Assembly (NCBI RefSeq): GCF_024323335.1 | Contig: NC_066579.1 | Span: 248,675,575 to 248,739,574, forward strand | Source of the DNA: Lathyrus oleraceus | Taxonomy: Eukaryota > Streptophyta > Magnoliopsida > Fabales > Fabaceae | Direction of reading: 5' to 3' | Length of the DNA: 64,000 bases | Shown: piece by piece, positions 1 through 64,000 of the stretch | Layout of the letters: every line of letters begins with the position of its first letter | Position numbering within the stretch: position 1 is the first letter of the stretch | Notes under the pieces: generated by a model | Told to the model about the DNA's origin: nothing | Databases searched by the model: none | Seen by the model: only the letters and a program-made list of their open reading frames with translations | Position numbers and translations under genes: made by a program

Positions 1-1
1 T

Positions 2-2230
2 GTTGAAGGAAGACCGTTGATCATGTATTTGACTGTGCTTGAAGATAGTATGGGTTATGTTCTTGGTCAGCCAGATGAGACTGGAAAGAAAGAATTTGCA
101 ATTTACTACCTCAATAAGATGTTCACGGACTGTGAGACTCGGTATTCGATGCTTGAGAAGACTTGTTGCGCATTGGCCTGGGCTGCTAAGCGTCTGTGTC
201 AGTATATGTTGAATCATACCACTTGGTTGATATCTAAAATGGATCCAATCAAGTATATATTTGAGAAGCCTGCTTTAACTAGGAGGATTGCCCGTTGCCA
301 GATGTTGTTATCATAGTATGATATCGAATACCGATCTCAGAAAGCGATCAAAGGTAGTATCTTGGCTGACCATTTGGCTCACCAACCAATAGAAGATTAC
401 CAGTCAATACAGTATGATTTTCCTGATGAAGAGATTTTGTACTTGAAAATGAAAGAATATGATGAACCATTGCTTGAAGAAGGGCCAGAACCTGGTTCTC
501 GTTGGGGCATGGTATTTGATGGAGTTGTTAATCAATATGGAAATGGCATTGGGGCAGTAATTATCACTCCTCAAGGCACGTATCTACCATTTACAACTAG
601 ATTGACTTTCAAGTGTACAAACAACATGGCAGAATATGAAGCTTGCATTATGAGGCTTAAAGAGGCCATGAATCTCAGAATCAAGTATTTGGATGTCTTC
701 GGTGATTCGGCTTTGGTTGTGAATCAGATCAAAGGTGAGTGGAAGACAAATCAACCTGGTTTAGTACCATATAGAGATTATGCGAGGAGGATTTCAACTT
801 TATTTACAAAGGTTGAGTTTCATCATATCCCTCGAGATGAAAACCGGATGGCAAATGCTCTTGCAACATTGGCATCAATGATTGTAGTGAACTATTCGAA
901 TGAAGTTCCCAATTTATCTGTGATGCATCTTAATAGGCCAGCTCATGTGTTTGTTGTTGAAGAAATCAAAGACGAGAAGCCGTGGTATTACGACATCAAA
1001 TGTTTCCTCCAAATTCAAGTTTACCCGCCTGGGAAATCTTTGAAAGATAAGAAGACTTTGATAAGATTAGCCGGTAATTTCTACTTGAATGGTGATATAC
1101 TGTACAAGAGAAACTTCGACATGGTTTTGCTCAGATGCGTGGATAGACACGAAGCAGACTTGTTGATGACCGAAGTGCACGAAGGTTCCTTTGGTACTCA
1201 TTCCAATGGACATGCAATGGCGAAGAAAATGTTGCGAGCAGGTTACTATTGGCTGACAATGGAATCTGACTGTTGCAAATTTGTGAAGAAGTGCCACAAG
1301 TGTCAAATTTTTGCTGATAAGATACATGTTTCTCCGACACTTTTGAATGTTATTTCTTCCCCATGGCCCTTCACCATGTGGGGAATTGATATGATTGGGA
1401 TGATTGAGCCCAAAGCTTCGAATGGACATCGTTTCATTTTAGTGGAAATTGACTATTTCACCAAATGGGTTGAAGCGGCATCGTATGCAAACGTGACCAA
1501 GCAAGTTGTTGTAAGGTTTATCAAGAATCAGATTATATGTTGTTATGGTGTGCCAAGTAAGATCATTACTGATAATGGATTGAACTTGAATAATAATATG
1601 GTGGAAGCTCTTTGTAAAGACTTCAAGATTGCACATCATAATTCTTCTCCCTACAGACCCAAGATGAATGGGGTTGTTGAAGCTGCGAATAAGAACATCA
1701 AGAAGATTATCCAGAAGATGGTTGTCATGTATAAGGATTGGCATGAGATGCTTCATTTTGCTTTGCATGGATATCGTACATCCATACGCACTTCAACAGG
1801 GGCAACCCCTTTCTCTCTTGTATATGGTATAGAAGCAGTGATCCCCTTAGAGGTTGAGATTCCTTCATTGTGTGTGCTCATGGAAGCCAAGTTAACTGAA
1901 GCTGAATGGTGTCAGACCAGGTTTGACCAGTTGAATTTAACTGAAGAGAAGAGATTAACTGCCATGTGTCATGGTCAGTTATATCAACAGAGAATGAAGA
2001 AAGCTTTTGATAAGAAGGTCAAACCTCGAGTGTTCAAAGAAGGTGGCCTTGTGCTCGAGAAGATTTTGACGTTCAAGCCAGATTCCAAAGGAAAATGGAC
2101 TCCTAATTATGAAGTCCCATATGTTGTTAAGAGAGCCTTTTCAGGCGGGGCGTTGATTCTTACAACAATGTACGGTGAAGAGTTCACTCGTCCTGTGAAC
2201 GCAGATGCAATCAAGAAATACTTCGCTTAA
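2..2230 (+). pseudogene. Ogre pol, 3' part: RNase H, archaeal-type RNase H, integrase
   Basis: The frame enters from outside the window inside the Ty3/gypsy RNase H domain and stays open except for one TAG at 314-316. After that come an archaeal-type second RNase H (about codons 48-170 after the stop; FDG, AEYEA and GDSALVV motifs visible) and an integrase with an HHCC zinc region (CHKC around 1291-1302) and all three DDE acids in GIDMIG, TDNG and VVEAAN. In the second RNase H the last acidic position reads MANALA where the minus-strand copy has MADTLA, so a catalytic Asp may be lost. Two RNase H domains in this order are the hallmark of the Tat/Ogre lineage. The natural stop is at 2228-2230. 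The right copy for comparison is the minus-strand pol at 49026-52463. Confidence 0.93.
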
Positions 2231-2249
2231 AAAAGAAAAGAACAACTCA

Positions 2250-2398
2250 CTAAGTTGAAAACCCGAAAGGGTGGCTTAGGCAAAAATGAGTGTCTCGGTG
2301 GATTGAAAACCCGAAAGGGCGATATAGGAAAAAATTAGAGACATAAAACAGAAAAGAATTTCCCAATAAGTTGAGTACCCCACCTTGGTGCAACTTAT
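2250..2398 (+). other. Three tandem bulged hairpins just after the integrase stop
   Basis: Hairpin I: arm CTAAGTTG (2250-2257), AAAA bulge, CCC-GAAA-GGG, arm TGGCTTAG (2272-2279). Hairpin II: GGATTG (2300-2305), AAAA, CCC-GAAA-GGG, CGATAT (2320-2325). Hairpin III: ATAAGTT (2366-2372), 19-nt loop, AACTTAT (2392-2398). Each is followed by an A-rich GCAAAAA-like spacer. The same units, with different but still complementary outer arms, follow integrase in the two minus-strand elements (48930-49005 and 15363-15534). I infer a conserved RNA structure; its role is unknown. Confidence 0.75.
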
Positions 2399-3690
2399 GC
2401 AAAAATTAGGGATTATAGCATGTAACTGCATCCTGCTGATCTTCAGTGTTTTGAAGGCTTGTTTGAGCACAAGGGTTGACATCGATTCATCACTCCAACA
2501 GCGGTCAAGAGCACAGTGGATATCAAGAGTTGGTAGAAGTATTAAGGATCATTTGTATTCAATGTAACCCTTTTCCATTTAAATTTCCATTTTCAACTTT
2601 GTAAAATCTATGGAGTCTTGTCATTTATAGACTACCATTCTATTAAATAAAGTTGAGCTTTTATCCAAATTGTTTCTACTCTTATTTGCTTTAGCCAATA
2701 GTTTTAAATTTTATTATGATCATTTTGAAATTAAATTTTTAAATCAAATTCAAGTTTTCTTTAATATATAAAAGCAATAATTTTTTTCCAAAGCAAGTAA
2801 AACGAATATCAACAGCATTTCAATGAATAGAAAGTCCTTAAGTGTGAAACATCAGAGGTTCCCTAAGCAGTTAACCCTTCGGGTATCCCTAGACGTTTGT
2901 GTTGATTCAGTTCCTCGACGGAGTGTTTGATCCTCAATGGAATTTCTTTCCTTGTCCCCAGCTGATTTGGTTGATTCAGATACCCTGCGGCGTGTTGTTT
3001 TCCTCGACAGAGTTTCTGCCTTCCCCAGCGAAGTTCGTATTTCCTCAGCAGGGTTGATCTTCAGAGATGGTTGATCTTCCCCATGTGGATCGCTTTGGTG
3101 TCCCCCACCAATCGCCATTCAACTTTCTCCCAATCATAGTTTCCTCCTGGTTTCTGAGCAACTTTTGTTATGATTATTCTCTGTAGGGTTGTCTCCCATT
3201 TTTATGGTGTTGACCTAAAATTCCCCACGAATTGGATGTTCTATCCTCAGCAGATCTCCTCCTTCCCCGGTTAGGTTTGAACCTTTGGGATTTTCATCTC
3301 TCTGTTCTCCAACAGTTGTCTCCATATTTTGTGGATTGACCGACGATTGTACTGGTGGTTCAAATCCTTTGCGACACCTTTGTATCCTTTGTGACCGTTT
3401 TGTCAGCATAATCATCTTATTCTCTGTTATGGCGGTATTTTACCCCCATACCAAATATGGCATTTGTCCTCCTTCAATTGTAGAGTGTCATCCCCTTAAG
3501 CAGAAAGACTTTAACCTTTCTCCGTTTCCCCATCGAGTTTATTTCCTCGTGGATGGTTGTTATTTCAGTTTCCTCTCCAGTAGATTTTCTGGATGGAATT
3601 ACTCCCCTTGAGTTATGTCCTCATTGGGTTGAGTTTTGATTGATTGTTTCTTTCTAGCTCTTACCTAAATAGATGCTTTGGTCCCCTAAG
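2399..3690 (+). other. Ogre 3' UTR, pol-proximal part
   Basis: No gene is visible. The first 450 bases are AT-rich. From about 2870 the sequence becomes a run of imperfect pyrimidine-rich motifs of the form TCCCCAGCrGAGT (for example near 2957, 3023 and 3046), which resemble the complement of the element's primer-binding site. Short open frames here have no recognisable product. Confidence 0.7.
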
Positions 3691-4665
3691 AGTCTATTAC
3701 CCATTAACTGGTAATATTCTTCTTAGTTTGCAGTTTGTTACTTCTTGCCCAATACCCGGAAAAAGTACCCTTATTTTTCTCCTCAGTAGAGTCCCCAGCG
3801 GATTTATTCCCCAAGAAGTATATCCATCATATGTTCATCCTAACCGGTGACGTATATCTTTCTTTCCCCTACCTGAGTCTATCTTTGATATGTTCATTTT
3901 AACCAGTGACGAATATTCTCATTTTTGGTATTCTACCTAGTAAAAAGGTAGTTGTAATCCCTATTTTGTTCCCAGAGAGTTAATCCTTGTTATATTCATC
4001 TTAACCGATGACGGGTTTTCTTCTCCTTGTGGTTTTCTACCCAGTAACCGGTAGTTGTAAATCCCACCTTATCCCCTTTTCAGAGTCTATCCTTGATATG
4101 TTCATCTTAACCGGTGATGAATTTTCTCTTTCATTGGTTTTCTACCCAGTAACCGGTAGCTGTAAATCCTACATTGTCCCCTCTCAGAGTTAATCCTTGA
4201 TATATTCATCCTAACCGGTGACGGATTTTCTCTCTGACGGTTTTCTATCCAGTTGTCGATAGATGTAATTCCTACCCTTTTTGTTCAGTTGGTATATCCT
4301 TGATATGTTCATCCTGACCGATGACGGATATCCTCCTTGGCATTTTCAGGCAAGTCTATCCTTAATATGTTCATCTTAACCGGTGACGGATTTTCTTCCC
4401 TGTCGAGTTTATCCTTGATATATTCATCCTAACCGATGACGGATACTCTCACTCTTGGTCTTCTGCCCAGTAACTGGTAGATGTAAATCCTATTTTCTGC
4501 AGTTTTTTCCCAGCAAGGCTATTCTTACCCAATAACCAGTAATGAATACTCCCTCTTGGTGGTCCTTAGTGAGTCATCCTTGATATGTTCATCCTAACCG
4601 ATGACGGATGTTCTCTCTATCAGATCTTTATTATCTCCTTACCCAGTAACAGGTAGTAGATAATA
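3691..4665 (+). repeat. Ogre 3' UTR hairpin array (type A)
   Basis: Imperfect tandem repeats of roughly 90-100 bp alternate two small hairpins. Hairpin A has a 5-7 bp stem and an 8-nt loop near CAGTAACC: TATTACC/GGTAATA (3695-3716), CTACC/GGTAG (4037-4054 and 4142-4159), CTATC/GATAG (4245-4262), CTGCC/GGTAG (4463-4480). Hairpin B has a 5-bp stem and a 6-nt loop near CTAACC: TCATT/AGTGA (3894-3909), TCATC/GATGA (3996-4011). Arms vary together, loops hardly vary. Tandem repeats in Ogre 3' UTRs are known for the family; the stem covariation is what I see here. Confidence 0.85.
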
Positions 4666-5156
4666 GATTTCTGCTCCTCCTGTGTTGAAGTTCATTTCTC
4701 CCCAGTTGAGTTGAGTGCGCATTTCCTTAGTGAAATCGTTTTTTCCCTGCATGATTTGAGTACCTCAGTTTTATCCTGACTTACTCACACCCCCTGCAGA
4801 TGTTATTGTTTCCCCGGCTGAGTCTTTTCCATGTTTGTAGGAATCCCTTTAGTCCCCCAGTTAATTTTAAGTCGTAGCCTGGCCTATGCATAATTCCTTT
4901 TTATCCCCCCAGAGTCTCTGTCTCCCGAGTGAGTTTTCCATACGGAATGCATTGTGCTCCTATGGATTTTTGGTCTCTCTGATTTCTTTTCCTTTGTGGC
5001 AGCATTTCCCCACAGAGCATTAACTTTTACATTCATGTCATATGCATCATGAGTTCTCTTAGGGACCAAAATTTGTTTCTCTATGTTGTTATTTAAGCTC
5101 ATTCTACTGAGTCGACATGAAGATTTTAACCTTCGCCTCCTTAGTTAGAATATCCT
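4666..5156 (+). other. Ogre 3' UTR, distal part
   Basis: Non-coding. It contains further TCCCCAG-type motifs (near 4699, 4851, 4905) and leads into the polypurine tract. No gene seen. Confidence 0.65.
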
Positions 5157-5170
5157 TAAATAGGGGCAGC
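5157..5170 (+). promoter_or_regulatory. Polypurine tract (plus-strand primer site)
   Basis: AAATAGGGGCAGC lies directly before the LTR start TGTAAGACCC. The minus-strand Ogre has the matching AAATAGGGGCATC at its own LTR edge (37430-37446). Confidence 0.85.
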
Positions 5171-8100
5171 TGTAAGACCCCATGTTTGACCCTAAGATCC
5201 CTCATACAATTTCATCATAAGCACTAGCATTGGGATCATACCTTGGAATCCTCCTTACCCCTCTTTCATTGGGTTTGTTTTGGGAGAGATCACCAAACAC
5301 TTTTTGATTGTATCATACTTGTATTTTATCATTTCACTAACTAAATACCAAAAATAAGTCTTTGCATTTTGTCTAACTCTTTTGTAGGAAGGGCATGATT
5401 CCATCTAGGGTTTGAGACCCTCATGAACAAAAAGGACAACCAAGAATTGATTCAAGAATGGTTATAAGCATTATATGAGTCCCAATGTGCTCTACATGTT
5501 ATATTGATCAAGTTTTCTTCAATAGTTTGAGGGTGATTTGCCTTGGAAACCCTAGTTTGACTGGGTATCTTGAGTAACTTCTCCAACAAGCTATCTCACC
5601 AATTGATCAAATTTCTCAAGGGACACTTCAAAATTCATCATCTTATGCATATATGATCTACCATGAGCCAAGGGAGTCAATAGAATTGGAAGTTAGCAAG
5701 TTGGTTGATGGTGGTTGGCCAGATGGATTCATCTGATCAAAACTGGGTCTCCCTAGACCCTATCTCCTCCACTTTTCACCACATGAAAATGATTCCAAGA
5801 TAAAAGTCACTCTAAATGACCTTCCAAACAACTTCCATGTAGAGACCTAGAGTTATTTTTGCTTCGAAAATCATTTGCTATGTTGAAACATTATAGGTCA
5901 TTTTGTCTAAACCCTAACTTGAAAGTCAACTTCCCAAGGCCATAAGTTGCTCAATTTTTATGAGATGAAAGATTTCAAAGTTGAACATTCAAATTAAATG
6001 TGTCTACTTTAACTTTTATGTTTTGAGTGGGAGCTAATTCAACTTTTTTAAGCTTGTGATATGAGGTTACGTTATAGGTCACTTTTGACCTATACCATTG
6101 ACCAAGTGATTTTTCCAAACTTCAAAAATGAATAAGTCTACCATTTCAATCCAAATGACATTAAATTGGTGACTATTTTTAAGTTCTTTGAAAGAGCTAC
6201 AACTTTGATGTAGACACTTTTCTCATTTCAAGCTCATATAAGAAGTTAAGCAAGGTGGAATATTGAGACATATGGCTTGACACTTAGAAAAATTTTGATA
6301 TGTCAAAAATTTCCACCCTTCCACCTCAAATTTCTTCAAGCTCCAAGCTCCAAGAAAAAGTGTTGAACATGAAAGTTTTTCCTCTTGATCTCACCTTTCC
6401 AAAGAGCTCAAATTCATTCATTTTGGACAAGGAATGCATAGGTTGCGCATGGCAGGAACATGGTGTCATCACTTAGCAAAGATCAAACTTCAAATCCAAA
6501 TGCACACTTGCCTTGCAATCCAAGCTGAAATCAGACTACCTAACATTCATTTATGGACTTATGGCAATGATTTTATGGGCCTATGTGCGTCCATGCACCC
6601 ATGCATCATCAATGACCAAATTTGGAAAGTGATTTCAAGTGTGAAAATAGCAATGGTTTCAGCTATAAATAGAGCCTCATATGCTCAACAATCAACATAC
6701 ATTCATGCCAGCTTTGATCCCCCATCTCTAACCCTCACTTTGCAAAGGATAAACCTGAGAAATTCATTTGAATTTGAGGTTGAATTTCCACTGTTTTGAA
6801 ATCGAATCTCCAGGAATCCACAGCCTTTTAAGCATCCAATCCTTCTTCTGCAAGCAAGTGGAGTGAGATCAAGCACAAGCAAGATCAAGATCAGTTGAAT
6901 CCAGACCTCCATTGAAGGTACTTTCCAGAAAATTTGATCTCTTCGATTCTCTCAAATTCTTGCTCAATTCTATGGATTCTTTGGTTGTATGAAGTCCTAC
7001 CAATGTAGGCAAGAAGATTGAGTTTCTTTGAGGCTAAATCGAAGCAACTCAGTTCATGTACCTCAAATTTCAACTCCATGTATCTCTCAATATACTTGGA
7101 GTTAGAGTGAATTGAGGCTAGATTCGAACTCAGTGCCATTTTTACTTTGAAATCATGTCCTTGTTTTTAATTTTGGTGATGGTTGATGGTGGACCAGTCC
7201 AGTGAGGTCCACCGGAGAAGAAGACCGGAGCTACAACTTCGGCCATGTGCTTGCATGTCTCACAGCCATAGGATCCATCTCATTTGTTTTAATCTTGTGC
7301 GTTCCTTTTGAATACCATATCTGTTGCACGCTGACTCATGTGCACGGTGGAACACGTGTTTCTGGCCACTTGATCTGCCACCTCAATTAATGAGGGAGAT
7401 CAAGTGGTCCATGTTTTTTTTTATATTTTAATTTTCATTTTAATTGAATTATTTTCAATGATTCATATTAAATTCAATATTGATCCAAAAAATATGGGAC
7501 TGTCACCAAAAAAATTCAAATGTTTTTCTCTTTCATATTCTGAATTAAAATTATTTTTTCGATCATTATTAATATTTTCCATGAATTAATTGATTTTGCA
7601 TTTGTTTTTAATTGTTTAAAAATATTTTTAAATGTCCAAAAATTATGAAATTTTTTCTCCAAGGTCCTTTGACCTTATTTGACCTATGATAAATATCATG
7701 ACCATTTCTTTGGTGTTTTGATGAGATTTTAGGAATTGGACAAACCATATTTAATTTAAATGCACTATTTTAGTATTTTAATTTGAATAAATGCCAAATA
7801 AATTTGTTGACCAATTGTGATGACTTGTTTATGTTTAACTCTTGTTGTTGGGCCTTGGTCAAGGTTGATTTGACTTTGTCAAATTAATATCATTGGATTT
7901 AGAGGATTGATGGAATGTACATTCCATCTCCCAAAATGAATGGATGATATTAATTTGGTAAAAGTCCTTCTTTGACCAATATGTGTTTTGATCCATTCCC
8001 CTCCCTCTTCATCTTAATCCCTTTCTTCATTCATTCATTCCATTTGGCCTATGACATCTCAAAGTTGTAATGCTAGTTGATTGAAAAATTGATATGAGTA

Positions 8101-9825
8101 TGGATGAGATTAGGTCACGCCTTTTGCATATTCTTTTTGTGTGTGATATGTTTCATGAGCATATTCCATTATACTATGTCTCTAACATGCATTAACACCA
8201 AAATTCTATTTCCGGCCTCAAATAGTTTTGACTTCTACATAAGTCCAATTACGATTACTTAACATAGCGCTAAATTTATGACATAAAAGGCATAATCATT
8301 CTAGTTAGTGAGATTGTAAGTCTCCTCTCTTTCATGGTATTGTGTGGAAACATGGCCTTATTTCCTTCCTTTGGAAGATGTTTTGGTTCAAGGATTCATC
8401 CTTGTGATAAGTGGGTTGAGTGTTCTCCAAAGAATGTCTTGAAATGAAAAGCAAAAGCAAAACAATACTAACTTCTAACCAATTAACTACTAACTTTGAA
8501 TTTCCAGCTTTTACCTTAATGCAATTTACTTTTAGCACTCTATTTAATTTGCCATTATTCATATCATTGTAATTGTTTATGTTAATGCAATTTTCACTTT
8601 GTCCATTTGGACCATATTGTGTGATATATTTTGCTTGTGTATAATTTGCTTGTTTGTGTGATGTTTGACCATGAATGTACATAAATTTAACAAAAACCCT
8701 AAAAAACTTTTGAGTTGACTGTTGGCTTGATCTTGGACAAATGGACTTAGAATCTAGGCAACCTTCCTATGCTAAAGGACTTGGCTAATGCCAACTTGTT
8801 GAAGAACCAAGTGCTTGCAATTTGAAATTCATCTGATACATCTTTGAAGACATCTCTAAGTTCATATGCAACATGATCATTGTGAAGCTGTTATTTTGAA
8901 CCTGTGACTTGTGGAATTCATCTGTTACATGGGCTATTTTGGAGAAGATCATGGAAGGGATAAACTTGGATGTGGCCATCTTTATTTGATGCCTTGCTCT
9001 TCAAGATAATATAATTGTGCATTTGTGTGTTGCTTGATTTTAAAAGTCCAAGAGAATTTTAGGTTTCTATTGACATTCTTGTCTATTGGATTGCTACCCA
9101 TTTTTGTACATAGGATAGTCTCTTCATCTTCTCCCCATTTCTTTAATTTCAAAATCTCTCCCTCCATTTTTCAAAATCTTCTTTGTGTGAACTACTTTTG
9201 TTCTAAACTTAGACCATTTTTTGCAAAAAGATATAAACTTTGGCCTTACGCCATTGCATTTTTGAACTTCTTTTCTTAAATCAAACTTGTAAATAGACTT
9301 AACTATACTTGACTTAAACTTTCAAAAATCCAAAAAGAACTAACTCATTCAAACCATCTTTTAGACCTTTGTGTCTTTCAAACTTAATTTTTGTTAAAAA
9401 TAATGCATCCACTTTGAAATTTGTATCACGAACTACGAGGTTATGATCCCTCATTTTTATGTTGGTACGTAGGCACAAGACCGAAGGTCTTGTCAAACAC
9501 AAAAATATAATTAATGAATTTTTTTCTCATCCCCCCATTCTATTTATTTGTAAACATCACTTTTATACCAAGTATATATGCACAAAAAAAGGGCTCCCTA
9601 GGAGTACTTAGGACACTTTGGGTGCTAACACCTTCCCTCTGTGTAACCAACCCCCTTACCTGTAATCTTTGACTTTTTATTAGTTTTGATTTGAAAACTT
9701 ATAACTTTTGGGTTTTGTTCGTACTTTTTCCCTTTTCCCTTGGAAACAATAAAAGTGCGGCGGCGACTCTTGTTACTTGATCTCTAGCTTGTCAATAGCT
9801 TGATGATCATGAATTTCCCGCTACA
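5171..9825 (+). mobile_element. Ogre LTR (4655 bp), shared by upstream and downstream halves
   Basis: The LTR runs from TGTAAGACCC to CCCGCTACA. It has a polypurine tract on its left and a primer-binding site on its right, so it serves as 3' LTR of the upstream pol and 5' LTR of the downstream ORF1-gag. That arrangement suggests LTR-LTR recombination between two elements. A TATA box at 6664 places U3 in the first 1.5 kb. Short open frames inside are not genes. The 5' and 3' limits are matched by the minus-strand LTR at 32622-37429, which has the same ends in reverse. Confidence 0.9.
6664..6672 (+). promoter_or_regulatory. TATA box of the plus-strand Ogre LTR
   Basis: TATAAATAG, about 1.49 kb into the LTR. 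The minus-strand Ogre LTRs have a TATAAATA at the matching place (35905-35912 and 63419-63426). Transcription would start about 30 bp downstream (inference). Confidence 0.65.
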
Positions 9826-9834
9826 AAAATTAAG

Positions 9835-9853
9835 TGTCGACTCTGCTGGGGAG
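9835..9853 (+). promoter_or_regulatory. Primer-binding site, tRNA-Arg type, slightly mutated
   Basis: TGTCGACTCTGCTGGGGAG differs at two positions from the TGGCGACTCTGCTGGGGAC found in both minus-strand elements. A tRNA-Arg primer is what is known for Ogre. The G-to-T at position 3 breaks the pairing with the tRNA CCA end. Confidence 0.8.
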
Positions 9854-9971
9854 TACTCTCCAGTGGGTTTAGCCTACTTTTTGTGTGAATATATTTTTAT
9901 ATATGTGATGTTTGTATATATGTATGTGTGATATAACTTGCTTGTTGTGCTTGGTGATCTCTGAGTGGTGA
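9854..9971 (+). other. Ogre 5' UTR, left part, ending in target duplication GGTGA
   Basis: Non-coding leader following the primer site. It is interrupted at 9971 by the nested element and resumes at 20493. GGTGA at 9967-9971 is repeated at 20488-20492. Confidence 0.85.
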
Positions 9972-11165
9972 TGTCATACGGTGAACTGACTTGGGGTATT
10001 TTGCTTTTTTATCGCAATGTCGCGGATAGCAAGAGTCGCCACCGACTTTTCTTTTATCCAATAAGGAAAGGTGGAAAAGAACAGGAAAGACCTCAATAGA
10101 TTTTGGGTTCGGGAGGTACATTATACAAAGGGAAGGTGTTAGCACCCTTTGTATCCATGGTTGTCCATGGGCTCTTAATTACTGGATCACTTATATTTTT
10201 GTCTGAAAAGTGTCGGTGAATTGCTTAAAAAATGTTTAAAAGAGAGTTTAACTTTGTAATGATTCTCGTATGAATGTATACAAAGTATTTATCTCATTTG
10301 ATTTTGAAAATGGTTTAGAAAAATATAACTCGGTAATGATTCTAGTATGAATGTATACCAAGTGGTGATTTTCTAGGATTTGTAAAGTGTAAAGTGTGAG
10401 GGGTGGAAACTGTTTTAGGTTATGATCCAGCAATTGAGAGTTATACCTTCCTAAGGTCGTTATGAACGTTTCCTATCCTTATGAGGGTAAAACTGTCCTT
10501 ACTATTGAGAAGTAAGTAATTTTACCCTTTGGATGTTTAAGGGTCACCGTAGGGTCATCGATAGGTCATTGAAGGCAACAGTTGTAAGGATACCTTAGCA
10601 TTCGAAGGGACGATCATCATTTAACCGTAGGCTACACCGAAGGGTCATCGAGGGACAAAATCGTATTTTCGAAGGCAACATCCGAGGGACTATGATTTAT
10701 TTTATGATGATTTAATCGAAGGGCCATTGCTAAGTGTATCCCCACATTCGCGGGACATGACCGTAATACCGTAATATCATAAGGCAAAAGAGAGGTCCAA
10801 GATCACATATTTAAAGGCCGCATTTTAAAGTTAATTAGGTGATTATGATGAATCTCCACATTAAAATCAATACATTAAAAATAATACATTAAAATTAATA
10901 CATTAAAATTAATTATGTAATTTAGGGTGAGTCTCCACAAGGGTATCCCACAAATAAAGTGGAAGACCTAACGGCAATCTTTTCCTGGGACATGTGAACC
11001 TTGGCAAAATTCAGCAAACGGGTTAGAATACCAAATCGGGGTGTAATCGAAGATTACACCGCAAAAGAAAATACAGCAGCATGAATGTCAGGCAAAACAG
11101 TGCATAATTAACATAGAATAGATCAGATACGCATAAGACATAACAAACAAAATATTAGCGACTGT

Positions 11166-11245
11166 CCCGTTCGCCTCTGCCTCGCCTAGCGAGGGCCTAG
11201 CGAATACTCGCTACATGCTCGCTTAGCGATGTGCTAGCGAGCGGC
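11166..11245 (-). repeat. CG-rich palindrome cluster, transcribed part of LTR
   Basis: Repeated CTCGC and TAGCGA words in both orientations can fold into imperfect hairpins. It lies about 400 bp after the TATA box on the minus strand, so probably inside the transcript. Same in the other LTR at about 19682-19761. Confidence 0.6.
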
Positions 11246-11648
11246 TGCGGGTTTTGAATTTCAGAACAGTATGACTTCAACCTGCGGCATGGCTTATGGC
11301 ATCCAACACATAATTATACGGTTCAGCATTCACAATATTCAGGCACACTTAAATTCACATGCAAAACCTCAAATATGTTTATGAATTCAATTATAATATC
11401 ACATGCAAGTTAAGAACATAAAGCGGTATCACATGCAAATTAAGAAAATAAAGCGATAATAGTAATGCAAACCTGTTTGCAATCGAATTGCAACCTTGAA
11501 TTGGCGAGCCGGATTGAGTTGGGCGGTGGTAGCTTCGGAGCGGAGGAGCGGCCTTCAGGGTTTCTAAAGTAGCCTCCAGGGTTTTTGTGCCAGGGTTTTC
11601 GTCTGTCTCCCTCTGTTTTTCGTCCTCTTTTCATTACTGAAGTGCTGG

Positions 11649-11656
11649 TATTTATA
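11649..11656 (-). promoter_or_regulatory. TATA box, 3' LTR copy
   Basis: TATAAATA on the minus strand. The same box at 20165-20172 in the 5' LTR would drive the element. Confidence 0.6.
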
Positions 11657-11717
11657 ATGCCCTTTTTCATGACCTAATGGGCTCAGAACGAAGCCCGAAA
11701 TTTTTTGTTGTCTGTCA

Positions 11718-11834
11718 GCCTCGCTAGGCGAGCTGGTAGCGAACGTTTGCTTCGCTAGGCGAGCGCGTAGCGAACGTTCGCTAGGCGAGCGTGTAGCGAA
11801 CATAACGTTCGCTAGGCGAGCGTGTAGCGAACAG
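11718..11834 (-). repeat. 26-bp CG-rich direct repeats upstream of the TATA box
   Basis: Three full copies (11751-11776, 11777-11802, 11808-11833) and a partial one (about 11720-11744). Each holds TTCGCTA and its complement TAGCGAA about ten bases apart. On the minus strand they lie about 60-180 bp before the TATA box, the usual place of promoter elements. Confidence 0.75.
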
Positions 11835-11971
11835 GCCAGTTTGGGCCATTTTCTGGAGTGGGCCATTCGTGAGCTGGGCCTTTGTCCCTTTAAAATCAGT
11901 GCCATAAAATGAGTCGGAATGCCCCTGAAAAATGTCTTGAACTATTGATGGGCAAATTTTGGGGTATGACA

Positions 11972-11985
11972 GCTGCCCCTGTTCA
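11972..11985 (-). promoter_or_regulatory. Polypurine tract of the non-autonomous element
   Basis: On the minus strand GAACAGGGGCAGC abuts the LTR start TGTCATACC. This fixes the element's direction. Confidence 0.8.
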
Positions 11986-12039
11986 ATATTCTTGAACCGA
12001 GAGAGTTAGGATGGCGTGCATGCCATTCGTGGTCTGGAG

Positions 12040-14110
12040 GTGGAAGATTATTGAACACTAGAATGCCCCCAAAAATTTGCACTTGTCAATTAGTCTTGAC
12101 GGAGATGGGCTTAAAGATGCCATCCAGGAAATTTGATGATGAAAGCTTCAGATTGCGCCGTACATTAGGCCAATTTGAAGACATGGGCGCCACACTGGGT
12201 CGTACGTTAGACCGAATAATGAGTCATCCATTAGGCTGTTGACTTCGCTGGGGAGTCGGAGTGTGTCATATGCTGCTGGGGATAAAGGATCAGAATGGAT
12301 CATGCGCTATATCGTATCTGAGTTAAAGAGAGGGCCGTACGTTAGGCTGTGTCTGATGATGAAAGGGGGTAGTCGTACACTAGACTACACTTCAGAAATG
12401 TACCTTACACTAGGTAGCATCTGAGGAGACGAAGGTCTAATTGGGTCGTACATTAGACCGTATCTGAGCAGAATGAGCCGTCCATTAGGCTGAATCTGAT
12501 GATAAAAGGGGGTAGTCGTACACTAGACTACACTTCAGAAATGTACCGTACACTAGGTAGCATCTGAGGAGACGAAGGTCTAATTGGGTCGTACATTAGA
12601 CCGTATCTGAGCAGAATGAGCCGTCCATTAGGCTGAATCTGATGATAAAAGGGGGTAGTCGTACACTAGACTACACTTCAGAAATGTACCGTACACTAGG
12701 TAGCATCTGAGGAGACGAAGGTCTAATTGGGTCGTACATTAGACCGTATCTGAGCAGAATGAGCCGTCCATTAGGCTGAATCTGATGATAAAACAGGGGG
12801 TAGTCGTACACTAGACTACACTTCAGAAATGTACCGTACACTAGGTAGCATCTGAGAAGATGAAGGTTTAACTTGGTCGTACATTAAACCATATCTGAGC
12901 AGAATGAGCCGTCCATTAGGCTGAATCTGCTGAAAAGGGAGTAGTCGTACACTAGACTACCATTCAGAAATGTACCTGTCCGAAGGTAGCATCTGAGAAG
13001 ATGAAGGTTTAACTTGGTCGTACATTAAACCATATCTGAGCAGAATGAGCCGTCCATTAGGCTGAATCTGCTTAAAAGGGAGTAGTCGTACACTAGACTA
13101 CCATTCGGAAATGTACCTGTCCGAAGGTAGCATCTGAGTAAGGGAGCAGCCGTATACTAGACTACCATTCAGAAATGTACCTGTCCGAAGGTAGCATCTG
13201 AGTAAGGGAGTAGCCGTATACTGGACTACCATTCAGAAATGTACCTGTCCGAAGGTAGCATCTGAGTAAGGGAGTAGCCGTATACTAGACTACCGTTCAG
13301 AAATGTACCTGTCCGAAGGTAGCATCTGAGTAAGGGAGTAGCCGTATACTAGACTACCATTGAGAAATGTACCTGTCCGAAGGTAGCATCTGAGTAAGGG
13401 AGTAGTCGTACACTAGACTACCGTTCAGAAATGTACCTGTCCGAAGGTAGCATCTGAGTAAGGGAGTAGCCGTATACTAGACTACCATTCAGAAATGTAC
13501 CTGTCCGAAGGTAGCATCTGAGTAAGGGAGTAGTCGTACACTAGACTACCGTTCAGAAATGTACCTGTCCGAAGGTAGCATCTGAGTAAGGGAGTAGTCG
13601 TATACTAGACTACCATTCAGAAATGTACCTGTCCGAAGGTAGCATCTGAGTAAGGGAGTAGCCGTATACTAGACTACCATTCAGAAATGTACCTGTCCGA
13701 AGGTAGCATCTGAGGAGGGAGTAGCCGTATACTAGACTACCATTCAGAAATGTACCTGTCCGAAGGTAGCATCTGAGGAGATAAAGGTCTAACTTGGTCG
13801 TACATTAAACCTTATCTGAGTTGTCCGAGGACTTGACGGTCTAACTTGGTCGTACATTAGACTTTCACTGAGTTATTGAAGGTCAGAATGGATCGTACGC
13901 TAGATCGTATCTGAGTTGAAGGAGTCATGTGTTGAGATGAATCAGGATGGACCGTATGCTAGGCAGTACCTGAGAAGTGAAGGTCCAACTGGGTCGTACA
14001 TTAGACCGTGTTGGGAGTAGTTGAAGATCAGAATGGATCGTATGCTAGATCGTATCTGAGTTGTTGAAGGTCAGAATGGATCGTATGCTAGATCGTATCT
14101 GAGTTGTTGA
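12040..14110 (-). repeat. 3' UTR hairpin array (type B), 143-bp then 64-bp periods
   Basis: Nearly every unit is a stem of 4-6 bp around an 8-nt loop. On the plus strand: GTAGTC-GTACACTA-GACTAC (12512-12531), AGCC-GTCCATTA-GGCT (12476-12491), GGTC-GTACATTA-GACC (12444-12459), TACC-GTACACTA-GGTA (12544-12559), GATC-GTACGCTA-GATC (13891-13906). Four such hairpins make a 143-bp unit repeated from 12421; from 13081 to about 13770 a two-hairpin 64-bp unit is repeated about eleven times. The array is superficially CRISPR-like but is not one. Confidence 0.88.
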
Positions 14111-15362
14111 AGGTCAGAATGGATCGTACGCTAGATCGTATCTGAGTTGTTGAAGGAGTCATATGTTGAGCTGAATGAGAATGAACCGTACGCTAGGCTA
14201 TATCTGCTAGTATTTGTATATGTTGTATTTGCAATGAATATTTGGGATAGGCTTATAGATGCCATCGTTAGGAGGATGTCAGAATGAATGTTGACATGGA
14301 GTATATCTGAAAGATGTATCTGAAGAAGAAAGTAGTCGTACGCTGGACTACACCTCGGAATGTACCGTACGCTAGGCAGTATCTGAGGGATATAGTTAAA
14401 TCTTGAGTGTAATAGATAAAGATGCCCGTCTGAATGGACCTTTGTTTTGACTGTGTCAGGAGGATAATTGACCTGAAAAATAAAGTTAGCTTCATGCCAT
14501 GTCATGATGCATGAGATGCAAATGTTGTATGCATGCGAACTGATGTAATGAATGAATTATGCGTCTGAAATAAATGCGAACATTGTATGCATGTATATGT
14601 TATGAAATGATGTAATGTATATGATGCGGAGTGAACATTGTATGTAGGTATGTGATGTGAAGTGATGTAATGAATGCACTATGTGTCTGAAACGTTCTTC
14701 CAGGGGACTCTACTGGGGGAATAAATCTCAGTCTTCTGGTCGGAGATATTTGTATTGATGACCCTTCCTTAGCCAGGGGTATTTGACCTTTATCTGATGG
14801 CAGAGATATTCAACAGAGCCTGGCTGGGGGTAGAAGAGATGACCAGTCTAGTGATGCCCATTTCTTCTGGGGAATAACTGGCTTAGCCGGGGAATAGAAT
14901 TGGCAACGGATTCATTGGGAAGCGTGATTAGACCTTCTCCTCGATCCTAAAGTCCTTTCGTAATTGCTATTGCCCTTTTAGGCATGCATTTTTTTTGTAA
15001 ACATTGATCATATTCAAATGCATAAATCAATTCAAGTTAAATCAATGGACGTTTACGCAAACAAAACAGAGAAAGTAAAACAAAAGCATCTTTTTGGTAT
15101 TGATTTTGAAAGAGGGCCTATACATAGGCAATTTGAGTACAAGGAGACAGAAATCCTAGTAAGAGGAAATTGTCAGGCAAACAAAGAGAAAGCTATGCAG
15201 AAAAAGTCCTATCGATTCTAATTCCACCACTGTCATTATGTCTTCAAGCATCTCATCTCCTGCTGTCGGATAGAAGTGATTGGCTGGTTCAGTCCCTTGA
15301 ACTTGGTTGAAGCAGACAGAGAACGGGGCATAGTCATACGCTTTTAATCCCTAATTTTTGCC
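14111..15362 (-). other. 3' UTR of the non-autonomous element, pol-proximal part
   Basis: No gene. It contains ATG-rich low-complexity sequence (14500-14690) and motifs such as GACTCTACTGGGGG (about 14708) that mimic the primer-binding site on the plus strand. Confidence 0.65.
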
Positions 15363-15534
15363 TGGACCGCCTTTTCAGGTTTTCAGTCCACCGGGATACC
15401 CTTTTTTGCTCAAGCCGCCTTTTCAGGTTTTCGACTTGCCGGGTGTATGTCTTTATATGTTTATCCCTAATTTTTGCCCGAACCCTTTTGGTTCGCCGGG
15501 ATGCCCTTACTTTTGCCTAGGTACGTCGACCTAG
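15363..15534 (-). other. Four hairpins just after the integrase stop
   Basis: On the minus strand, from the stop onward: CTAGGT/ACCTAG (15517-15534), CGAACC/GGTTCG (15479-15495), CAAGTCG/CGGCTTG with AAAA bulge and CCT-GAAA-AGG (15411-15438), and TGGACTG/CGGTCCA with the same bulge and inner stem (15363-15390). These match the unit seen at 2250-2325, with CCC/GGG changed to CCT/AGG on both arms. Spacers again read GCAAAAATTAGGG. Confidence 0.75.
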
Positions 15535-15544
15535 CGGGTCTCTT

Positions 15545-16139
15545 TTATGCGTAGTATTTTTTAACTATGTCAACGTTCACAGGATGCGGGAACTCTTCGC
15601 CATCCATTGTAGCAAGCATCATGGCTCCACCAGAGAATACCTTCTTAACTACGAATGGCCCTTCGTGTGTGGGAGTCCATTTGCCCCTGGGATCACCTTG
15701 TGGTAGAATGATATGCTTGATAACTAAGTCGCCGATTCGGTACACTCGTCTCTTGACCTTTTTGTTGAATGCCTGGGTCATGCGCTTCTGATATATCTGC
15801 CCATGACATACAGCCGCAAGTCTCTTTTCATCAATCAGATTTATCGGATAGAGTCGAGTTTGAATCCATCCATCCACACCTAAGCCTGCATCTTTCACAA
15901 TTCTTAGAAAGGGAATCTGAACTTCCACTGGTAAAACGGCTTCCATTCCATAGACTAAAGAGAAAGGGGTTGCCCCTGTCAAAGTGCGGTAACCATGAAG
16001 AGCAAAAGGTAACATCTCATACCAGTCTTTGTATGTTCTTGATATTGTTAGCAGCCTCCACGGCGTCGTTCGTCTTTGGCCGGTACGGAGAAGAGTTATG
16101 GTGTTTTATGCAGAGTTCAGTTTAATACCATTATCAGTG
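15545..16139 (-). pseudogene. Integrase C-terminal remnant
   Basis: On the minus strand the frame 16015-15545 reads from the region after the DDE glutamate (HGYRT..GATPFSLVYGMEAVLPVE) to the natural end IVKKYYA. Upstream, 16016-16139 retains VITDNG and shifted, stop-containing integrase sequence. The zinc-binding N-terminus and first catalytic Asp are absent. Sequence is clearly diverged from the Ogre integrases in this window, so the element comes from another Tat/Ogre family. Confidence 0.85.
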
Positions 16140-16830
16140 ATAACTCTTTCAGGAGACAGCGGGTTTCTCGAATGTATATTTGATAAGATCCATCTTAGAA
16201 ATCAATAAAGCGGTATGGTTCAACATATACTGTCTTAGTCGGCGAGCAGCCCAAGCCAAAGCGCAGCAAGCTTTCTCGAGCTGTGAGTATCTTGTTTCAC
16301 AGTCGGTACCTTTTGCTAAGGCAGTGTATGACATGCTCTTTTCGACCAGACTCGTCATGTTGCCCCAGCACACCCTATTGAATTTTCTAACACGGTCAAA
16401 TACGTGATTAAAGGTCTTCCTTCAACTGGTGGCATCGGAACTGGAGGTTCTTGGGGATACTTCTTGATTTTGTCATTCATCATTCCATACCATCTCTCGA
16501 TTTTTCTTTTTTAGTAATTTGAAGATGGTTTGCAGGTAGCAGTCAAATGTGGGATGAATCGGGCAATGTAATTCGAGTGCCCCAAGAAACCTCTGACTTC
16601 TTTCTTGTCTATTTCAGTACCCATTGCAATTTCAATTGATTCCTCCTGCGGCTGTATGGTCTTTTCTTCTTGTAGTACCAGTCTGGCGAGTTCTCAGGTA
16701 CTTCACAATCTTCCTCACTTCTATCCTCGGCTTGGTAGATCGGATTTTCAAAGTCATAATGAACAGTAGCAGAGTCATTACCAACAGGATCCAGAGTGGA
16801 TATGGATCGGCAAATTGTTACGTGAGTGTG
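16140..16830 (-). pseudogene. Pol remnant: pre-RT linker, RT tail, RNase H
   Basis: On the minus strand an acidic linker (YDFENPIYQAEDRSEED, about 16760-16710) like the one before RT in the plus-strand remnant at 28560 is followed, after loss of the RT core near 16620-16640, by the RT tail (KKEVRGFLG) and an RNase H part (YSQLEKACCALAWAARRLRQYML, about 16300-16225). It ends at EKPAV and jumps to integrase near 16141. The catalytic RT YVDD box is missing. Confidence 0.8.
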
Positions 16831-17016
16831 TGCAAGAAAACATAGCTTGTTTGAAAAATGACAGGAAAGATAAAGAGCGCAATATCTGAATGCAAAAAGT
16901 CCATTGATTTATTGAATGTAAATATGCTTATGAAAATGACAAAACCCTTGAAAAATTAGCTATTATGCCCCGGGTATAGACACAATGCTTTTGAAATACT
17001 AAAATAGCAATAACAA
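16831..17016 (-). other. Intron-like spacer between mini-gag/protease tail and pol remnant
   Basis: A T-rich, stop-filled stretch on the minus strand between the mini-gag stop and the acidic pre-RT linker, in the place of the spacer at 52464-52745. Ogre transcripts are known to be partly spliced between gag-pro and RT. The exact splice sites are not certain from sequence alone. Confidence 0.5.
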
Positions 17017-17619
17017 TTACTCCCGACTAAAGGAAATCGGGATAGTGTCTTCAGCCTTCCAATTATCGAGTCTGTCACCAATTGTTGGGTAGACCCAGCT
17101 ATCCAGGTCGCAATCGCTGTCAGCATCCTCTATAGCATTAAGAGTTTTGTCATGATTAGGCAGAGGAGCAGTGATGACCTTAGGAGTCTCAGGCGGATCC
17201 AATTCAAATTCTCCGGCGTCGATCATATCCTGAATTTTATTCTTCAATGACCAACAATCGTTCGTATTACGCCCGGGACTATCGGAGTGATATGCACACC
17301 TGGCGTCGGGATTATAACTAGGAGAAGTAGTGTTGGGTTTTGCAGGAGGATCTCTGAGGGTAATTAAATTTGATTTTAGCATACCCTGCAGTGCTTGTGC
17401 TAAAGTCATATTGATCTTCGTAAACTGCCTTCTTCCCGGGTTAATGTGCCTCACAGATTTCTTGTCTTTTTTCTTCTCGAGCAAGAGAGCCTTCAGTTCT
17501 TTCTGCCCCCTGGATAAGTTCAAGATCATCTTCTGGAGTTGAGCATTCTGAGCCTGGAGATCCTTGACAGTTTGTTCGAGGTCCATTTTTCTGTTTGTGG
17601 AGGAAAACCGTGAGAACAC
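17017..17619 (-). CDS. Mini-gag fused to protease C-terminal tail (200 aa)
   Basis: An uninterrupted 200-codon frame. Residues 12-55 form a leucine/glutamine-rich, probably coiled-coil segment like the Tat gag N-terminus, ending in a lysine-rich stretch. Residues about 105-130 hold the nucleocapsid motif (C108, H111, C122; the usual second His is Arg117). The end (VYPTIGDRLDNWKAED) matches the tail that follows protease in the other elements. Capsid and the protease catalytic core are deleted without breaking the frame. A start at Met12 (17586) is equally likely. It is the only element gene here without a stop. Whether it is translated, and whether it binds RNA, is inference. Confidence 0.75.
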   Translation of the reverse strand: MFSRFSSTNRKMDLEQTVKDLQAQNAQLQKMILNLSRGQKELKALLLEKKKDKKSVRHINPGRRQFTKINMTLAQALQGMLKSNLITLRDPPAKPNTTSPSYNPDARCAYHSDSPGRNTNDCWSLKNKIQDMIDAGEFELDPPETPKVITAPLPNHDKTLNAIEDADSDCDLDSWVYPTIGDRLDNWKAEDTIPISFSRE

Positions 17620-18464
17620 TGATCCCTTTAGAGTACCTGTTATGCTATGTTATGCTATGCAATGCATGAAATGTTTTCAAGGCCTTTTGGAATTTAACTT
17701 TGCATAAACTACCGAAAAGGGAAACTTTTTTTTTTGTTTTTTTTTTTTTGTTTTTTTTTTTTTCATACAAAACAGAGCAAAGTTAAATCCCTAAGTCCTT
17801 GAAATGGTTAGTACAATGTTATGATGTCATGATGTTATGATGTTATGATGTTATGAGGTTAAATAAATAACAAGCACAAGCAAGTCACACAACCATCATT
17901 CCTAGGTTTTAAGGCTTGCATGAGTTCTATAGGTAAGTACCCTCCCCACTGAAGTATGGTTGGTTCAACCAGTCCTAGAATAGTAATCGGGTTCTAAAAG
18001 GATCTCAAATCATCGACCTTTCTTTAAGTCCGCTTCAGTGCAACACCAAGTGGTTGACCAAAGCTTCCCTAAAGTCCAATCTCAAAGAGTGTAGTATCGA
18101 GTATCAACCAACTCCAGTCGGAACCGAAGTCAGTTATCTCACTACTTTCTAATGGCTAGGATGAGTCAATTAGGGTTCTAAAGGTCTGGTTAATGCTTTA
18201 ATGACACCACGCGGAAGCCAAATTTTTCCTCAAGTGAACATGAGGAACATCAGGACATCCAAAGTGTCACATTAACCGTAGCCATCATTTTAACCATTCC
18301 AGTATACGCCGGATAGTCGCGATGATCTATTGCTACTTACCTAAGGTACACTAGATCCGGGTGTAGGATCTTTCACTCAAGAATACCCAAGCAATCCCTT
18401 AAAAGTAAATCAGACAATTTTAAATAAGTGATCTTTTTTTTAAGGTAACCTCTCTTTTTAAAGT
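17620..18464 (-). other. 5' UTR of the non-autonomous element
   Basis: No gene seen. On the minus strand it contains a nearly pure A tract of about 35 nt (complement of 17729-17763), and a TGTTATGA-type microsatellite at about 17815-17860. Confidence 0.7.
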
Positions 18465-18483
18465 GTCCCCAGCAGAGTCGCCA
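18465..18483 (-). promoter_or_regulatory. Primer-binding site, tRNA-Arg type
   Basis: TGGCGACTCTGCTGGGGAC on the minus strand, four bases from the 5' LTR end. Identical to the primer site of the large minus-strand Ogre at 60097-60115. Confidence 0.88.
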
Positions 18484-18487
18484 GTTC

Positions 18488-20487
18488 TGTCATACGGTGA
18501 ACTGACTTGGGGTATTTTGCTTTTTTATCGCAATGTCGCGGATAGCAAGAGTCGCCACCGACTTTTCTTTTATCCAATAAGGAAAGGTGGAAAAGAACAG
18601 GAAAGACCTCAATAGATTTTGGGTTCGGGAGGTACATTATACAAAGGGAAGGTGTTAGCACCCTTTGTATCCATGGTTGTCCATGGGCTCTTAATTACTG
18701 GATCACTTATATTTTTGTCTGAAAAGTGTCGGTGAATTGCTTAAAAAATGTTTAAAAGAGAGTTTAACTTTGTAATGATTCTCGTATGAATGTATACAAA
18801 GTATTTATCTCATTTGATTTTGAAAATGGTTTAGAAAAATATAACTCGGTAATGATTCTAGTATGAATGTATACCAAGTGGTGATTTTCTAGGATTTGTA
18901 AAGTGTAAAGTGTGAGGGGTGGAAAATGTTTTAGGTTATGATCCAGCAATTGAGAGTTATACCTTCCTAAGGTCGTTATGAACGTTTCCTATCCTTATGA
19001 GGGTAAAATTGTCCTTACTATTGAGAAGTAAGTAATTTTACCCTTTGGATGTTTAAGGGTCACCGTAGGGTCATCGATAGGTCATTGAAGGCAACAGTTG
19101 TAAGGATACCTTAGCATTCGAAGGGACGATCATCATTTAACCGTAGGCTACACCGAAGGGTCATCGAGGGACAAAATCGTATTTTCGAAGGCAACATCCG
19201 AGGGACTATGATTTATTTTATGATGATTTAATCGAAGGGCCATTGCTAAGTGTATCCCCACATTCGCGGGACATGACCGTAATACCGTAATATCATAAGG
19301 CAAAAGAGAGGTCCAAGATCACATATTTAAAGGCCGCATTTTAAAGTTAATTAGGTAATTATGATGAATCTCCACATTAAAATCAATACATTAAAAATAA
19401 TACATTAAAATTAATACATTAAAATTAATTATGTAATTTAGGGTGAGTCTCCACAAGGGTATCCCACAAATAAAGTGGAAGACCTAACGGCAATCTTTTC
19501 CTGGGACATGTGAACCTTGGCAAAATTCAGCAAACGGGTTAGAATACCAAATCGGGGTGTAATCGAAGATTACACCGCAAAAGAAAATACAACCGCATGA
19601 ATGTCAGGCAAAATAGTGCATAATTAACATAGAATAGATCAGATACGCATAGGACATAACAAACAAAATATTAGCGACTGTCCCGTTCGCCTCTGCCTCG
19701 CCTAGCGAGGGCCTAGCGAATACTCGCTACATGCTCGCTTAGCGATGTGCTAGCGAGCGGCTGCGGGTTTTGAATTTCAGAACAGTATGACTTCAACCTG
19801 TGGCATGGCTTATGGCATCCAACACATAATTATACGGTTCAGCATTCACAATATTCAGGCACACTTAAATTCACATGCAAAACCTCAAATATGTTTATGA
19901 ATTCAATTATAATATCACATGCAAGTTAAGAACATAAAGCGGTACCACATGCAAATTAAGAAAATAAAGCGATAATAGTAATGCAAACCTGTTTGCAATC
20001 GAATTGCAACCTTGAATTGGCGAGCCGGATTGAGTTGGGCGGTGGTAGCTTCGGAGCGGAGGAGCGGCCTTCAGGGTTTCTAAAGTAGCCTCCAGGGTTT
20101 TTGTGCCAGGGTTTTCGTCTGTCTCCCTCTGTTTTTCGTCCTCTTTTCATTACTGAAGTGCTGGTATTTATAATGCCCTTTTTCATGACCTAATGGGCTC
20201 AGAACGAAGCCCGAAATTTTTTGTTGTCTGTCAGCCTCGCTAGGCGAGCTGGTAGCGAACGTTTGCTTCGCTAGGCGAGCGCGTAGCGAACGTTCGCTAG
20301 GCGAGCGTGTAGCGAACGTAACGTTCGCTAGGCGAGCGTGTAGCGAACAGGCCAGTTTGGGCCATTTTCTGGAGTGGGCCATTCGTGAGCTGGGCCTTTG
20401 TCCCTTTAAGATCAGTGCCATAAAATGAGTCGGAATGCCCCTGAAAAATGTCTTGAACTATTGATGGGCAAATTTTGGGGTATGACA
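18488..20487 (-). repeat. 5' LTR of the non-autonomous element
   Basis: 2000 bp, TGTCATAC to GTATGACA, with about a dozen single-base differences from 9972-11971 and no indels seen. Promoter repeats lie at about 20234-20350. GGTGA follows at 20488-20492. Confidence 0.95.
20165..20172 (-). promoter_or_regulatory. TATA box, 5' LTR
   Basis: TATAAATA on the minus strand, preceded by the 26-bp CG-rich repeats. Confidence 0.6.
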
Positions 20488-21215
20488 GGTGAGATAAGTT
20501 CTAACCCGAACTTGAGTGCAATTAAGATAGGAGGATGGTATAGTCATGTTCGACTTGTGTGGAGTAGTCCTTAACAAGTTGGCTTGAGATCCATCTGCTC
20601 AGTGGAGACTCCTTTGGATTTGGAAATGACACACAAGTATTTGTGGTTAGGCATTACTATTTCTACATGGGTCTGAGAAGCTGAGGACCTTAGAACATTT
20701 AACCCATCTTGGCCTATTTAGGACGTAGTCCGGAAACTATTCAAGTGTAGACTTGATAACAGTTGTTACGCGATACTACACTCAGACGAGTTTCTCTTGA
20801 GAATATTATGGGTCGATGAGTCAGTCATCTTAACTTGTAATATCTGATAGATGGAATTAAGACTCTGGGAACTTTTTAGAACATGATCTACAGGTTTTTA
20901 TCCTTAGTTCACTCCTGTGGGATGGTTCTTACCCAGACTCCATGCTCGTGACTTACAAAAAAACCCTTGATTCTTGGTTGATCCAATCAAGTCTTGTCAA
21001 TATCAATGGAACTTGGGTGTTGATAAGGTGTAAACCATAATCCACCAAAATGGATGATTGATCTTGACAATGACTTGATTCATCCCTTGACCTTTGTTTG
21101 CCTTGTGTGTGATCCCTTATTTGTGATTGTTGCATTCATGCATTCATGCGCATCATAATATTCATCACACGAAATTTCAAGGAACTAAGGTATTATTTGC
21201 AAATATTTTCAGACC
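20488..21215 (+). other. Ogre 5' UTR, right part
   Basis: Begins with the second GGTGA and continues the leader broken at 9971. Non-coding; similar to the leader of the minus-strand Ogre (59201-60096). It ends just before the ORF1 start. Confidence 0.8.
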
Positions 21216-22718
21216 ATGGATTATGGACGAAGGAACACTAAGAAGTACAGTTTCTGATGTCCCGACTTGAAAGAGTTAAGGAAGCTAGCATCTTTTGTAT
21301 TAGATCACTTGGACTTCAAACAACGTCATGGGAAGCTTTTGTCCATCTTGTCTACTGGTGTGGTTGAAGGACTTTTGAGTGTGCTAGTGAAGTTCTATGA
21401 TCCTCTCTACCATTGTTTCACTTTCCGAGATTTTCAGCTCGTGCCTACCTTGGAGGAGTATTCTTATCTTTTGGGGATACCTGTTTCTAGTAGAGTGCCT
21501 TTTAGTGGATTGGAGGAGATTCCCCGATCTAATATTATTGCTAAAGCTCTTCACTTGAAAAAGTCTGAGATAGAGGCTCATTGAGTGAAGAAAGGAAGGT
21601 TATTTGGATTGCCATCTGTTTTCCTCATCAAGGAAGCTACTTCTCTTTCTCAAGTTGGTAGTATGGACGCTTTCGAAGCTATCTTTGTGTTCCTCATCTA
21701 CGGATTAGCTTTGTTCCCTAACATTGATGGTTTTGTTGATGTTAATGCCATTAGACTTTTCTTGATTGGGAATCATGTGCCTACTTTGTTGGGTGATATG
21801 TATTTCTCTTTGCATCTAAGGAATTCTAAAGGTGGTGGAACTATTGTCTGTTGCAGTCCTCTTCTGTACAAGTGGTTTATTTCGCACTTGCCTCAGACGC
21901 CTGCTTTTATGGAGAACAAACAATGTCCAAGGTGGTCTCAGAGACTTATGTCTCTCACTAATGATGATATAGTTTGGTATGATCCATGATTAAGCAGTTT
22001 GGAGATTATTGATAATTGTGGTGAATTCTCTAATGTGCCTCTCATTGGTACACAAGGGGGAATTAACTACAATCCTGCTTTGGCTCGTCGTCAACTTAGG
22101 TTCCCCTTGAGAGACAAACCTAATAACATGTTATTAGAAGGTCTTTTCTATCAAGAGGGTAAAGATCCCCAACATTTGAAGCAGAAGATTGTGCATGCTT
22201 GGCATAATATGCATAGGAAAGGAAGATCCGAGCTTGGTCCGCGCAACTGTGTAGCTTTGGAAGCTTACACTCTTTGGGTGAAGAAGAGAGATATGGAGTT
22301 GAAGATGCCTTATCCTTGTGAAATACCTATGTCTATGGTTGTGGTTCGGCCATTAACTCTCCCTAACCAAGATATAAAGGAGTTGGAAGACGCGCTCGCC
22401 AAGATGAAGCAAGAGAAGGATATGTGGGAAGAGCGCTTACGTGCTTTGAGCAAGAAGCATGAAGACTTGCAGTTGGAGTCTAAGGACAAAGATGCACTTA
22501 TCGAGCTACTTGAAGACCGAGTGACGAAGAGACAGAGAGAGCCAGAGGTTTCATCTTCTAGCATGCCTCAGCCTTCCGTTGCTTGGAAGAAGATTGTTGA
22601 TCAGCTTGTCCTCGAGAAGACTCAGATGAAGGCTTCTTTTGAGACCGAGATCCGTCACATTCGAAGGAAGTACGCACCTTCATCCAGATCTTCTAACATT
22701 GTTGTTAGGGATCCTTAG
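21216..22718 (+). pseudogene. Ogre ORF1 (extra protein before gag)
   Basis: Start at 21216 gives MDYGRRNTKKYSF, matching the minus-strand copy. In-frame TGA stops at 21255, 21582 and 21987 break it. The body has LVKFYDPLYHCFTF, PTLEEYSYLLGIP and AFEAIFVFLIYGLALFPNIDGFVDVNA, a layout resembling the plant mobile domain family (inference from motif order only). The end (about 22365-22540) is a charged coiled coil followed by a basic tail. ORF1 is known in Ogre; its function is not. It stands between the 5' UTR and gag. Confidence 0.85.
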
Positions 22719-22947
22719 GATGACTAGTCTCCTTTTCTCTTGTATCTTTTTATTTTGGTTTCTGAAATTGTACTCAGTGTAATCCTTCAAATTTATATAA
22801 ATAAAAAGAGATTTTTGGTCATATCAAATTGTTGCAATTTCCATTTAAATATTATATATTTGCAAATGATAAAGTAAGTTCCTTGAAAAATAAAAATATT
22901 CAAGCATTGCATTTCATGCATCATTTGCATAAGCAGGTTTTCGCCAG
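22719..22947 (+). other. Spacer between ORF1 and gag
   Basis: AT-rich, non-coding. Matches in position and partly in sequence (the TGCATAAGCAGGTTTT region) the spacer at 57461-57748. Confidence 0.65.
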
Positions 22948-23867
22948 ATGTCTGATTGGTGTTTCTTCTGTGCTTTAGCCACGCTGACTCATTGGTACAA
23001 TACCCGAGCCAATCATCAGAAAATCACGGAACATTTGGAGCAAGAGAACAGAGAGTCGAAGGATGAGATCGCCCGCCTGACCGCCATGATGGAGTCAGTT
23101 CTTGCTGCTCATAATCAAGCTTCTCCAACACCTGCAACTCCTCCTGCGAGGACTATCATTTCAGAGGTGACTACTTCCGGATTCCCATGGGGAATACCGC
23201 CCAACTTTGTGCCCGAAGGCTTTGCGCCAACATTTGCTTCCATGCCGGCATCTAGCCCGGTCACGTCCGTGTCACCTCCTGTTATGCATACTTTTCCTCG
23301 CGTAGAGGATACCATCTATCATTCCGAGCCGTCTGAGGGTCTGGATGTTTATGAGAAGATGGACGAGATGAAAGGTCAGTTTCTTGAGCTGCGTAGGGAA
23401 TTGAAGACGTCGAGAGGTAAAGATCTGTTTGGGAAGAGTGTTGTCAAGTTGTGTTTGGTGCCCAATGTCAAGATCCCAGTGAAGTTCAAAAGTGCCTGAC
23501 TTTGAAAAGTATAAAGGGAATACTTATTCGCTCAGTCATCTAGTGATGTATGCTCACAAGATGTCTACTCAAACCGACAATGATCAATTGCTTATTCACT
23601 ACTTCCAAGATAGTCTAACTGGTGTTGCACTCCGTTGGTACATGGGGTTGGATAGTGCAAGCATTCGTAATTTCAACGACTTGGGAGAGGCCTTTGTGAA
23701 GCAATACGAGTATAATGTGGACATGGCGTCAGATAGAGACCAGTTGAGGTCTATGTCTCAGAAAGACAAAGAAACATTTAAAGAATACCCGCAAAGATGG
23801 AAGGAGTTGGCTGCCTAGATCACTCCTCCGAAGGAGGAGAAAGAAATGACAAAAATCTTCTTGAAAG
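22948..23867 (+). pseudogene. Ogre gag, N-terminal part, truncated
   Basis: The coiled-coil start (LEQENRESKDEIARLTAMMESV) is followed by a proline-rich region, then capsid-like sequence (LIHYFQDSLTGVALRWYMGL). A one-base insertion at about 23488 shifts the frame between VKFK and VPDFEKYKG, and a TAG at 23816-23818 stands where a Gln is expected. After KIFLK the sequence switches to LTR at about 23868, so nucleocapsid, protease and pol are gone. Confidence 0.88.
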
Positions 23868-24670
23868 GGAATTCTGGGTTTCATTTGACATTCTTGTCTA
23901 TTGGATTGCTACCCATTTGGTCAGATCTTTTCAACTCTAAACTTTTATTTTTGTACATAGGATAGTCTCTTCATCTTCTCCCCATTTCTTTAATTTCAAA
24001 ATCTCTCCCTCCATTTTTCAAAATCTTCTTTGTGTGAACTACTTTTATTCTAAACTTAGATCACTTTTTGCAAAAAGATATAAACGTTGGCTTTACGCCA
24101 TTGCATTTTTAAACTTCTTTTCTTAAATCAAACTTGTAAATAGACTTAACTATACTTGACTTAAACTTTCAAAAGCCAAAAAGAACTAACTCATTCAAAC
24201 CATCTTTTAGACCTTTGTGTCTTTCAAACTTAATTTTGGTTAAAAACAATGCATCCACTTTGAAATTTGTATCACGAACTACGAGGTTTTGATCCCTCAT
24301 TTTTATGTTGGTACGTAGGCACAAGACCGAAGGTCTTGTCAAACACAAAAATATAATTAATGAATTCTTTTATCATCCCCCCACTCTATTTGTTTGTAAA
24401 CATCACTTTATACCAAGTACATATGCACAGAAAAAGGGCTCCCTAGGAGTACCTAGGACACTTTGGGTGCTAACACCTTCCCTCTGTGTAACCAACCCCC
24501 TTACCTGTAATCTTTGACTTTTTATTAGTTTTGATTTGAAAACTTCTTATTTTTGGGTTTTGTTCGTACTTTTTCCCTTTTCCCTTGGAAACAATAAAAG
24601 CGCGGTGGTGACTCTTGTTATTTGATATCTAGCTTGTCAATAGCTTGATGATCATGAATTTCCCGCTACA
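23868..24670 (+). mobile_element. Truncated Ogre LTR (3' end only)
   Basis: Matches about 9052-9825 with scattered substitutions and an extra stretch of about 38 bp near 23920-23955. It ends CCCGCTACA. It follows directly on gag, so a deletion removed the rest of the element and most of this LTR. Confidence 0.88.
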
Positions 24671-24829
24671 GTCACTTTTGTGTGAAATGCTTAGCTTTAT
24701 TTTGATTTAATGAGTATGATGGTTGGTTTATCAGTGTTCACTATTTATCTTCTTTTTCTCTCGCTTAAAGAACTCGAATCAAAGTGTTAGATCCCTATAC
24801 ATGTTTGAACATGTCATTACATACATTGC
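24671..24829 (+). other. Leader-like sequence after the truncated LTR
   Basis: CACTTTTGTGTGAA resembles the 5' UTR just past the primer site at 9880, but the primer site itself is missing. It may be the damaged 5' UTR of the next remnant. No gene seen. Confidence 0.45.
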
Positions 24830-26589
24830 ATGCACTCACACATTCATATCCCAGACATAACAGGTTTTATGGCCGGTCTTCTTATCTTGACTTTGCTTTT
24901 CTTAGTAGAGATTGCAAATCCAACTTTCCACCAGTATTCCACTAGAAGCAACCAGCGTCAACAGATGGAGCATATTCAGTCCGATCTTGCAGAAATGAGG
25001 ACTAAGGTAGACACCATAATGGCGCAGTTTATGGAGGTTATCATCAACTTGGCTCGTGGTCAATAGGAGTTAAGGGCTCTTATGGAGAGACCTCGTGTAG
25101 TTCAGAATGAGAATGATCATCCCGAACTTATGTTTGGAGATATTTCTGTGGGGCAGCCTCATCCCTATACCACTGTGAACTTCTCTAATCAACATGTTAA
25201 TAATTATCAGAGTGTCACCCATAATCAAGGTATGCATGGAAACCAAGGCCATTTTCCACCACCTCGGCCATTTAATCATGGACCACATCTTATTGTTGGA
25301 GAGATGTTAGGGCATCCAAATGGGAGGGGGAATTCTCATGTACAAGAATTGGATATGGATCGTAATGAAGACATGTATTCTATGCACAACCGTGATTTAG
25401 GTTTTTTTGCTAAAGACAAGAAGTATCGCATGCTGGAAGAGAGATTAAAAGCAGTAGACAACCAAGGAGTTTTAGGGATGAATGTTAATTACCTAGGGCT
25501 GGTACCAAGAGTCAGGGTTCCACCAAAGTTCAAAGTTCCTGTTCTTGAAAAAGACAACGGCACAACATGTCCTAAAACTCACGTGAGAGCTTACTACCGC
25601 AAGATGTTTGTGTATCCGGAAGATGAAAGGTTGTTGATGCATTTCTTCCAGTACAACCTGTCTAGGGTATCCCTAGAGTGGTATATGCATTTGGAAAGAA
25701 CCTATATCCAAAATTTGATAGATTTGGTAGAGTAATTTGTGAGGAATTATCAATACAACATCTACATGGCTCCTAGTAGGACCCAGCTGCAAAGCCTGAC
25801 CTAGGGCCCGAATGAGTCCTTCAAAGAGTACGCTCAAAAATGGCGTGAACTAGCTGCTTAAGTTTAACCTCCGATGAAGGAGAGAGACCTTGTTGATATG
25901 TTCATGGTTACTCTACAAGATCCATATTATGATAGAATGGTGGGAAGTACCTTCGTTGGGTTTTCTGAGTTGCTAATGGCAGGAGAGAGAATTGAAGTTT
26001 GTCTGAAGATGGGCAAAATCCAGTCTGCTAGTGCTGGTAGTTCGGCAGGCGAAAGTGGTAAGAAACCAATCAGTGGGTATCCTAAGAAGAAATAAAATGA
26101 GTCTAGTGTAGTATACGATCAGAGGGGTCTAGGAATAATTCAAACACAACAAACACAAGTGAATGTTGTGACTATATTGATCGCTGCAGCTCCTCAACCA
26201 CAACAACCCCATTATCAGCAACAACAAAATGCTCCTCGCCGTAACTATAATCAGTAGAGATAACCCAGACTTGAGAAGGTGTTTGATCCTATTCATATGT
26301 CTTACTCTCAAGTACTTCAGCATGTACTTCAACTCAAGTTGGTTAATTTGAGGAATATGCCAACTCCTCTCGAGAGGCTTCCTGCAAATTTCAATCCTAA
26401 TGCTCGATGCGAATTTCATTCCGATAGTGTAGGTCATGATGTGGAAAATTGTTTGGCGCTTAAGTATGCAGTGCAGAATTTGTTTGATTCAAAGGCCATC
26501 TAGTTCACCCCAGATAATGGACCCAATGTTATCCAGAATTCGATGCTTGCTCATAATGGACCAACTGTTAATATCATTGAAGACGAATA
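24830..26589 (+). pseudogene. Tat/Ogre-like gag, old and broken
   Basis: A short hydrophobic start, coiled coil (QQMEHIQSDLAEMRTKVDTIM), capsid region (LLMHFFQYNLSRVSLEWYMHLE), and nucleocapsid motif C-x2-H...GH-x4-C in CEFHSDSVGHDVENC (about 26407-26452). Stops interrupt it at 25064, 25733, 25802, 25859, 26093, 26255, 26501 and 26588 or nearby, most where the Ogre copies have Gln. Sequence is clearly different from the Ogre gag in this window, so this is another Tat/Ogre family. No ORF1 precedes it here. Confidence 0.85.
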
Positions 26590-28260
26590 AAGTTTGAATT
26601 TGATCAGGGATGTGAATTAAGGAATATTTGATTAAGAATGATGTTTATCCCGGTTGTGTTCTCGAATGTTGCAAATGCAAGAGTCGGCCAGAAGGTTGTG
26701 TTGATCTGAAAGTAGGAATCCATAGTTTGATTACCGAAGGGTTTTTACAGTTTGGCAGAATTGTGAAGGATAAAAAGATTGAAGAAACATATGTTATAGT
26801 GATCTCTATCCCATATACTCAGATTAATATTCCAGCTCCGGCTAGACCAGCTCCCTTGACTATTACTTTTCCTGGTCTTATTCCATATTCCAATGAGAAG
26901 GTTGTGCCATGGCATTACATTTCCGATGTTTACTATCATGGAGTGAAGCAAGTGGATAAGCCTTATGAAGAGAAGCCGTGCGTGGATGACATTTTGAGTG
27001 TTGGTAATCTGTCTGGTACAGGAAGAACTACAAGAAGTGGTAGGGTCTTCCCTTCACCAAGTACACAAGATAATGTTGATGCCTTGGTAAAAGCTAAGGG
27101 TAAACAAGTGATGGTGGATAACTAGGAACTTGTGTAAGTTAATGTTCCTCAGCAAAGTGCAGCGCCCAGTGCTTCTTCCTCCTAAGAGGTTGAAGAGTTG
27201 TTGAGGATAATCAGAAAGAGTGATTATGAAGTGGTGGATCAATTAAGTCAGACACCGTCCAAGATTTCAATTTTGTCTTTGTTATTATGTTCCAAGACTC
27301 ATAGGAATGATCTCGTGAAGTTGTTGAGTTATGCTTTTGTTCCTCAAGATATTACAGTCAATCAGTTAGAAGGGGTTATGGCTAGTATATCAGCGGATAA
27401 TGGTTTGGGCTTCATAGATTGTGGTCTCCCGCCTGAAGGGAGAAACCATAACAAAGCTCTACACATTTCCATGGAATGTTAAGGTACTACTTTATCCCGT
27501 GTGCTGGTGGACATTGGGTCATCTCTGAATGTGCTACCAAAGTCAGCTTTAATGAAGATAGATTATGCGGGTGTTGAATTACGCCTGAGTGACTTGATAG
27601 TAAAGGCTTTTGATGGATCCCAAAGAGCAGTGTTTAGTGAAGTGGATTTACCTATCAAAATTGGACCTCAGGTGTTCGGTACAAATTTATTTGTCATGGA
27701 TATACAATCGGCTTATTGTTGTTTGCTTGGCCGACCCTAGATTCATAGGGCATGGGTTGTAACATCTACATTGCATCAGAAGATGAAGTTCCCAGTGGGT
27801 GGTAAGATTATTACTGTTTATGGAGAAGAAGAGTATATGTTTAGTCATTTGGCGTCTTTCCGTTATGTGGAGGTTTAAAGAGAGTTCCATGAGACCTTTT
27901 CAGGCTTTCGAATCTGTTCAAGTAATCAAGGCTCCTCATTCTAAGGAGAAGAAGCCTGCAGTTTCCATGTCATCTCTGAACGATGCAAAAGCGGTTGTTG
28001 AAGCTGGTCACCCCGAAGGTTGGGGTCGTGTGCCGGATCTTCCTCCCAAATTTGACAAGTTAGGTCTCGGTTTCAGTCCCACCGGTCAATGTTCAGCTCC
28101 CAGAGCTCCAAATGCTTCCACTCGGTGAAGTTTTCAAGTGTTGGTTTTGTCAAGGATGGTCAAGCTAATTTTGTTGGTGACGACGTAGACATTGATTATG
28201 ATATTGACAACTCGATATATCCAAGTGTTCCAAGGGAGGAGCTCGACAATTGAACTTCTA
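26590..28260 (+). pseudogene. Gag-pro linker and aspartic protease remnant
   Basis: Frames 26628-27125, 27198-27482 and 27501-27740 give the linker (ending in RTTRSGRVFP) and protease with VLVDIGSSLNVLPKSAL, flap-side AFDGSQRAV and CLLGRP. The catalytic triad reads D-I-G, not D-T-G or D-S-G. Stops lie at 27123, 27481 and 27738 or nearby. The tail NSIYPSVPREELDN then TGA (about 28252) corresponds to the mini-gag tail VYPTIGDRLDNW, so a Trp codon has been lost. Confidence 0.82.
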
Positions 28261-28540
28261 AGGATATCACCCAAGTCACACTCAATTAGCAATAAATTTC
28301 TGTTTTTGTTTCTTTATCATGCAAAAATTCCTACGCTCTGCCCAAGGCGTAGTGAATCATGTAGGACCACTATGTTTTATTTGCAATTTTTATCATTAAA
28401 TAAAGGATGTTTTGCATACAAATATTTTTCTCTCTATCTTTCTTTCTTTTTTTTTAAATGGCAATGTTTATTTTCATCACACATTCCTAAAAAACATGAA
28501 AACATCATTAATGCAAATCCACATCCACCCCAGATTCTAT
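28261..28540 (+). other. Intron-like spacer between protease and RT
   Basis: T-rich, all frames closed, in the position where Ogre transcripts are known to be spliced. No clean splice pair could be assigned. Confidence 0.5.
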
Positions 28541-30835
28541 TAATAACGATTCTTCTATCGCTCATTATGACTTTGATAATCCGAGCTACCAACCTGAAGA
28601 AGAAAGTGAGGAAGATTGTGAACTCCCTGAAGAGTTAGCAAGGCTATTGAGGTCAGAAGAAAAGGTCATCCAGCTGCATCAAGAGTCGATTGAGGTTGTG
28701 AATCTCAGAATGGAAAATAAGCTGAAAGAGGTCGAGATAGAGGTCATTTTAGAGGAAAGTGTGAAGACCAAATTGGTAGAGATGTTGCAAGAATTTGTTG
28801 ATATCTTTGCTTGGTATTATAAACACATGCTTGGGCTTGATACATATATTATGGTGCAAAGGCTACCTTTGAAAGAAGAGTGTCCCCCTGTCAAGCAGAA
28901 GCTTCGAAAGACGCACCCAGATATGTCCAAGAAGATCAAAGATGAGGTTTAAAAGCAATTTGACACAGGTTTTCTGGTTGTTACTTCTTACCCTCCGTGG
29001 GTGGCTAATATTGTTCTTATGCCTAAGAAGGATGGGAAGGTAAGGATATGTGTTGATTATCGAGATTTGAAAAGAGCAAGTCCCAAGGATGATTTCCCGC
29101 TTCTTCATATTGATGTATTGGTGGATAACACTGCACAAGTCTCGGTGTTTTCTTTTATGGATGGGTTCCCAGGTTACAATCAGATCAAAATGGCTCCGGA
29201 AGATATGGAGAAGACCACATTTATCACGCATTATGGAACCTTTTGCTACAAGGTAATGTCTTTCGGTTTGAAGAACGATGGGGCAACCTACCAGCGCTCT
29301 ATGGTAACTCTCTTTCATGACATGATCCATAAAGAGATTGAGTGTTATGTGGATGATTTGATTGCAAAGTCCCATATGGAGGAAGAACATCTAATCAACT
29401 TGCATAAATTAGTTGAAAGACATAGGAAGTTCAGACTGAGGTTGAATCCCAACAAATGTACTTTTGGGGTAAGATCTGGTAAATTACCTGGCTTTCTGAT
29501 AAGTGAAAGAGGAATTGAGGTTGATCCTGTAAAGATAAAAGCAATTCAAGAGATTCCTGAACCAAAGATAGAAAAAGAAGTACGTGGTTTCTTAGGGTGA
29601 TTGAACTACATTTCTAGATTCATTTCCAATCTAACAGCCACTTGTGGACCAATGTTCTAGTTATTGAGAAAAGATCAGGCTGTCAGGTGGAATGAAAATT
29701 GTCAAGAAGCATTTGAAAGGATAAAAGAATACTTGCAAGAACCTCCAATACTTATGCCTCCAGTGGAAGGAATACCATTAATCATGTACCTCATTGTCCT
29801 TAATGAGTCAATGGGGTGTGTATTAGGCCAACATGACGAGTCTGGCCGAAAAGAGCAAGCAATATACTACCTGAGCAAAAAGTTTACCAATTGTGAAATC
29901 AAATATTCATTGCTCGAGAAAACTTGTTACGCTCCGGCATGGGCTGCTCGCCGACTGAGATAGTATATGTTAACCCACACTACCTTGTTGATCTCAAAGA
30001 TGGACCCAATAAAGTATCTTTTTGAAAAGCCTGCTCTCACGGGAAGGGTTTCCCGTTGGCAAATAATTTTAACAGAGTATGATATTCAATATACGACTCA
30101 AAAAGCCATCAAGAGTAGTATAGTTGTTGATTACTTGGCTCATCAACCTATAGAGGATTATCAACCAATGAAGTTTGAATTTCCTGATGAAGATGTGTTG
30201 TTTCTCAAAGAATATTATAATAGACTAGACCCAAATGAAGGACAGAATCGGGATCATGATGGACGCTCGTGTTCGACGGTGCTTCAAATGCTTTGGGAAA
30301 TGGTGTTGGAGTTGTCATTACATCTCCCACGAGTTTTCATATTCCTTTCACTGCCATAATCTATTTTGATTGCACAAATAACATGGTGAAATATGAAGCT
30401 TGCATCCATGGAATTGAAGCATCTATTGACTTGAGAATCAAATATCTGAAGGTGTATGGGGACTCAAATCTGGTTATCAGTCAAATCAAAGGAGTGTGGG
30501 AGATAAGACATCTGAATCTGATTTTGTATCGGGAGCATGTATTGAAATTGATTCCATATTTTGAGGAGATCACATTTGACCATATCTCGAGGGAAAAGAA
30601 CACTTAACAGATGCATTGGCTACTCTAGCATCCATGTTTAAAGTTAAATGGGAAAGTGAGGCCCCCTCCATCAGCATTATGAGGTTGGGTGAGCAAGCAT
30701 TTTGCTATGCTAATGTGAAGTGAAAGATGATAAGCCTTGGTTCTATGATATCAAAAGATACCTTGAGAAACAAGAGTATCCGGAGGATGCATCTATCAAA
30801 TTCAACTAGGGAAGAAAAGAACTTCAACACATGAG
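28541..30835 (+). pseudogene. RT, RNase H and archaeal-type RNase H remnant
   Basis: After an acidic linker (YDFDNPSYQPEEES, about 28566) come RT (28860-29600) with PKKDGKVRICVDYRDL, SFMDGFPGYNQI and YVDD at about 29345-29356, RNase H (29610-30110), and the second RNase H (30265-30640; FDGASNALGNGVG, YGDSNLVISQIKG). Stops or shifts at about 28950, 29598, 29658, 29961, 30256 and 30604. The frame fades at YPEDASIKFN and ends near 30835, where the sequence turns into an inverted 3' UTR. Integrase is absent. Confidence 0.9.
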
Positions 30836-30840
30836 TAACA

Positions 30841-31700
30841 AAAGTATATTATCCACTACCGGTTACTGGGTAAGGAGATAACAAAATCTGTCAGAGAGGA
30901 TATCCGTTACCGGTTAGGGTAAACATATCAAGGATGACTCGCTGAGGGCAGCCAGGAGGTGTATTCATTACCAGTTATTGGGTAAGAATAAACTGTTGGG
31001 GAAAAGCCAAAATAGGATTTACAACCACTGGCAACTAGGCAAAAGACCAAAGAAAGAGAATATTCGTCACTTGTTAAAGTGAACATATCAAGGATAGACT
31101 CAAAAGGAAGAATATCTGTCATCAGTTAAGATGAACATATCAAGGATAGACTGCCAGAAAAAGTAGGAGTTACATCTATCAATTACTGGATAGAATACCG
31201 AAAAGAGGATATCCGTCGTCGGTTAGGATGAACATATCAAGGATAGAATCTGAGGGGAGAAATAGGAATTACATCTATCAGTTACTGGATAGAAAACCAA
31301 AAGAGAGAATATCCGTCATCGGTTAAAGTGAACATATCAAGGATAGACTCCGCAAGGGGAAGCAGGATTTACAACTACCGGTTACTGGGCAGAAGACCAC
31401 AAATAGGAGGAAATCCGTCATCGGTTAGGATGAACATATCAAGGATTAACCCTCTGGGGGAAAGAAATAGGGATTACAACTATCTTTTACTGGGTAGAAT
31501 ACCAAAGAGAGAGAATATCAGTCATCAGTTAGGATGAACATATCAAGGATAGACTCCCTGGGGAAACATGAGAACAAATCCGCTGGGGAAAAAAATTACT
31601 CTTGTCGGGCATTGGGCAAATGTAAAATACTCACAAATTAAGAAGATTATTACCAACGATTGGGTAATAGACTCCTAGGGGACCAAAAGCATCTATCTAG
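30841..31700 (-). repeat. Ogre 3' UTR hairpin array (type A), inverted fragment
   Basis: Same array type as 3691-4665, read on the minus strand. Good examples on the plus strand: TATTC-A-TTACC around AGTTATTG with GGTAA-GAATA (30962-30990, ten pairs and one bulged A), TCTATC/GATAGA (31175-31194), TATTACC/GGTAATA (31648-31669), and the six-nt-loop form TCACT/AGTGA (31067-31082). Confidence 0.85.
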
Positions 31701-32616
31701 GTAAGAGCTAGAAAGAAACGGTCAATTAAAGACTCAACCCAATGAGGATATAGCTCAAGGGGAGTGGTTCCGTCCAGATAATCAACTAGGGAGGAAACTG
31801 AAATAATCATCCCCAAGGAAATAACTCAGTGGGGAATGAGAAAGGACAAATTCTTTCTGCTTAGGGGGTGCTGACACTCTACTATTGAAATAGGACAGAC
31901 ACACTGGATCTGCGGGGGGAAAATGATTCCACCATAGCAAAGGATAATGAAATAATGAATCACAAAGTGCAAATAATAATGCAATAATGAAATCTATGGA
32001 TGTATATGTATATGTATATATGATGATTATGCTGACAAAATGATCACAGAGGATACAACTGTTGTTGGTCTGAATCATCAATACAACACTCGGCCAATCT
32101 TAACAGGAGGGAACCAACTAGAGAAAGAGATGTAAAGGATGATCGTGTATCACCCATCTCAAAGGCTCAACCCTGTCTGAGGAAGAGAACAAGATTTGCT
32201 GAGAAAATATGTCACTAACTCTGCGGGGAATTTTAGGTCAACACCACATCAAATAGGAGACAACCCTACAAAGGATCCAACATACTACTCTAGAATCCGT
32301 GCTGAATGAGATCTGCTAGAGACTTTAGGGGAAACAAAAAATTTGCGCTGGATCTATGCGAGTTGCTGAGACAACGTCCCTACAACTCGAGGGAAAGTTA
32401 ACAAAAATCAACTGGAGATGCTGAAACGCTGCTGGGAAAACACAAAGCTCATTCCAACTGCTTGGGGAAAACCAATAATAATTCTCATGTTAGGGCTTAC
32501 CTGTCCTCAGGTCGATGTTGATATTCCTTAAATGAAATCAATTTCTTTTTAAAGTAACTGCTTTTATTATTTAAGAAAACATGATTTTGACTTAAACATT
32601 CAATTTCAAAATGATC
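31701..32616 (-). other. Ogre 3' UTR fragment, pol-proximal part
   Basis: Non-coding, rich in CTCTGCGGGGA-like motifs on the plus strand (for example 32218-32229). Ends at ATCAT (32617-32621), the probable target site of the next element. Confidence 0.7.
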
Positions 32617-32621
32617 ATCAT

Positions 32622-35600
32622 TGTAGCGGGGTATTTGTTACCATTAGAGATATTGATTAAATCCAAGGTAAACCATACAAGTCGAGTCACCACCGCACTT
32701 CTATTTATCCAAGGGAATGGTTAGAAAGCAAACAAAAATCTAAAAGTGTTATCGAATCAAAAACTAGTAAAATGTCAGAGATCGGGGTAAGGGGGTTGGT
32801 CATGCAATGGGAAGGTTTTAAGCACCCAAAACATCCTAGGTACTCCTAGGGAGCCCTTTTCACACTTGTTGTAAGGTTGGTATTTTGTGAAAAATTGTTT
32901 GTGCAAACATGATTGAAGAGATGAGAAAAGAATATACAAGTTATTTACAATTTATGTTTGGATGGATAAACCCATTGCCTATGTACCATCTTAAAAAAGA
33001 TTAGGATCAAAACCTCGTAGTTCGGGGTAAAAATCTCAAAATGAGTTGGTGAATTGATTGGTCCAAAAGCCTTAAGGTCTTTTGTTATCCAAGGGAGAAA
33101 ACACAACCTAAAACCACAAATCCACCATGTGAGGATAACTTCAACATGCTAGTGAGGGGTTAATCCTATAATAAGCATGGAAGACTCATTGTCCATCACT
33201 AAGGATATAGGTGAGTATTATATCTACCTCAAGGATAACTCAAACCTAATAGCTAAAGGTTATGAAAAGTTTTTGATAAGAAAGTGGCCATTGAAACCAC
33301 AAAAAGTATTTGAATGAGTTATATTTACCAATGAAAAGTATTTACAAAATATGGTCAAAGTTTGACTTAAGGATTCCATTCAAAATAAGTGCTATGAAAA
33401 GAAAGTTTGAAAATCAAAAGCATAATGCTTAGGTTTCTAATGTTTGAAAACAAGTGTTAAATGTTTGCACAAAAGTTTTGGCTTGGGTTAGAGTGGAGGG
33501 AAGAAGAAGAATGACTAAGGTCCTAATCATACAAGAGATGAAAGAGAAGAAACAAGACCACAAATGGAGTTCCTCTCTTGAGATCATATTGATGATCCAA
33601 GTAGCTCCCATCCTTTGGAATATGCAAGCAAAAATAAGTGTAAGCTCGAGCAATCAACATAATCAAACAAGCTCTTAGAAGATCCCCAATGGCTCTTGTA
33701 TCTTTCACTTTGAATGAACATGGCAATGGTTCTTCAATTTGGCTCACATAGGATTCCCTAGCACAAAAGCACACACATCAAAGAGTTCAATGAAGTAAAT
33801 CAAGAATGGATAAGAGTGAGTTTAGATATTTGGTCCTTCTAATCCATCTTCAACATTTAAGGCCTTTTTACTCCATTTGTCCATTTTTTGCATTTGGTCG
33901 ACAACAATCAAAACAAAACACAAGCACAATAATATATACACAATTATGTGCTCAAGTGAGCAAAAGGCAAACTGCATTAACATAAACATGTGCTCAAGTG
34001 AGCAAAGAGAAAAAACAAATGAGTAATATGTATAAGAATAGTAAATTGCATAAATGTAAAGAGCAAAAATTAAATGTTAATGGTTAATGGTTAGTGTTAG
34101 AGTTAGTGTGACATAAGGCAATTTAGCGCTATGTTAAGCAATCGTAATTGGACTTATGTAGAAGTCACAAGTGTCTGAGGTCGGTCAATAATAATGTAGG
34201 CAACAATACAAGCTAGAGATTTTTATTAGTGAATCAAACTCCTACAACTTTCCATGCCAAAAAGAAGATGAGAAATGATCTTGTGTTGATTTAGGTTCTT
34301 TGCATAATTAGGAAGCAACATATCCTTAATACAAAGCCATTCAGTTGATCCATGAATAAGATGAATTAGAATTGAATCAAGAAAGGTTAAACCTTCATGT
34401 ACAATGCTAACCACCAATCTTTAACTCATTGATCAAAAAAAAGAAAGAGAAGAAGAAGAAGAATGAGAATGGAAACTAAAGTACATTAATGGAAATGGGA
34501 TAAGATAATCAACAAGCATTGACCAAAGATAGAGAATATCAAGGTCAAACAATAGAAATCAGAAGCACAATGAAGATTAGAAGTCAAGAAACAAATAAAA
34601 TATTTTTGGTATTTTTCAATATTAAAATAAAACTTGAATTAAAATAATAAATAAAGGTCAAACTTCAAACTCACTTCAAATCAACTTTGAAAAGTCCAAG
34701 TGAATTATCCCAAGTTCAACAAGGTTAAACAAAGTTTGACAAAAAATTTCAGCATTTTTAGAAGTCAGAAACTATTTTAAATTAATTAAAAATGCATAAA
34801 AATAACCTAATTGAACTAAAATCTCAAATAAATCTCAAATCAATTAATAAATTGATGAGAATATTTTTCATAGATCTATCATCATTCAAAGAGGTTGGAA
34901 AAATATTTTTGTATTTTTTGGATATCAAAAACTATTTTAAATGAATTAAAAATAATCGAAAAAGAGAAAATTCCTAAAAAATATCAAATGATAAAATAAA
35001 AAATATTAAAAATCATTTTTAGAAATTAGAAATTAAAAGAAGAAAAATGAAATTGATCTCATATTTTTTGAACCAATAATGAAGGAGATATGAATTTTTA
35101 AAAAGAAATGGAATTAAAAGAAATTAAAATCAGAAATTAAAAATGATGGAAAAGCGTGGACTGTTTGATCTGAGCTCATTAACTGAGCTAGAAAATCATG
35201 AGGCTCATACACGCGTTCCTACCATGTTCCTTGGTCAACTGAAGCGCACCACGCCATTGAATAAATCATAACATTGAACGCATGGGATTTGATTTGGAAA
35301 GTGAGATGGACGACTCAGATCCAATCTAGAGACCAGACGGTGACCAGCGCCACCGTCTTCTCCGGCCAACTCCGGTGAGGTTCAAAAATTACAGAGAAAA
35401 AAATGTTAACTAAATGCTACGATCCAGGCACCAATCGAAAGCTGAGGTGATGTACATCACCCCTGTACCAACCAAATCCACTCTAGGTTTTTACATTAAG
35501 AGAAATCAGAGATGGAATTTCTGTGGTGTTCACATGAACTTAATGGATTTTGAAAATTCAAGGCTCAAGAATGTTGCCTCTATGCAGAGGACTTCAGATC

Positions 35601-37429
35601 ACATAACAACAACAAGAAATAACCAGTATATGAGTAGATTCAAAGAAATTAAAAGTTGAGGTAAACCTCTGATTTGCAAAGCTTAGAGTCACAATTCCTT
35701 GGTGTTAATGCTTGTAGTTTGTTCCTTGGATCAAAGGGAAGAAGGCTAAGGAACTTTAGATCTAAGAAAACAATCGAGGTAATTGAATTCTAGATCTGAA
35801 AATTGAGAGAAAAATGAGAGAGTTCCTTTGGTGTTAGGGTGAGGTTTAAATTGCACAACATTTGGGGCGCCTTCAGGTTAGTAAAATGAAGAGAAATAGC
35901 ATTGTATTTATAGGCAAGGCATGGCTGAAGTGCATGAACAATTCCTTGCATGAATGGAATGGGCCTCCATGCATGGGCCTGTACAAGCGCATGGAGGGCC
36001 CAATTCCACTTGGATTTGGCAATTGAACATCGGCAAATACAAACTGGACGTGCAGGTTATGTGGTAATGACTCATGCCATGCAAATGAAATGATTTTCCA
36101 AAATTGCACCATTATGTTCAAGTCTTCAAAAATTCTATGTCCAAACTTGAAACACCACCTCATGAGTAATGGTTGGAAAGCTTTTTTGCATAAGGATCAT
36201 TTGTTATGTTGATCAAAACTCCATTTGAGCCTTGGAAATTGATGAAAAGTGGTCATGAAGTGTAGGGTGCAAGACATGTACATGTGAGATTTTCAAAATA
36301 GGCCAAAGTTCAAGCCCTTCTATTTCAATGATACAAGCTCCAAATGAAAAACTCTTCAACATCAAAGTTGTAGATATTTTCAAGACAATAAATTTGGACT
36401 TACATGTTGCATCATTTGGATTTTTGATGAAGAAGTTATGGGCACTTGAAGTTGGACTTTTTCACATTTCATTGCCTTTGGTCCAAAGTGACCTATAATG
36501 TTTTGCATTATCACATGTATTTCTTTTGAGATTTTGAAATTTTTCTCAACATAACATTTTAAGTAGACATCGTAAGCTTTCCAATGCATTTCATACCGCC
36601 TCAATATCATGAAATATGAAGGAGTTATGTCCTTGGGAAGTTGAACCAAAATTAGGGTTTCAGTCAAAATGACCTATAATGTCTTGGAATGGATGATGAC
36701 CTTACAAGCTTCAAAACAATTTTTGATGAACATGAAAGTTGTTCATATGGTTCCTAAGAACATATTTTCGCTTGGGGCATCTCCATTTGACAAACACATC
36801 AAATGTTAGGTCTCAGTGTATTTCAAAATAGTTAGATGAATTGACTGATCAACTTCTCAAGTCCAAACCTCATATCTTGATGAATTGATGATTGAGGACA
36901 CTCAATAAAGTTCAAATATGCATGGAATGATGAATGAAATAACTTCCCTTGATTGTATTTGATCATGGGTTGAGGTTGCTTCATGAGCAAGGCACAGTTG
37001 ATGAATAGATGAATTAGGGTTTCCTTGGGAAACAAGCCTCAAACCATTTGATTTGCTTTGATCAAAATGATGAATTGAGATACTTGGGAGGAATATTTGA
37101 TGGATGAGAGCTTTGGGAACCATTGCTATGCTTGCCTTCATCTTCAATTGGCCCTATCAATGCACATAGGATCTCCTAGAAGCTTTGGACCTTGTGACTG
37201 CTCAAGCTACAAACAAAAGATGTTAGTGACATATTTTTGTGCTTTTGGTTAGTAAATAAAATGAGAAAAGAAATAATATACAATTCAAGCATGCTTGGTG
37301 ATCTCAAACCAACTCACAAGAGATCCCACCCAAAGGTAAAGGAGCCAAGATGCTTATGATCCTTGAGGCAATGCAAATAAAATGTTATGATGCCATGAGG
37401 GATATTAGGGTCAAAATTAGGGTCTTACA
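32622..37429 (-). repeat. 3' LTR of the minus-strand Ogre (4808 bp)
   Basis: TGTAGCGGGG to GGTCTTACA on the plus strand. Left neighbour ATCAT, right neighbour the polypurine tract. Matches 60122-64000 with an indel of about 30 bp near 33875 and one of about 33 bp near 35740. Confidence 0.95.
35905..35912 (-). promoter_or_regulatory. TATA box, 3' LTR of minus-strand Ogre
   Basis: TATAAATA on the minus strand, about 1.5 kb into the LTR. Confidence 0.6.
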
Positions 37430-37446
37430 GATGCCCCTATTTAAGG
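37430..37446 (-). promoter_or_regulatory. Polypurine tract of the minus-strand Ogre
   Basis: CCTTAAATAGGGGCATC on the minus strand abuts the LTR start TGTAAGACC. Confidence 0.85.
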
Positions 37447-37899
37447 TCATTCTAGCCAGAGAAGTGAAGGTTAAAATCTTCGTCTCGACGAGGTAGAATG
37501 GGCTTAAATAATAACAAAGAGACGAATTTTGGTCCCTAAGAGACCTCGTGATGCAAATGTGTGTATGCAAAAGGTAATACTTTGCGGGGATATGTGTCCA
37601 CAAAGAATAAAAGAAATCAGGAGAAACTGACAATCCATATGAGTAATACACTCAATGGGACAGAGAATCTGGGGACTTTTATGGGGATAAGAAAGGGAAT
37701 AAAATGCGTGAGCAGGTCACGACTTAAAACTTGCTGGGAGACACGAGAGGAATTCCATGAAAGTAAATCAATGGAAAGACTCGAGCTGACTCAGGGATGC
37801 ACGTAATGGAGAATATGCCAATACAGCGAAAACTATCCACAAAGGATACTTCAGATGAAAATCCGGACTCAGATGGGGAACATCCACTAAGGGACTTTA
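37447..37899 (-). other. Distal 3' UTR of the minus-strand Ogre
   Basis: Non-coding; matches 4666-5156 in the plus-strand Ogre. No gene seen. Confidence 0.65.
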
Positions 37900-38960
37900 C
37901 TGGGAAATGTCCAAACAGGACTCATATGAGGAAAACAACAGGATGAGGTATTATCGGTTACTAGGTAATAAGCTCAAGGAGATGTGTGATCAAAACACCG
38001 GTATAAGGGTGAGAGAACAACACACTCGAAGAGAATGAATATCTAAGACCGGTATGAGGGTGAGAGATATCAAACATCGAAAATCATTTGAGGAAGACCT
38101 AAAAAAGGTATATTTCAACTCAGGAAATCTGACTCCACAAGGGACAAAAAGTCATAAAAGGGAGCAGAAGGGAAGGAACACCAGGGATATCGGTTACTGG
38201 GCATATAATAGGTGACCAACCAAGCGTGAATTGGGTAATATTTCCAAGACACTCATCATCCGAAGGGAGAGCTGAAAAAACGAACTCGATTACAGGATGG
38301 GCATTCGACTCCGCAAAAGGGATACGAATCTTACTCGACTGGGGAAGAACAAAAGACTTCGACCAAAGAGCGCATGAGATATATTTTCTATTACCGTCAG
38401 AACATAGATAATATACTCGCATGGAAGACTATCCACAACCGGTTACTGGGTTAACAAAGGATAAATCGACCGAAAAGAAAGGACATCGGGATACCGAATA
38501 CTAGGTATAAAATGATGACCAAATAAAGGGAGAAACGATCATTACCAACCAAGGGTAAATGAAAGATGACTCGATGGGGATACATTGAGAAAGGCAATGA
38601 TCCGGGAGATATATCACCGGTTACTGGGAGATATACTCAAAATGTGAAGGAATATCGGTACCGAATATTGGATAAAGATAACCGACAAAGAGGGGATTAC
38701 ATCTACCGGATACTGGGTAGAAAAACCCTGAAGAGTAACCGTCATCGGTTAGGATGAACAAAAAATAAGGTTAACTCTGCAAGGGGATAAAATAGGGTTT
38801 ACAGCTACCGGTTACTGGGTAGAAAACCATAGAAATATGACTTATAACTACCGGTTACTGGGTAGAAGGCCACAAACTCCGACGGGAAAAGATGGACCAT
38901 TACTGGTTACTGAGCAATCATTCATCTAAACTACGGGGAAGTGCAGGGGAAGTAACAAGA
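37900..38960 (-). repeat. 3' UTR hairpin array (type A) of the minus-strand Ogre
   Basis: Hairpins with loops near GGTTACTG on the plus strand: TATATC-A-CC/GG-A-GATATA (38610-38635), TCTACC/GGTAGA (about 38701-38721), ATACC/GGTAT (about 38490-38508), several CTACC/GGTAG between 38800 and 38870. Arms differ strongly between copies but stay complementary. Confidence 0.82.
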
Positions 38961-40717
38961 GTAGTCAATCTAGGAACAAACTAGAGAGACACAAAGAAAC
39001 AAGACTCAACACAATGAGGATATAACTCAGGGGAGTAATTCCATCCCAATACATGTTTTGGGGAGGAAACAGAAATAACAATTATCCACGAGGACATAAC
39101 TCGGTGGGGAGTATGGAAGAAAGGGTAGACACTTTCCGCCTATAGGGATGACTCTACATGGGGAGATCAGACACGAACATCTGCTTGGGGAAATATATAC
39201 CACCAAATAGCAGGAGACAACAATCAAAGATATATATGGCAAAGAATGCAACATGAATATCTAGATGTCAAAATTATGCATGTATATGCGTGGTTTATGT
39301 ATGATGAATGCTGACAAACAAACATATCTAATACAAACAGGTCCAAGAATCAATGGACAAACATCCGGTACTACATCTCCAGAGAGAAAACCAGGCCCAC
39401 TGGAGAACATCCAATCTGATGGAGGGCAATAGATAAAGATCTCTGCAAGGAAAGGAGAATCAGTCACTCCAGATGGGGACATGATCAACACACGGATAAA
39501 ATCCTCCGTAGAAACATCTCTACTGGGGAAATTATCGAAGAGGGAAATGAAACTCTGTTGGGGACAACCACCAATCAGAAGGTTTCAAGACCAACACATC
39601 TTCTCGCACTGCTAAAGAAATCATATTTGCCGAGGAGAAGAGAACACTACTCCGCTTGGGAGGGAGAGATAAATATCTTCATCAACCACTCTGCTCGGGA
39701 GGAAACCACAAACGGGCTATGATCAGACAACTCCACTAGGGAAATACTGCTGATGGCCGAATCGGGGATTACCCGTAGGCAACTACTGGAGATACCCTGA
39801 TGGTGACCATACTGGGGAGTAGAAGTGGGATCAACCCTGCTGAGGATGGTCGAGGAGCAAAATTGTTGGAGATCAAAAGTAGACAAGTCCACAGGGGGAA
39901 AGCTACAAATCAAACTTGATGAAAACTCCACTTATGTCGGGGATTTCCTGCTCACTCTGAGGGGAATTTCTAACTTGAAGTGAGGGAATACCAACTCCTT
40001 CGGAAGGATTAGCATATTCAATTTATCAATCTATAAGGGATTTTAGGTCAATCCATGCAAGGGATGACAACCATATAATTTATAACACAAATGCTGAATC
40101 CAGACTCAATGGGGATCTAGAAGATTGAGATCACACCCATAACTCCTAAACTCCATGGGGATTTGGTGGGAAGTACAACTTTCTTCTACGCTCGCAGAGG
40201 AGACCACCTAAAAGATTATACAAGTAGAATGAGAATATGAACAAATGTCTTACCCTTTTGGAAATCATACCATCCTTGGGAGAGCACTGAGGACGTCCCA
40301 AGTATCCTTTTGTCATTGTGAATGTTCACTTTGTTTAAAAATAATTTATGAAAATTTTATTTATTTAAAACAATGATATTTTTCAATTAAAACATGCAAA
40401 ACATTTGTTGAACAAAAACAAATAAGAGTGCAAAGGATTGGATAAAGGCTCAAATTTATTTGATGGAATGGTAGTCTGCAAATGGCAAGACTCCATGGAT
40501 CTTTACAAATTTGAAATTGGTCATATATATTGGAAAAGGGTTACATTGAACATAATGACCATTTCTCCACCAACTCTGAATCCGATGTATTTGAAGCTTC
40601 AGTTGACGATGACTGAGCGAGAATCTCTGACAGATGACAGTTTGTAGAACAAAGTCTTGTCAGGATTCAATTACTTGCCAAATCCCTAATTTTTTCCTAG
40701 ATTTCCCCAGGGTGAGG
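38961..40717 (-). other. 3' UTR of the minus-strand Ogre, pol-proximal part
   Basis: Non-coding. Many plus-strand motifs of the form ACTCTGCTGGGGA, best at 39551-39565 (ACTCTGTTGGGGACA). Ends in one arm of post-integrase hairpin III (40697-40703) and in the Sirevirus target duplication TGAGG (40713-40717). Confidence 0.7.
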
Positions 40718-42101
40718 TGTAGGTGTTTAATTGGCTGCATTATATGGTAAAACACTAATGTATTGACTGATGTCATAACATGTATGTGTGACTACATTGT
40801 AGTTACTGCAGGACTAGCTAACACAGGATTTATTGAATGTCAAACTGGATGTTGTGACACTCATACCTGTTAACAGATACTAAGGAATAGAACAGCAGGA
40901 GTTCTGTTAGAACTTAGTATTTATTTGCAGTCTGGTTATCAAGGAAGAACCAGACCTGGCATAAGGCCTACTGACTGAATGTCAAACTGGATGTTATGAC
41001 ATTCATCATTGAAAGCAGCTACTGAAGATTAGACAGAGTGGTGTTCTGTTATACTTCAGCATGTAACTTAGTTTGTTCTTCAAGAGAATAACAGAACTAA
41101 CTTAAGGCCAAATGTGTAAATGTTAAGTTGGACACTTTGACATTTATTAATGTAAGCTGTTACTGTAGTATGGTCATTTTGATCATGTACAGGTCAGCAA
41201 AATTGTACAGTCTGTTTTCTAGAAAAACAGACTCAGCATATGGACCTTGATGTCAAGCTGAATGTCGTGACATTCATGCCTGACAGCATATGCTAAATTG
41301 TAGGTTGTTCAGTTTTCTGTTTCAGCTTTTTCTCAGGTTATTCTTCAGGGATTCAACAGCTGAGAGAAAATCCAGGAAATCAACAACCAAGCTACATTCA
41401 ATGAACCTAACAAATAGCCTATTTGTTAGTAACCTAAATGTTGAAATTATGGGAACTTGAGTGACCTTAAATTCAGGAGAATACAGGTGCAAAAGCCCAG
41501 GTGCTGCAATATAAAAAGGAAGGCGTTCCTTCATTCAGTTTCAGGGATTTTGAGGCGTGAAGATTTTGTGTGTCCATCATACTTCACTGCTGTATTTTTG
41601 TGAGTCTAGTATTAGACGTATCTTGTAAGCCAAGCCATTATCAAGTAGATGATAGCTTTGGCATAGGGTGTTCATTGAGTTGTAAGTGTTGTGTCACTCA
41701 AAGCTTTTAAGCGTGAGTGTTGTGTATCTTTATTTAAGCTGTGAAGCATAATCAAGAGTTGTGTTTGAAGTGTGACTTCAAAGTGTCTTTAATATCACTG
41801 AGGTGATTGAGGGGGAGTGAGTAGGAACTCTGATCTTAGGTTAAGATTGAAATTGCATTGGGTAGGGATTAAGTGATAAGTTGTAAACGGGTGAGTTTAG
41901 CTTTGAATTGATACTACTAATAGTGGATTTCCTCCCTGGCTTGGTAGCCCCCAGATGTAGGTCATGTTGGACTGAACTGGGTGAACAATTACTTGTGTTA
42001 TTTACTGAACTTACTGTTAAGTTCTGCATAATCCCTGTCTGTGCAGAATTGGATGTCATAACAACCAGTGTGACATCCAAAGTCTGATAACTAGAATTTC
42101 A
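40718..42101 (+). repeat. 5' LTR of the Sirevirus
   Basis: TGTAGGTG to AATTTCA, 1384 bp, aligned without indels to 47489-48872. Open frames inside are not genes. Confidence 0.95.
41510..41516 (+). promoter_or_regulatory. TATA box, Sirevirus 5' LTR
   Basis: TATAAAA, about 790 bp into the LTR; repeated at 48281-48287. Confidence 0.6.
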
Positions 42102-42103
42102 AT

Positions 42104-42115
42104 TGGCATCAGAGC
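42104..42115 (+). promoter_or_regulatory. Primer-binding site, initiator tRNA-Met type
   Basis: TGGCATCAGAGC, one mismatch from the usual TGGTATCAGAGC, two bases after the LTR. Confidence 0.85.
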
Positions 42116-42171
42116 AGGCACCCTGCCTGTGAATTTCTGGGTGAGATCTAGGGAAGTTACTTTCTAGTACC

Positions 42172-43791
42172 ATGGACAAGGATTTAGGACACTCAAACAG
42201 ACCACCCATGTTGGATGGATCTAATTATGATGACTGGAAGCCTCGTATGATAGCCTTCTTAAGGTCTCTAGACAGCAAAGTCTGGAGAGCTGTCAACAAA
42301 GGATGGGAACATCCAATGAGGACAGGTGAAGATGGAGTCAGTGTGTAGATTCCTGAAGAAGAGTGGGACAAGGAGCAAGAGGCGTTAGCTCTTGGAAATT
42401 CCAAGGCCTTGAATGCATTGTTCAATGGAATCAGCAAGAACATCTTCAGGCTGGTACACCACTGTGAACTAGCTAAGGAAGTTTGGGATACCCTCAAGGT
42501 AACTCATGAAGGTACTTCCAAGGTGAAGATGTCCAAACTTCAGATGCTGACCACCAAGTTTGAAAATCTGAGGATGAAAGAGGATGAGACTATTCATGAC
42601 TTTCACATGAATATTCTTGAAATTGCAAACACCTCTGGTGGACTAGGTGAGAAAATGGCTGAAGAGAAACTTGTAAGAAAGATTCTCAGGTCCTTGCCTA
42701 AGAGATTTGCTATGAAGGTCACAGCCATAGAGGAGGCGCAGGACATATGCAACATGAAGGTGGATGAGCTCATTGGTTCCCTCCAAACCTTTGAAATGGG
42801 CTTGGGTGAGTATGCTGAGAAGAAGAACAAAAGCATAGCTTTTGTATCTAATGCTGAAGAGGAGTCAGAAGCAGGATATACTGAAGGTGATGAAAGTATA
42901 TCAGAAGCCTTAGCCATGCTTGGGAGGCAGTTCAACAAGTTCGTGAAGAAGATTGATCAAAGAGGTAGACCTAATGTCAAGAAAATCCCGTCTGACATTA
43001 AGAAAAGATCAACTTCTGATGAGAAGTTCAACCATGGCAAGGGGATCCAGTGTCATGGTTGTGAAGGGTATGGACACGTCAGAGCTGAATGCCCTACTTA
43101 CCTCAAATTGCAAAATAAGGGGCTAGCTATCACATGGTCTGAAGGAGATTCTGAAAGTGAATCTGAAGGAGAATCTGCCAAACATGTCACTGCACTAACC
43201 AGTGTTTGTGCCTCTGATGATGACTCAAGTGCAGATGAATTGTCTTTTGATGAACTTGCTGCAGCCTATAAGAAGCTGTGTTCCACCAGTGCAGAGGTGC
43301 GTGCACAAGGAGAAAAGCAGAAGAAACTCATCAAGGAACTGGAAGATGAGAGACAAAAGCAACTGTTTATCATAGAGGGTCTAAATGGTGAAATAGCCCT
43401 GCTGACCTCCAAGCTGAACCAGATGACTAAATCCATCAGAATAATGAATAAGGGAACTGACACCTTGGAAGAGATTCTCAAGGTGGGACAGCAATCTGGA
43501 ACCAAATCTGGCCTAGGATTTGGGAAAAGATCCTCAACCGAACACAAACGCCCAAAGGCTAGAGTTCATAAGTACAAGCAGAAGTCAAAGCCAATGTCTC
43601 AACATCGAGGATCTAAGATGAATGATCATCAGAAGAGGAAATACCAGGATTGGAGGTGTCACCACTGTGGTAGGCTTGGACATATAAAAGCCTTCTGCTA
43701 CTGGATTCATGATTTCCCTAACAGAGCCTCACATGTCAGACCTAAGCATAAAACACATAAGCGATGTGTTCCCATTAAGAAGCAACAATGA
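42172..43791 (+). pseudogene. Sirevirus gag
   Basis: Start MDKDLGHSNRPPMLDGSNYDDWK at 42172. An in-frame TAG at 42346-42348 (codon 59) cuts the N-terminus; the frame then stays open to 43791. It has the copia gag core (FRLVHHCELAKEVWDTLKVTHEG), a first zinc knuckle CHGCEGYGHVRAEC (about 43053-43094), a long acidic and coiled-coil stretch, and a second knuckle CHHCGRLGHIKAFC (about 43657-43698). Two knuckles and the coiled coil fit Sireviruses. The end overlaps pol in another frame. Confidence 0.9.
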
Positions 43792-46700
43792 CAGTGGATG
43801 CTCAAGACATATGACTGGTATGGAAAATCTACTGGTAGATATTCAACCTCACACAACCAGCTATGTGACCTTTGGTGATGGTGCCAAAGGAAAAATAAGA
43901 GGTGTGGGCAAACTGGACTGTTCTGGAGTGCCAAAACTGAACAATGTGCTGTTAGTAAGAGGACTAACTGCAAACCTCATCAGCATAAGTCAGTTGTGTT
44001 ATCAAGGTTTTCATGTTCAGTTTACTAAGGAGCTGTGCATTGTGACAAATGGTGACAATCAGGAAGTTATGAGAGGAACCAGGTCCAAGGACAACTGTTA
44101 CCTGTGGGAACCTGAAGTCTCTAACTTTTCCACAACATGCTCCTCAGCCAAGGAAGAACAGGAGGTGAAGCTGTGGCATAGACGTCTTGGACATCTCCAC
44201 TTACGGGGAATGAAGAAGATTATATCCAAGGAAGCAGTCAGAGGAATCCCAAAGCTTCTGATTGATGAAGGAAGAGTCTGTGGAGAATGCCAGTTGGGCA
44301 AGCAAACCAAGATGTCACATCCGAAGCTGGGACATTCCACAACCTCCAGAGTTCTGGAACTATTGCACATGGACCTAATGGGACCTATGCAGGTTGAAAG
44401 TCTTGGTGGGAAGAAATATGCTTACGTGGTGGTGGATGACCATTCCAGATACACGTGGATAAGCTTCATCCGAGAGAAGTCAGATACATTTGATGTCTTC
44501 AAAGACTTATGCATAAGACTTCAAAGGGAAAAGGACAGTTGTGTGGTCCGGATTAGAAGTGATCATGGTACGGAGTTCAAGAATTCCAAGTTTGATGAGT
44601 TCTGCTCGGCTGAAGGAATAAGTCATGAGTTCTCCTCCCCTATAACTCCTCAGCAGAATGGAATAGTTGAAAGAAAAAATAGAACTATTCAAGAATCTGC
44701 CAGAGCAATGATTCATGCAAAGAAGCTCCCTATGCACTTTTGGGCTGAAGCAATGAATACCGCGTGCTATGTTCACAACAGAGTCACCTTGAGAAAAGGA
44801 ACCTCCTCCACTCTGTATGAAATATGGAAGGGCAGAAAACCCACTGTGAAGTACTTTCATATTTTTGGAAGTAAATGCTACATTCTCACAGATCGTGAAC
44901 AGAGAAGGAAGCTAGATCCCAAAAGTGATGAAGGTGTATATCTGGGATACTCCACTAACAGCAGAGCCTACAGAGTGTTCAACTACAGGACCAATGTCCT
45001 GATGGAATCCATAAATGTCATTGTGGATGATAAAGAGGAAGGAACCGATGTCATGGAGGATGTTGAAACATTCCTTGACAGTCCAACTGACAGTCCAGTC
45101 AAGTCTGAAGAAGTACTGGAACCTCCTCCTGAATGTGAAGTAGAGGCACCCACCAAAGTGCCATCTATCAGAATTCAGAAAGACCACCCTAAGGATCTTA
45201 TCATAGGGGATCCCACCAGTGGTGTAACTACCAGGTCAAGAGGAATAAACTCAAATTCCTGCTTTGTTTCCAAGGTTGAACCAAAGAATGTGAAAGAAGC
45301 CCTGACTGATGAATACTGGATCATTGCCATGCAAGAGGAACTCGAGCAGTTCACAAGGCATGAAGTATGGGAGCTGGTTCCAAGACCTGAAGGGTCCAAC
45401 ATCATTGGTACCAAGTGGATCTACAAAAACAAATCTGATGAGAAAGGAGTAATTACTAGAAATAAACCAAGACTAGTAGCTCAAGGATACACTCAAGTTG
45501 AAGGGGTAGACTTTGATGAGACATTTGCTCCTGTGGCTAGACTTGAGTCCATCAGATTACTGTTGGGGGTAGCATGCATCCTGAAGTTTAAGCTATTCCA
45601 AATGGATGTGAAGAGTGCATTCTTGAATGGATACCTGAATGAAGAAGTCTATGTGGAACAACCCAAAGGGTTCTGTGATCCTAACCAACCTGAGCATGTA
45701 TACAAGTTGAAGAAAGCCTTGTATGGGTTGAAGAAAGCACCCAGAGCTTGGTATGAAAGGTTAACCGAATTTCTGACCTCAAATGGATACAGAAAGGGTG
45801 GCATAGATAAAACCTTGTTTGTGAAGGATGAAGAAGGCAAAATCATGATAGCTCAAATCTATGTTGATGATATTGTCTTTGGTGGAATGTCAGAACAAAT
45901 GGTTAAAAAATTTGTTCACCAGATGCAGTCTGAGTTTGAAATGAGTCTAGTGGGAGAACTGACCTATTTCCTTGGAATGCAAGTAAACCAAATGGAGGAC
46001 TCTATGTTTCTCTCCCAAAGCAAGTATGCCAAGAACATAGTTAAGAAGTTTGGTATGGATAATGCCAGGCACAAGAGGACTCCTGCTCCCACTCATCAGA
46101 AGTTAACCAAAGATGATGGAGGGCCTAGTGTTGATCAATGCCTGTACAAAAGCATGATAGGTAGTCTGCTGTATCTGACTGCAAGTAGACCTGACATTTC
46201 TTATGTAGTTGGAGTGTGTGCCAGATACCAAGCAGAGCCCAAGGTGAGCCACTTGAATCAAGTCAAAAGGATTCTCAAGTACATCAATGGGACGTGTGAC
46301 TATGGGATGCTGTATTCACATGGGTCTGAGCCTGTCCTATCTGGGTACTGTGATGCTGATTGGGCTGGAAGTGCTGATGACAGAAAAAGCACATCAGGTG
46401 GATGTTTCTTCTTAGGAGAAAACCTCATATCGTGGTTCAGCAAGAAGCAGAACTGTGTCTCTCTGTCCACTGCAGAGGCTGAATACATAGCTGCTGGAAG
46501 CAGTTGCTCCCAACTGGTTTGGATGAAACAGATGCTCACTGAGTACAATGTCTCTCAAAATGTCATGACATTGTTCTGTGATAATCTCAGTGCCATCAAT
46601 ATCTCCAAGAATCCCATCCAACACAGCAGGACCAAACATATTGACATTAGGCACCACTTCATCAGAGATCTGGTGGAAGACAAGGTGATCACTTTGGAAC

Positions 46701-46809
46701 ATGTAGCCACGGATCTTCAACTGGCTGACATATTTAAAAGGCTCTGGATGCTACTCAGTTTGAAAACTTAAGGAGCAAACTGGGAATATGTCTCTCTGAG
46801 ACCCTATAG
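43709..46809 (+). pseudogene. Sirevirus pol: protease, integrase, RT, RNase H
   Basis: Open from 43709 to 46771. Protease DSGCSRHMTG (43790); pre-integrase WHRRLGHLHLRGM and CGECQLGK; integrase Asp, Asp, Glu in HMDLMG, RSDHGTEF and GIVERKN; RT with MDVKSAFLNG and YVDD (about 45862-45873); RNase H with CDADWAG, STAEAEY and CDNLSA. At about 46735 a one-base loss shifts the frame after ADIFK, so the protein ends early at 46771; the older frame would end at 46807-46809. Pol lies one frame away from gag; the switch lies between about 43700 and 43785 and may be a mutation or a natural frameshift. Confidence 0.93.
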
Positions 46810-47074
46810 CAACCACTGATGTTGGGAATAAATTGTTTAATATCTCTGTCTATTAAACAATTTGTACTAAGTTATGATTGGTCACCAGATCATAGCTATG
46901 CTACCTGTAACAAGGGTGGATACAAGAGGGTAAGGAGACACCCTACTGTGAGAAGGCCAATGTACCTGCAGGAGTTCAAGGATGCTGTTCATGCAGGAGT
47001 GGTTCTGGATGTCAGAAACAAAATCAGGGCATCTGATATGGTGGTACCTACTGTAAAGCAAAAGTGGGTGATTA
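46810..47074 (+). other. Post-pol region with an unrecognised 86-codon frame
   Basis: A frame from 46819 to 47079 (starting MLGINCLISL) shows no motif I recognise. Some Sireviruses have an extra gene here, but nothing supports that in this case; it may be chance. Confidence 0.3.
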
Positions 47075-47192
47075 CTTGATCGAAGCTGTGAAGCAAGATC
47101 AAGGGGATGTTAACTTGGTTGAAACTGTGAAGTAAAACCAAGTCTGGAACTCTGTCATTGTGCTCTGGCTATGTTGTTGGCTTTGGCAACAT
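47075..47192 (+). other. Three hairpins before the Sirevirus polypurine tract
   Basis: CTTGATC/GATCAAG (47075-47103) and ACTTGGTT/AACCAAGT (47113-47143) have closely similar 15-nt loops but different, still matching arms. A third, ATGTTG/CAACAT (47171-47192), stands just before the first G-rich tract. Confidence 0.65.
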
Positions 47193-47199
47193 TTTTGAC

Positions 47200-47488
47200 A
47201 AAAAGGGGGAGTAATAACCCCTGACAAACAGAGTGGGTCTCTACAACAGACTCTCATGACAGATCTGAAGATTCCCTCCCCTGCAGCAGATGTGTGTTGA
47301 AGTTTATATTTAACTTCTGTTTTTGTGCTGCTGTGTGAAGTTTTTATTTAACTTCCATGTGTGTGAGTGTGCTGCCACTCTGAGTGTATTAGCTAGTATT
47401 TTTTCCTGCTAGGTGTGTGATTCCGCTGCTATGAACTCTAATATGGGGATCAAAGTGTTTTAGCCAAAAATTTGCCAAAGGGGGAGTT
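47200..47488 (+). promoter_or_regulatory. Multiple polypurine tracts of the Sirevirus
   Basis: AAAAAGGGGGAG at 47200-47211 and AAAGGGGGAG at 47477-47486; the second lies two bases before the 3' LTR and is the likely primer. Several polypurine tracts are a known Sirevirus trait. Confidence 0.75.
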
Positions 47489-48872
47489 TGTAGGTGTTTA
47501 ATTGGCTGCATTATATGGTAAAACACTAATGTATTGACTGATGTCATAACATGTATGTGTGACTACATTGTAGTTACTGCAGGACTAGCTAACACAGGAT
47601 TTATTGAATGTCAAACTGGATGTTGTGACACTCATACCTGTTAACAGATACTAAGGAATAGAACAGCAGGAGTTCTGTTAGAACTTAGTATTTATTTGCA
47701 GTCTGGTTATCAAGGAAGAACCAGACCTGGCATAAGGCCTACTGACTGAATGTCAAACTGGATGTTATGACATTCATCATTGAAAGCAGCTACTGAAGAT
47801 TGGACAGAGTGGTGTTCTGTTATACTTCAGCATGTAACTTAGTTTGTTCTTCAAGAGAATAACAGAACTAACTTAAGGCCAAATGTGTAAATGTTAAGTT
47901 GGACACTTTGACATTTATTAATGTAAGCTGTTACTGTAGTATGGTCATTTTGATCATGTACAGGTCAGCAAAATTGTACAGTCTGTTTTCTAGAAAAACA
48001 GACTCAGCATATGGACCTTGATGTCAAGTTGAATGTCGTGACATTCATGCGTGACAGCATATGTTAAATTGTAGGTTGTTCAGTTTTCTGTTTCAGCTTT
48101 TTCTCAGGCTATTCTTCAGGGATTCAACAGCTGAGAGAAAATCCAGGAAATCAACAACCAAGCTACATTCAATGAACCTAACAAATAGCCTATTTGTTAG
48201 TAACCTAAATGTTGAATTTATGGGAACTTGAGTGACCTTAAATTCAGGAGAATACAGGTGCAAAAGCCCAGGTGCTGCAATATAAAAAGGAAGGCGTTCC
48301 TTCATTCAGTTTCGGGGATTTTGAGGCGTGAAGATTTTGTGTGTCCATCATACTTCACTGCTGTATTTTTGTGAGTCTAGTATTAGACGTATCTTGTAAG
48401 CCAAGCCATTATCAAGTAGATGATAGCTTTGGCATAGGGTGTTCATTGAGTTGTAAGTGTTGTGTCACTCAAAGCTTTTAAGCGTGAGTGTTGTGTATCT
48501 TTATTTAAGCTGTGAAGCATAATCAAGAGTTGTGTTTGAAGTGTGACTTCAAAGTGTCTTTAATATCACTGAGGTGATTGAGGGGGAGTGAGTAGGAACT
48601 CTGATCTTAGGTTAAGATTGAAATTGCATTGGGTAGGGATTAAGTGATAAGTTGTAAACGGGTGAGTTTAGCTTTGAATTGATACTACTAATAGTGGATT
48701 TCCTCCCTGGCTTGGTAGCCCCCAGATGTAGGTCATGTTGGACTGAACTGGGTGAACAATTACTTGTGTTATTTACTGCACTTACTGTTAAGTTCTGCAT
48801 AATCCCTGTCTGTGCAGAATTGGATGTCATAACAACCAGTGTGACATCCAAAGTCTGATAACTAGAATTTCA
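47489..48872 (+). repeat. 3' LTR of the Sirevirus
   Basis: 1384 bp, about eight substitutions relative to the 5' LTR. TGAGG follows. Confidence 0.95.
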
Positions 48873-49025
48873 TGAGGTACTCAATCTAGCGGGATACATA
48901 TTCATTTTATATGTCTCTAACTTTTGCCTAGATCGCCCTTTCGGGTTTTCAATCCACCGAGACGCTCATTTTTGCCTAAGCCGCCCTTTCGGGTTTTCAA
49001 CTTAGCGAGCTATTCGGTTTTTATT
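48873..49025 (-). other. Post-integrase hairpins of the minus-strand Ogre
   Basis: Minus strand, after the stop: hairpin I CTAAGTTG/CGGCTTAG (49005-48976) and hairpin II GGATTG/CGATCT (48955-48930), both with AAAA bulge and CCC-GAAA-GGG. Hairpin III (arms CTAGATT and AATCTAG) is split by the Sirevirus: one arm at 48883-48889, the other at 40697-40703. Confidence 0.75.
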
Positions 49026-52000
49026 TTAGGCGAAGTATTTCTTGACTGCATCTGAATTCACGGGACGAGTGAAATCCTCCCATCCATAGTTGTAAGTATC
49101 AAAGCACCGCCTGAAAAGGCTCTCTTAACAACATATGGGCCTTCATAGTTTGGAGTCCACTTGCCTCTGGAATCGGGCGCGAAAGACAAAACATTCTTGA
49201 GCACAAGGTCACCTTCTCGGATCACACGAGGTTTGACCTTCTTATCAAAGGCTTTCTTCATCCTTTGCTGATATAACTAACCATGGCACATGGCAATCAA
49301 TCTCTTTTCTTCTATCAAATTCAATTGGTCATAACGACTCTGAACCCATTCAGCATCAATCAACTTGGCTTCCATCAAGACTCTCATTGATGGGATCTCC
49401 ACCTCTACTGGGAGCATAACCTCCATGCCGTAAACAAGAGAGAAAGGGGTTGCCCCTGTTGAAGTGCGGACAGATGTACGATATCCATGCAAAGCAAATG
49501 GCAGCATCTTATGCCAATCTTTGTACGTAACAACCATCTTCTGGACAATCTTATTGATATTCTTATTAGCAGCTTCAACAGCCCCATTCATCTTGGATCT
49601 GTAAGGAGAAGAATTATGATGTGCAATCTTGAACTCACTACAAAGCTCTTTCATCATCTTGTTGTTCAAGTTAGATCCACCTACCATTACGGCATATGAG
49701 TTGATTCTTGATAAACTTCACAACCACCTACCTGGTCACGTTTGCATACGATGCCGCTTCGACCCACTTGGTGAAGTAATCAATTGCTACGAGAATAAAT
49801 TTGTGACCGTTGGACGCTTTCGGCTCTATAATGCCAATTATGTCAATTCCCCACATAGAGAAAGGCCATGGTGATGAAATCATATTCAGAAGTGTCGGGG
49901 GAATATGAATCTTATCCGCATAAATCTGACACTTGTGGCATTTCTTCACATATTTGCAGCAGTCAGACTCCATTGTCAGCCAATAGTAGCCTGCTCTCAA
50001 CATCTTCCTAGCCATGGCATGTCCATTGGAATGAGTACCAAATGAACCCTCATGGACCTCAGTCATTAACAGGTCTGCTTCGTGTCTATCCACACATCTG
50101 AGCAGAACCATGTCAAAATTCCTTTTATAAAGCACATCGCCATTGAGGTAGAAACTGCCTGATAATCTCCTCAAAGTCTTTCTATCTTTCACAGATGCCC
50201 CAGGCGGGTAAATCTGGCTTTGAAGAAAACACTTGATATCATAATACCATGGCTTATCATCTTGCACCTCCTCTGCTGCAAATACATGAGATGGTCTGTC
50301 CAAGCGCGTCACAATGATATTGGGAACCTCATTCCAGAGTCTCACCACGATCAACGAAGCAAGCGTAGCAAGAGTATCTGCCATCCGATTCTCATCTCGA
50401 GGAATATGATGGAAGTCAACCTCAGTAAAGAATGTTGAAATCCTCCTCGCGTAATCTCTATATGGGATGAGGTCGGGCGAATTCGTCTCCCATTCACCCT
50501 TGATCTGATTAACAACAAGGGCCGAATCACCATAAACATCAAGATGCTTGATCCTAAGATCAATACACTCTTCCAATCCCATAATACAGGCCTCATACTC
50601 AGCCATATTATTCGTGCATTTGAAAGTTAGCCTTGCTGTAAAAGGAAAATGTGTGCCCTGAGGAGTAATAATCATTTCCCCAATACCATTTCCATATTGA
50701 TTTACAACGCCATCAAACACCATGCTCCATCGGGAACCAGGCTCTGGCCTTTCATCGAGCGTAGGCTCATCGCAATCTTTCATTTTCAAATACAGAATCT
50801 CCTTATCTGGGAAGTCATACTGAACTGACTGATAATCCTCAATTGGTTGATGTGCCAAGTGGTCAGCCAAGATACTACCTTTTATAGCTTTCTAAGCTCG
50901 ATCCTCAATATCATACTCAAATAACAACATCTGCCAACGGGCAATCCTCCTAGTTAAAGCAGGCTTCTCAAAGATATACTTGATTGGATCCATTTTGGAT
51001 ATCAACCAAGTCGTATGATTCAACATATACTGGCGTAAGCGCTTAGCATCCCAAGCCAAAGCACAGCATGTCTTCTCAAGCATCGAGTATCGAGACTCAC
51101 AATCGGTGAACTTCTTACTCAAGTAGTAGATAGCATATTCTTTCTTTCCTGATTCGTCTTGCTGACCAAGGACACAACCCATTGAGTCTTCAAGAACTGT
51201 CAGATACATAATCAATGGTCTCCCTTCCACAGGCGGAGACAAAATTGGTGGTTCAGACAAATACTCTTTGATACTGTCAAAGGCCTTTTGGCAATCCTCG
51301 GTCCAATCATGAGACTGATCTTTATGGAGGAGCTTGAATATCGGTGCACATGTGGTAGTCATGTGGGATATAAATCTGGAAATATAATTCAAGCGGCCAA
51401 GAAAACCTCGGACTTGCTTCTCAGTTTTGGGCGCAGGCATATCTTGTATTTCCTTGACCTTTGCAGGATCAACTTCAATACCCCTTTCACTGACAATAAA
51501 GCCCAATAACTTGTCGGAACGGACTCCAAATGTACACTTGTTAGGATTCAGATGAAGCTTATACTTCCTAAAACGCTGAAAAAGCTTCAACAAGTGCTCT
51601 ACATGTTCAACTTCCGTTCTTGACTTTGCAATCATATCATCAACATATACCTCGATCTCCTTGTGCATCATATCATGAAACAAGGTAGTAATAGCTCGTT
51701 GATACGTCGCTCCGGCGTTCTTCAAACCGAAGGGCATCACTCGATAATAGAATGTTCCCCAAGGTGTGATGAATGTTGTCTTCTCCATATCCTCGGGTGC
51801 CATCTTAATCTGATTATATCCGGAAAATCCGTCCATAAATGAGAAGACATTGAATTTAGTTGTATTATCTACCAACATATCAATATGTGGTAGAGGGAAA
51901 TCATCTTTCGGACTAGCTTTATTCAAGTCTCTATAGTCCACACACATTCGTACTTTTCCATCTTTCTTAGGCACGGGCACAATATTGGCCACCCATTGAG

Positions 52001-52463
52001 GATATGTGGAAGTCACCAGAAACCCCGTATCAACCTGCTTCTGAACTTCTTCTTTGATCTTCACTGCTATATCAGGATGAGTTCTTCTGAGCTTCTGCTT
52101 CACAGGCACGGACTCAGGCTTCAAAGGTAGGAAATGTTGCACAATATCAGTTTCCAGAACAGGCATGTCTTCATATGACCAGGCAAAGACGTCGGCGTAT
52201 TCTCGTAGCTACTCAACCAACCCCTTCTTAACAGATTCTTCCAGGAGTGCCCCAATCTTCACTTCTCGCGCACAATCTTCTGACCCCAAGTTGATTGTTT
52301 CCAGATTCTCGAGATGCGGCTGAATGATCTTCTCTTCATGCTCAAGTAGACGGGTAATCTCGTCAGGAATCTCTTCAACATCATCCTCTTCTGCCTCAAA
52401 TACAGGGAACTCAAAGTTGGAAGATGGTGTTGGATCATTATGTTCAATGGGTTTGATCAACCT
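49026..52463 (-). pseudogene. Ogre pol: RT, RNase H, aRNase H, integrase
   Basis: Begins after a likely splice acceptor with MIKPIEHNDP and an acidic linker. RT has PKKDGKVRMCVDYRDL, SFMDGFSGYNQI and EVYVDDMIAKS; then RNase H, second RNase H (FDG, AEYEA, GDSALVV, MADTLA) and integrase with intact zinc region. TAG stops lie at 52209, 50892, 49728 and 49277. About 23 bp missing near 49680-49690 remove the second catalytic Asp (TDNG in the plus copy) and shift the frame; another small deletion near 49080 shifts the C-terminus. The natural stop is at 49026-49028. Clearly inactive. Confidence 0.93.
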
Positions 52464-52745
52464 ACATAATGATTTTGGATATTAAGAGATTTTAGAATTC
52501 AAACAAGGCAAATCACTATGCAGATGAAAAGATTGATTTTATTCTATTTTTAGGGTTATGCAAAAAGTGAAAAGTGAAAATAATTGGAAAAAACAAACAT
52601 TCAACATGAATTTATTGAATGAAAATATCATTGTATTTATTAGCCAACAATGTCATCACTCCTCCTTTTGGCATGGGAGGAGGGTTTTTAAACACAATGA
52701 ACATTACTTTGACTTATGGATAACTGTTGGAACATCAACATCGAC
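52464..52745 (-). other. Probable Ogre intron between protease and RT
   Basis: T-rich, stop-filled on the minus strand, ending in ATTATGTAG just before the pol frame (acceptor AG at 52463-52462). Splicing here is known for Ogre and would join gag-pro to pol. The donor is not certain. Confidence 0.6.
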
Positions 52746-55368
52746 CTAATTATTGCAGACCCCTCCAGGGATGACAAAGTTGCCAAAATCTTCCTATGCA
52801 TCCTCTTCCTCAACAGCACCAGCCTCCTCATCTTGGACAGTGTGGATGAACCCACCACTTTGAAACAGCCCATGCTTGTTGAAAGCGCTAGAAGAATACC
52901 CTATGCCAGCCCGGGATTTGTTGTCTTCCATCTTGATCATTTGTCCCAAACCAGTAGTTGTGCCATGCTCAATGGCCAACTTAGCATCATTGTAGGACGT
53001 AAATGAAGAAGTTCCTTTCTTAATAGGCTCAGCAATAGATAAAGCTTGGAATAGCGTTCCAACTTCATCCTCAACATCTATGTAAGAAAAGGAAGACAAA
53101 TGGCTAACCAGGAGAGCCTTTTCTCCCCCTACCACCACCAGCTTCTTGTTTTTGACAAACTTCAATTTCTGGTATAGGGTGGATGTCACGACGCCTGCCT
53201 CGTGAATCCATGGTCTGCCCAATAGACAGCTATATGATGGGTGGATATCCATGACCTGAAAAGTGATTTGGAAATCACTTGGTCCGATCTTGACTGGGAG
53301 TTCAACCTCTCCAATCACAGTCCTGCGGGACCCATCAAAAGCTTTAACCACTACTCCACTCTGCCTCATGGGAGGCCCTTGATATGACAATCTAGCAAGA
53401 GTGGATTTCGGCAACACATTCAGTGATGATCCAATGTCCACCAGCACGTTGGACATGGCATCATCCTTACAGCTCATAGATATGTGTAGTGCCAAATTGT
53501 GGTCTCTTCCCTCCTCGGGGAGATCAGTATCACAAAAACTCAAATTGTTACAAGCGGTGATGTTTGCAACAATACTGTCAAATTGTTCTATCGTGACGTC
53601 ATGATCTACATACGCCACATCCAACACCTTCTGCAGAGCTTCTCGGTGTGGTTCTGAATTTATCAACAAAGATAACACAGGGATCTTTGATGGCGTTTAT
53701 AGAAGTTGATCTACAACTTTGTATTCACTCCTTTTGATGAGCCTTAGCATCTCATCACAGTCTTCTTTCATATTGCCACCCTGGCCAGCAGAGACAGGAG
53801 TTTTTACAACAGAGGCAGGTTTATTGGCAACAAGTGCCGGATTCGGAGCATTAATAGCATTCCCAACCGGGCGCACATCATAGTCAGCAACATCAGCCCT
53901 TCTGGTGTCAGTTTGGGGTTTCGGCGGAGCCGAGAAATCATGACCACTACGGATCAGGCCGCTGACATCGGCAATATTAACAACAGAAGTAGAGGGCAGG
54001 GGTACCTCCTTCCCATCCTCCAATGCCACAGCATTGTAGCGATAGGGAACCGCTTTATCAGAAGAGCATGGCACAGGGCCAGCTGGTTTAATAATCAAAG
54101 AGGGAGAAGCCTTCTACTTGCTGCCGTCGTATCGGATGACAACAGGCTCAGGGATCCGAAATACCAGAGATATCACATTGACTTCATCATTATCATCAAC
54201 ATCTCGATTCTGAAGTATCTCAATTACTCCTTCATCCAGCATTTCTTGGATGTCTTTACGGACTTGGCGACATCCCCTTTGATTGACAGTGCAAACACGA
54301 CATCTGTCATGGTCGTGCTCATAATGATTGTACTCACATAACAGTTTGTGCATCTCGACCAAAGATTGTCGAATATGGCTGACATATTTGACTTTATATT
54401 TACCAAGGCAGCCCTGGACCATGTTGACAGTAGATTTCCCATGCTCGGGCAATGGGTTCTTCTTCACATTAGGACCTACGTCCTCGAAACATAAGATACC
54501 ACATCTCACAAGGTCTTGAACCTTGGTCTTCAGTGGGTAACAGTTTTCCACGTCATGTCCGGGAGCGCCGGAATGATAAACACAACGTAGCTCGGGCTTA
54601 TACCACCACTGAGGGTTGGTAGGTATAGCCCGGGGGTCTCGTGGAGTAATCAATTTCCTCCTTATCAAGGAGGGATACAATTCTGCATAGATCATAGGAA
54701 TAGGATCAAAGGTGACCCTCTTCCTCTTATAGCTTGTACTGGCTTGATTGTTGTTTCGAGGCTGGTAGGCCTGCTGTTGAGGACGGTGTTGTTGTTGTTG
54801 ATATTGTTGATGTTGTTGTTGCTGGTTATTATTGTGATGTTGATATTGTTGGTTCTCTCTAAAAACATGTGCTATGTGAGCCACCTGATGTTGATTATCG
54901 GCGGGACACACGGTCTTCCTCCTTACTGCGGGTCTTCTGGGTTTAACATGGGAGGTCACAGCATGTGCCTCACCATCTTTCTTCTTTCCAAACGCCCCAT
55001 ATCATTTGGCAGAAGAGCCTTCTTCTCTGGTCAGGCGCCCTTCCCTGACTCCTTCCTCCATACGCATCCCCATGTTCACCATCTCGGTGAAATCAGAAGG
55101 AGCGCTGACAATCATCCGCTCATAGTAAAATGAGCTCAAGGTCTTCAGGAAGATTTTGGTCATTTCTTTCTCCTCCAGCGGGGGCACAATCTGTGCTGGT
55201 AACTCTCGTCACCTCTGGGCGTACTCTTTAAAAGTTTCCTTGTCCTGCTGGGACATGGCCCTCAATTGATCCCTATCGGGAGCCATATCCATGTTATACT
55301 TGTATTGCTTGACGAAGGCCTCGCCAAGGTCATTGAAGGATCGGATGTTCGCGCTGTCCAAACCCATA
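52746..55368 (-). pseudogene. Ogre gag C-terminus and protease
   Basis: From the solo-LTR edge: capsid end (GLDSANIR, FNDLGEAFVKQY), a glutamine-rich stretch (54860-54770), nucleocapsid motif CVYHSGAPGHDVENC (about 54594-54550), linker, and protease (53678-52794) with VLVDIGSSLNVLPKSTL, AFDGSRRTV and CLLGRP. As in the plus-strand remnant, the triad is D-I-G. Stops at 55209 (TGA), 55002 (TGA), 54114 (TAG), 53697 (TAA), 52794 (TAG) and 52746 (TAG); the frame itself is kept between them. Confidence 0.9.
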
Positions 55369-55369
55369 T

Positions 55370-56748
55370 TGAAGGAGAATTGCGGTCCAAAACGCAGCGG
55401 AAATTAAAATTTTCTTCTTTAGAGATCCTTACGAATGGTCATGATCAGTGATAGAATATTTACCTCTTGTGATGATTGAAACCTTTGGTGCAAATCTCTT
55501 GTGACGATCAAAACCTTTGATGCAGATCCACGAAGCGATCACGAACGTTGAACGATGACAACGTCTCTACTCAGTCCACACGAACGGGTTCCTTCAATCT
55601 CAGTGCTAGCTGGTACGAATGAAGGCTTTGAGTGAGAGAGAGAGAGTGTGAGAGAAAACGAAAATAATGCAACAGCAATGAATGCTTCTGCACAAGGGTT
55701 CTATTTATAGAACCACTTGTGTGGGCTTCAAGCTCAAAAGCCCACTTAAGTTTATTTTGGCCCATATCTTATAATATGCCCAAAATCACTTAAGCCCATG
55801 GTACCGTACCATATTTCGTATTCTACTCAAGTACACCGTACCTTACGATGTTCTGTAATTCACTTAAGGGCACCGTACCTTACGGTATTCCTTAGTTACT
55901 ATATCTCTCATCAATCCGTCCTTTGTGTGTGACCCTGTAGGTTTTTGTGACGTTGGCAATTATATTAAATCACGCATTTAACATAATAAACAGTGAGCGG
56001 TATCTAGCAACACATCACTGCTACCCAAGACACGAAAATGTCATGTGATCTGACAAAACCATCTATGATAATAATTATGTGTATAATTACCCTTTTGCCC
56101 TTATGTCTATATTGAACACAAGGCATAGACCGTGTCATCCTTGTCCAGTTCAATATTGAGCCCATAGACATTTATCCTGTTATGCAGGATGGGAAAATTC
56201 CATCTAGGTCACTCATGTCCCTCAACATGCTTTGTGGAGTACCCATCAACTGTCTTTATGGTTATCCAGTTACGGACAACGTTGGATCAGCAATAAAGCA
56301 CTCGACTCTACATCTAGGATCCGTAGTGGTTTCAGGTCGAAGAGTGGTATACACTATTATCACCATGAGAATAACTTATGACACTTTGCATAACTTTCTA
56401 TATAGTATTCTCATAGCGGGTCAATCCGGTATAAATATTACTCCTAATATTCATACCTATGTTTAAGACTCGATAACTCTTTATCCATGATCCATGAGAT
56501 GTGATCATCAGTCTACAAACATAATAGTCTTAATGCTTTAATGTTATCCCACTTCACACTAAAGCTCGACTACGGATACTTTAAGAATAGTGTCCTTATG
56601 TTTAATGTGTTCTCATGATTAAGTCACACTTAATACATTAAACGGACTAGCTATTCTAGGGACTTTATTAAACAAACGTAATAAAGAAAAGCCTTTTATT
56701 ATTCGATACAAGTAACAAAAGTATTGGCCTCTAGGGCTTACACCAACA
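55370..56748 (-). mobile_element. Probable solo LTR, copia-like, inserted in gag
   Basis: 1379 bp from TGTTGGTG to CTCCTTCA on the minus strand, flanked by CATAT at 55365-55369 and 56749-56753. No second LTR or internal genes. The TATA box TATAAATA (55709-55702, minus) and the CCGCTGCG-type end fit a copia LTR whose element was lost by LTR recombination. Lineage not determined. It splits the capsid between Tyr and Met-Gly codons of LRWYMGL. Confidence 0.82.
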
Positions 56749-57460
56749 CATATACCATCTCAGGGCAGCACCGGACAAACTGTCCTGGAAGTAGTGAATG
56801 AGAAGTTGATCGTTGTCGGTCTGAGTCGACATCTTCCTGGCATACATAACAAGGTGGCTGAGAGGGCAAGTATTTCCCTTGTACTTTTCAAAGTCAGGTA
56901 CTTTGTACTTTACAGGGATTTTGACGTTTGGGACCAAGCAGAGTTCAACAGCAGACTTGCCGAAGAGGTCCTTTCCTTGGAGAGTTTTCAATTCCTTGCG
57001 GAGCTCAAGAAATTGATCATTCATAGCATCCATCTTTTCATAGACATCTGGGCCCTCAGACGGCTCAGAATGGTAGATGGTGTCGTCTACTCTAGGCATA
57101 GTATGCACGACAGGAGGTGGAACGGCAAGGACCGGGCTAGATGCCGGTAGAGAAGCAAAGGTGGGCACAGGACCCTCAGGAATAAAGTTGGGAGGCATCC
57201 CCCAAGGAAACCCGGCTGGCATAGTTGTTGGTGCAAAGTGGGCGCTGGCCGCAGGCACGGTTGAAGAGGCAATCTCGGAGATGACTATCCTCTGGGGAGG
57301 AGTTGAAGGTGTCGGAGACGACTGGCTCTAGGCGGCCATGAAAGACTCCATCAGGGCAGTCAATCTGGCCACTTCCTCCTTGAGTTCACGGTTCTCTTAC
57401 TCTAAATGATCCATTAGTCTTGATGTGTTGGCTCGGGTGTAGTACCGGTGAGTCAGTTTG
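56749..57460 (-). pseudogene. Ogre gag, N-terminal part
   Basis: Minus strand: coiled coil (ENRELKEEVARLTALMESF), proline-rich region (FPWGMPPNFIPEG), then capsid (LLIHYFQDSLSGAALRWYM), ending at the solo LTR. Stops at 57397 (TAA) and 57328 (TAG). The plus copy (22948-23867) has Gln at the first. The upstream limit is estimated from similarity because no clear start remains. Confidence 0.87.
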
Positions 57461-57748
57461 TCTTCAAAATAAATGGAGAACACAGAGTTAGACCATAGAA
57501 CAATAAGCCTGGAGCAAAACCTGCTTATGCACATGATGCATGCAATGCTTGTGCATATGATTTGTTTTTATTTAATCAGAGGAACTTTTAGAGTCCTATT
57601 TGCAAATATTGAAAATATCAATTATTTGGACATATACAAAAATATCACATCAATAATATCTGGAAAATATTTTTTTACACCAAAGAAGTACAGTCTTGGT
57701 AACCAAATGCAATACAAGAGAGAAGGAAAATGGACATCCTATGGAACC
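57461..57748 (-). other. Spacer between ORF1 and gag
   Basis: AT-rich and non-coding, matching 22719-22947. Confidence 0.65.
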
Positions 57749-59200
57749 CTAGAAACAATCATCTAAAGCTCTGGAGACTGGAAGATAAGCTACACGAAGC
57801 CTCTTCACCTCCCTCTCATAGGCTGCCTCCATATTTGCCTTCTCTTTGGCGAGTCGATCATACTTCCTCTTCCAGAACTTGGAAGACTGAGGAAGAAGAG
57901 AAGTCAATGCGTCATCAGGCTCATCAATAACCTGGTGCTCAAGGAACTCTATCAAAGCATCCTTCTCTCTGATCTGCTGAAGCAACTCCTCTCGTTCACG
58001 GATCCAGGCACGTGAACGGTCTTCGTCTCTCAACTCCTCTACTCCTTGGTCAGGGAGGATTAAAGGCCCAGCCTCAACCAAAGGTGTAGGTCTCGGATAC
58101 TCATAAGGCGTGAGGTACTCGGAAGCTCTCCTCCTAACCCCAGAGGTATAGGGTTCCAAAGCGATACAATTCTTCGGACCCAACTCCTTCCGTCCCTTCC
58201 TATGGATCTTGTGCCAAGCGCGAACCATTCTGCCCTTCAAGCCTTGTGGATCTTTACCCTCCTAAAAGAAAACACCTTCTAACAGAATATTATTAGGTTT
58301 ATCCTTTAGGGGGAACCCAAGTTGACGATGTGCCAAAATAGGGTTGTTGTTAATCCAACCACATGTACCAATAAGAGGCACATTGGAGAATTCACCACAA
58401 GAGTCGATAATTTGCACACCATCATATATACGGTTGTACCAAAAGATATCGTCATTAGTGAGAGACATAAGTCTCGTGGACCACCGTAGACATCCTTTGT
58501 TCTCCTTGAAGGAGACCGTCTGCGGCAAGTGCGAAATAAACCACTTGTACAATAGAGGCAAACAGCACACAATGGTACCACCACCCTTTGCATTCCTCAT
58601 ATGCAAAGAAAAGTAAGTGTCACCCAACAGAGTCGGGACGGGATTAAGAGTAGAGAAAATCCTAATGGCGTTCACATCCACAAACTTGTCGATGTTGGGG
58701 AATAACACTAGCCCATGGATGAGAAGTACAAATATGGCCTCAAAGGCGTCCTCACTCATGGCCTTCCCATATAAAGTAGCTTGAGCAATGAGGAACTCAG
58801 AAGGGAGACCTTGAATTTCACCTTTGGTAGTCATATGAGCACCAACCAGAGATTCATCTATATGCAACATATCAGCTATCTCTTGAGAAGTAGGAACACT
58901 CTCTAAGCCACTGAACGGCAACTAGTCTAGAATAGGTATACCCATAACATAGGCATACTCCTCAAGCGTGGGAAAAAGCTGGAAATCCGGAAATGTGAAG
59001 CAACGGTACAAGGGATCATAGAACTGCACCAATACACTCATCAATCCTTCATCCACTTGAGTAGTCAGAATAGATAGAAGCTTCCCATAACGAGCCTTGA
59101 AACCCAAGGGATCTAATACATAGGATGTCAAATTCCTTAGCTCTTTCAAGTCGGGTTGTCTGAAACTGTACTTCTTTGTATTCCTTCTTTGTCTTTCCAT
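57749..59200 (-). pseudogene. Ogre ORF1 (extra protein before gag)
   Basis: Start at 59200 (MERQRRNTKKYSFRQPDLKEL), 484 codons to 57749, broken only by TAG at 58924-58922 and 58264-58262; the plus copy has Gln at the second. Same motifs as 21216-22718: VQFYDPLYRCFTF, PTLEEYAYVMGIP, AFEAIFVLLIHGLVLFPNIDKFVDVNA, GGGTIVCCLPLLYKWFISHLP. The C-terminal 120 residues are charged and probably coiled coil. Function unknown; order of motifs resembles the plant mobile domain. Confidence 0.87.
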
Positions 59201-60096
59201 GTCTGAAAATTTGCAAATAGACCTCTTAAGTTCCTTGAAAATTTTCTCATTATTGATGATATGGATGCAAATGGGTGCATGAATGCATGAATGCAACAAT
59301 CACACTCAACGATCAAGCAAAGCACACCACACAAAGGTCATGGGATGGATCGTGTCATCCTTAATATCAATCATCCATTTTGGTGGATTATAGTTTACAC
59401 CTTATCAACACCCAAGTTCCATTGATATTAAGGATACAAGAACGGATCAACCATGAATCAAGGGTTTGTTTCAAGTCACGAGCATGGAGTCTCCGTTAAG
59501 AACCACCGAAAGGGAGTGTACTAGGGTTTAAACCTGCCAAACATGTTCTACAAGAGGTTCCCATAGTCATCATCCCATCTTTCGGATATTATCGGATAAA
59601 CGACTACTCGTATTCCAAAAATATTCTCAAGAGAGACTCTTATGAGCGTAGTATCGCGTAACAATCGTATCAAACCTTACACTTGAACGACTTTCGCACT
59701 ACATCCTAAAAATAGGCCAAGATGGGCTTGGTAAACTAAGGTCCTTGGCTTCTAAGGTCTATATTGGAAAGAGTAATGCCTAACCACGACTACTCGTCTG
59801 ACATTATTAATCCTAACATGACCTTCACCAAGTGAATGGGCTTGCAGGTCAACTTGCTAAGGAATAACTCCACACAAGTTGACAAGACTATGTCATTCTC
59901 CTATCCTAAGTGCACTCGAGTTCGGGTATAGAACTCATCTCACAAAGATCACCAAGCATACAAGGAATTAATATTCAAGCAATTTAATCATTACATACAA
60001 TACAGTAATCCCAAATTGCACAAAAATATGTCACAAAATAATATACAATACAATACAACACAAATGTGAAAAGTAGGCAAAACCCACTAGGCAAAT
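59201..60096 (-). other. 5' UTR of the minus-strand Ogre
   Basis: Non-coding leader from primer site to ORF1; similar to 20493-21215. No gene seen. Confidence 0.75.
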
Positions 60097-60115
60097 GTCC
60101 CCAGCAGAGTCGCCA
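60097..60115 (-). promoter_or_regulatory. Primer-binding site, tRNA-Arg type, intact
   Basis: TGGCGACTCTGCTGGGGAC on the minus strand, six bases from the LTR. Confidence 0.9.
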
Positions 60116-60121
60116 CTTTTC

Positions 60122-63100
60122 TGTAGCGGGGTATTCGTTACCATTAGAGATATTGATTAAATCCAAGGTAAACCACACAAGTCGAGTCGCCACCGCACTT
60201 CTATTTATCCAAAGGAATGGTTAGAAAGCGAACAAAAACCTAAAAGTTTTATCGAATCAAAAACTAGTAAAAATGTCAGAGATCGGGGTAAGGGGGTTGG
60301 TTATGTAATGGGAAGGTTTTAAGCACCCAAAACATCCTAGGTACTCCTAGGGAGCCCTTTTCACACTTGTTGTAAGGTTGGTATTTTGTGAAAATTTGTT
60401 TGTGCAAACATGATTGAAGAGATGAGCAAAGAATATACAAGTTATTTACAATTTGTGTTTGGATGGATAAACCCATTGCCTACGTACCATCTTAAAAAAG
60501 ATTAGGATCAAAACCTCGTAGTTCGGGGTAAAAATCTCAAAATGAGTTGGTGAATTGATTGGTCCAAAAGCCTTAAGGTCTTTTGTTATCCAAGGGAGAA
60601 AACTCAACCTAAAACCACAAATCCACCATGTGAGGATAGCTTCAACATGCTAGTGAGGGGTTAATCCTATAATAAGCATGGAAGACTCATTGTCCATCAC
60701 TAAGGATATAGGTGAGTATTATATCTACCTCAAGGATAACTCAAACCTAATAGCTAAAGGTTATGAAAAGTTTTTGATAAGAAAGTGGCCATTGAAACCA
60801 CAAAAAGTATTTGAATGAGTTATATTTACCAATGAAAAGTATTTATAAAATATGGTCAAAGTTTGACTTAAGGATTCCATTCAAAATGAGTGTTATGAAA
60901 AGAAAGTTTGAAAATCAAAAGCATAATGCTTATGTTTCTAATGTTTGAAAACAAGTGTTAAATGTTTGCACAAAAGTTTTGGCTTGGGTTAGAGTGGAGG
61001 GAAGAAGAAGAATGGCTAAGGTCCTAATCATACAAGAGATGAAGGATAAGAAACAAGACCACAAATGGAGTTCCTCTCTTGAGATCATATTGATGATCCA
61101 AGTAGCTCCCATCCTTTGGAATATGCAAGCAAAAATAAGTGTAAGCTCAAGCAATCAACATAATAAAACAAGCTCTTAGAAGATCCCCAATGGCTCTTGT
61201 ATCTTTCACTTTGAATGAACATGGCAATGGTTCTTCAATTTGGCTCACATAGGATTCCCTAGCACAAAAGCACACACATCAAAGAGTTCTATGAAGTAAA
61301 TCAAGAATGGATAAGAGTGAGTTTAGATATTTGGTCCTTCTAATCCATCTTCAACATTTAAGGCCTTTTTACTCCATTTTGTATAGGGAATGTCCTAGAA
61401 ACTAAGTCCATTTGTCCATTTTTTCCATTTGGTCCACAACAATCAAAACAAAACACAAGCACAATAATATATACACAATTATATGCTCAAGTGGGAAAAA
61501 GGCAAATTGCATTAACATAAACATGTGCTCAAGTGAGCAAAGAGCAAAAACAAATGAATAATATGTACACGAATAGTAAATTGCATAAATGTAAAGGGCA
61601 AGAATTAAATGTTAATGGTTAATGGTTAGTGTTAGAGTTAGTGTGCCATAAGGAAATTTAGCGCTATGTTAAGCAATCGTAATTGGACTTATGTAGAAGT
61701 CACAACTATCTGAGGCCGGTCAATAATAATGTAGGCAACAACACAAGCTAGAAATTTTGATTAGTGAATCAAACTCCTACAACTTGCCATGCCAAAAAGA
61801 AGATGAGAAATGATCTTGTATTGATTTAGGTTCTTTGCATAATTAGGAAGCAACATATCCTTAATGCAAAGTCATTCACTTGATCCATGATCAAGATGAA
61901 TTAGATTTGAATCAAGAAAGGTTAAACCTCCATGTATCAATGCTAACCACCAATCTTTAACTCATTGATCAAAAAAAAGAAAGAGAAGAAGAAGAAGAAT
62001 GAGAATGGAAATTAAAGTACATTAATGGAAATGGGATAAGATAATCAACAAGCATTGACCAAAGATAGAGAAGATCAAGGTCAAACAATAGAAAAAAGAA
62101 GCACAATGAAAATTAGAAGTCAAGAAACAAATAAAATGTTTTTGGTATTTTTCAATATTAAAATAAAACTTGAATTAAAATAATAAAGAAAGGTCAAACT
62201 TCAAACTCACTTCAAATCAACTTTGAAAAGTCCAAGTGAATTATCCCAAGTTCAACAAGGTTAAATAAAGTTTGACAAAAAATTTCAGCATTTTTAGAAG
62301 TCAGAAACTATTTTAAATTAATTAAAAATGCATAAAAATAACCTAATTGAACTAAAATCTCAAATAAATCTCAAATCAAATAATAAATTGATGAGAATAT
62401 TTTTCATAGATCTATCATCAATCAAAGAGGTTGGAAAAATATTTTTGTATTTTTTGGATATCAAAAACTATTTAAAATGAATTAAAAATAACCAAAAAAG
62501 AAAAAATTCCTAAAAAATATCAAATGATAAAATTAAAAATATTAAAAATCATTTTTAGAAATTAGAAACTAAAAGGAGAAAAATGAAATTGGTCTCATAT
62601 TTTTTGGACCAATAATGAAGGAGATGTGAATTTTTACAAAGAAATGGAATTAAAAGAAATAAAAGAAATTAAAATTAGAAATTAAAAATGATGGAAAAGC
62701 GTGGACCGTTTGATCTGAGCTCATTAATTAAGCTGGCAAATCATGAGGCTCATACACGCGCGCCTACCATGTTCCTTGGTCAACTGAAGCGCACCACGCC
62801 ATTAATAAGTCATAACGTTCGACGCATGGGATTTGATCTGGAAAGTGAGATGGACGGCTCAGATCCAATCTGGAGACCAGACGGTGACCAGCGCCACCGT
62901 CTTCTCTGGCCAGCTCCGGTGAGGTTCAAAAATTACAGAGAAAAAAATGTTAACCAAATGCTACGATCCAAGCACCAATCGAAAGCTAGGGTGATGTACA
63001 TCACCCCTGTACCAACCAAATCCACTCTAGGTTTCTATATTAAGAGAAATCAAAGATGGAATTTCTGGGGTGTTCACATGAACTTAATGGCTTTTGAAAA

Positions 63101-64000
63101 TTCAAGGCTCAAGAATGTTGCCTCTATGCAGAGGACTTTAGATCACACAACAACAACAAGAAATAACCAGTATATGAGTAATTTCGAAGAAATTAAAAGC
63201 TGAGGTAAACCTCTGATTTGCAGAGCTTAGAGTCACAATTCCTTGGTGTTAATACTTGCAGTTTGTTCCTTGGATCTAAGAAAACAATTGAGGTAATTGA
63301 ATTCTAGATCTGAAAATTGAGAGAAAAATGAGAGAGTTCCTTTGGTGTGAGGGTGAGGTTTCAATTGCACAGCATTTGGGGTGCCTTCAGGTTAGTAAAA
63401 TGAAGAGAAATAGCATTGTATTTATAGGCAAGACATGGATGAAGTGCATGAACAATTCCTTGCATGAATGGAAAGGGCCTCCATGCATGGGCATGTACAG
63501 ACGCATGGAGGGCCCAATTCCACTTGGATTTGGCTATTGAACATCAGCAAATGCAAACTGGACGTGCAGGTTATGTGGTAATGACTCATGCCATGCAAAT
63601 TAAATGATTTTCCAAAATTGCACCATTATGTTCAAGTCTTCGAAAATGCTATGTCCAAACTTGAAACACCACCTCATGAGTAATGGTTGGAAATCTTTCT
63701 GCATAAGGATCATTTGTTATGTTGATCAAAACTCCATTTGAGCCTTGGAAATTGATGAAAAGTGGTCATGAAGTGTAGGGTGCAAAACATGTAAATGTGA
63801 GATTTTCAAAATTGGCCAAAGTTCAAGCCCTTCTGTTTCGATGATGCAAGCTCCAAATGACAAAATCTTCAACATAACAATTGTAGAACTTTTCCAGACA
63901 ATCAATTTGGACTTAAGTGTTTCATCATTTGGATTTTTGATGAAGAAGTTATGGGCACTTGAAGTTGGACTTTTTCACATTTCAATGCCTTTGGTCCAAA
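60122..64000 (-). repeat. 5' LTR of the minus-strand Ogre, cut by the window end
   Basis: Begins TGTAGCGGGG and follows 32622-36490 with a few percent differences. About 930 bp are expected beyond the window. A TATA box lies at 63419-63426. Confidence 0.95.
63419..63426 (-). promoter_or_regulatory. TATA box, 5' LTR of minus-strand Ogre
   Basis: TATAAATA on the minus strand; same place as 35905-35912. Confidence 0.6.

What the first reader, a model, noticed from the sequence alone, without database searches (positions are those of the whole stretch)
3691..4665. Ogre 3' UTR is an array of hairpins whose stems covary around fixed loops
Seen directly: in the plus-strand Ogre and in both minus-strand copies (30841-31700, 37900-38960), copies of hairpin A keep an 8-nt loop near CAGTAACC but carry different matched arms: CTACC/GGTAG, CTATC/GATAG, TATTACC/GGTAATA, TATATC/GATATA, and TATTC-A-TTACC with GGTAA-GAATA. 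Hairpin B keeps a 6-nt loop near CTAACC with TCATC/GATGA, TCATT/AGTGA, TCACT/AGTGA. Loops being more conserved than stems, with paired changes on both arms, is the pattern expected of a structure under selection. Ogre 3' UTR repeats are known; I know of no report of this covariation. Possible roles (inference): RNA packaging, stability, protein docking, or pairing between loops.
Basis: seen in the sequence. Interest (0 to 1): 0.88.

Follow-up and report, generated by a model that had tools for sequence, protein, structure and literature searches.

The report
Hairpin arrays in plant Ogre retrotransposons
The stretch after the last gene of giant plant Ogre-type retrotransposons holds dozens of short hairpins whose two arms change together, which suggests that the folded shape is kept by selection, although what it does is still unknown.

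Summary
The hairpins are real and their arms covary, here and elsewhere in the genome. Three window arrays hold 31 A units (loop near CAGTAACC) and 17 B units (loop near CTAACC). Own arms pair better than swapped arms: A 0 of 20000 permutations; B not in the window (1112 of 20000), but 0 of 5000 pooled with genome copies. Of 20 further 3' ends picked by their PPT|LTR junction, ignoring hairpins, 15 hold two or more full units (9 of 10 of the G type, 4 of 8 of the commoner T type), 102 on the sense strand, 0 antisense. A young gutted element in this window and L054 show the same design with other loops.

Single-pair covariation passes an all-pairs threshold only in two sets chosen partly with pairing in view. 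Which strand folds, RNA or single-stranded DNA, is open. I read it as a selected cis-acting hairpin array, probably a multi-copy docking site; Gag as partner is conjecture.

The parts
3691..4665 (+). 3' UTR hairpin array c1: 9 A units (loop starts 3702, 3750, 3938, 4042, 4147, 4250, 4468, 4530, 4644) among 9 B units (loop starts 3840, 3899, 4001, 4107, 4211, 4314, 4376, 4429, 4594); partly a 104-bp tandem repeat
3697..3714 (+). A unit TTACC-CATTAACT-GGTAA (7-bp stem TATTACC/GGTAATA with the outer pairs)
4037..4054 (+). A unit CTACC-CAGTAACC-GGTAG
4245..4262 (+). A unit CTATC-CAGTTGTC-GATAG: both arms differ together from CTACC/GGTAG
4639..4656 (+). A unit TTACC-CAGTAACA-GGTAG with outer helix TTATTATCT / AGATAATAG
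4589..4604 (+). B unit TCATC-CTAACC-GATGA
3894..3909 (+). B unit TCATT-TTAACC-AGTGA (one G.U pair)
30841..31700 (-). 3' UTR array c2, an isolated fragment (the nearest pol remnant, 28.9-30.2 kb, is on the other strand): 9 A units (loop starts 31662, 31614, 31492, 31387, 31287, 31188, 31037, 30980, 30868) and 7 B units (31532, 31428, 31326, 31226, 31129, 31077, 30917)
37900..38960 (-). 3' UTR array c3: 13 A units (loop starts 38912, 38860, 38817, 38715, 38670, 38626, 38553, 38503, 38448, 38199, 38058, 38007, 37963) and 1 B unit (38752)
317..2230 (+). pol 3' part (RNase H-like, integrase) upstream of array c1; gives the sense strand
48906..52208 (-). pol (RT, RNase H, second RNase H-like domain, integrase zinc domain) upstream of array c3, separated from it by a copia insertion
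5158..5205 (+). polypurine tract and start of the 3' LTR (TGTAAGACCCC) of the c1 element
9972..20487 (-). Element D: LTR element with 2-kb LTRs (1990 of 2001 compared letters identical), 5-bp duplication GGTGA, PPT AGGGGCAGC, only broken pol remnants found
12150..14450 (-). Hairpin array of element D: 44 in-register 8-nt-loop units (YARYRTAC-like) with stems GTAGTC/GACTAC, AGCC/GGCT, TACC/GGTA, GGTC/GACC, GATC/GATC and G.U variants, plus 12 TTCGGACA-loop units on TACC/GGTA stems

Best explanation
The region between pol and the 3' LTR of these Ogre-type elements is a selected, multi-copy hairpin array. Each unit is a 4-9 bp stem, in some units with a second helix beyond an internal loop or bulge, closed by a short loop that is similar within an element family and different between families (YAGTAACC-like, CTAACC-like, YARYRTAC-like, AGCCAGA-like). 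The sequence of a stem differs freely between units as long as its arms match; conserved positions inside the loop are few (A2, A5, A6 in A; T2-A4 in B).

Shown: sequence, arm matching, orientation of the loops along the sense strand, presence in 15 of 20 sampled 3' ends. Inferred: the array works in the element's RNA as repeated cis-acting docking sites. Two points lead me there: the loop differs between families, and a gutted element that must be mobilised in trans kept the array through a recent move.
For: Arm matching. A: 19 distinct arm pairs, 74 Watson-Crick matches against a swapped mean of 57.8 and maximum of 70, 0 of 20000; the 21 units that meet the loop rule (13 distinct arm pairs) 0 of 20000. 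D: 28 of 68 loop sites have 4 of 4 pairs against 3 of 456 elsewhere; 13 distinct arm pairs, 0 of 20000 (3 of 20000 with G.U allowed). 20 three-prime ends chosen without regard to hairpins: 72 of 145 loop sites have at least 4 of 5 pairs, against 1 of 35 on the antisense strand; swap 0 of 5000 (1 of 5000 with G.U). Pooled with window and L067, loops within 1 mismatch: 92 sites, A swap 0 of 5000; B 94 sites, 0 of 5000. Post hoc sets: L054 12 distinct 0 of 20000, L067 10 distinct 1 of 20000.

Tree-based null (my own R-scape-like script, not R-scape). Stem covariation sum: D and A 0 of 300, pooled A 0 of 300, the 20 sampled ends 1 of 200, L054 and A31+L067 0 of 400. Single pairs at all-pairs E < 0.05: L054 pair 1 (E < 0.01) and A31+L067 pair 4 (E 0.03). 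The tool's own count gives 25 both-side-changed cells against shuffled means of 9.8 (D) and 6.6 (A), 0 of 500 each.

Constraint. Prevailing c1-family states: 83 WC, 6 GU, 1 AC of 90 pairs in 18 units. Stem letters differ from the family majority at 247/6231 against spacer 1533/22502; shared variants per site, stem against spacer, p 0.001 with and without CpG sites. Double changes that keep pairing: 6 against 1.38 expected (5 of 2000) after removing 7 whole-unit exchanges; unpaired doubles 1 against 2.7.

Outer helices. A own flanks pair better than swapped, 0 of 20000; B 1 of 20000. In D, across a 3x3 internal loop, 11 of 44 units have a perfect 4-bp outer helix of three kinds (CAGA/TCTG 9, CAGG/CCTG 1, CCAA/TTGG 1).

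Cis-acting hint. D has a target duplication and 99.45% identical LTRs, but only pol scraps and no recognisable gag.
Against: No function was tested. All-pairs single-pair significance is missing for D, for B, for A in the window alone, for the 20 sampled ends (best stem pair E 1.28) and for the larger pooled A set (pair 4 ranks first of all column pairs but E 0.21). The two sets that pass were chosen partly with pairing in view: L054 was found by a scan for paired loop families, its rows were narrowed after (the unfiltered 66 sites, 57 distinct arm pairs, give 22 of 20000), and A31 and the 10 L067 units were picked by eye from wider lists (L067 unfiltered, 17 sites: 1 of 20000; 130 of 20000 with G.U). 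In A31+L067 a non-stem pair (5' position -5 with 3' position +7) scores higher than the best stem pair. A in c1 and c2 alone: 0 double changes on one branch. B is weak: tree-null covariation sum reached by 5 of 300 and 6 of 300. In one search two measures for D are not above shuffles (pairs with both sides changed 295 of 500, pair types 401 of 500).

The strand is not settled. Antisense folds as well or better against shuffles. GU against AC is 20:8 at family level, but 17:14 for A and 19:26 for B among distinct arm pairs of the pooled sample and 17:10 among distinct window arm pairs with swapped background ratios of 1.2-1.5.

Loops are not conserved beyond spacers within the c1 family, which is not what a strict loop-docking site predicts; only part of each loop is. 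Covariance models of A and D do not find each other's arrays, so A and D are not shown to be homologous. c1 folds only 1.9 and c2 1.0 standard deviations better than shuffles, and one control stretch (upstream of c3) reaches 2.2. In D, 13 of 44 units have no outer pair at the tested place. Swap tests treat related copies as independent, apart from collapsing identical arms.
Confidence: 0.45

Rival explanations
1. Mutational origin without selection: during reverse transcription the enzyme switches templates inside small hairpins and rewrites one arm as the complement of the other, while tandem duplication and unit exchange spread the result. Arms then match without any function.
For: The arrays are hypervariable tandem repeats, and the literature proposes illegitimate recombination or abnormal strand transfer for their origin (PMC7004042, passage read). 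Whole-unit exchange between positions is visible: 7 unit copies with 3 or more differing stem letters were removed. GU against AC does not clearly exceed background.
Against: Rewriting predicts contiguous perfect arms; D and several A units have helices continuing across internal loops with unrelated letters. Stems diverge less than spacers within the c1 family; correction alone keeps pairing but need not lower divergence. Unpaired doubles are not in excess while paired ones are.
Confidence: 0.17
2. Nuclear export element, working like the CTE of simple retroviruses or the RTE of mouse IAP: repeated hairpins recruit a host export factor so that unspliced, intron-bearing Ogre RNA leaves the nucleus.
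For: [quoted passage not shown] a review describes cis-RNA export elements of mouse LTR elements and says no direct export study exists for plants (PMC12786077, passages read). The position in the 3' UTR fits.
Against: Loops differ between families (CAGTAACC-like, YARYRTAC-like, AGCCAGA-like), which is odd for one conserved host factor. The copy number (18 units in c1, 56 in D) far exceeds known export elements (recalled). The intron was not looked for in these copies.
Confidence: 0.14
3. The hairpins act on the copying of the element: they pause reverse transcriptase or tune strand transfer between the two packaged RNAs, or protect RNA from decay. No loop-reading protein is needed.
For: Within the c1 family the stem, not the loop, is the most conserved part; loops differ between families; arrays show unit exchange.
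Against: Loops keep a common pattern inside each family across units with unrelated stems, and parts of the loop (A2, A5, A6; B2-B4) are as conserved as stems, which pure pausing does not need.
Confidence: 0.17
4. DNA-level signal: palindromes read as double-stranded DNA by a dimeric protein, extruded as cruciforms, or used as landing sites by other retrotransposons.
For: Antisense is as foldable as sense. Reviews cite a preference of nested plant LTR retrotransposons for palindromes and for 3' UTRs of older copies (PMC12477314 and PMC9033089, passages).
Against: A dimeric site should fix the half-sites and free the spacer; here the arms vary and the middle has a pattern. Stems of 4-7 bp are too short for stable cruciforms (general knowledge). 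A landing role would not explain selection on the element.
Confidence: 0.05

Closest known systems
Ogre/Tat 3' UTR tandem repeats (hypervariable region; source of satellite DNA)
   Same: Same place, between pol and the 3' LTR, and tandemly repeated (PMC7004042 passages).
   Different: The passages seen describe them as hypervariable tandem repeats. The searches run here showed no report of hairpin units or covarying stems; the key paper, Macas et al. 2009, was seen only as a citation and was not read.
Gmr9/GmOgre minisatellite array of soybean (families A-E)
   Same: Interleaved short repeat families downstream of the coding region of a soybean Ogre (PMC3305785, part 1 of 3 of the text read).
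   Different: Described there as minisatellites with lengths and counts; the consensus sequences are in a supplement that I could not read, so hairpins were not tested.
Retroviral packaging signals and dispersed RNA packaging signals of small viruses (recalled)
   Same: Several hairpins with a shared loop and variable stems in a genomic RNA.
   Different: Usually few and near the 5' end in retroviruses (recalled); here 14 to 56 units at the 3' end; binding to Gag untested.
CTE (recalled) and RTE / MTE export elements of mouse LTR elements (PMC12786077 passages)
   Same: Cis-acting RNA structures of LTR elements.
   Different: Those are single elaborate structures (MTE with pseudoknot and kissing loop by the review; the rest recalled); these are many simple hairpins with family-specific loops.

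Membership tests
Tat clade (Ogre or Retand) of Ty3/gypsy - host elements of arrays c1 and c3 | Ty3/gypsy pol with integrase after RT/RNase H and an extra RNase H-like domain between RNase H and integrase | tested here: met
   RVT_3 followed by H2C2 and rve in 317-2227; RVT_1, RT_RNaseH, then RVT_3 and H2C2 in 52208-49731 minus; that domain order is given for Ogre and Retand in PMC6317226
Ogre rather than Retand | PBS type, TSD length and extra ORF that separate the two | not tested
Ogre rather than Retand | Intron between gag-pro and RT | not tested
   reported in print for pea and Medicago Ogres (PMC6317226); 5' parts of these copies not examined
Autonomous Ogre - element D | Intact gag-pol | tested here: not met
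   12 of 17 minus-strand frames of 60 aa or more scanned: one RNase H scrap; tblastn finds RT/RNase H pieces in three frames and the integrase end; called non-autonomous and Ogre-related
Ogre 3' UTR tandem repeats | Tandem repeats between pol and 3' LTR | tested here: met
   104-bp and 100-bp arrays in c1 and c2, 143-, 64- and 43-bp arrays in D; PPT|LTR downstream of c1, c3 and D; c2 is a fragment and c3 is not a regular tandem array
RNA element with conserved secondary structure | Significant covariation of stem pairs against a phylogeny-aware null | tested here: met
   at whole-stem level in A, D and L054; single pairs at all-pairs E < 0.05 only in two partly post hoc sets; B inconclusive; own script, not R-scape
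RNA element with conserved secondary structure | Sense-strand RNA as the folded molecule | tested here: inconclusive
   GU:AC 20:8 but 17:14 and 19:26; antisense folds equally well
Known Rfam family | Match above gathering score | tested here: not met
   0 matches in the window
Retrotransposon packaging signal | Binding by Gag and effect on packaging | not testable with these tools
   no experiment possible
Export element (CTE-like) | Export of unspliced RNA | not testable with these tools
   no experiment possible

The most novel reading that the evidence does not exclude
Each Ogre family carries its own multi-copy RNA address label: many hairpins with a family-specific loop and freely changing but matched stems, read by the family's own Gag. 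The hypervariable 3' UTR would then be a fast-evolving recognition code, kept even by gutted elements that borrow the proteins of others, and the satellite DNAs born from these regions would begin as structured RNA elements.
Probability: 0.25. Interest if true: 0.88.

Novelty: new variant of a known kind. Interest (0 to 1): 0.68.

Why it matters
Ogre elements make up 20-33% of the pea genome by a 2007 estimate (PMC2206039, passages), and their 3' UTR repeats gave rise to most satellites of a related species, Lathyrus sativus (PMC7004042, passage). If these repeats are selected hairpins, a region treated as hypervariable filler becomes a functional RNA element with very many copies. It would offer a concrete handle on how plant LTR elements choose or move their genomic RNA; a recent review says that export has not been studied directly in plants (PMC12786077).

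Tried and rejected
Counting hairpins of any kind: not unusual. A blind scan for loop families with matched arms: L054 z 6.0 and L067 5.2, but c1, c2, c3 and D score 4.3, 4.4, 4.3 and 4.9, no better than L064 (4.8, no array recognised) and close to 80 random pieces of the genome (top 4.8, which is L054 itself, next 4.3). So the scan does not separate the window arrays from background; the loop-anchored tests do. An earlier distinct-stem count did not separate them either (random pieces reach 6, L054 5).

One covariance model for all: models from D and from A do not find each other. The motif C[YARYRNHC]G with three more pairs occurs 35 times in the four arrays and 0 times in the rest of the window, but it was drawn up from these arrays, so I do not count it as evidence of homology.

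Strand test by G.U against A.C: suggestive at family level, not decisive. Loop pairing with the same element: exact complements of CAGTAACC, TAGTGTAC and AGCCAGA 0 each, of CTAACC 1 with 1.26 expected. Outside relatives: 0 matches of a B pattern and 0 confirmed pol relatives in viral contigs; 4 genome contigs matches, all in bacterial records and taken as chance. Rfam: nothing.

Rows dropped: 4 of 39 fetched c1-family copies (L030, L037, L045, L050) for low shared words before the counts; two A units with 7- and 9-nt loops left out of alignment A2 (29 of 31), and padded or cut by one letter in the tree tests; 24 of 68 D loop sites set aside as register-shifted by loop letters before (all 68 are). 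The 31 A units were partly chosen by eye; the 10 outside the 2-mismatch loop rule may be biased towards pairing. The 21-unit set and the 20 PPT-chosen ends are the controls.

Full report
What is there. The finding lies on the sense strand of an Ogre-type element whose pol end is at 317-2230 (RNase H-like and integrase domains) and whose polypurine tract and LTR start at 5158 and 5171. Two more arrays lie on the minus strand: 30841-31700, an isolated fragment, and 37900-38960, downstream of the pol at 48.9-52.2 kb, from which a copia insertion separates it. I fixed units by their loops: 31 A units and 17 B units (the list was partly made by eye). c1 holds nine A and nine B units, in part with a period of about 104 bp.

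More than chance. At 8-mers within two mismatches of CAGTAACC, 20 of 34 sites inside the arrays have at least four Watson-Crick pairs in five, against 13 of 354 in the rest of the window. The number of hairpins as such is not exceptional. Swapping 3' arms between units lowers pairing: 74 matches observed, 57.8 expected, none of 20000 permutations reach it for A; B alone is not significant in the window (1112 of 20000). With only the 21 A units that meet the loop rule, 13 distinct arm pairs, the result holds, 0 of 20000. Flanks beyond the 5-bp stem also match their own partner better than others (A 0 of 20000, B 1 of 20000), with the caveat that related units are counted apart.

Covariation against a tree. 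I wrote an R-scape-like test: FastTree, parsimony states, substitutions re-placed on each branch, G-test with average-product correction. For A the share of Watson-Crick stem cells exceeds all 300 nulls with 5 pairs and 15-nt flanks, and all but 3 of 300 with 6 pairs and 10-nt flanks; the stem covariation sum exceeds all 300. For D both exceed all 300. For B, 13 and 10 of 300 nulls reach the pairing share and 5 of 300 the covariation sum. Single pairs pass only a test restricted to the proposed stem (A pair 4; D pairs 2, 4, 5; B pair 4), except in two sets named below. A in c1 and c2 alone shows no double change on one branch.

A second design in the same window. Element D (9972-20487, minus strand) has 2-kb LTRs identical at 1990 of 2001 compared letters and a 5-bp duplication, but only broken pol pieces and no recognised gag (12 of 17 minus-strand frames scanned), so it probably moved recently with proteins from elsewhere. 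Between those pieces and its 3' LTR it carries 44 in-register units with loops such as TAGTGTAC, TAATGTAC and TAGCGTAC, on stems GTAGTC/GACTAC, AGCC/GGCT, TACC/GGTA, GGTC/GACC and GATC/GATC, plus G.U intermediates such as GTAGTC/GGCTAC, and 12 units with loop TTCGGACA on TACC/GGTA. Both-side-changed cells: 25 against a shuffled 9.8, 0 of 500, though two coarser measures do not exceed shuffles. Eleven of 44 units have a perfect outer helix across a 3x3 internal loop, of three different kinds; 13 have no outer pair there.

The genome. One genome search was answered early: the window lies in a 3.795-Gb assembly with seven large contigs, which fits pea (inference). I fetched 39 close copies of the c1 array, picked by similarity to a 94-nt piece, and kept 35 of them plus c1. 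In the prevailing states of this family, 83 of 90 stem pairs are Watson-Crick, 6 G.U and 1 A.C, so many broken pairs of the single c1 copy are later damage. Stem letters differ from the majority at 247 of 6231, loops 306 of 4380, spacers 1533 of 22502; the stem-spacer difference in shared variants has p 0.001, also without CpG sites. Only loop positions A2, A5, A6 and B2-B4 are as slow as stems. Paired double changes exceed shuffles: 11 against 2.66 (0 of 2000), and 6 against 1.38 (5 of 2000) after removal of 7 whole-unit exchanges.

Samples from elsewhere. Twenty arbitrary 10-kb stretches held five PPT|LTR-like junctions. One (L067) has a c3-like array; its 10 units give swap 1 of 20000, the unfiltered 17 sites also 1 of 20000. 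One (L054) has an array with a new 7-nt loop, AGCCAGA, on GATTC/GAATC, GATCT/AGATC, GATCC/GGATC and GAGCC/GGTTC. It was noticed by a scan for paired loop families, so its tests are post hoc: 20 rows, swap 0 of 20000, pair 1 is the top column pair with all-pairs E below 0.01; all 66 loop sites over 2.7 kb, 22 of 20000. L062 and L064 showed no array that I recognised and L063 was cut short at 516 nt. The exact junction AAATAGGGGCANCTGTAAGACCC occurs 23973 times, the reversed control 0 times. I took 20 of the places listed, all in the first 20 Mb of one contig, the first ten with G, the first eight with T, one A and one C at the variable letter, without regard to hairpins. G is over-represented in this choice; T is the commonest letter in the listing. 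In the 1.25 kb fetched upstream, 15 of 20 have at least two units with all five pairs (G.U allowed): 9 of 10 G, 4 of 8 T, and the A and C ones. All 102 units are on the sense strand; among 320 random pieces (both strands) only two have two units, both in L067. The sense-only result reflects the loop letters and does not by itself show which strand folds. Loop sites chosen without pairing: 72 of 145 well paired against 1 of 35 antisense, swap 0 of 5000, tree null 0 of 200 for pairing and 1 of 200 for covariation. Pooling these with the window and L067, loops within one mismatch: 92 sites, 80 rows; swap 0 of 5000; tree null 0 of 300; the best column pair of all is stem pair 4, with all-pairs E 0.21. 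With the 31 window units plus L067 that pair has E 0.03, second to a non-stem pair.

How it may work. The arms are free to differ between units if they match, and stems are the slowest part inside a family, so pairing is what is kept. Loops are similar within an element family and differ between families. Loops show no exact complement excess in the same element. This fits repeated cis-acting hairpins that hold a short loop open for a partner. A family-specific loop and retention by a gutted, recently moved element point to an element-encoded partner, hence Gag and packaging; that step is inference. Export of intron-bearing RNA, control of reverse transcription, and a purely mutational origin remain open. 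Whether RNA or single-stranded DNA folds could not be decided.

What is known. Ogre 3' UTR tandem repeats and their role as source of satellites are in print (PMC7004042, passages), soybean Gmr9 minisatellites likewise (PMC3305785, first of three parts), and tandem arrays in the related Retand lineage (PMC11963269, passages). In the passages and listings I saw, none mentions hairpins or covariation in these repeats; 'hairpin' and 'secondary structure' have 0 occurrences in PMC7004042 and PMC11963269. Searches: in an open-access library; Macas et al. 2009 was not looked up or read. So the hairpin reading was not found in print by these searches, but the element and the repeats are known: a new variant of a known kind.

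Noticed in passing
9972-20487 (-): Recently inserted non-autonomous Ogre-like element (LTRs 99.45% identical, TSD GGTGA) with only pol scraps and a 2.3-kb hairpin array
   Followed up: yes
11721-11833 and 20237-20348: Inside both LTRs of element D, 31/57-bp repeats with near-perfect palindromes TTCGCTA...TAGCGAA whose 10-nt middle varies
   Followed up: no
13076-13777 (-): The homogeneous 64-bp sub-array of D has one of its two hairpin loops as TTCGGACA instead of TAGTGTAC while the stem TACC/GGTA is kept (12 units in the array)
   Followed up: partly
40709-48872: Copia element with 99.2% identical LTRs and long gag and pol frames, inserted between the pol and the array of the c3 element
   Followed up: partly
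32622-36487 and 60122-64000: Two direct copies, 94.5-97.9% identical, of a segment that I did not identify
   Followed up: no
L054 rc 7335-8090: Third loop family (7 nt, AGCCAGA) upstream of a PPT followed by TGTAACACCCC
   Followed up: partly
G000: 23973 exact PPT|LTR junctions of this type in the assembly; the letter before CTGTAAGACCC is mostly T or G in the places listed, which seems to mark sub-families (c3-like and c1-like), and the T type had fewer full hairpin units (4 of 8 ends with two or more, against 9 of 10)
   Followed up: partly
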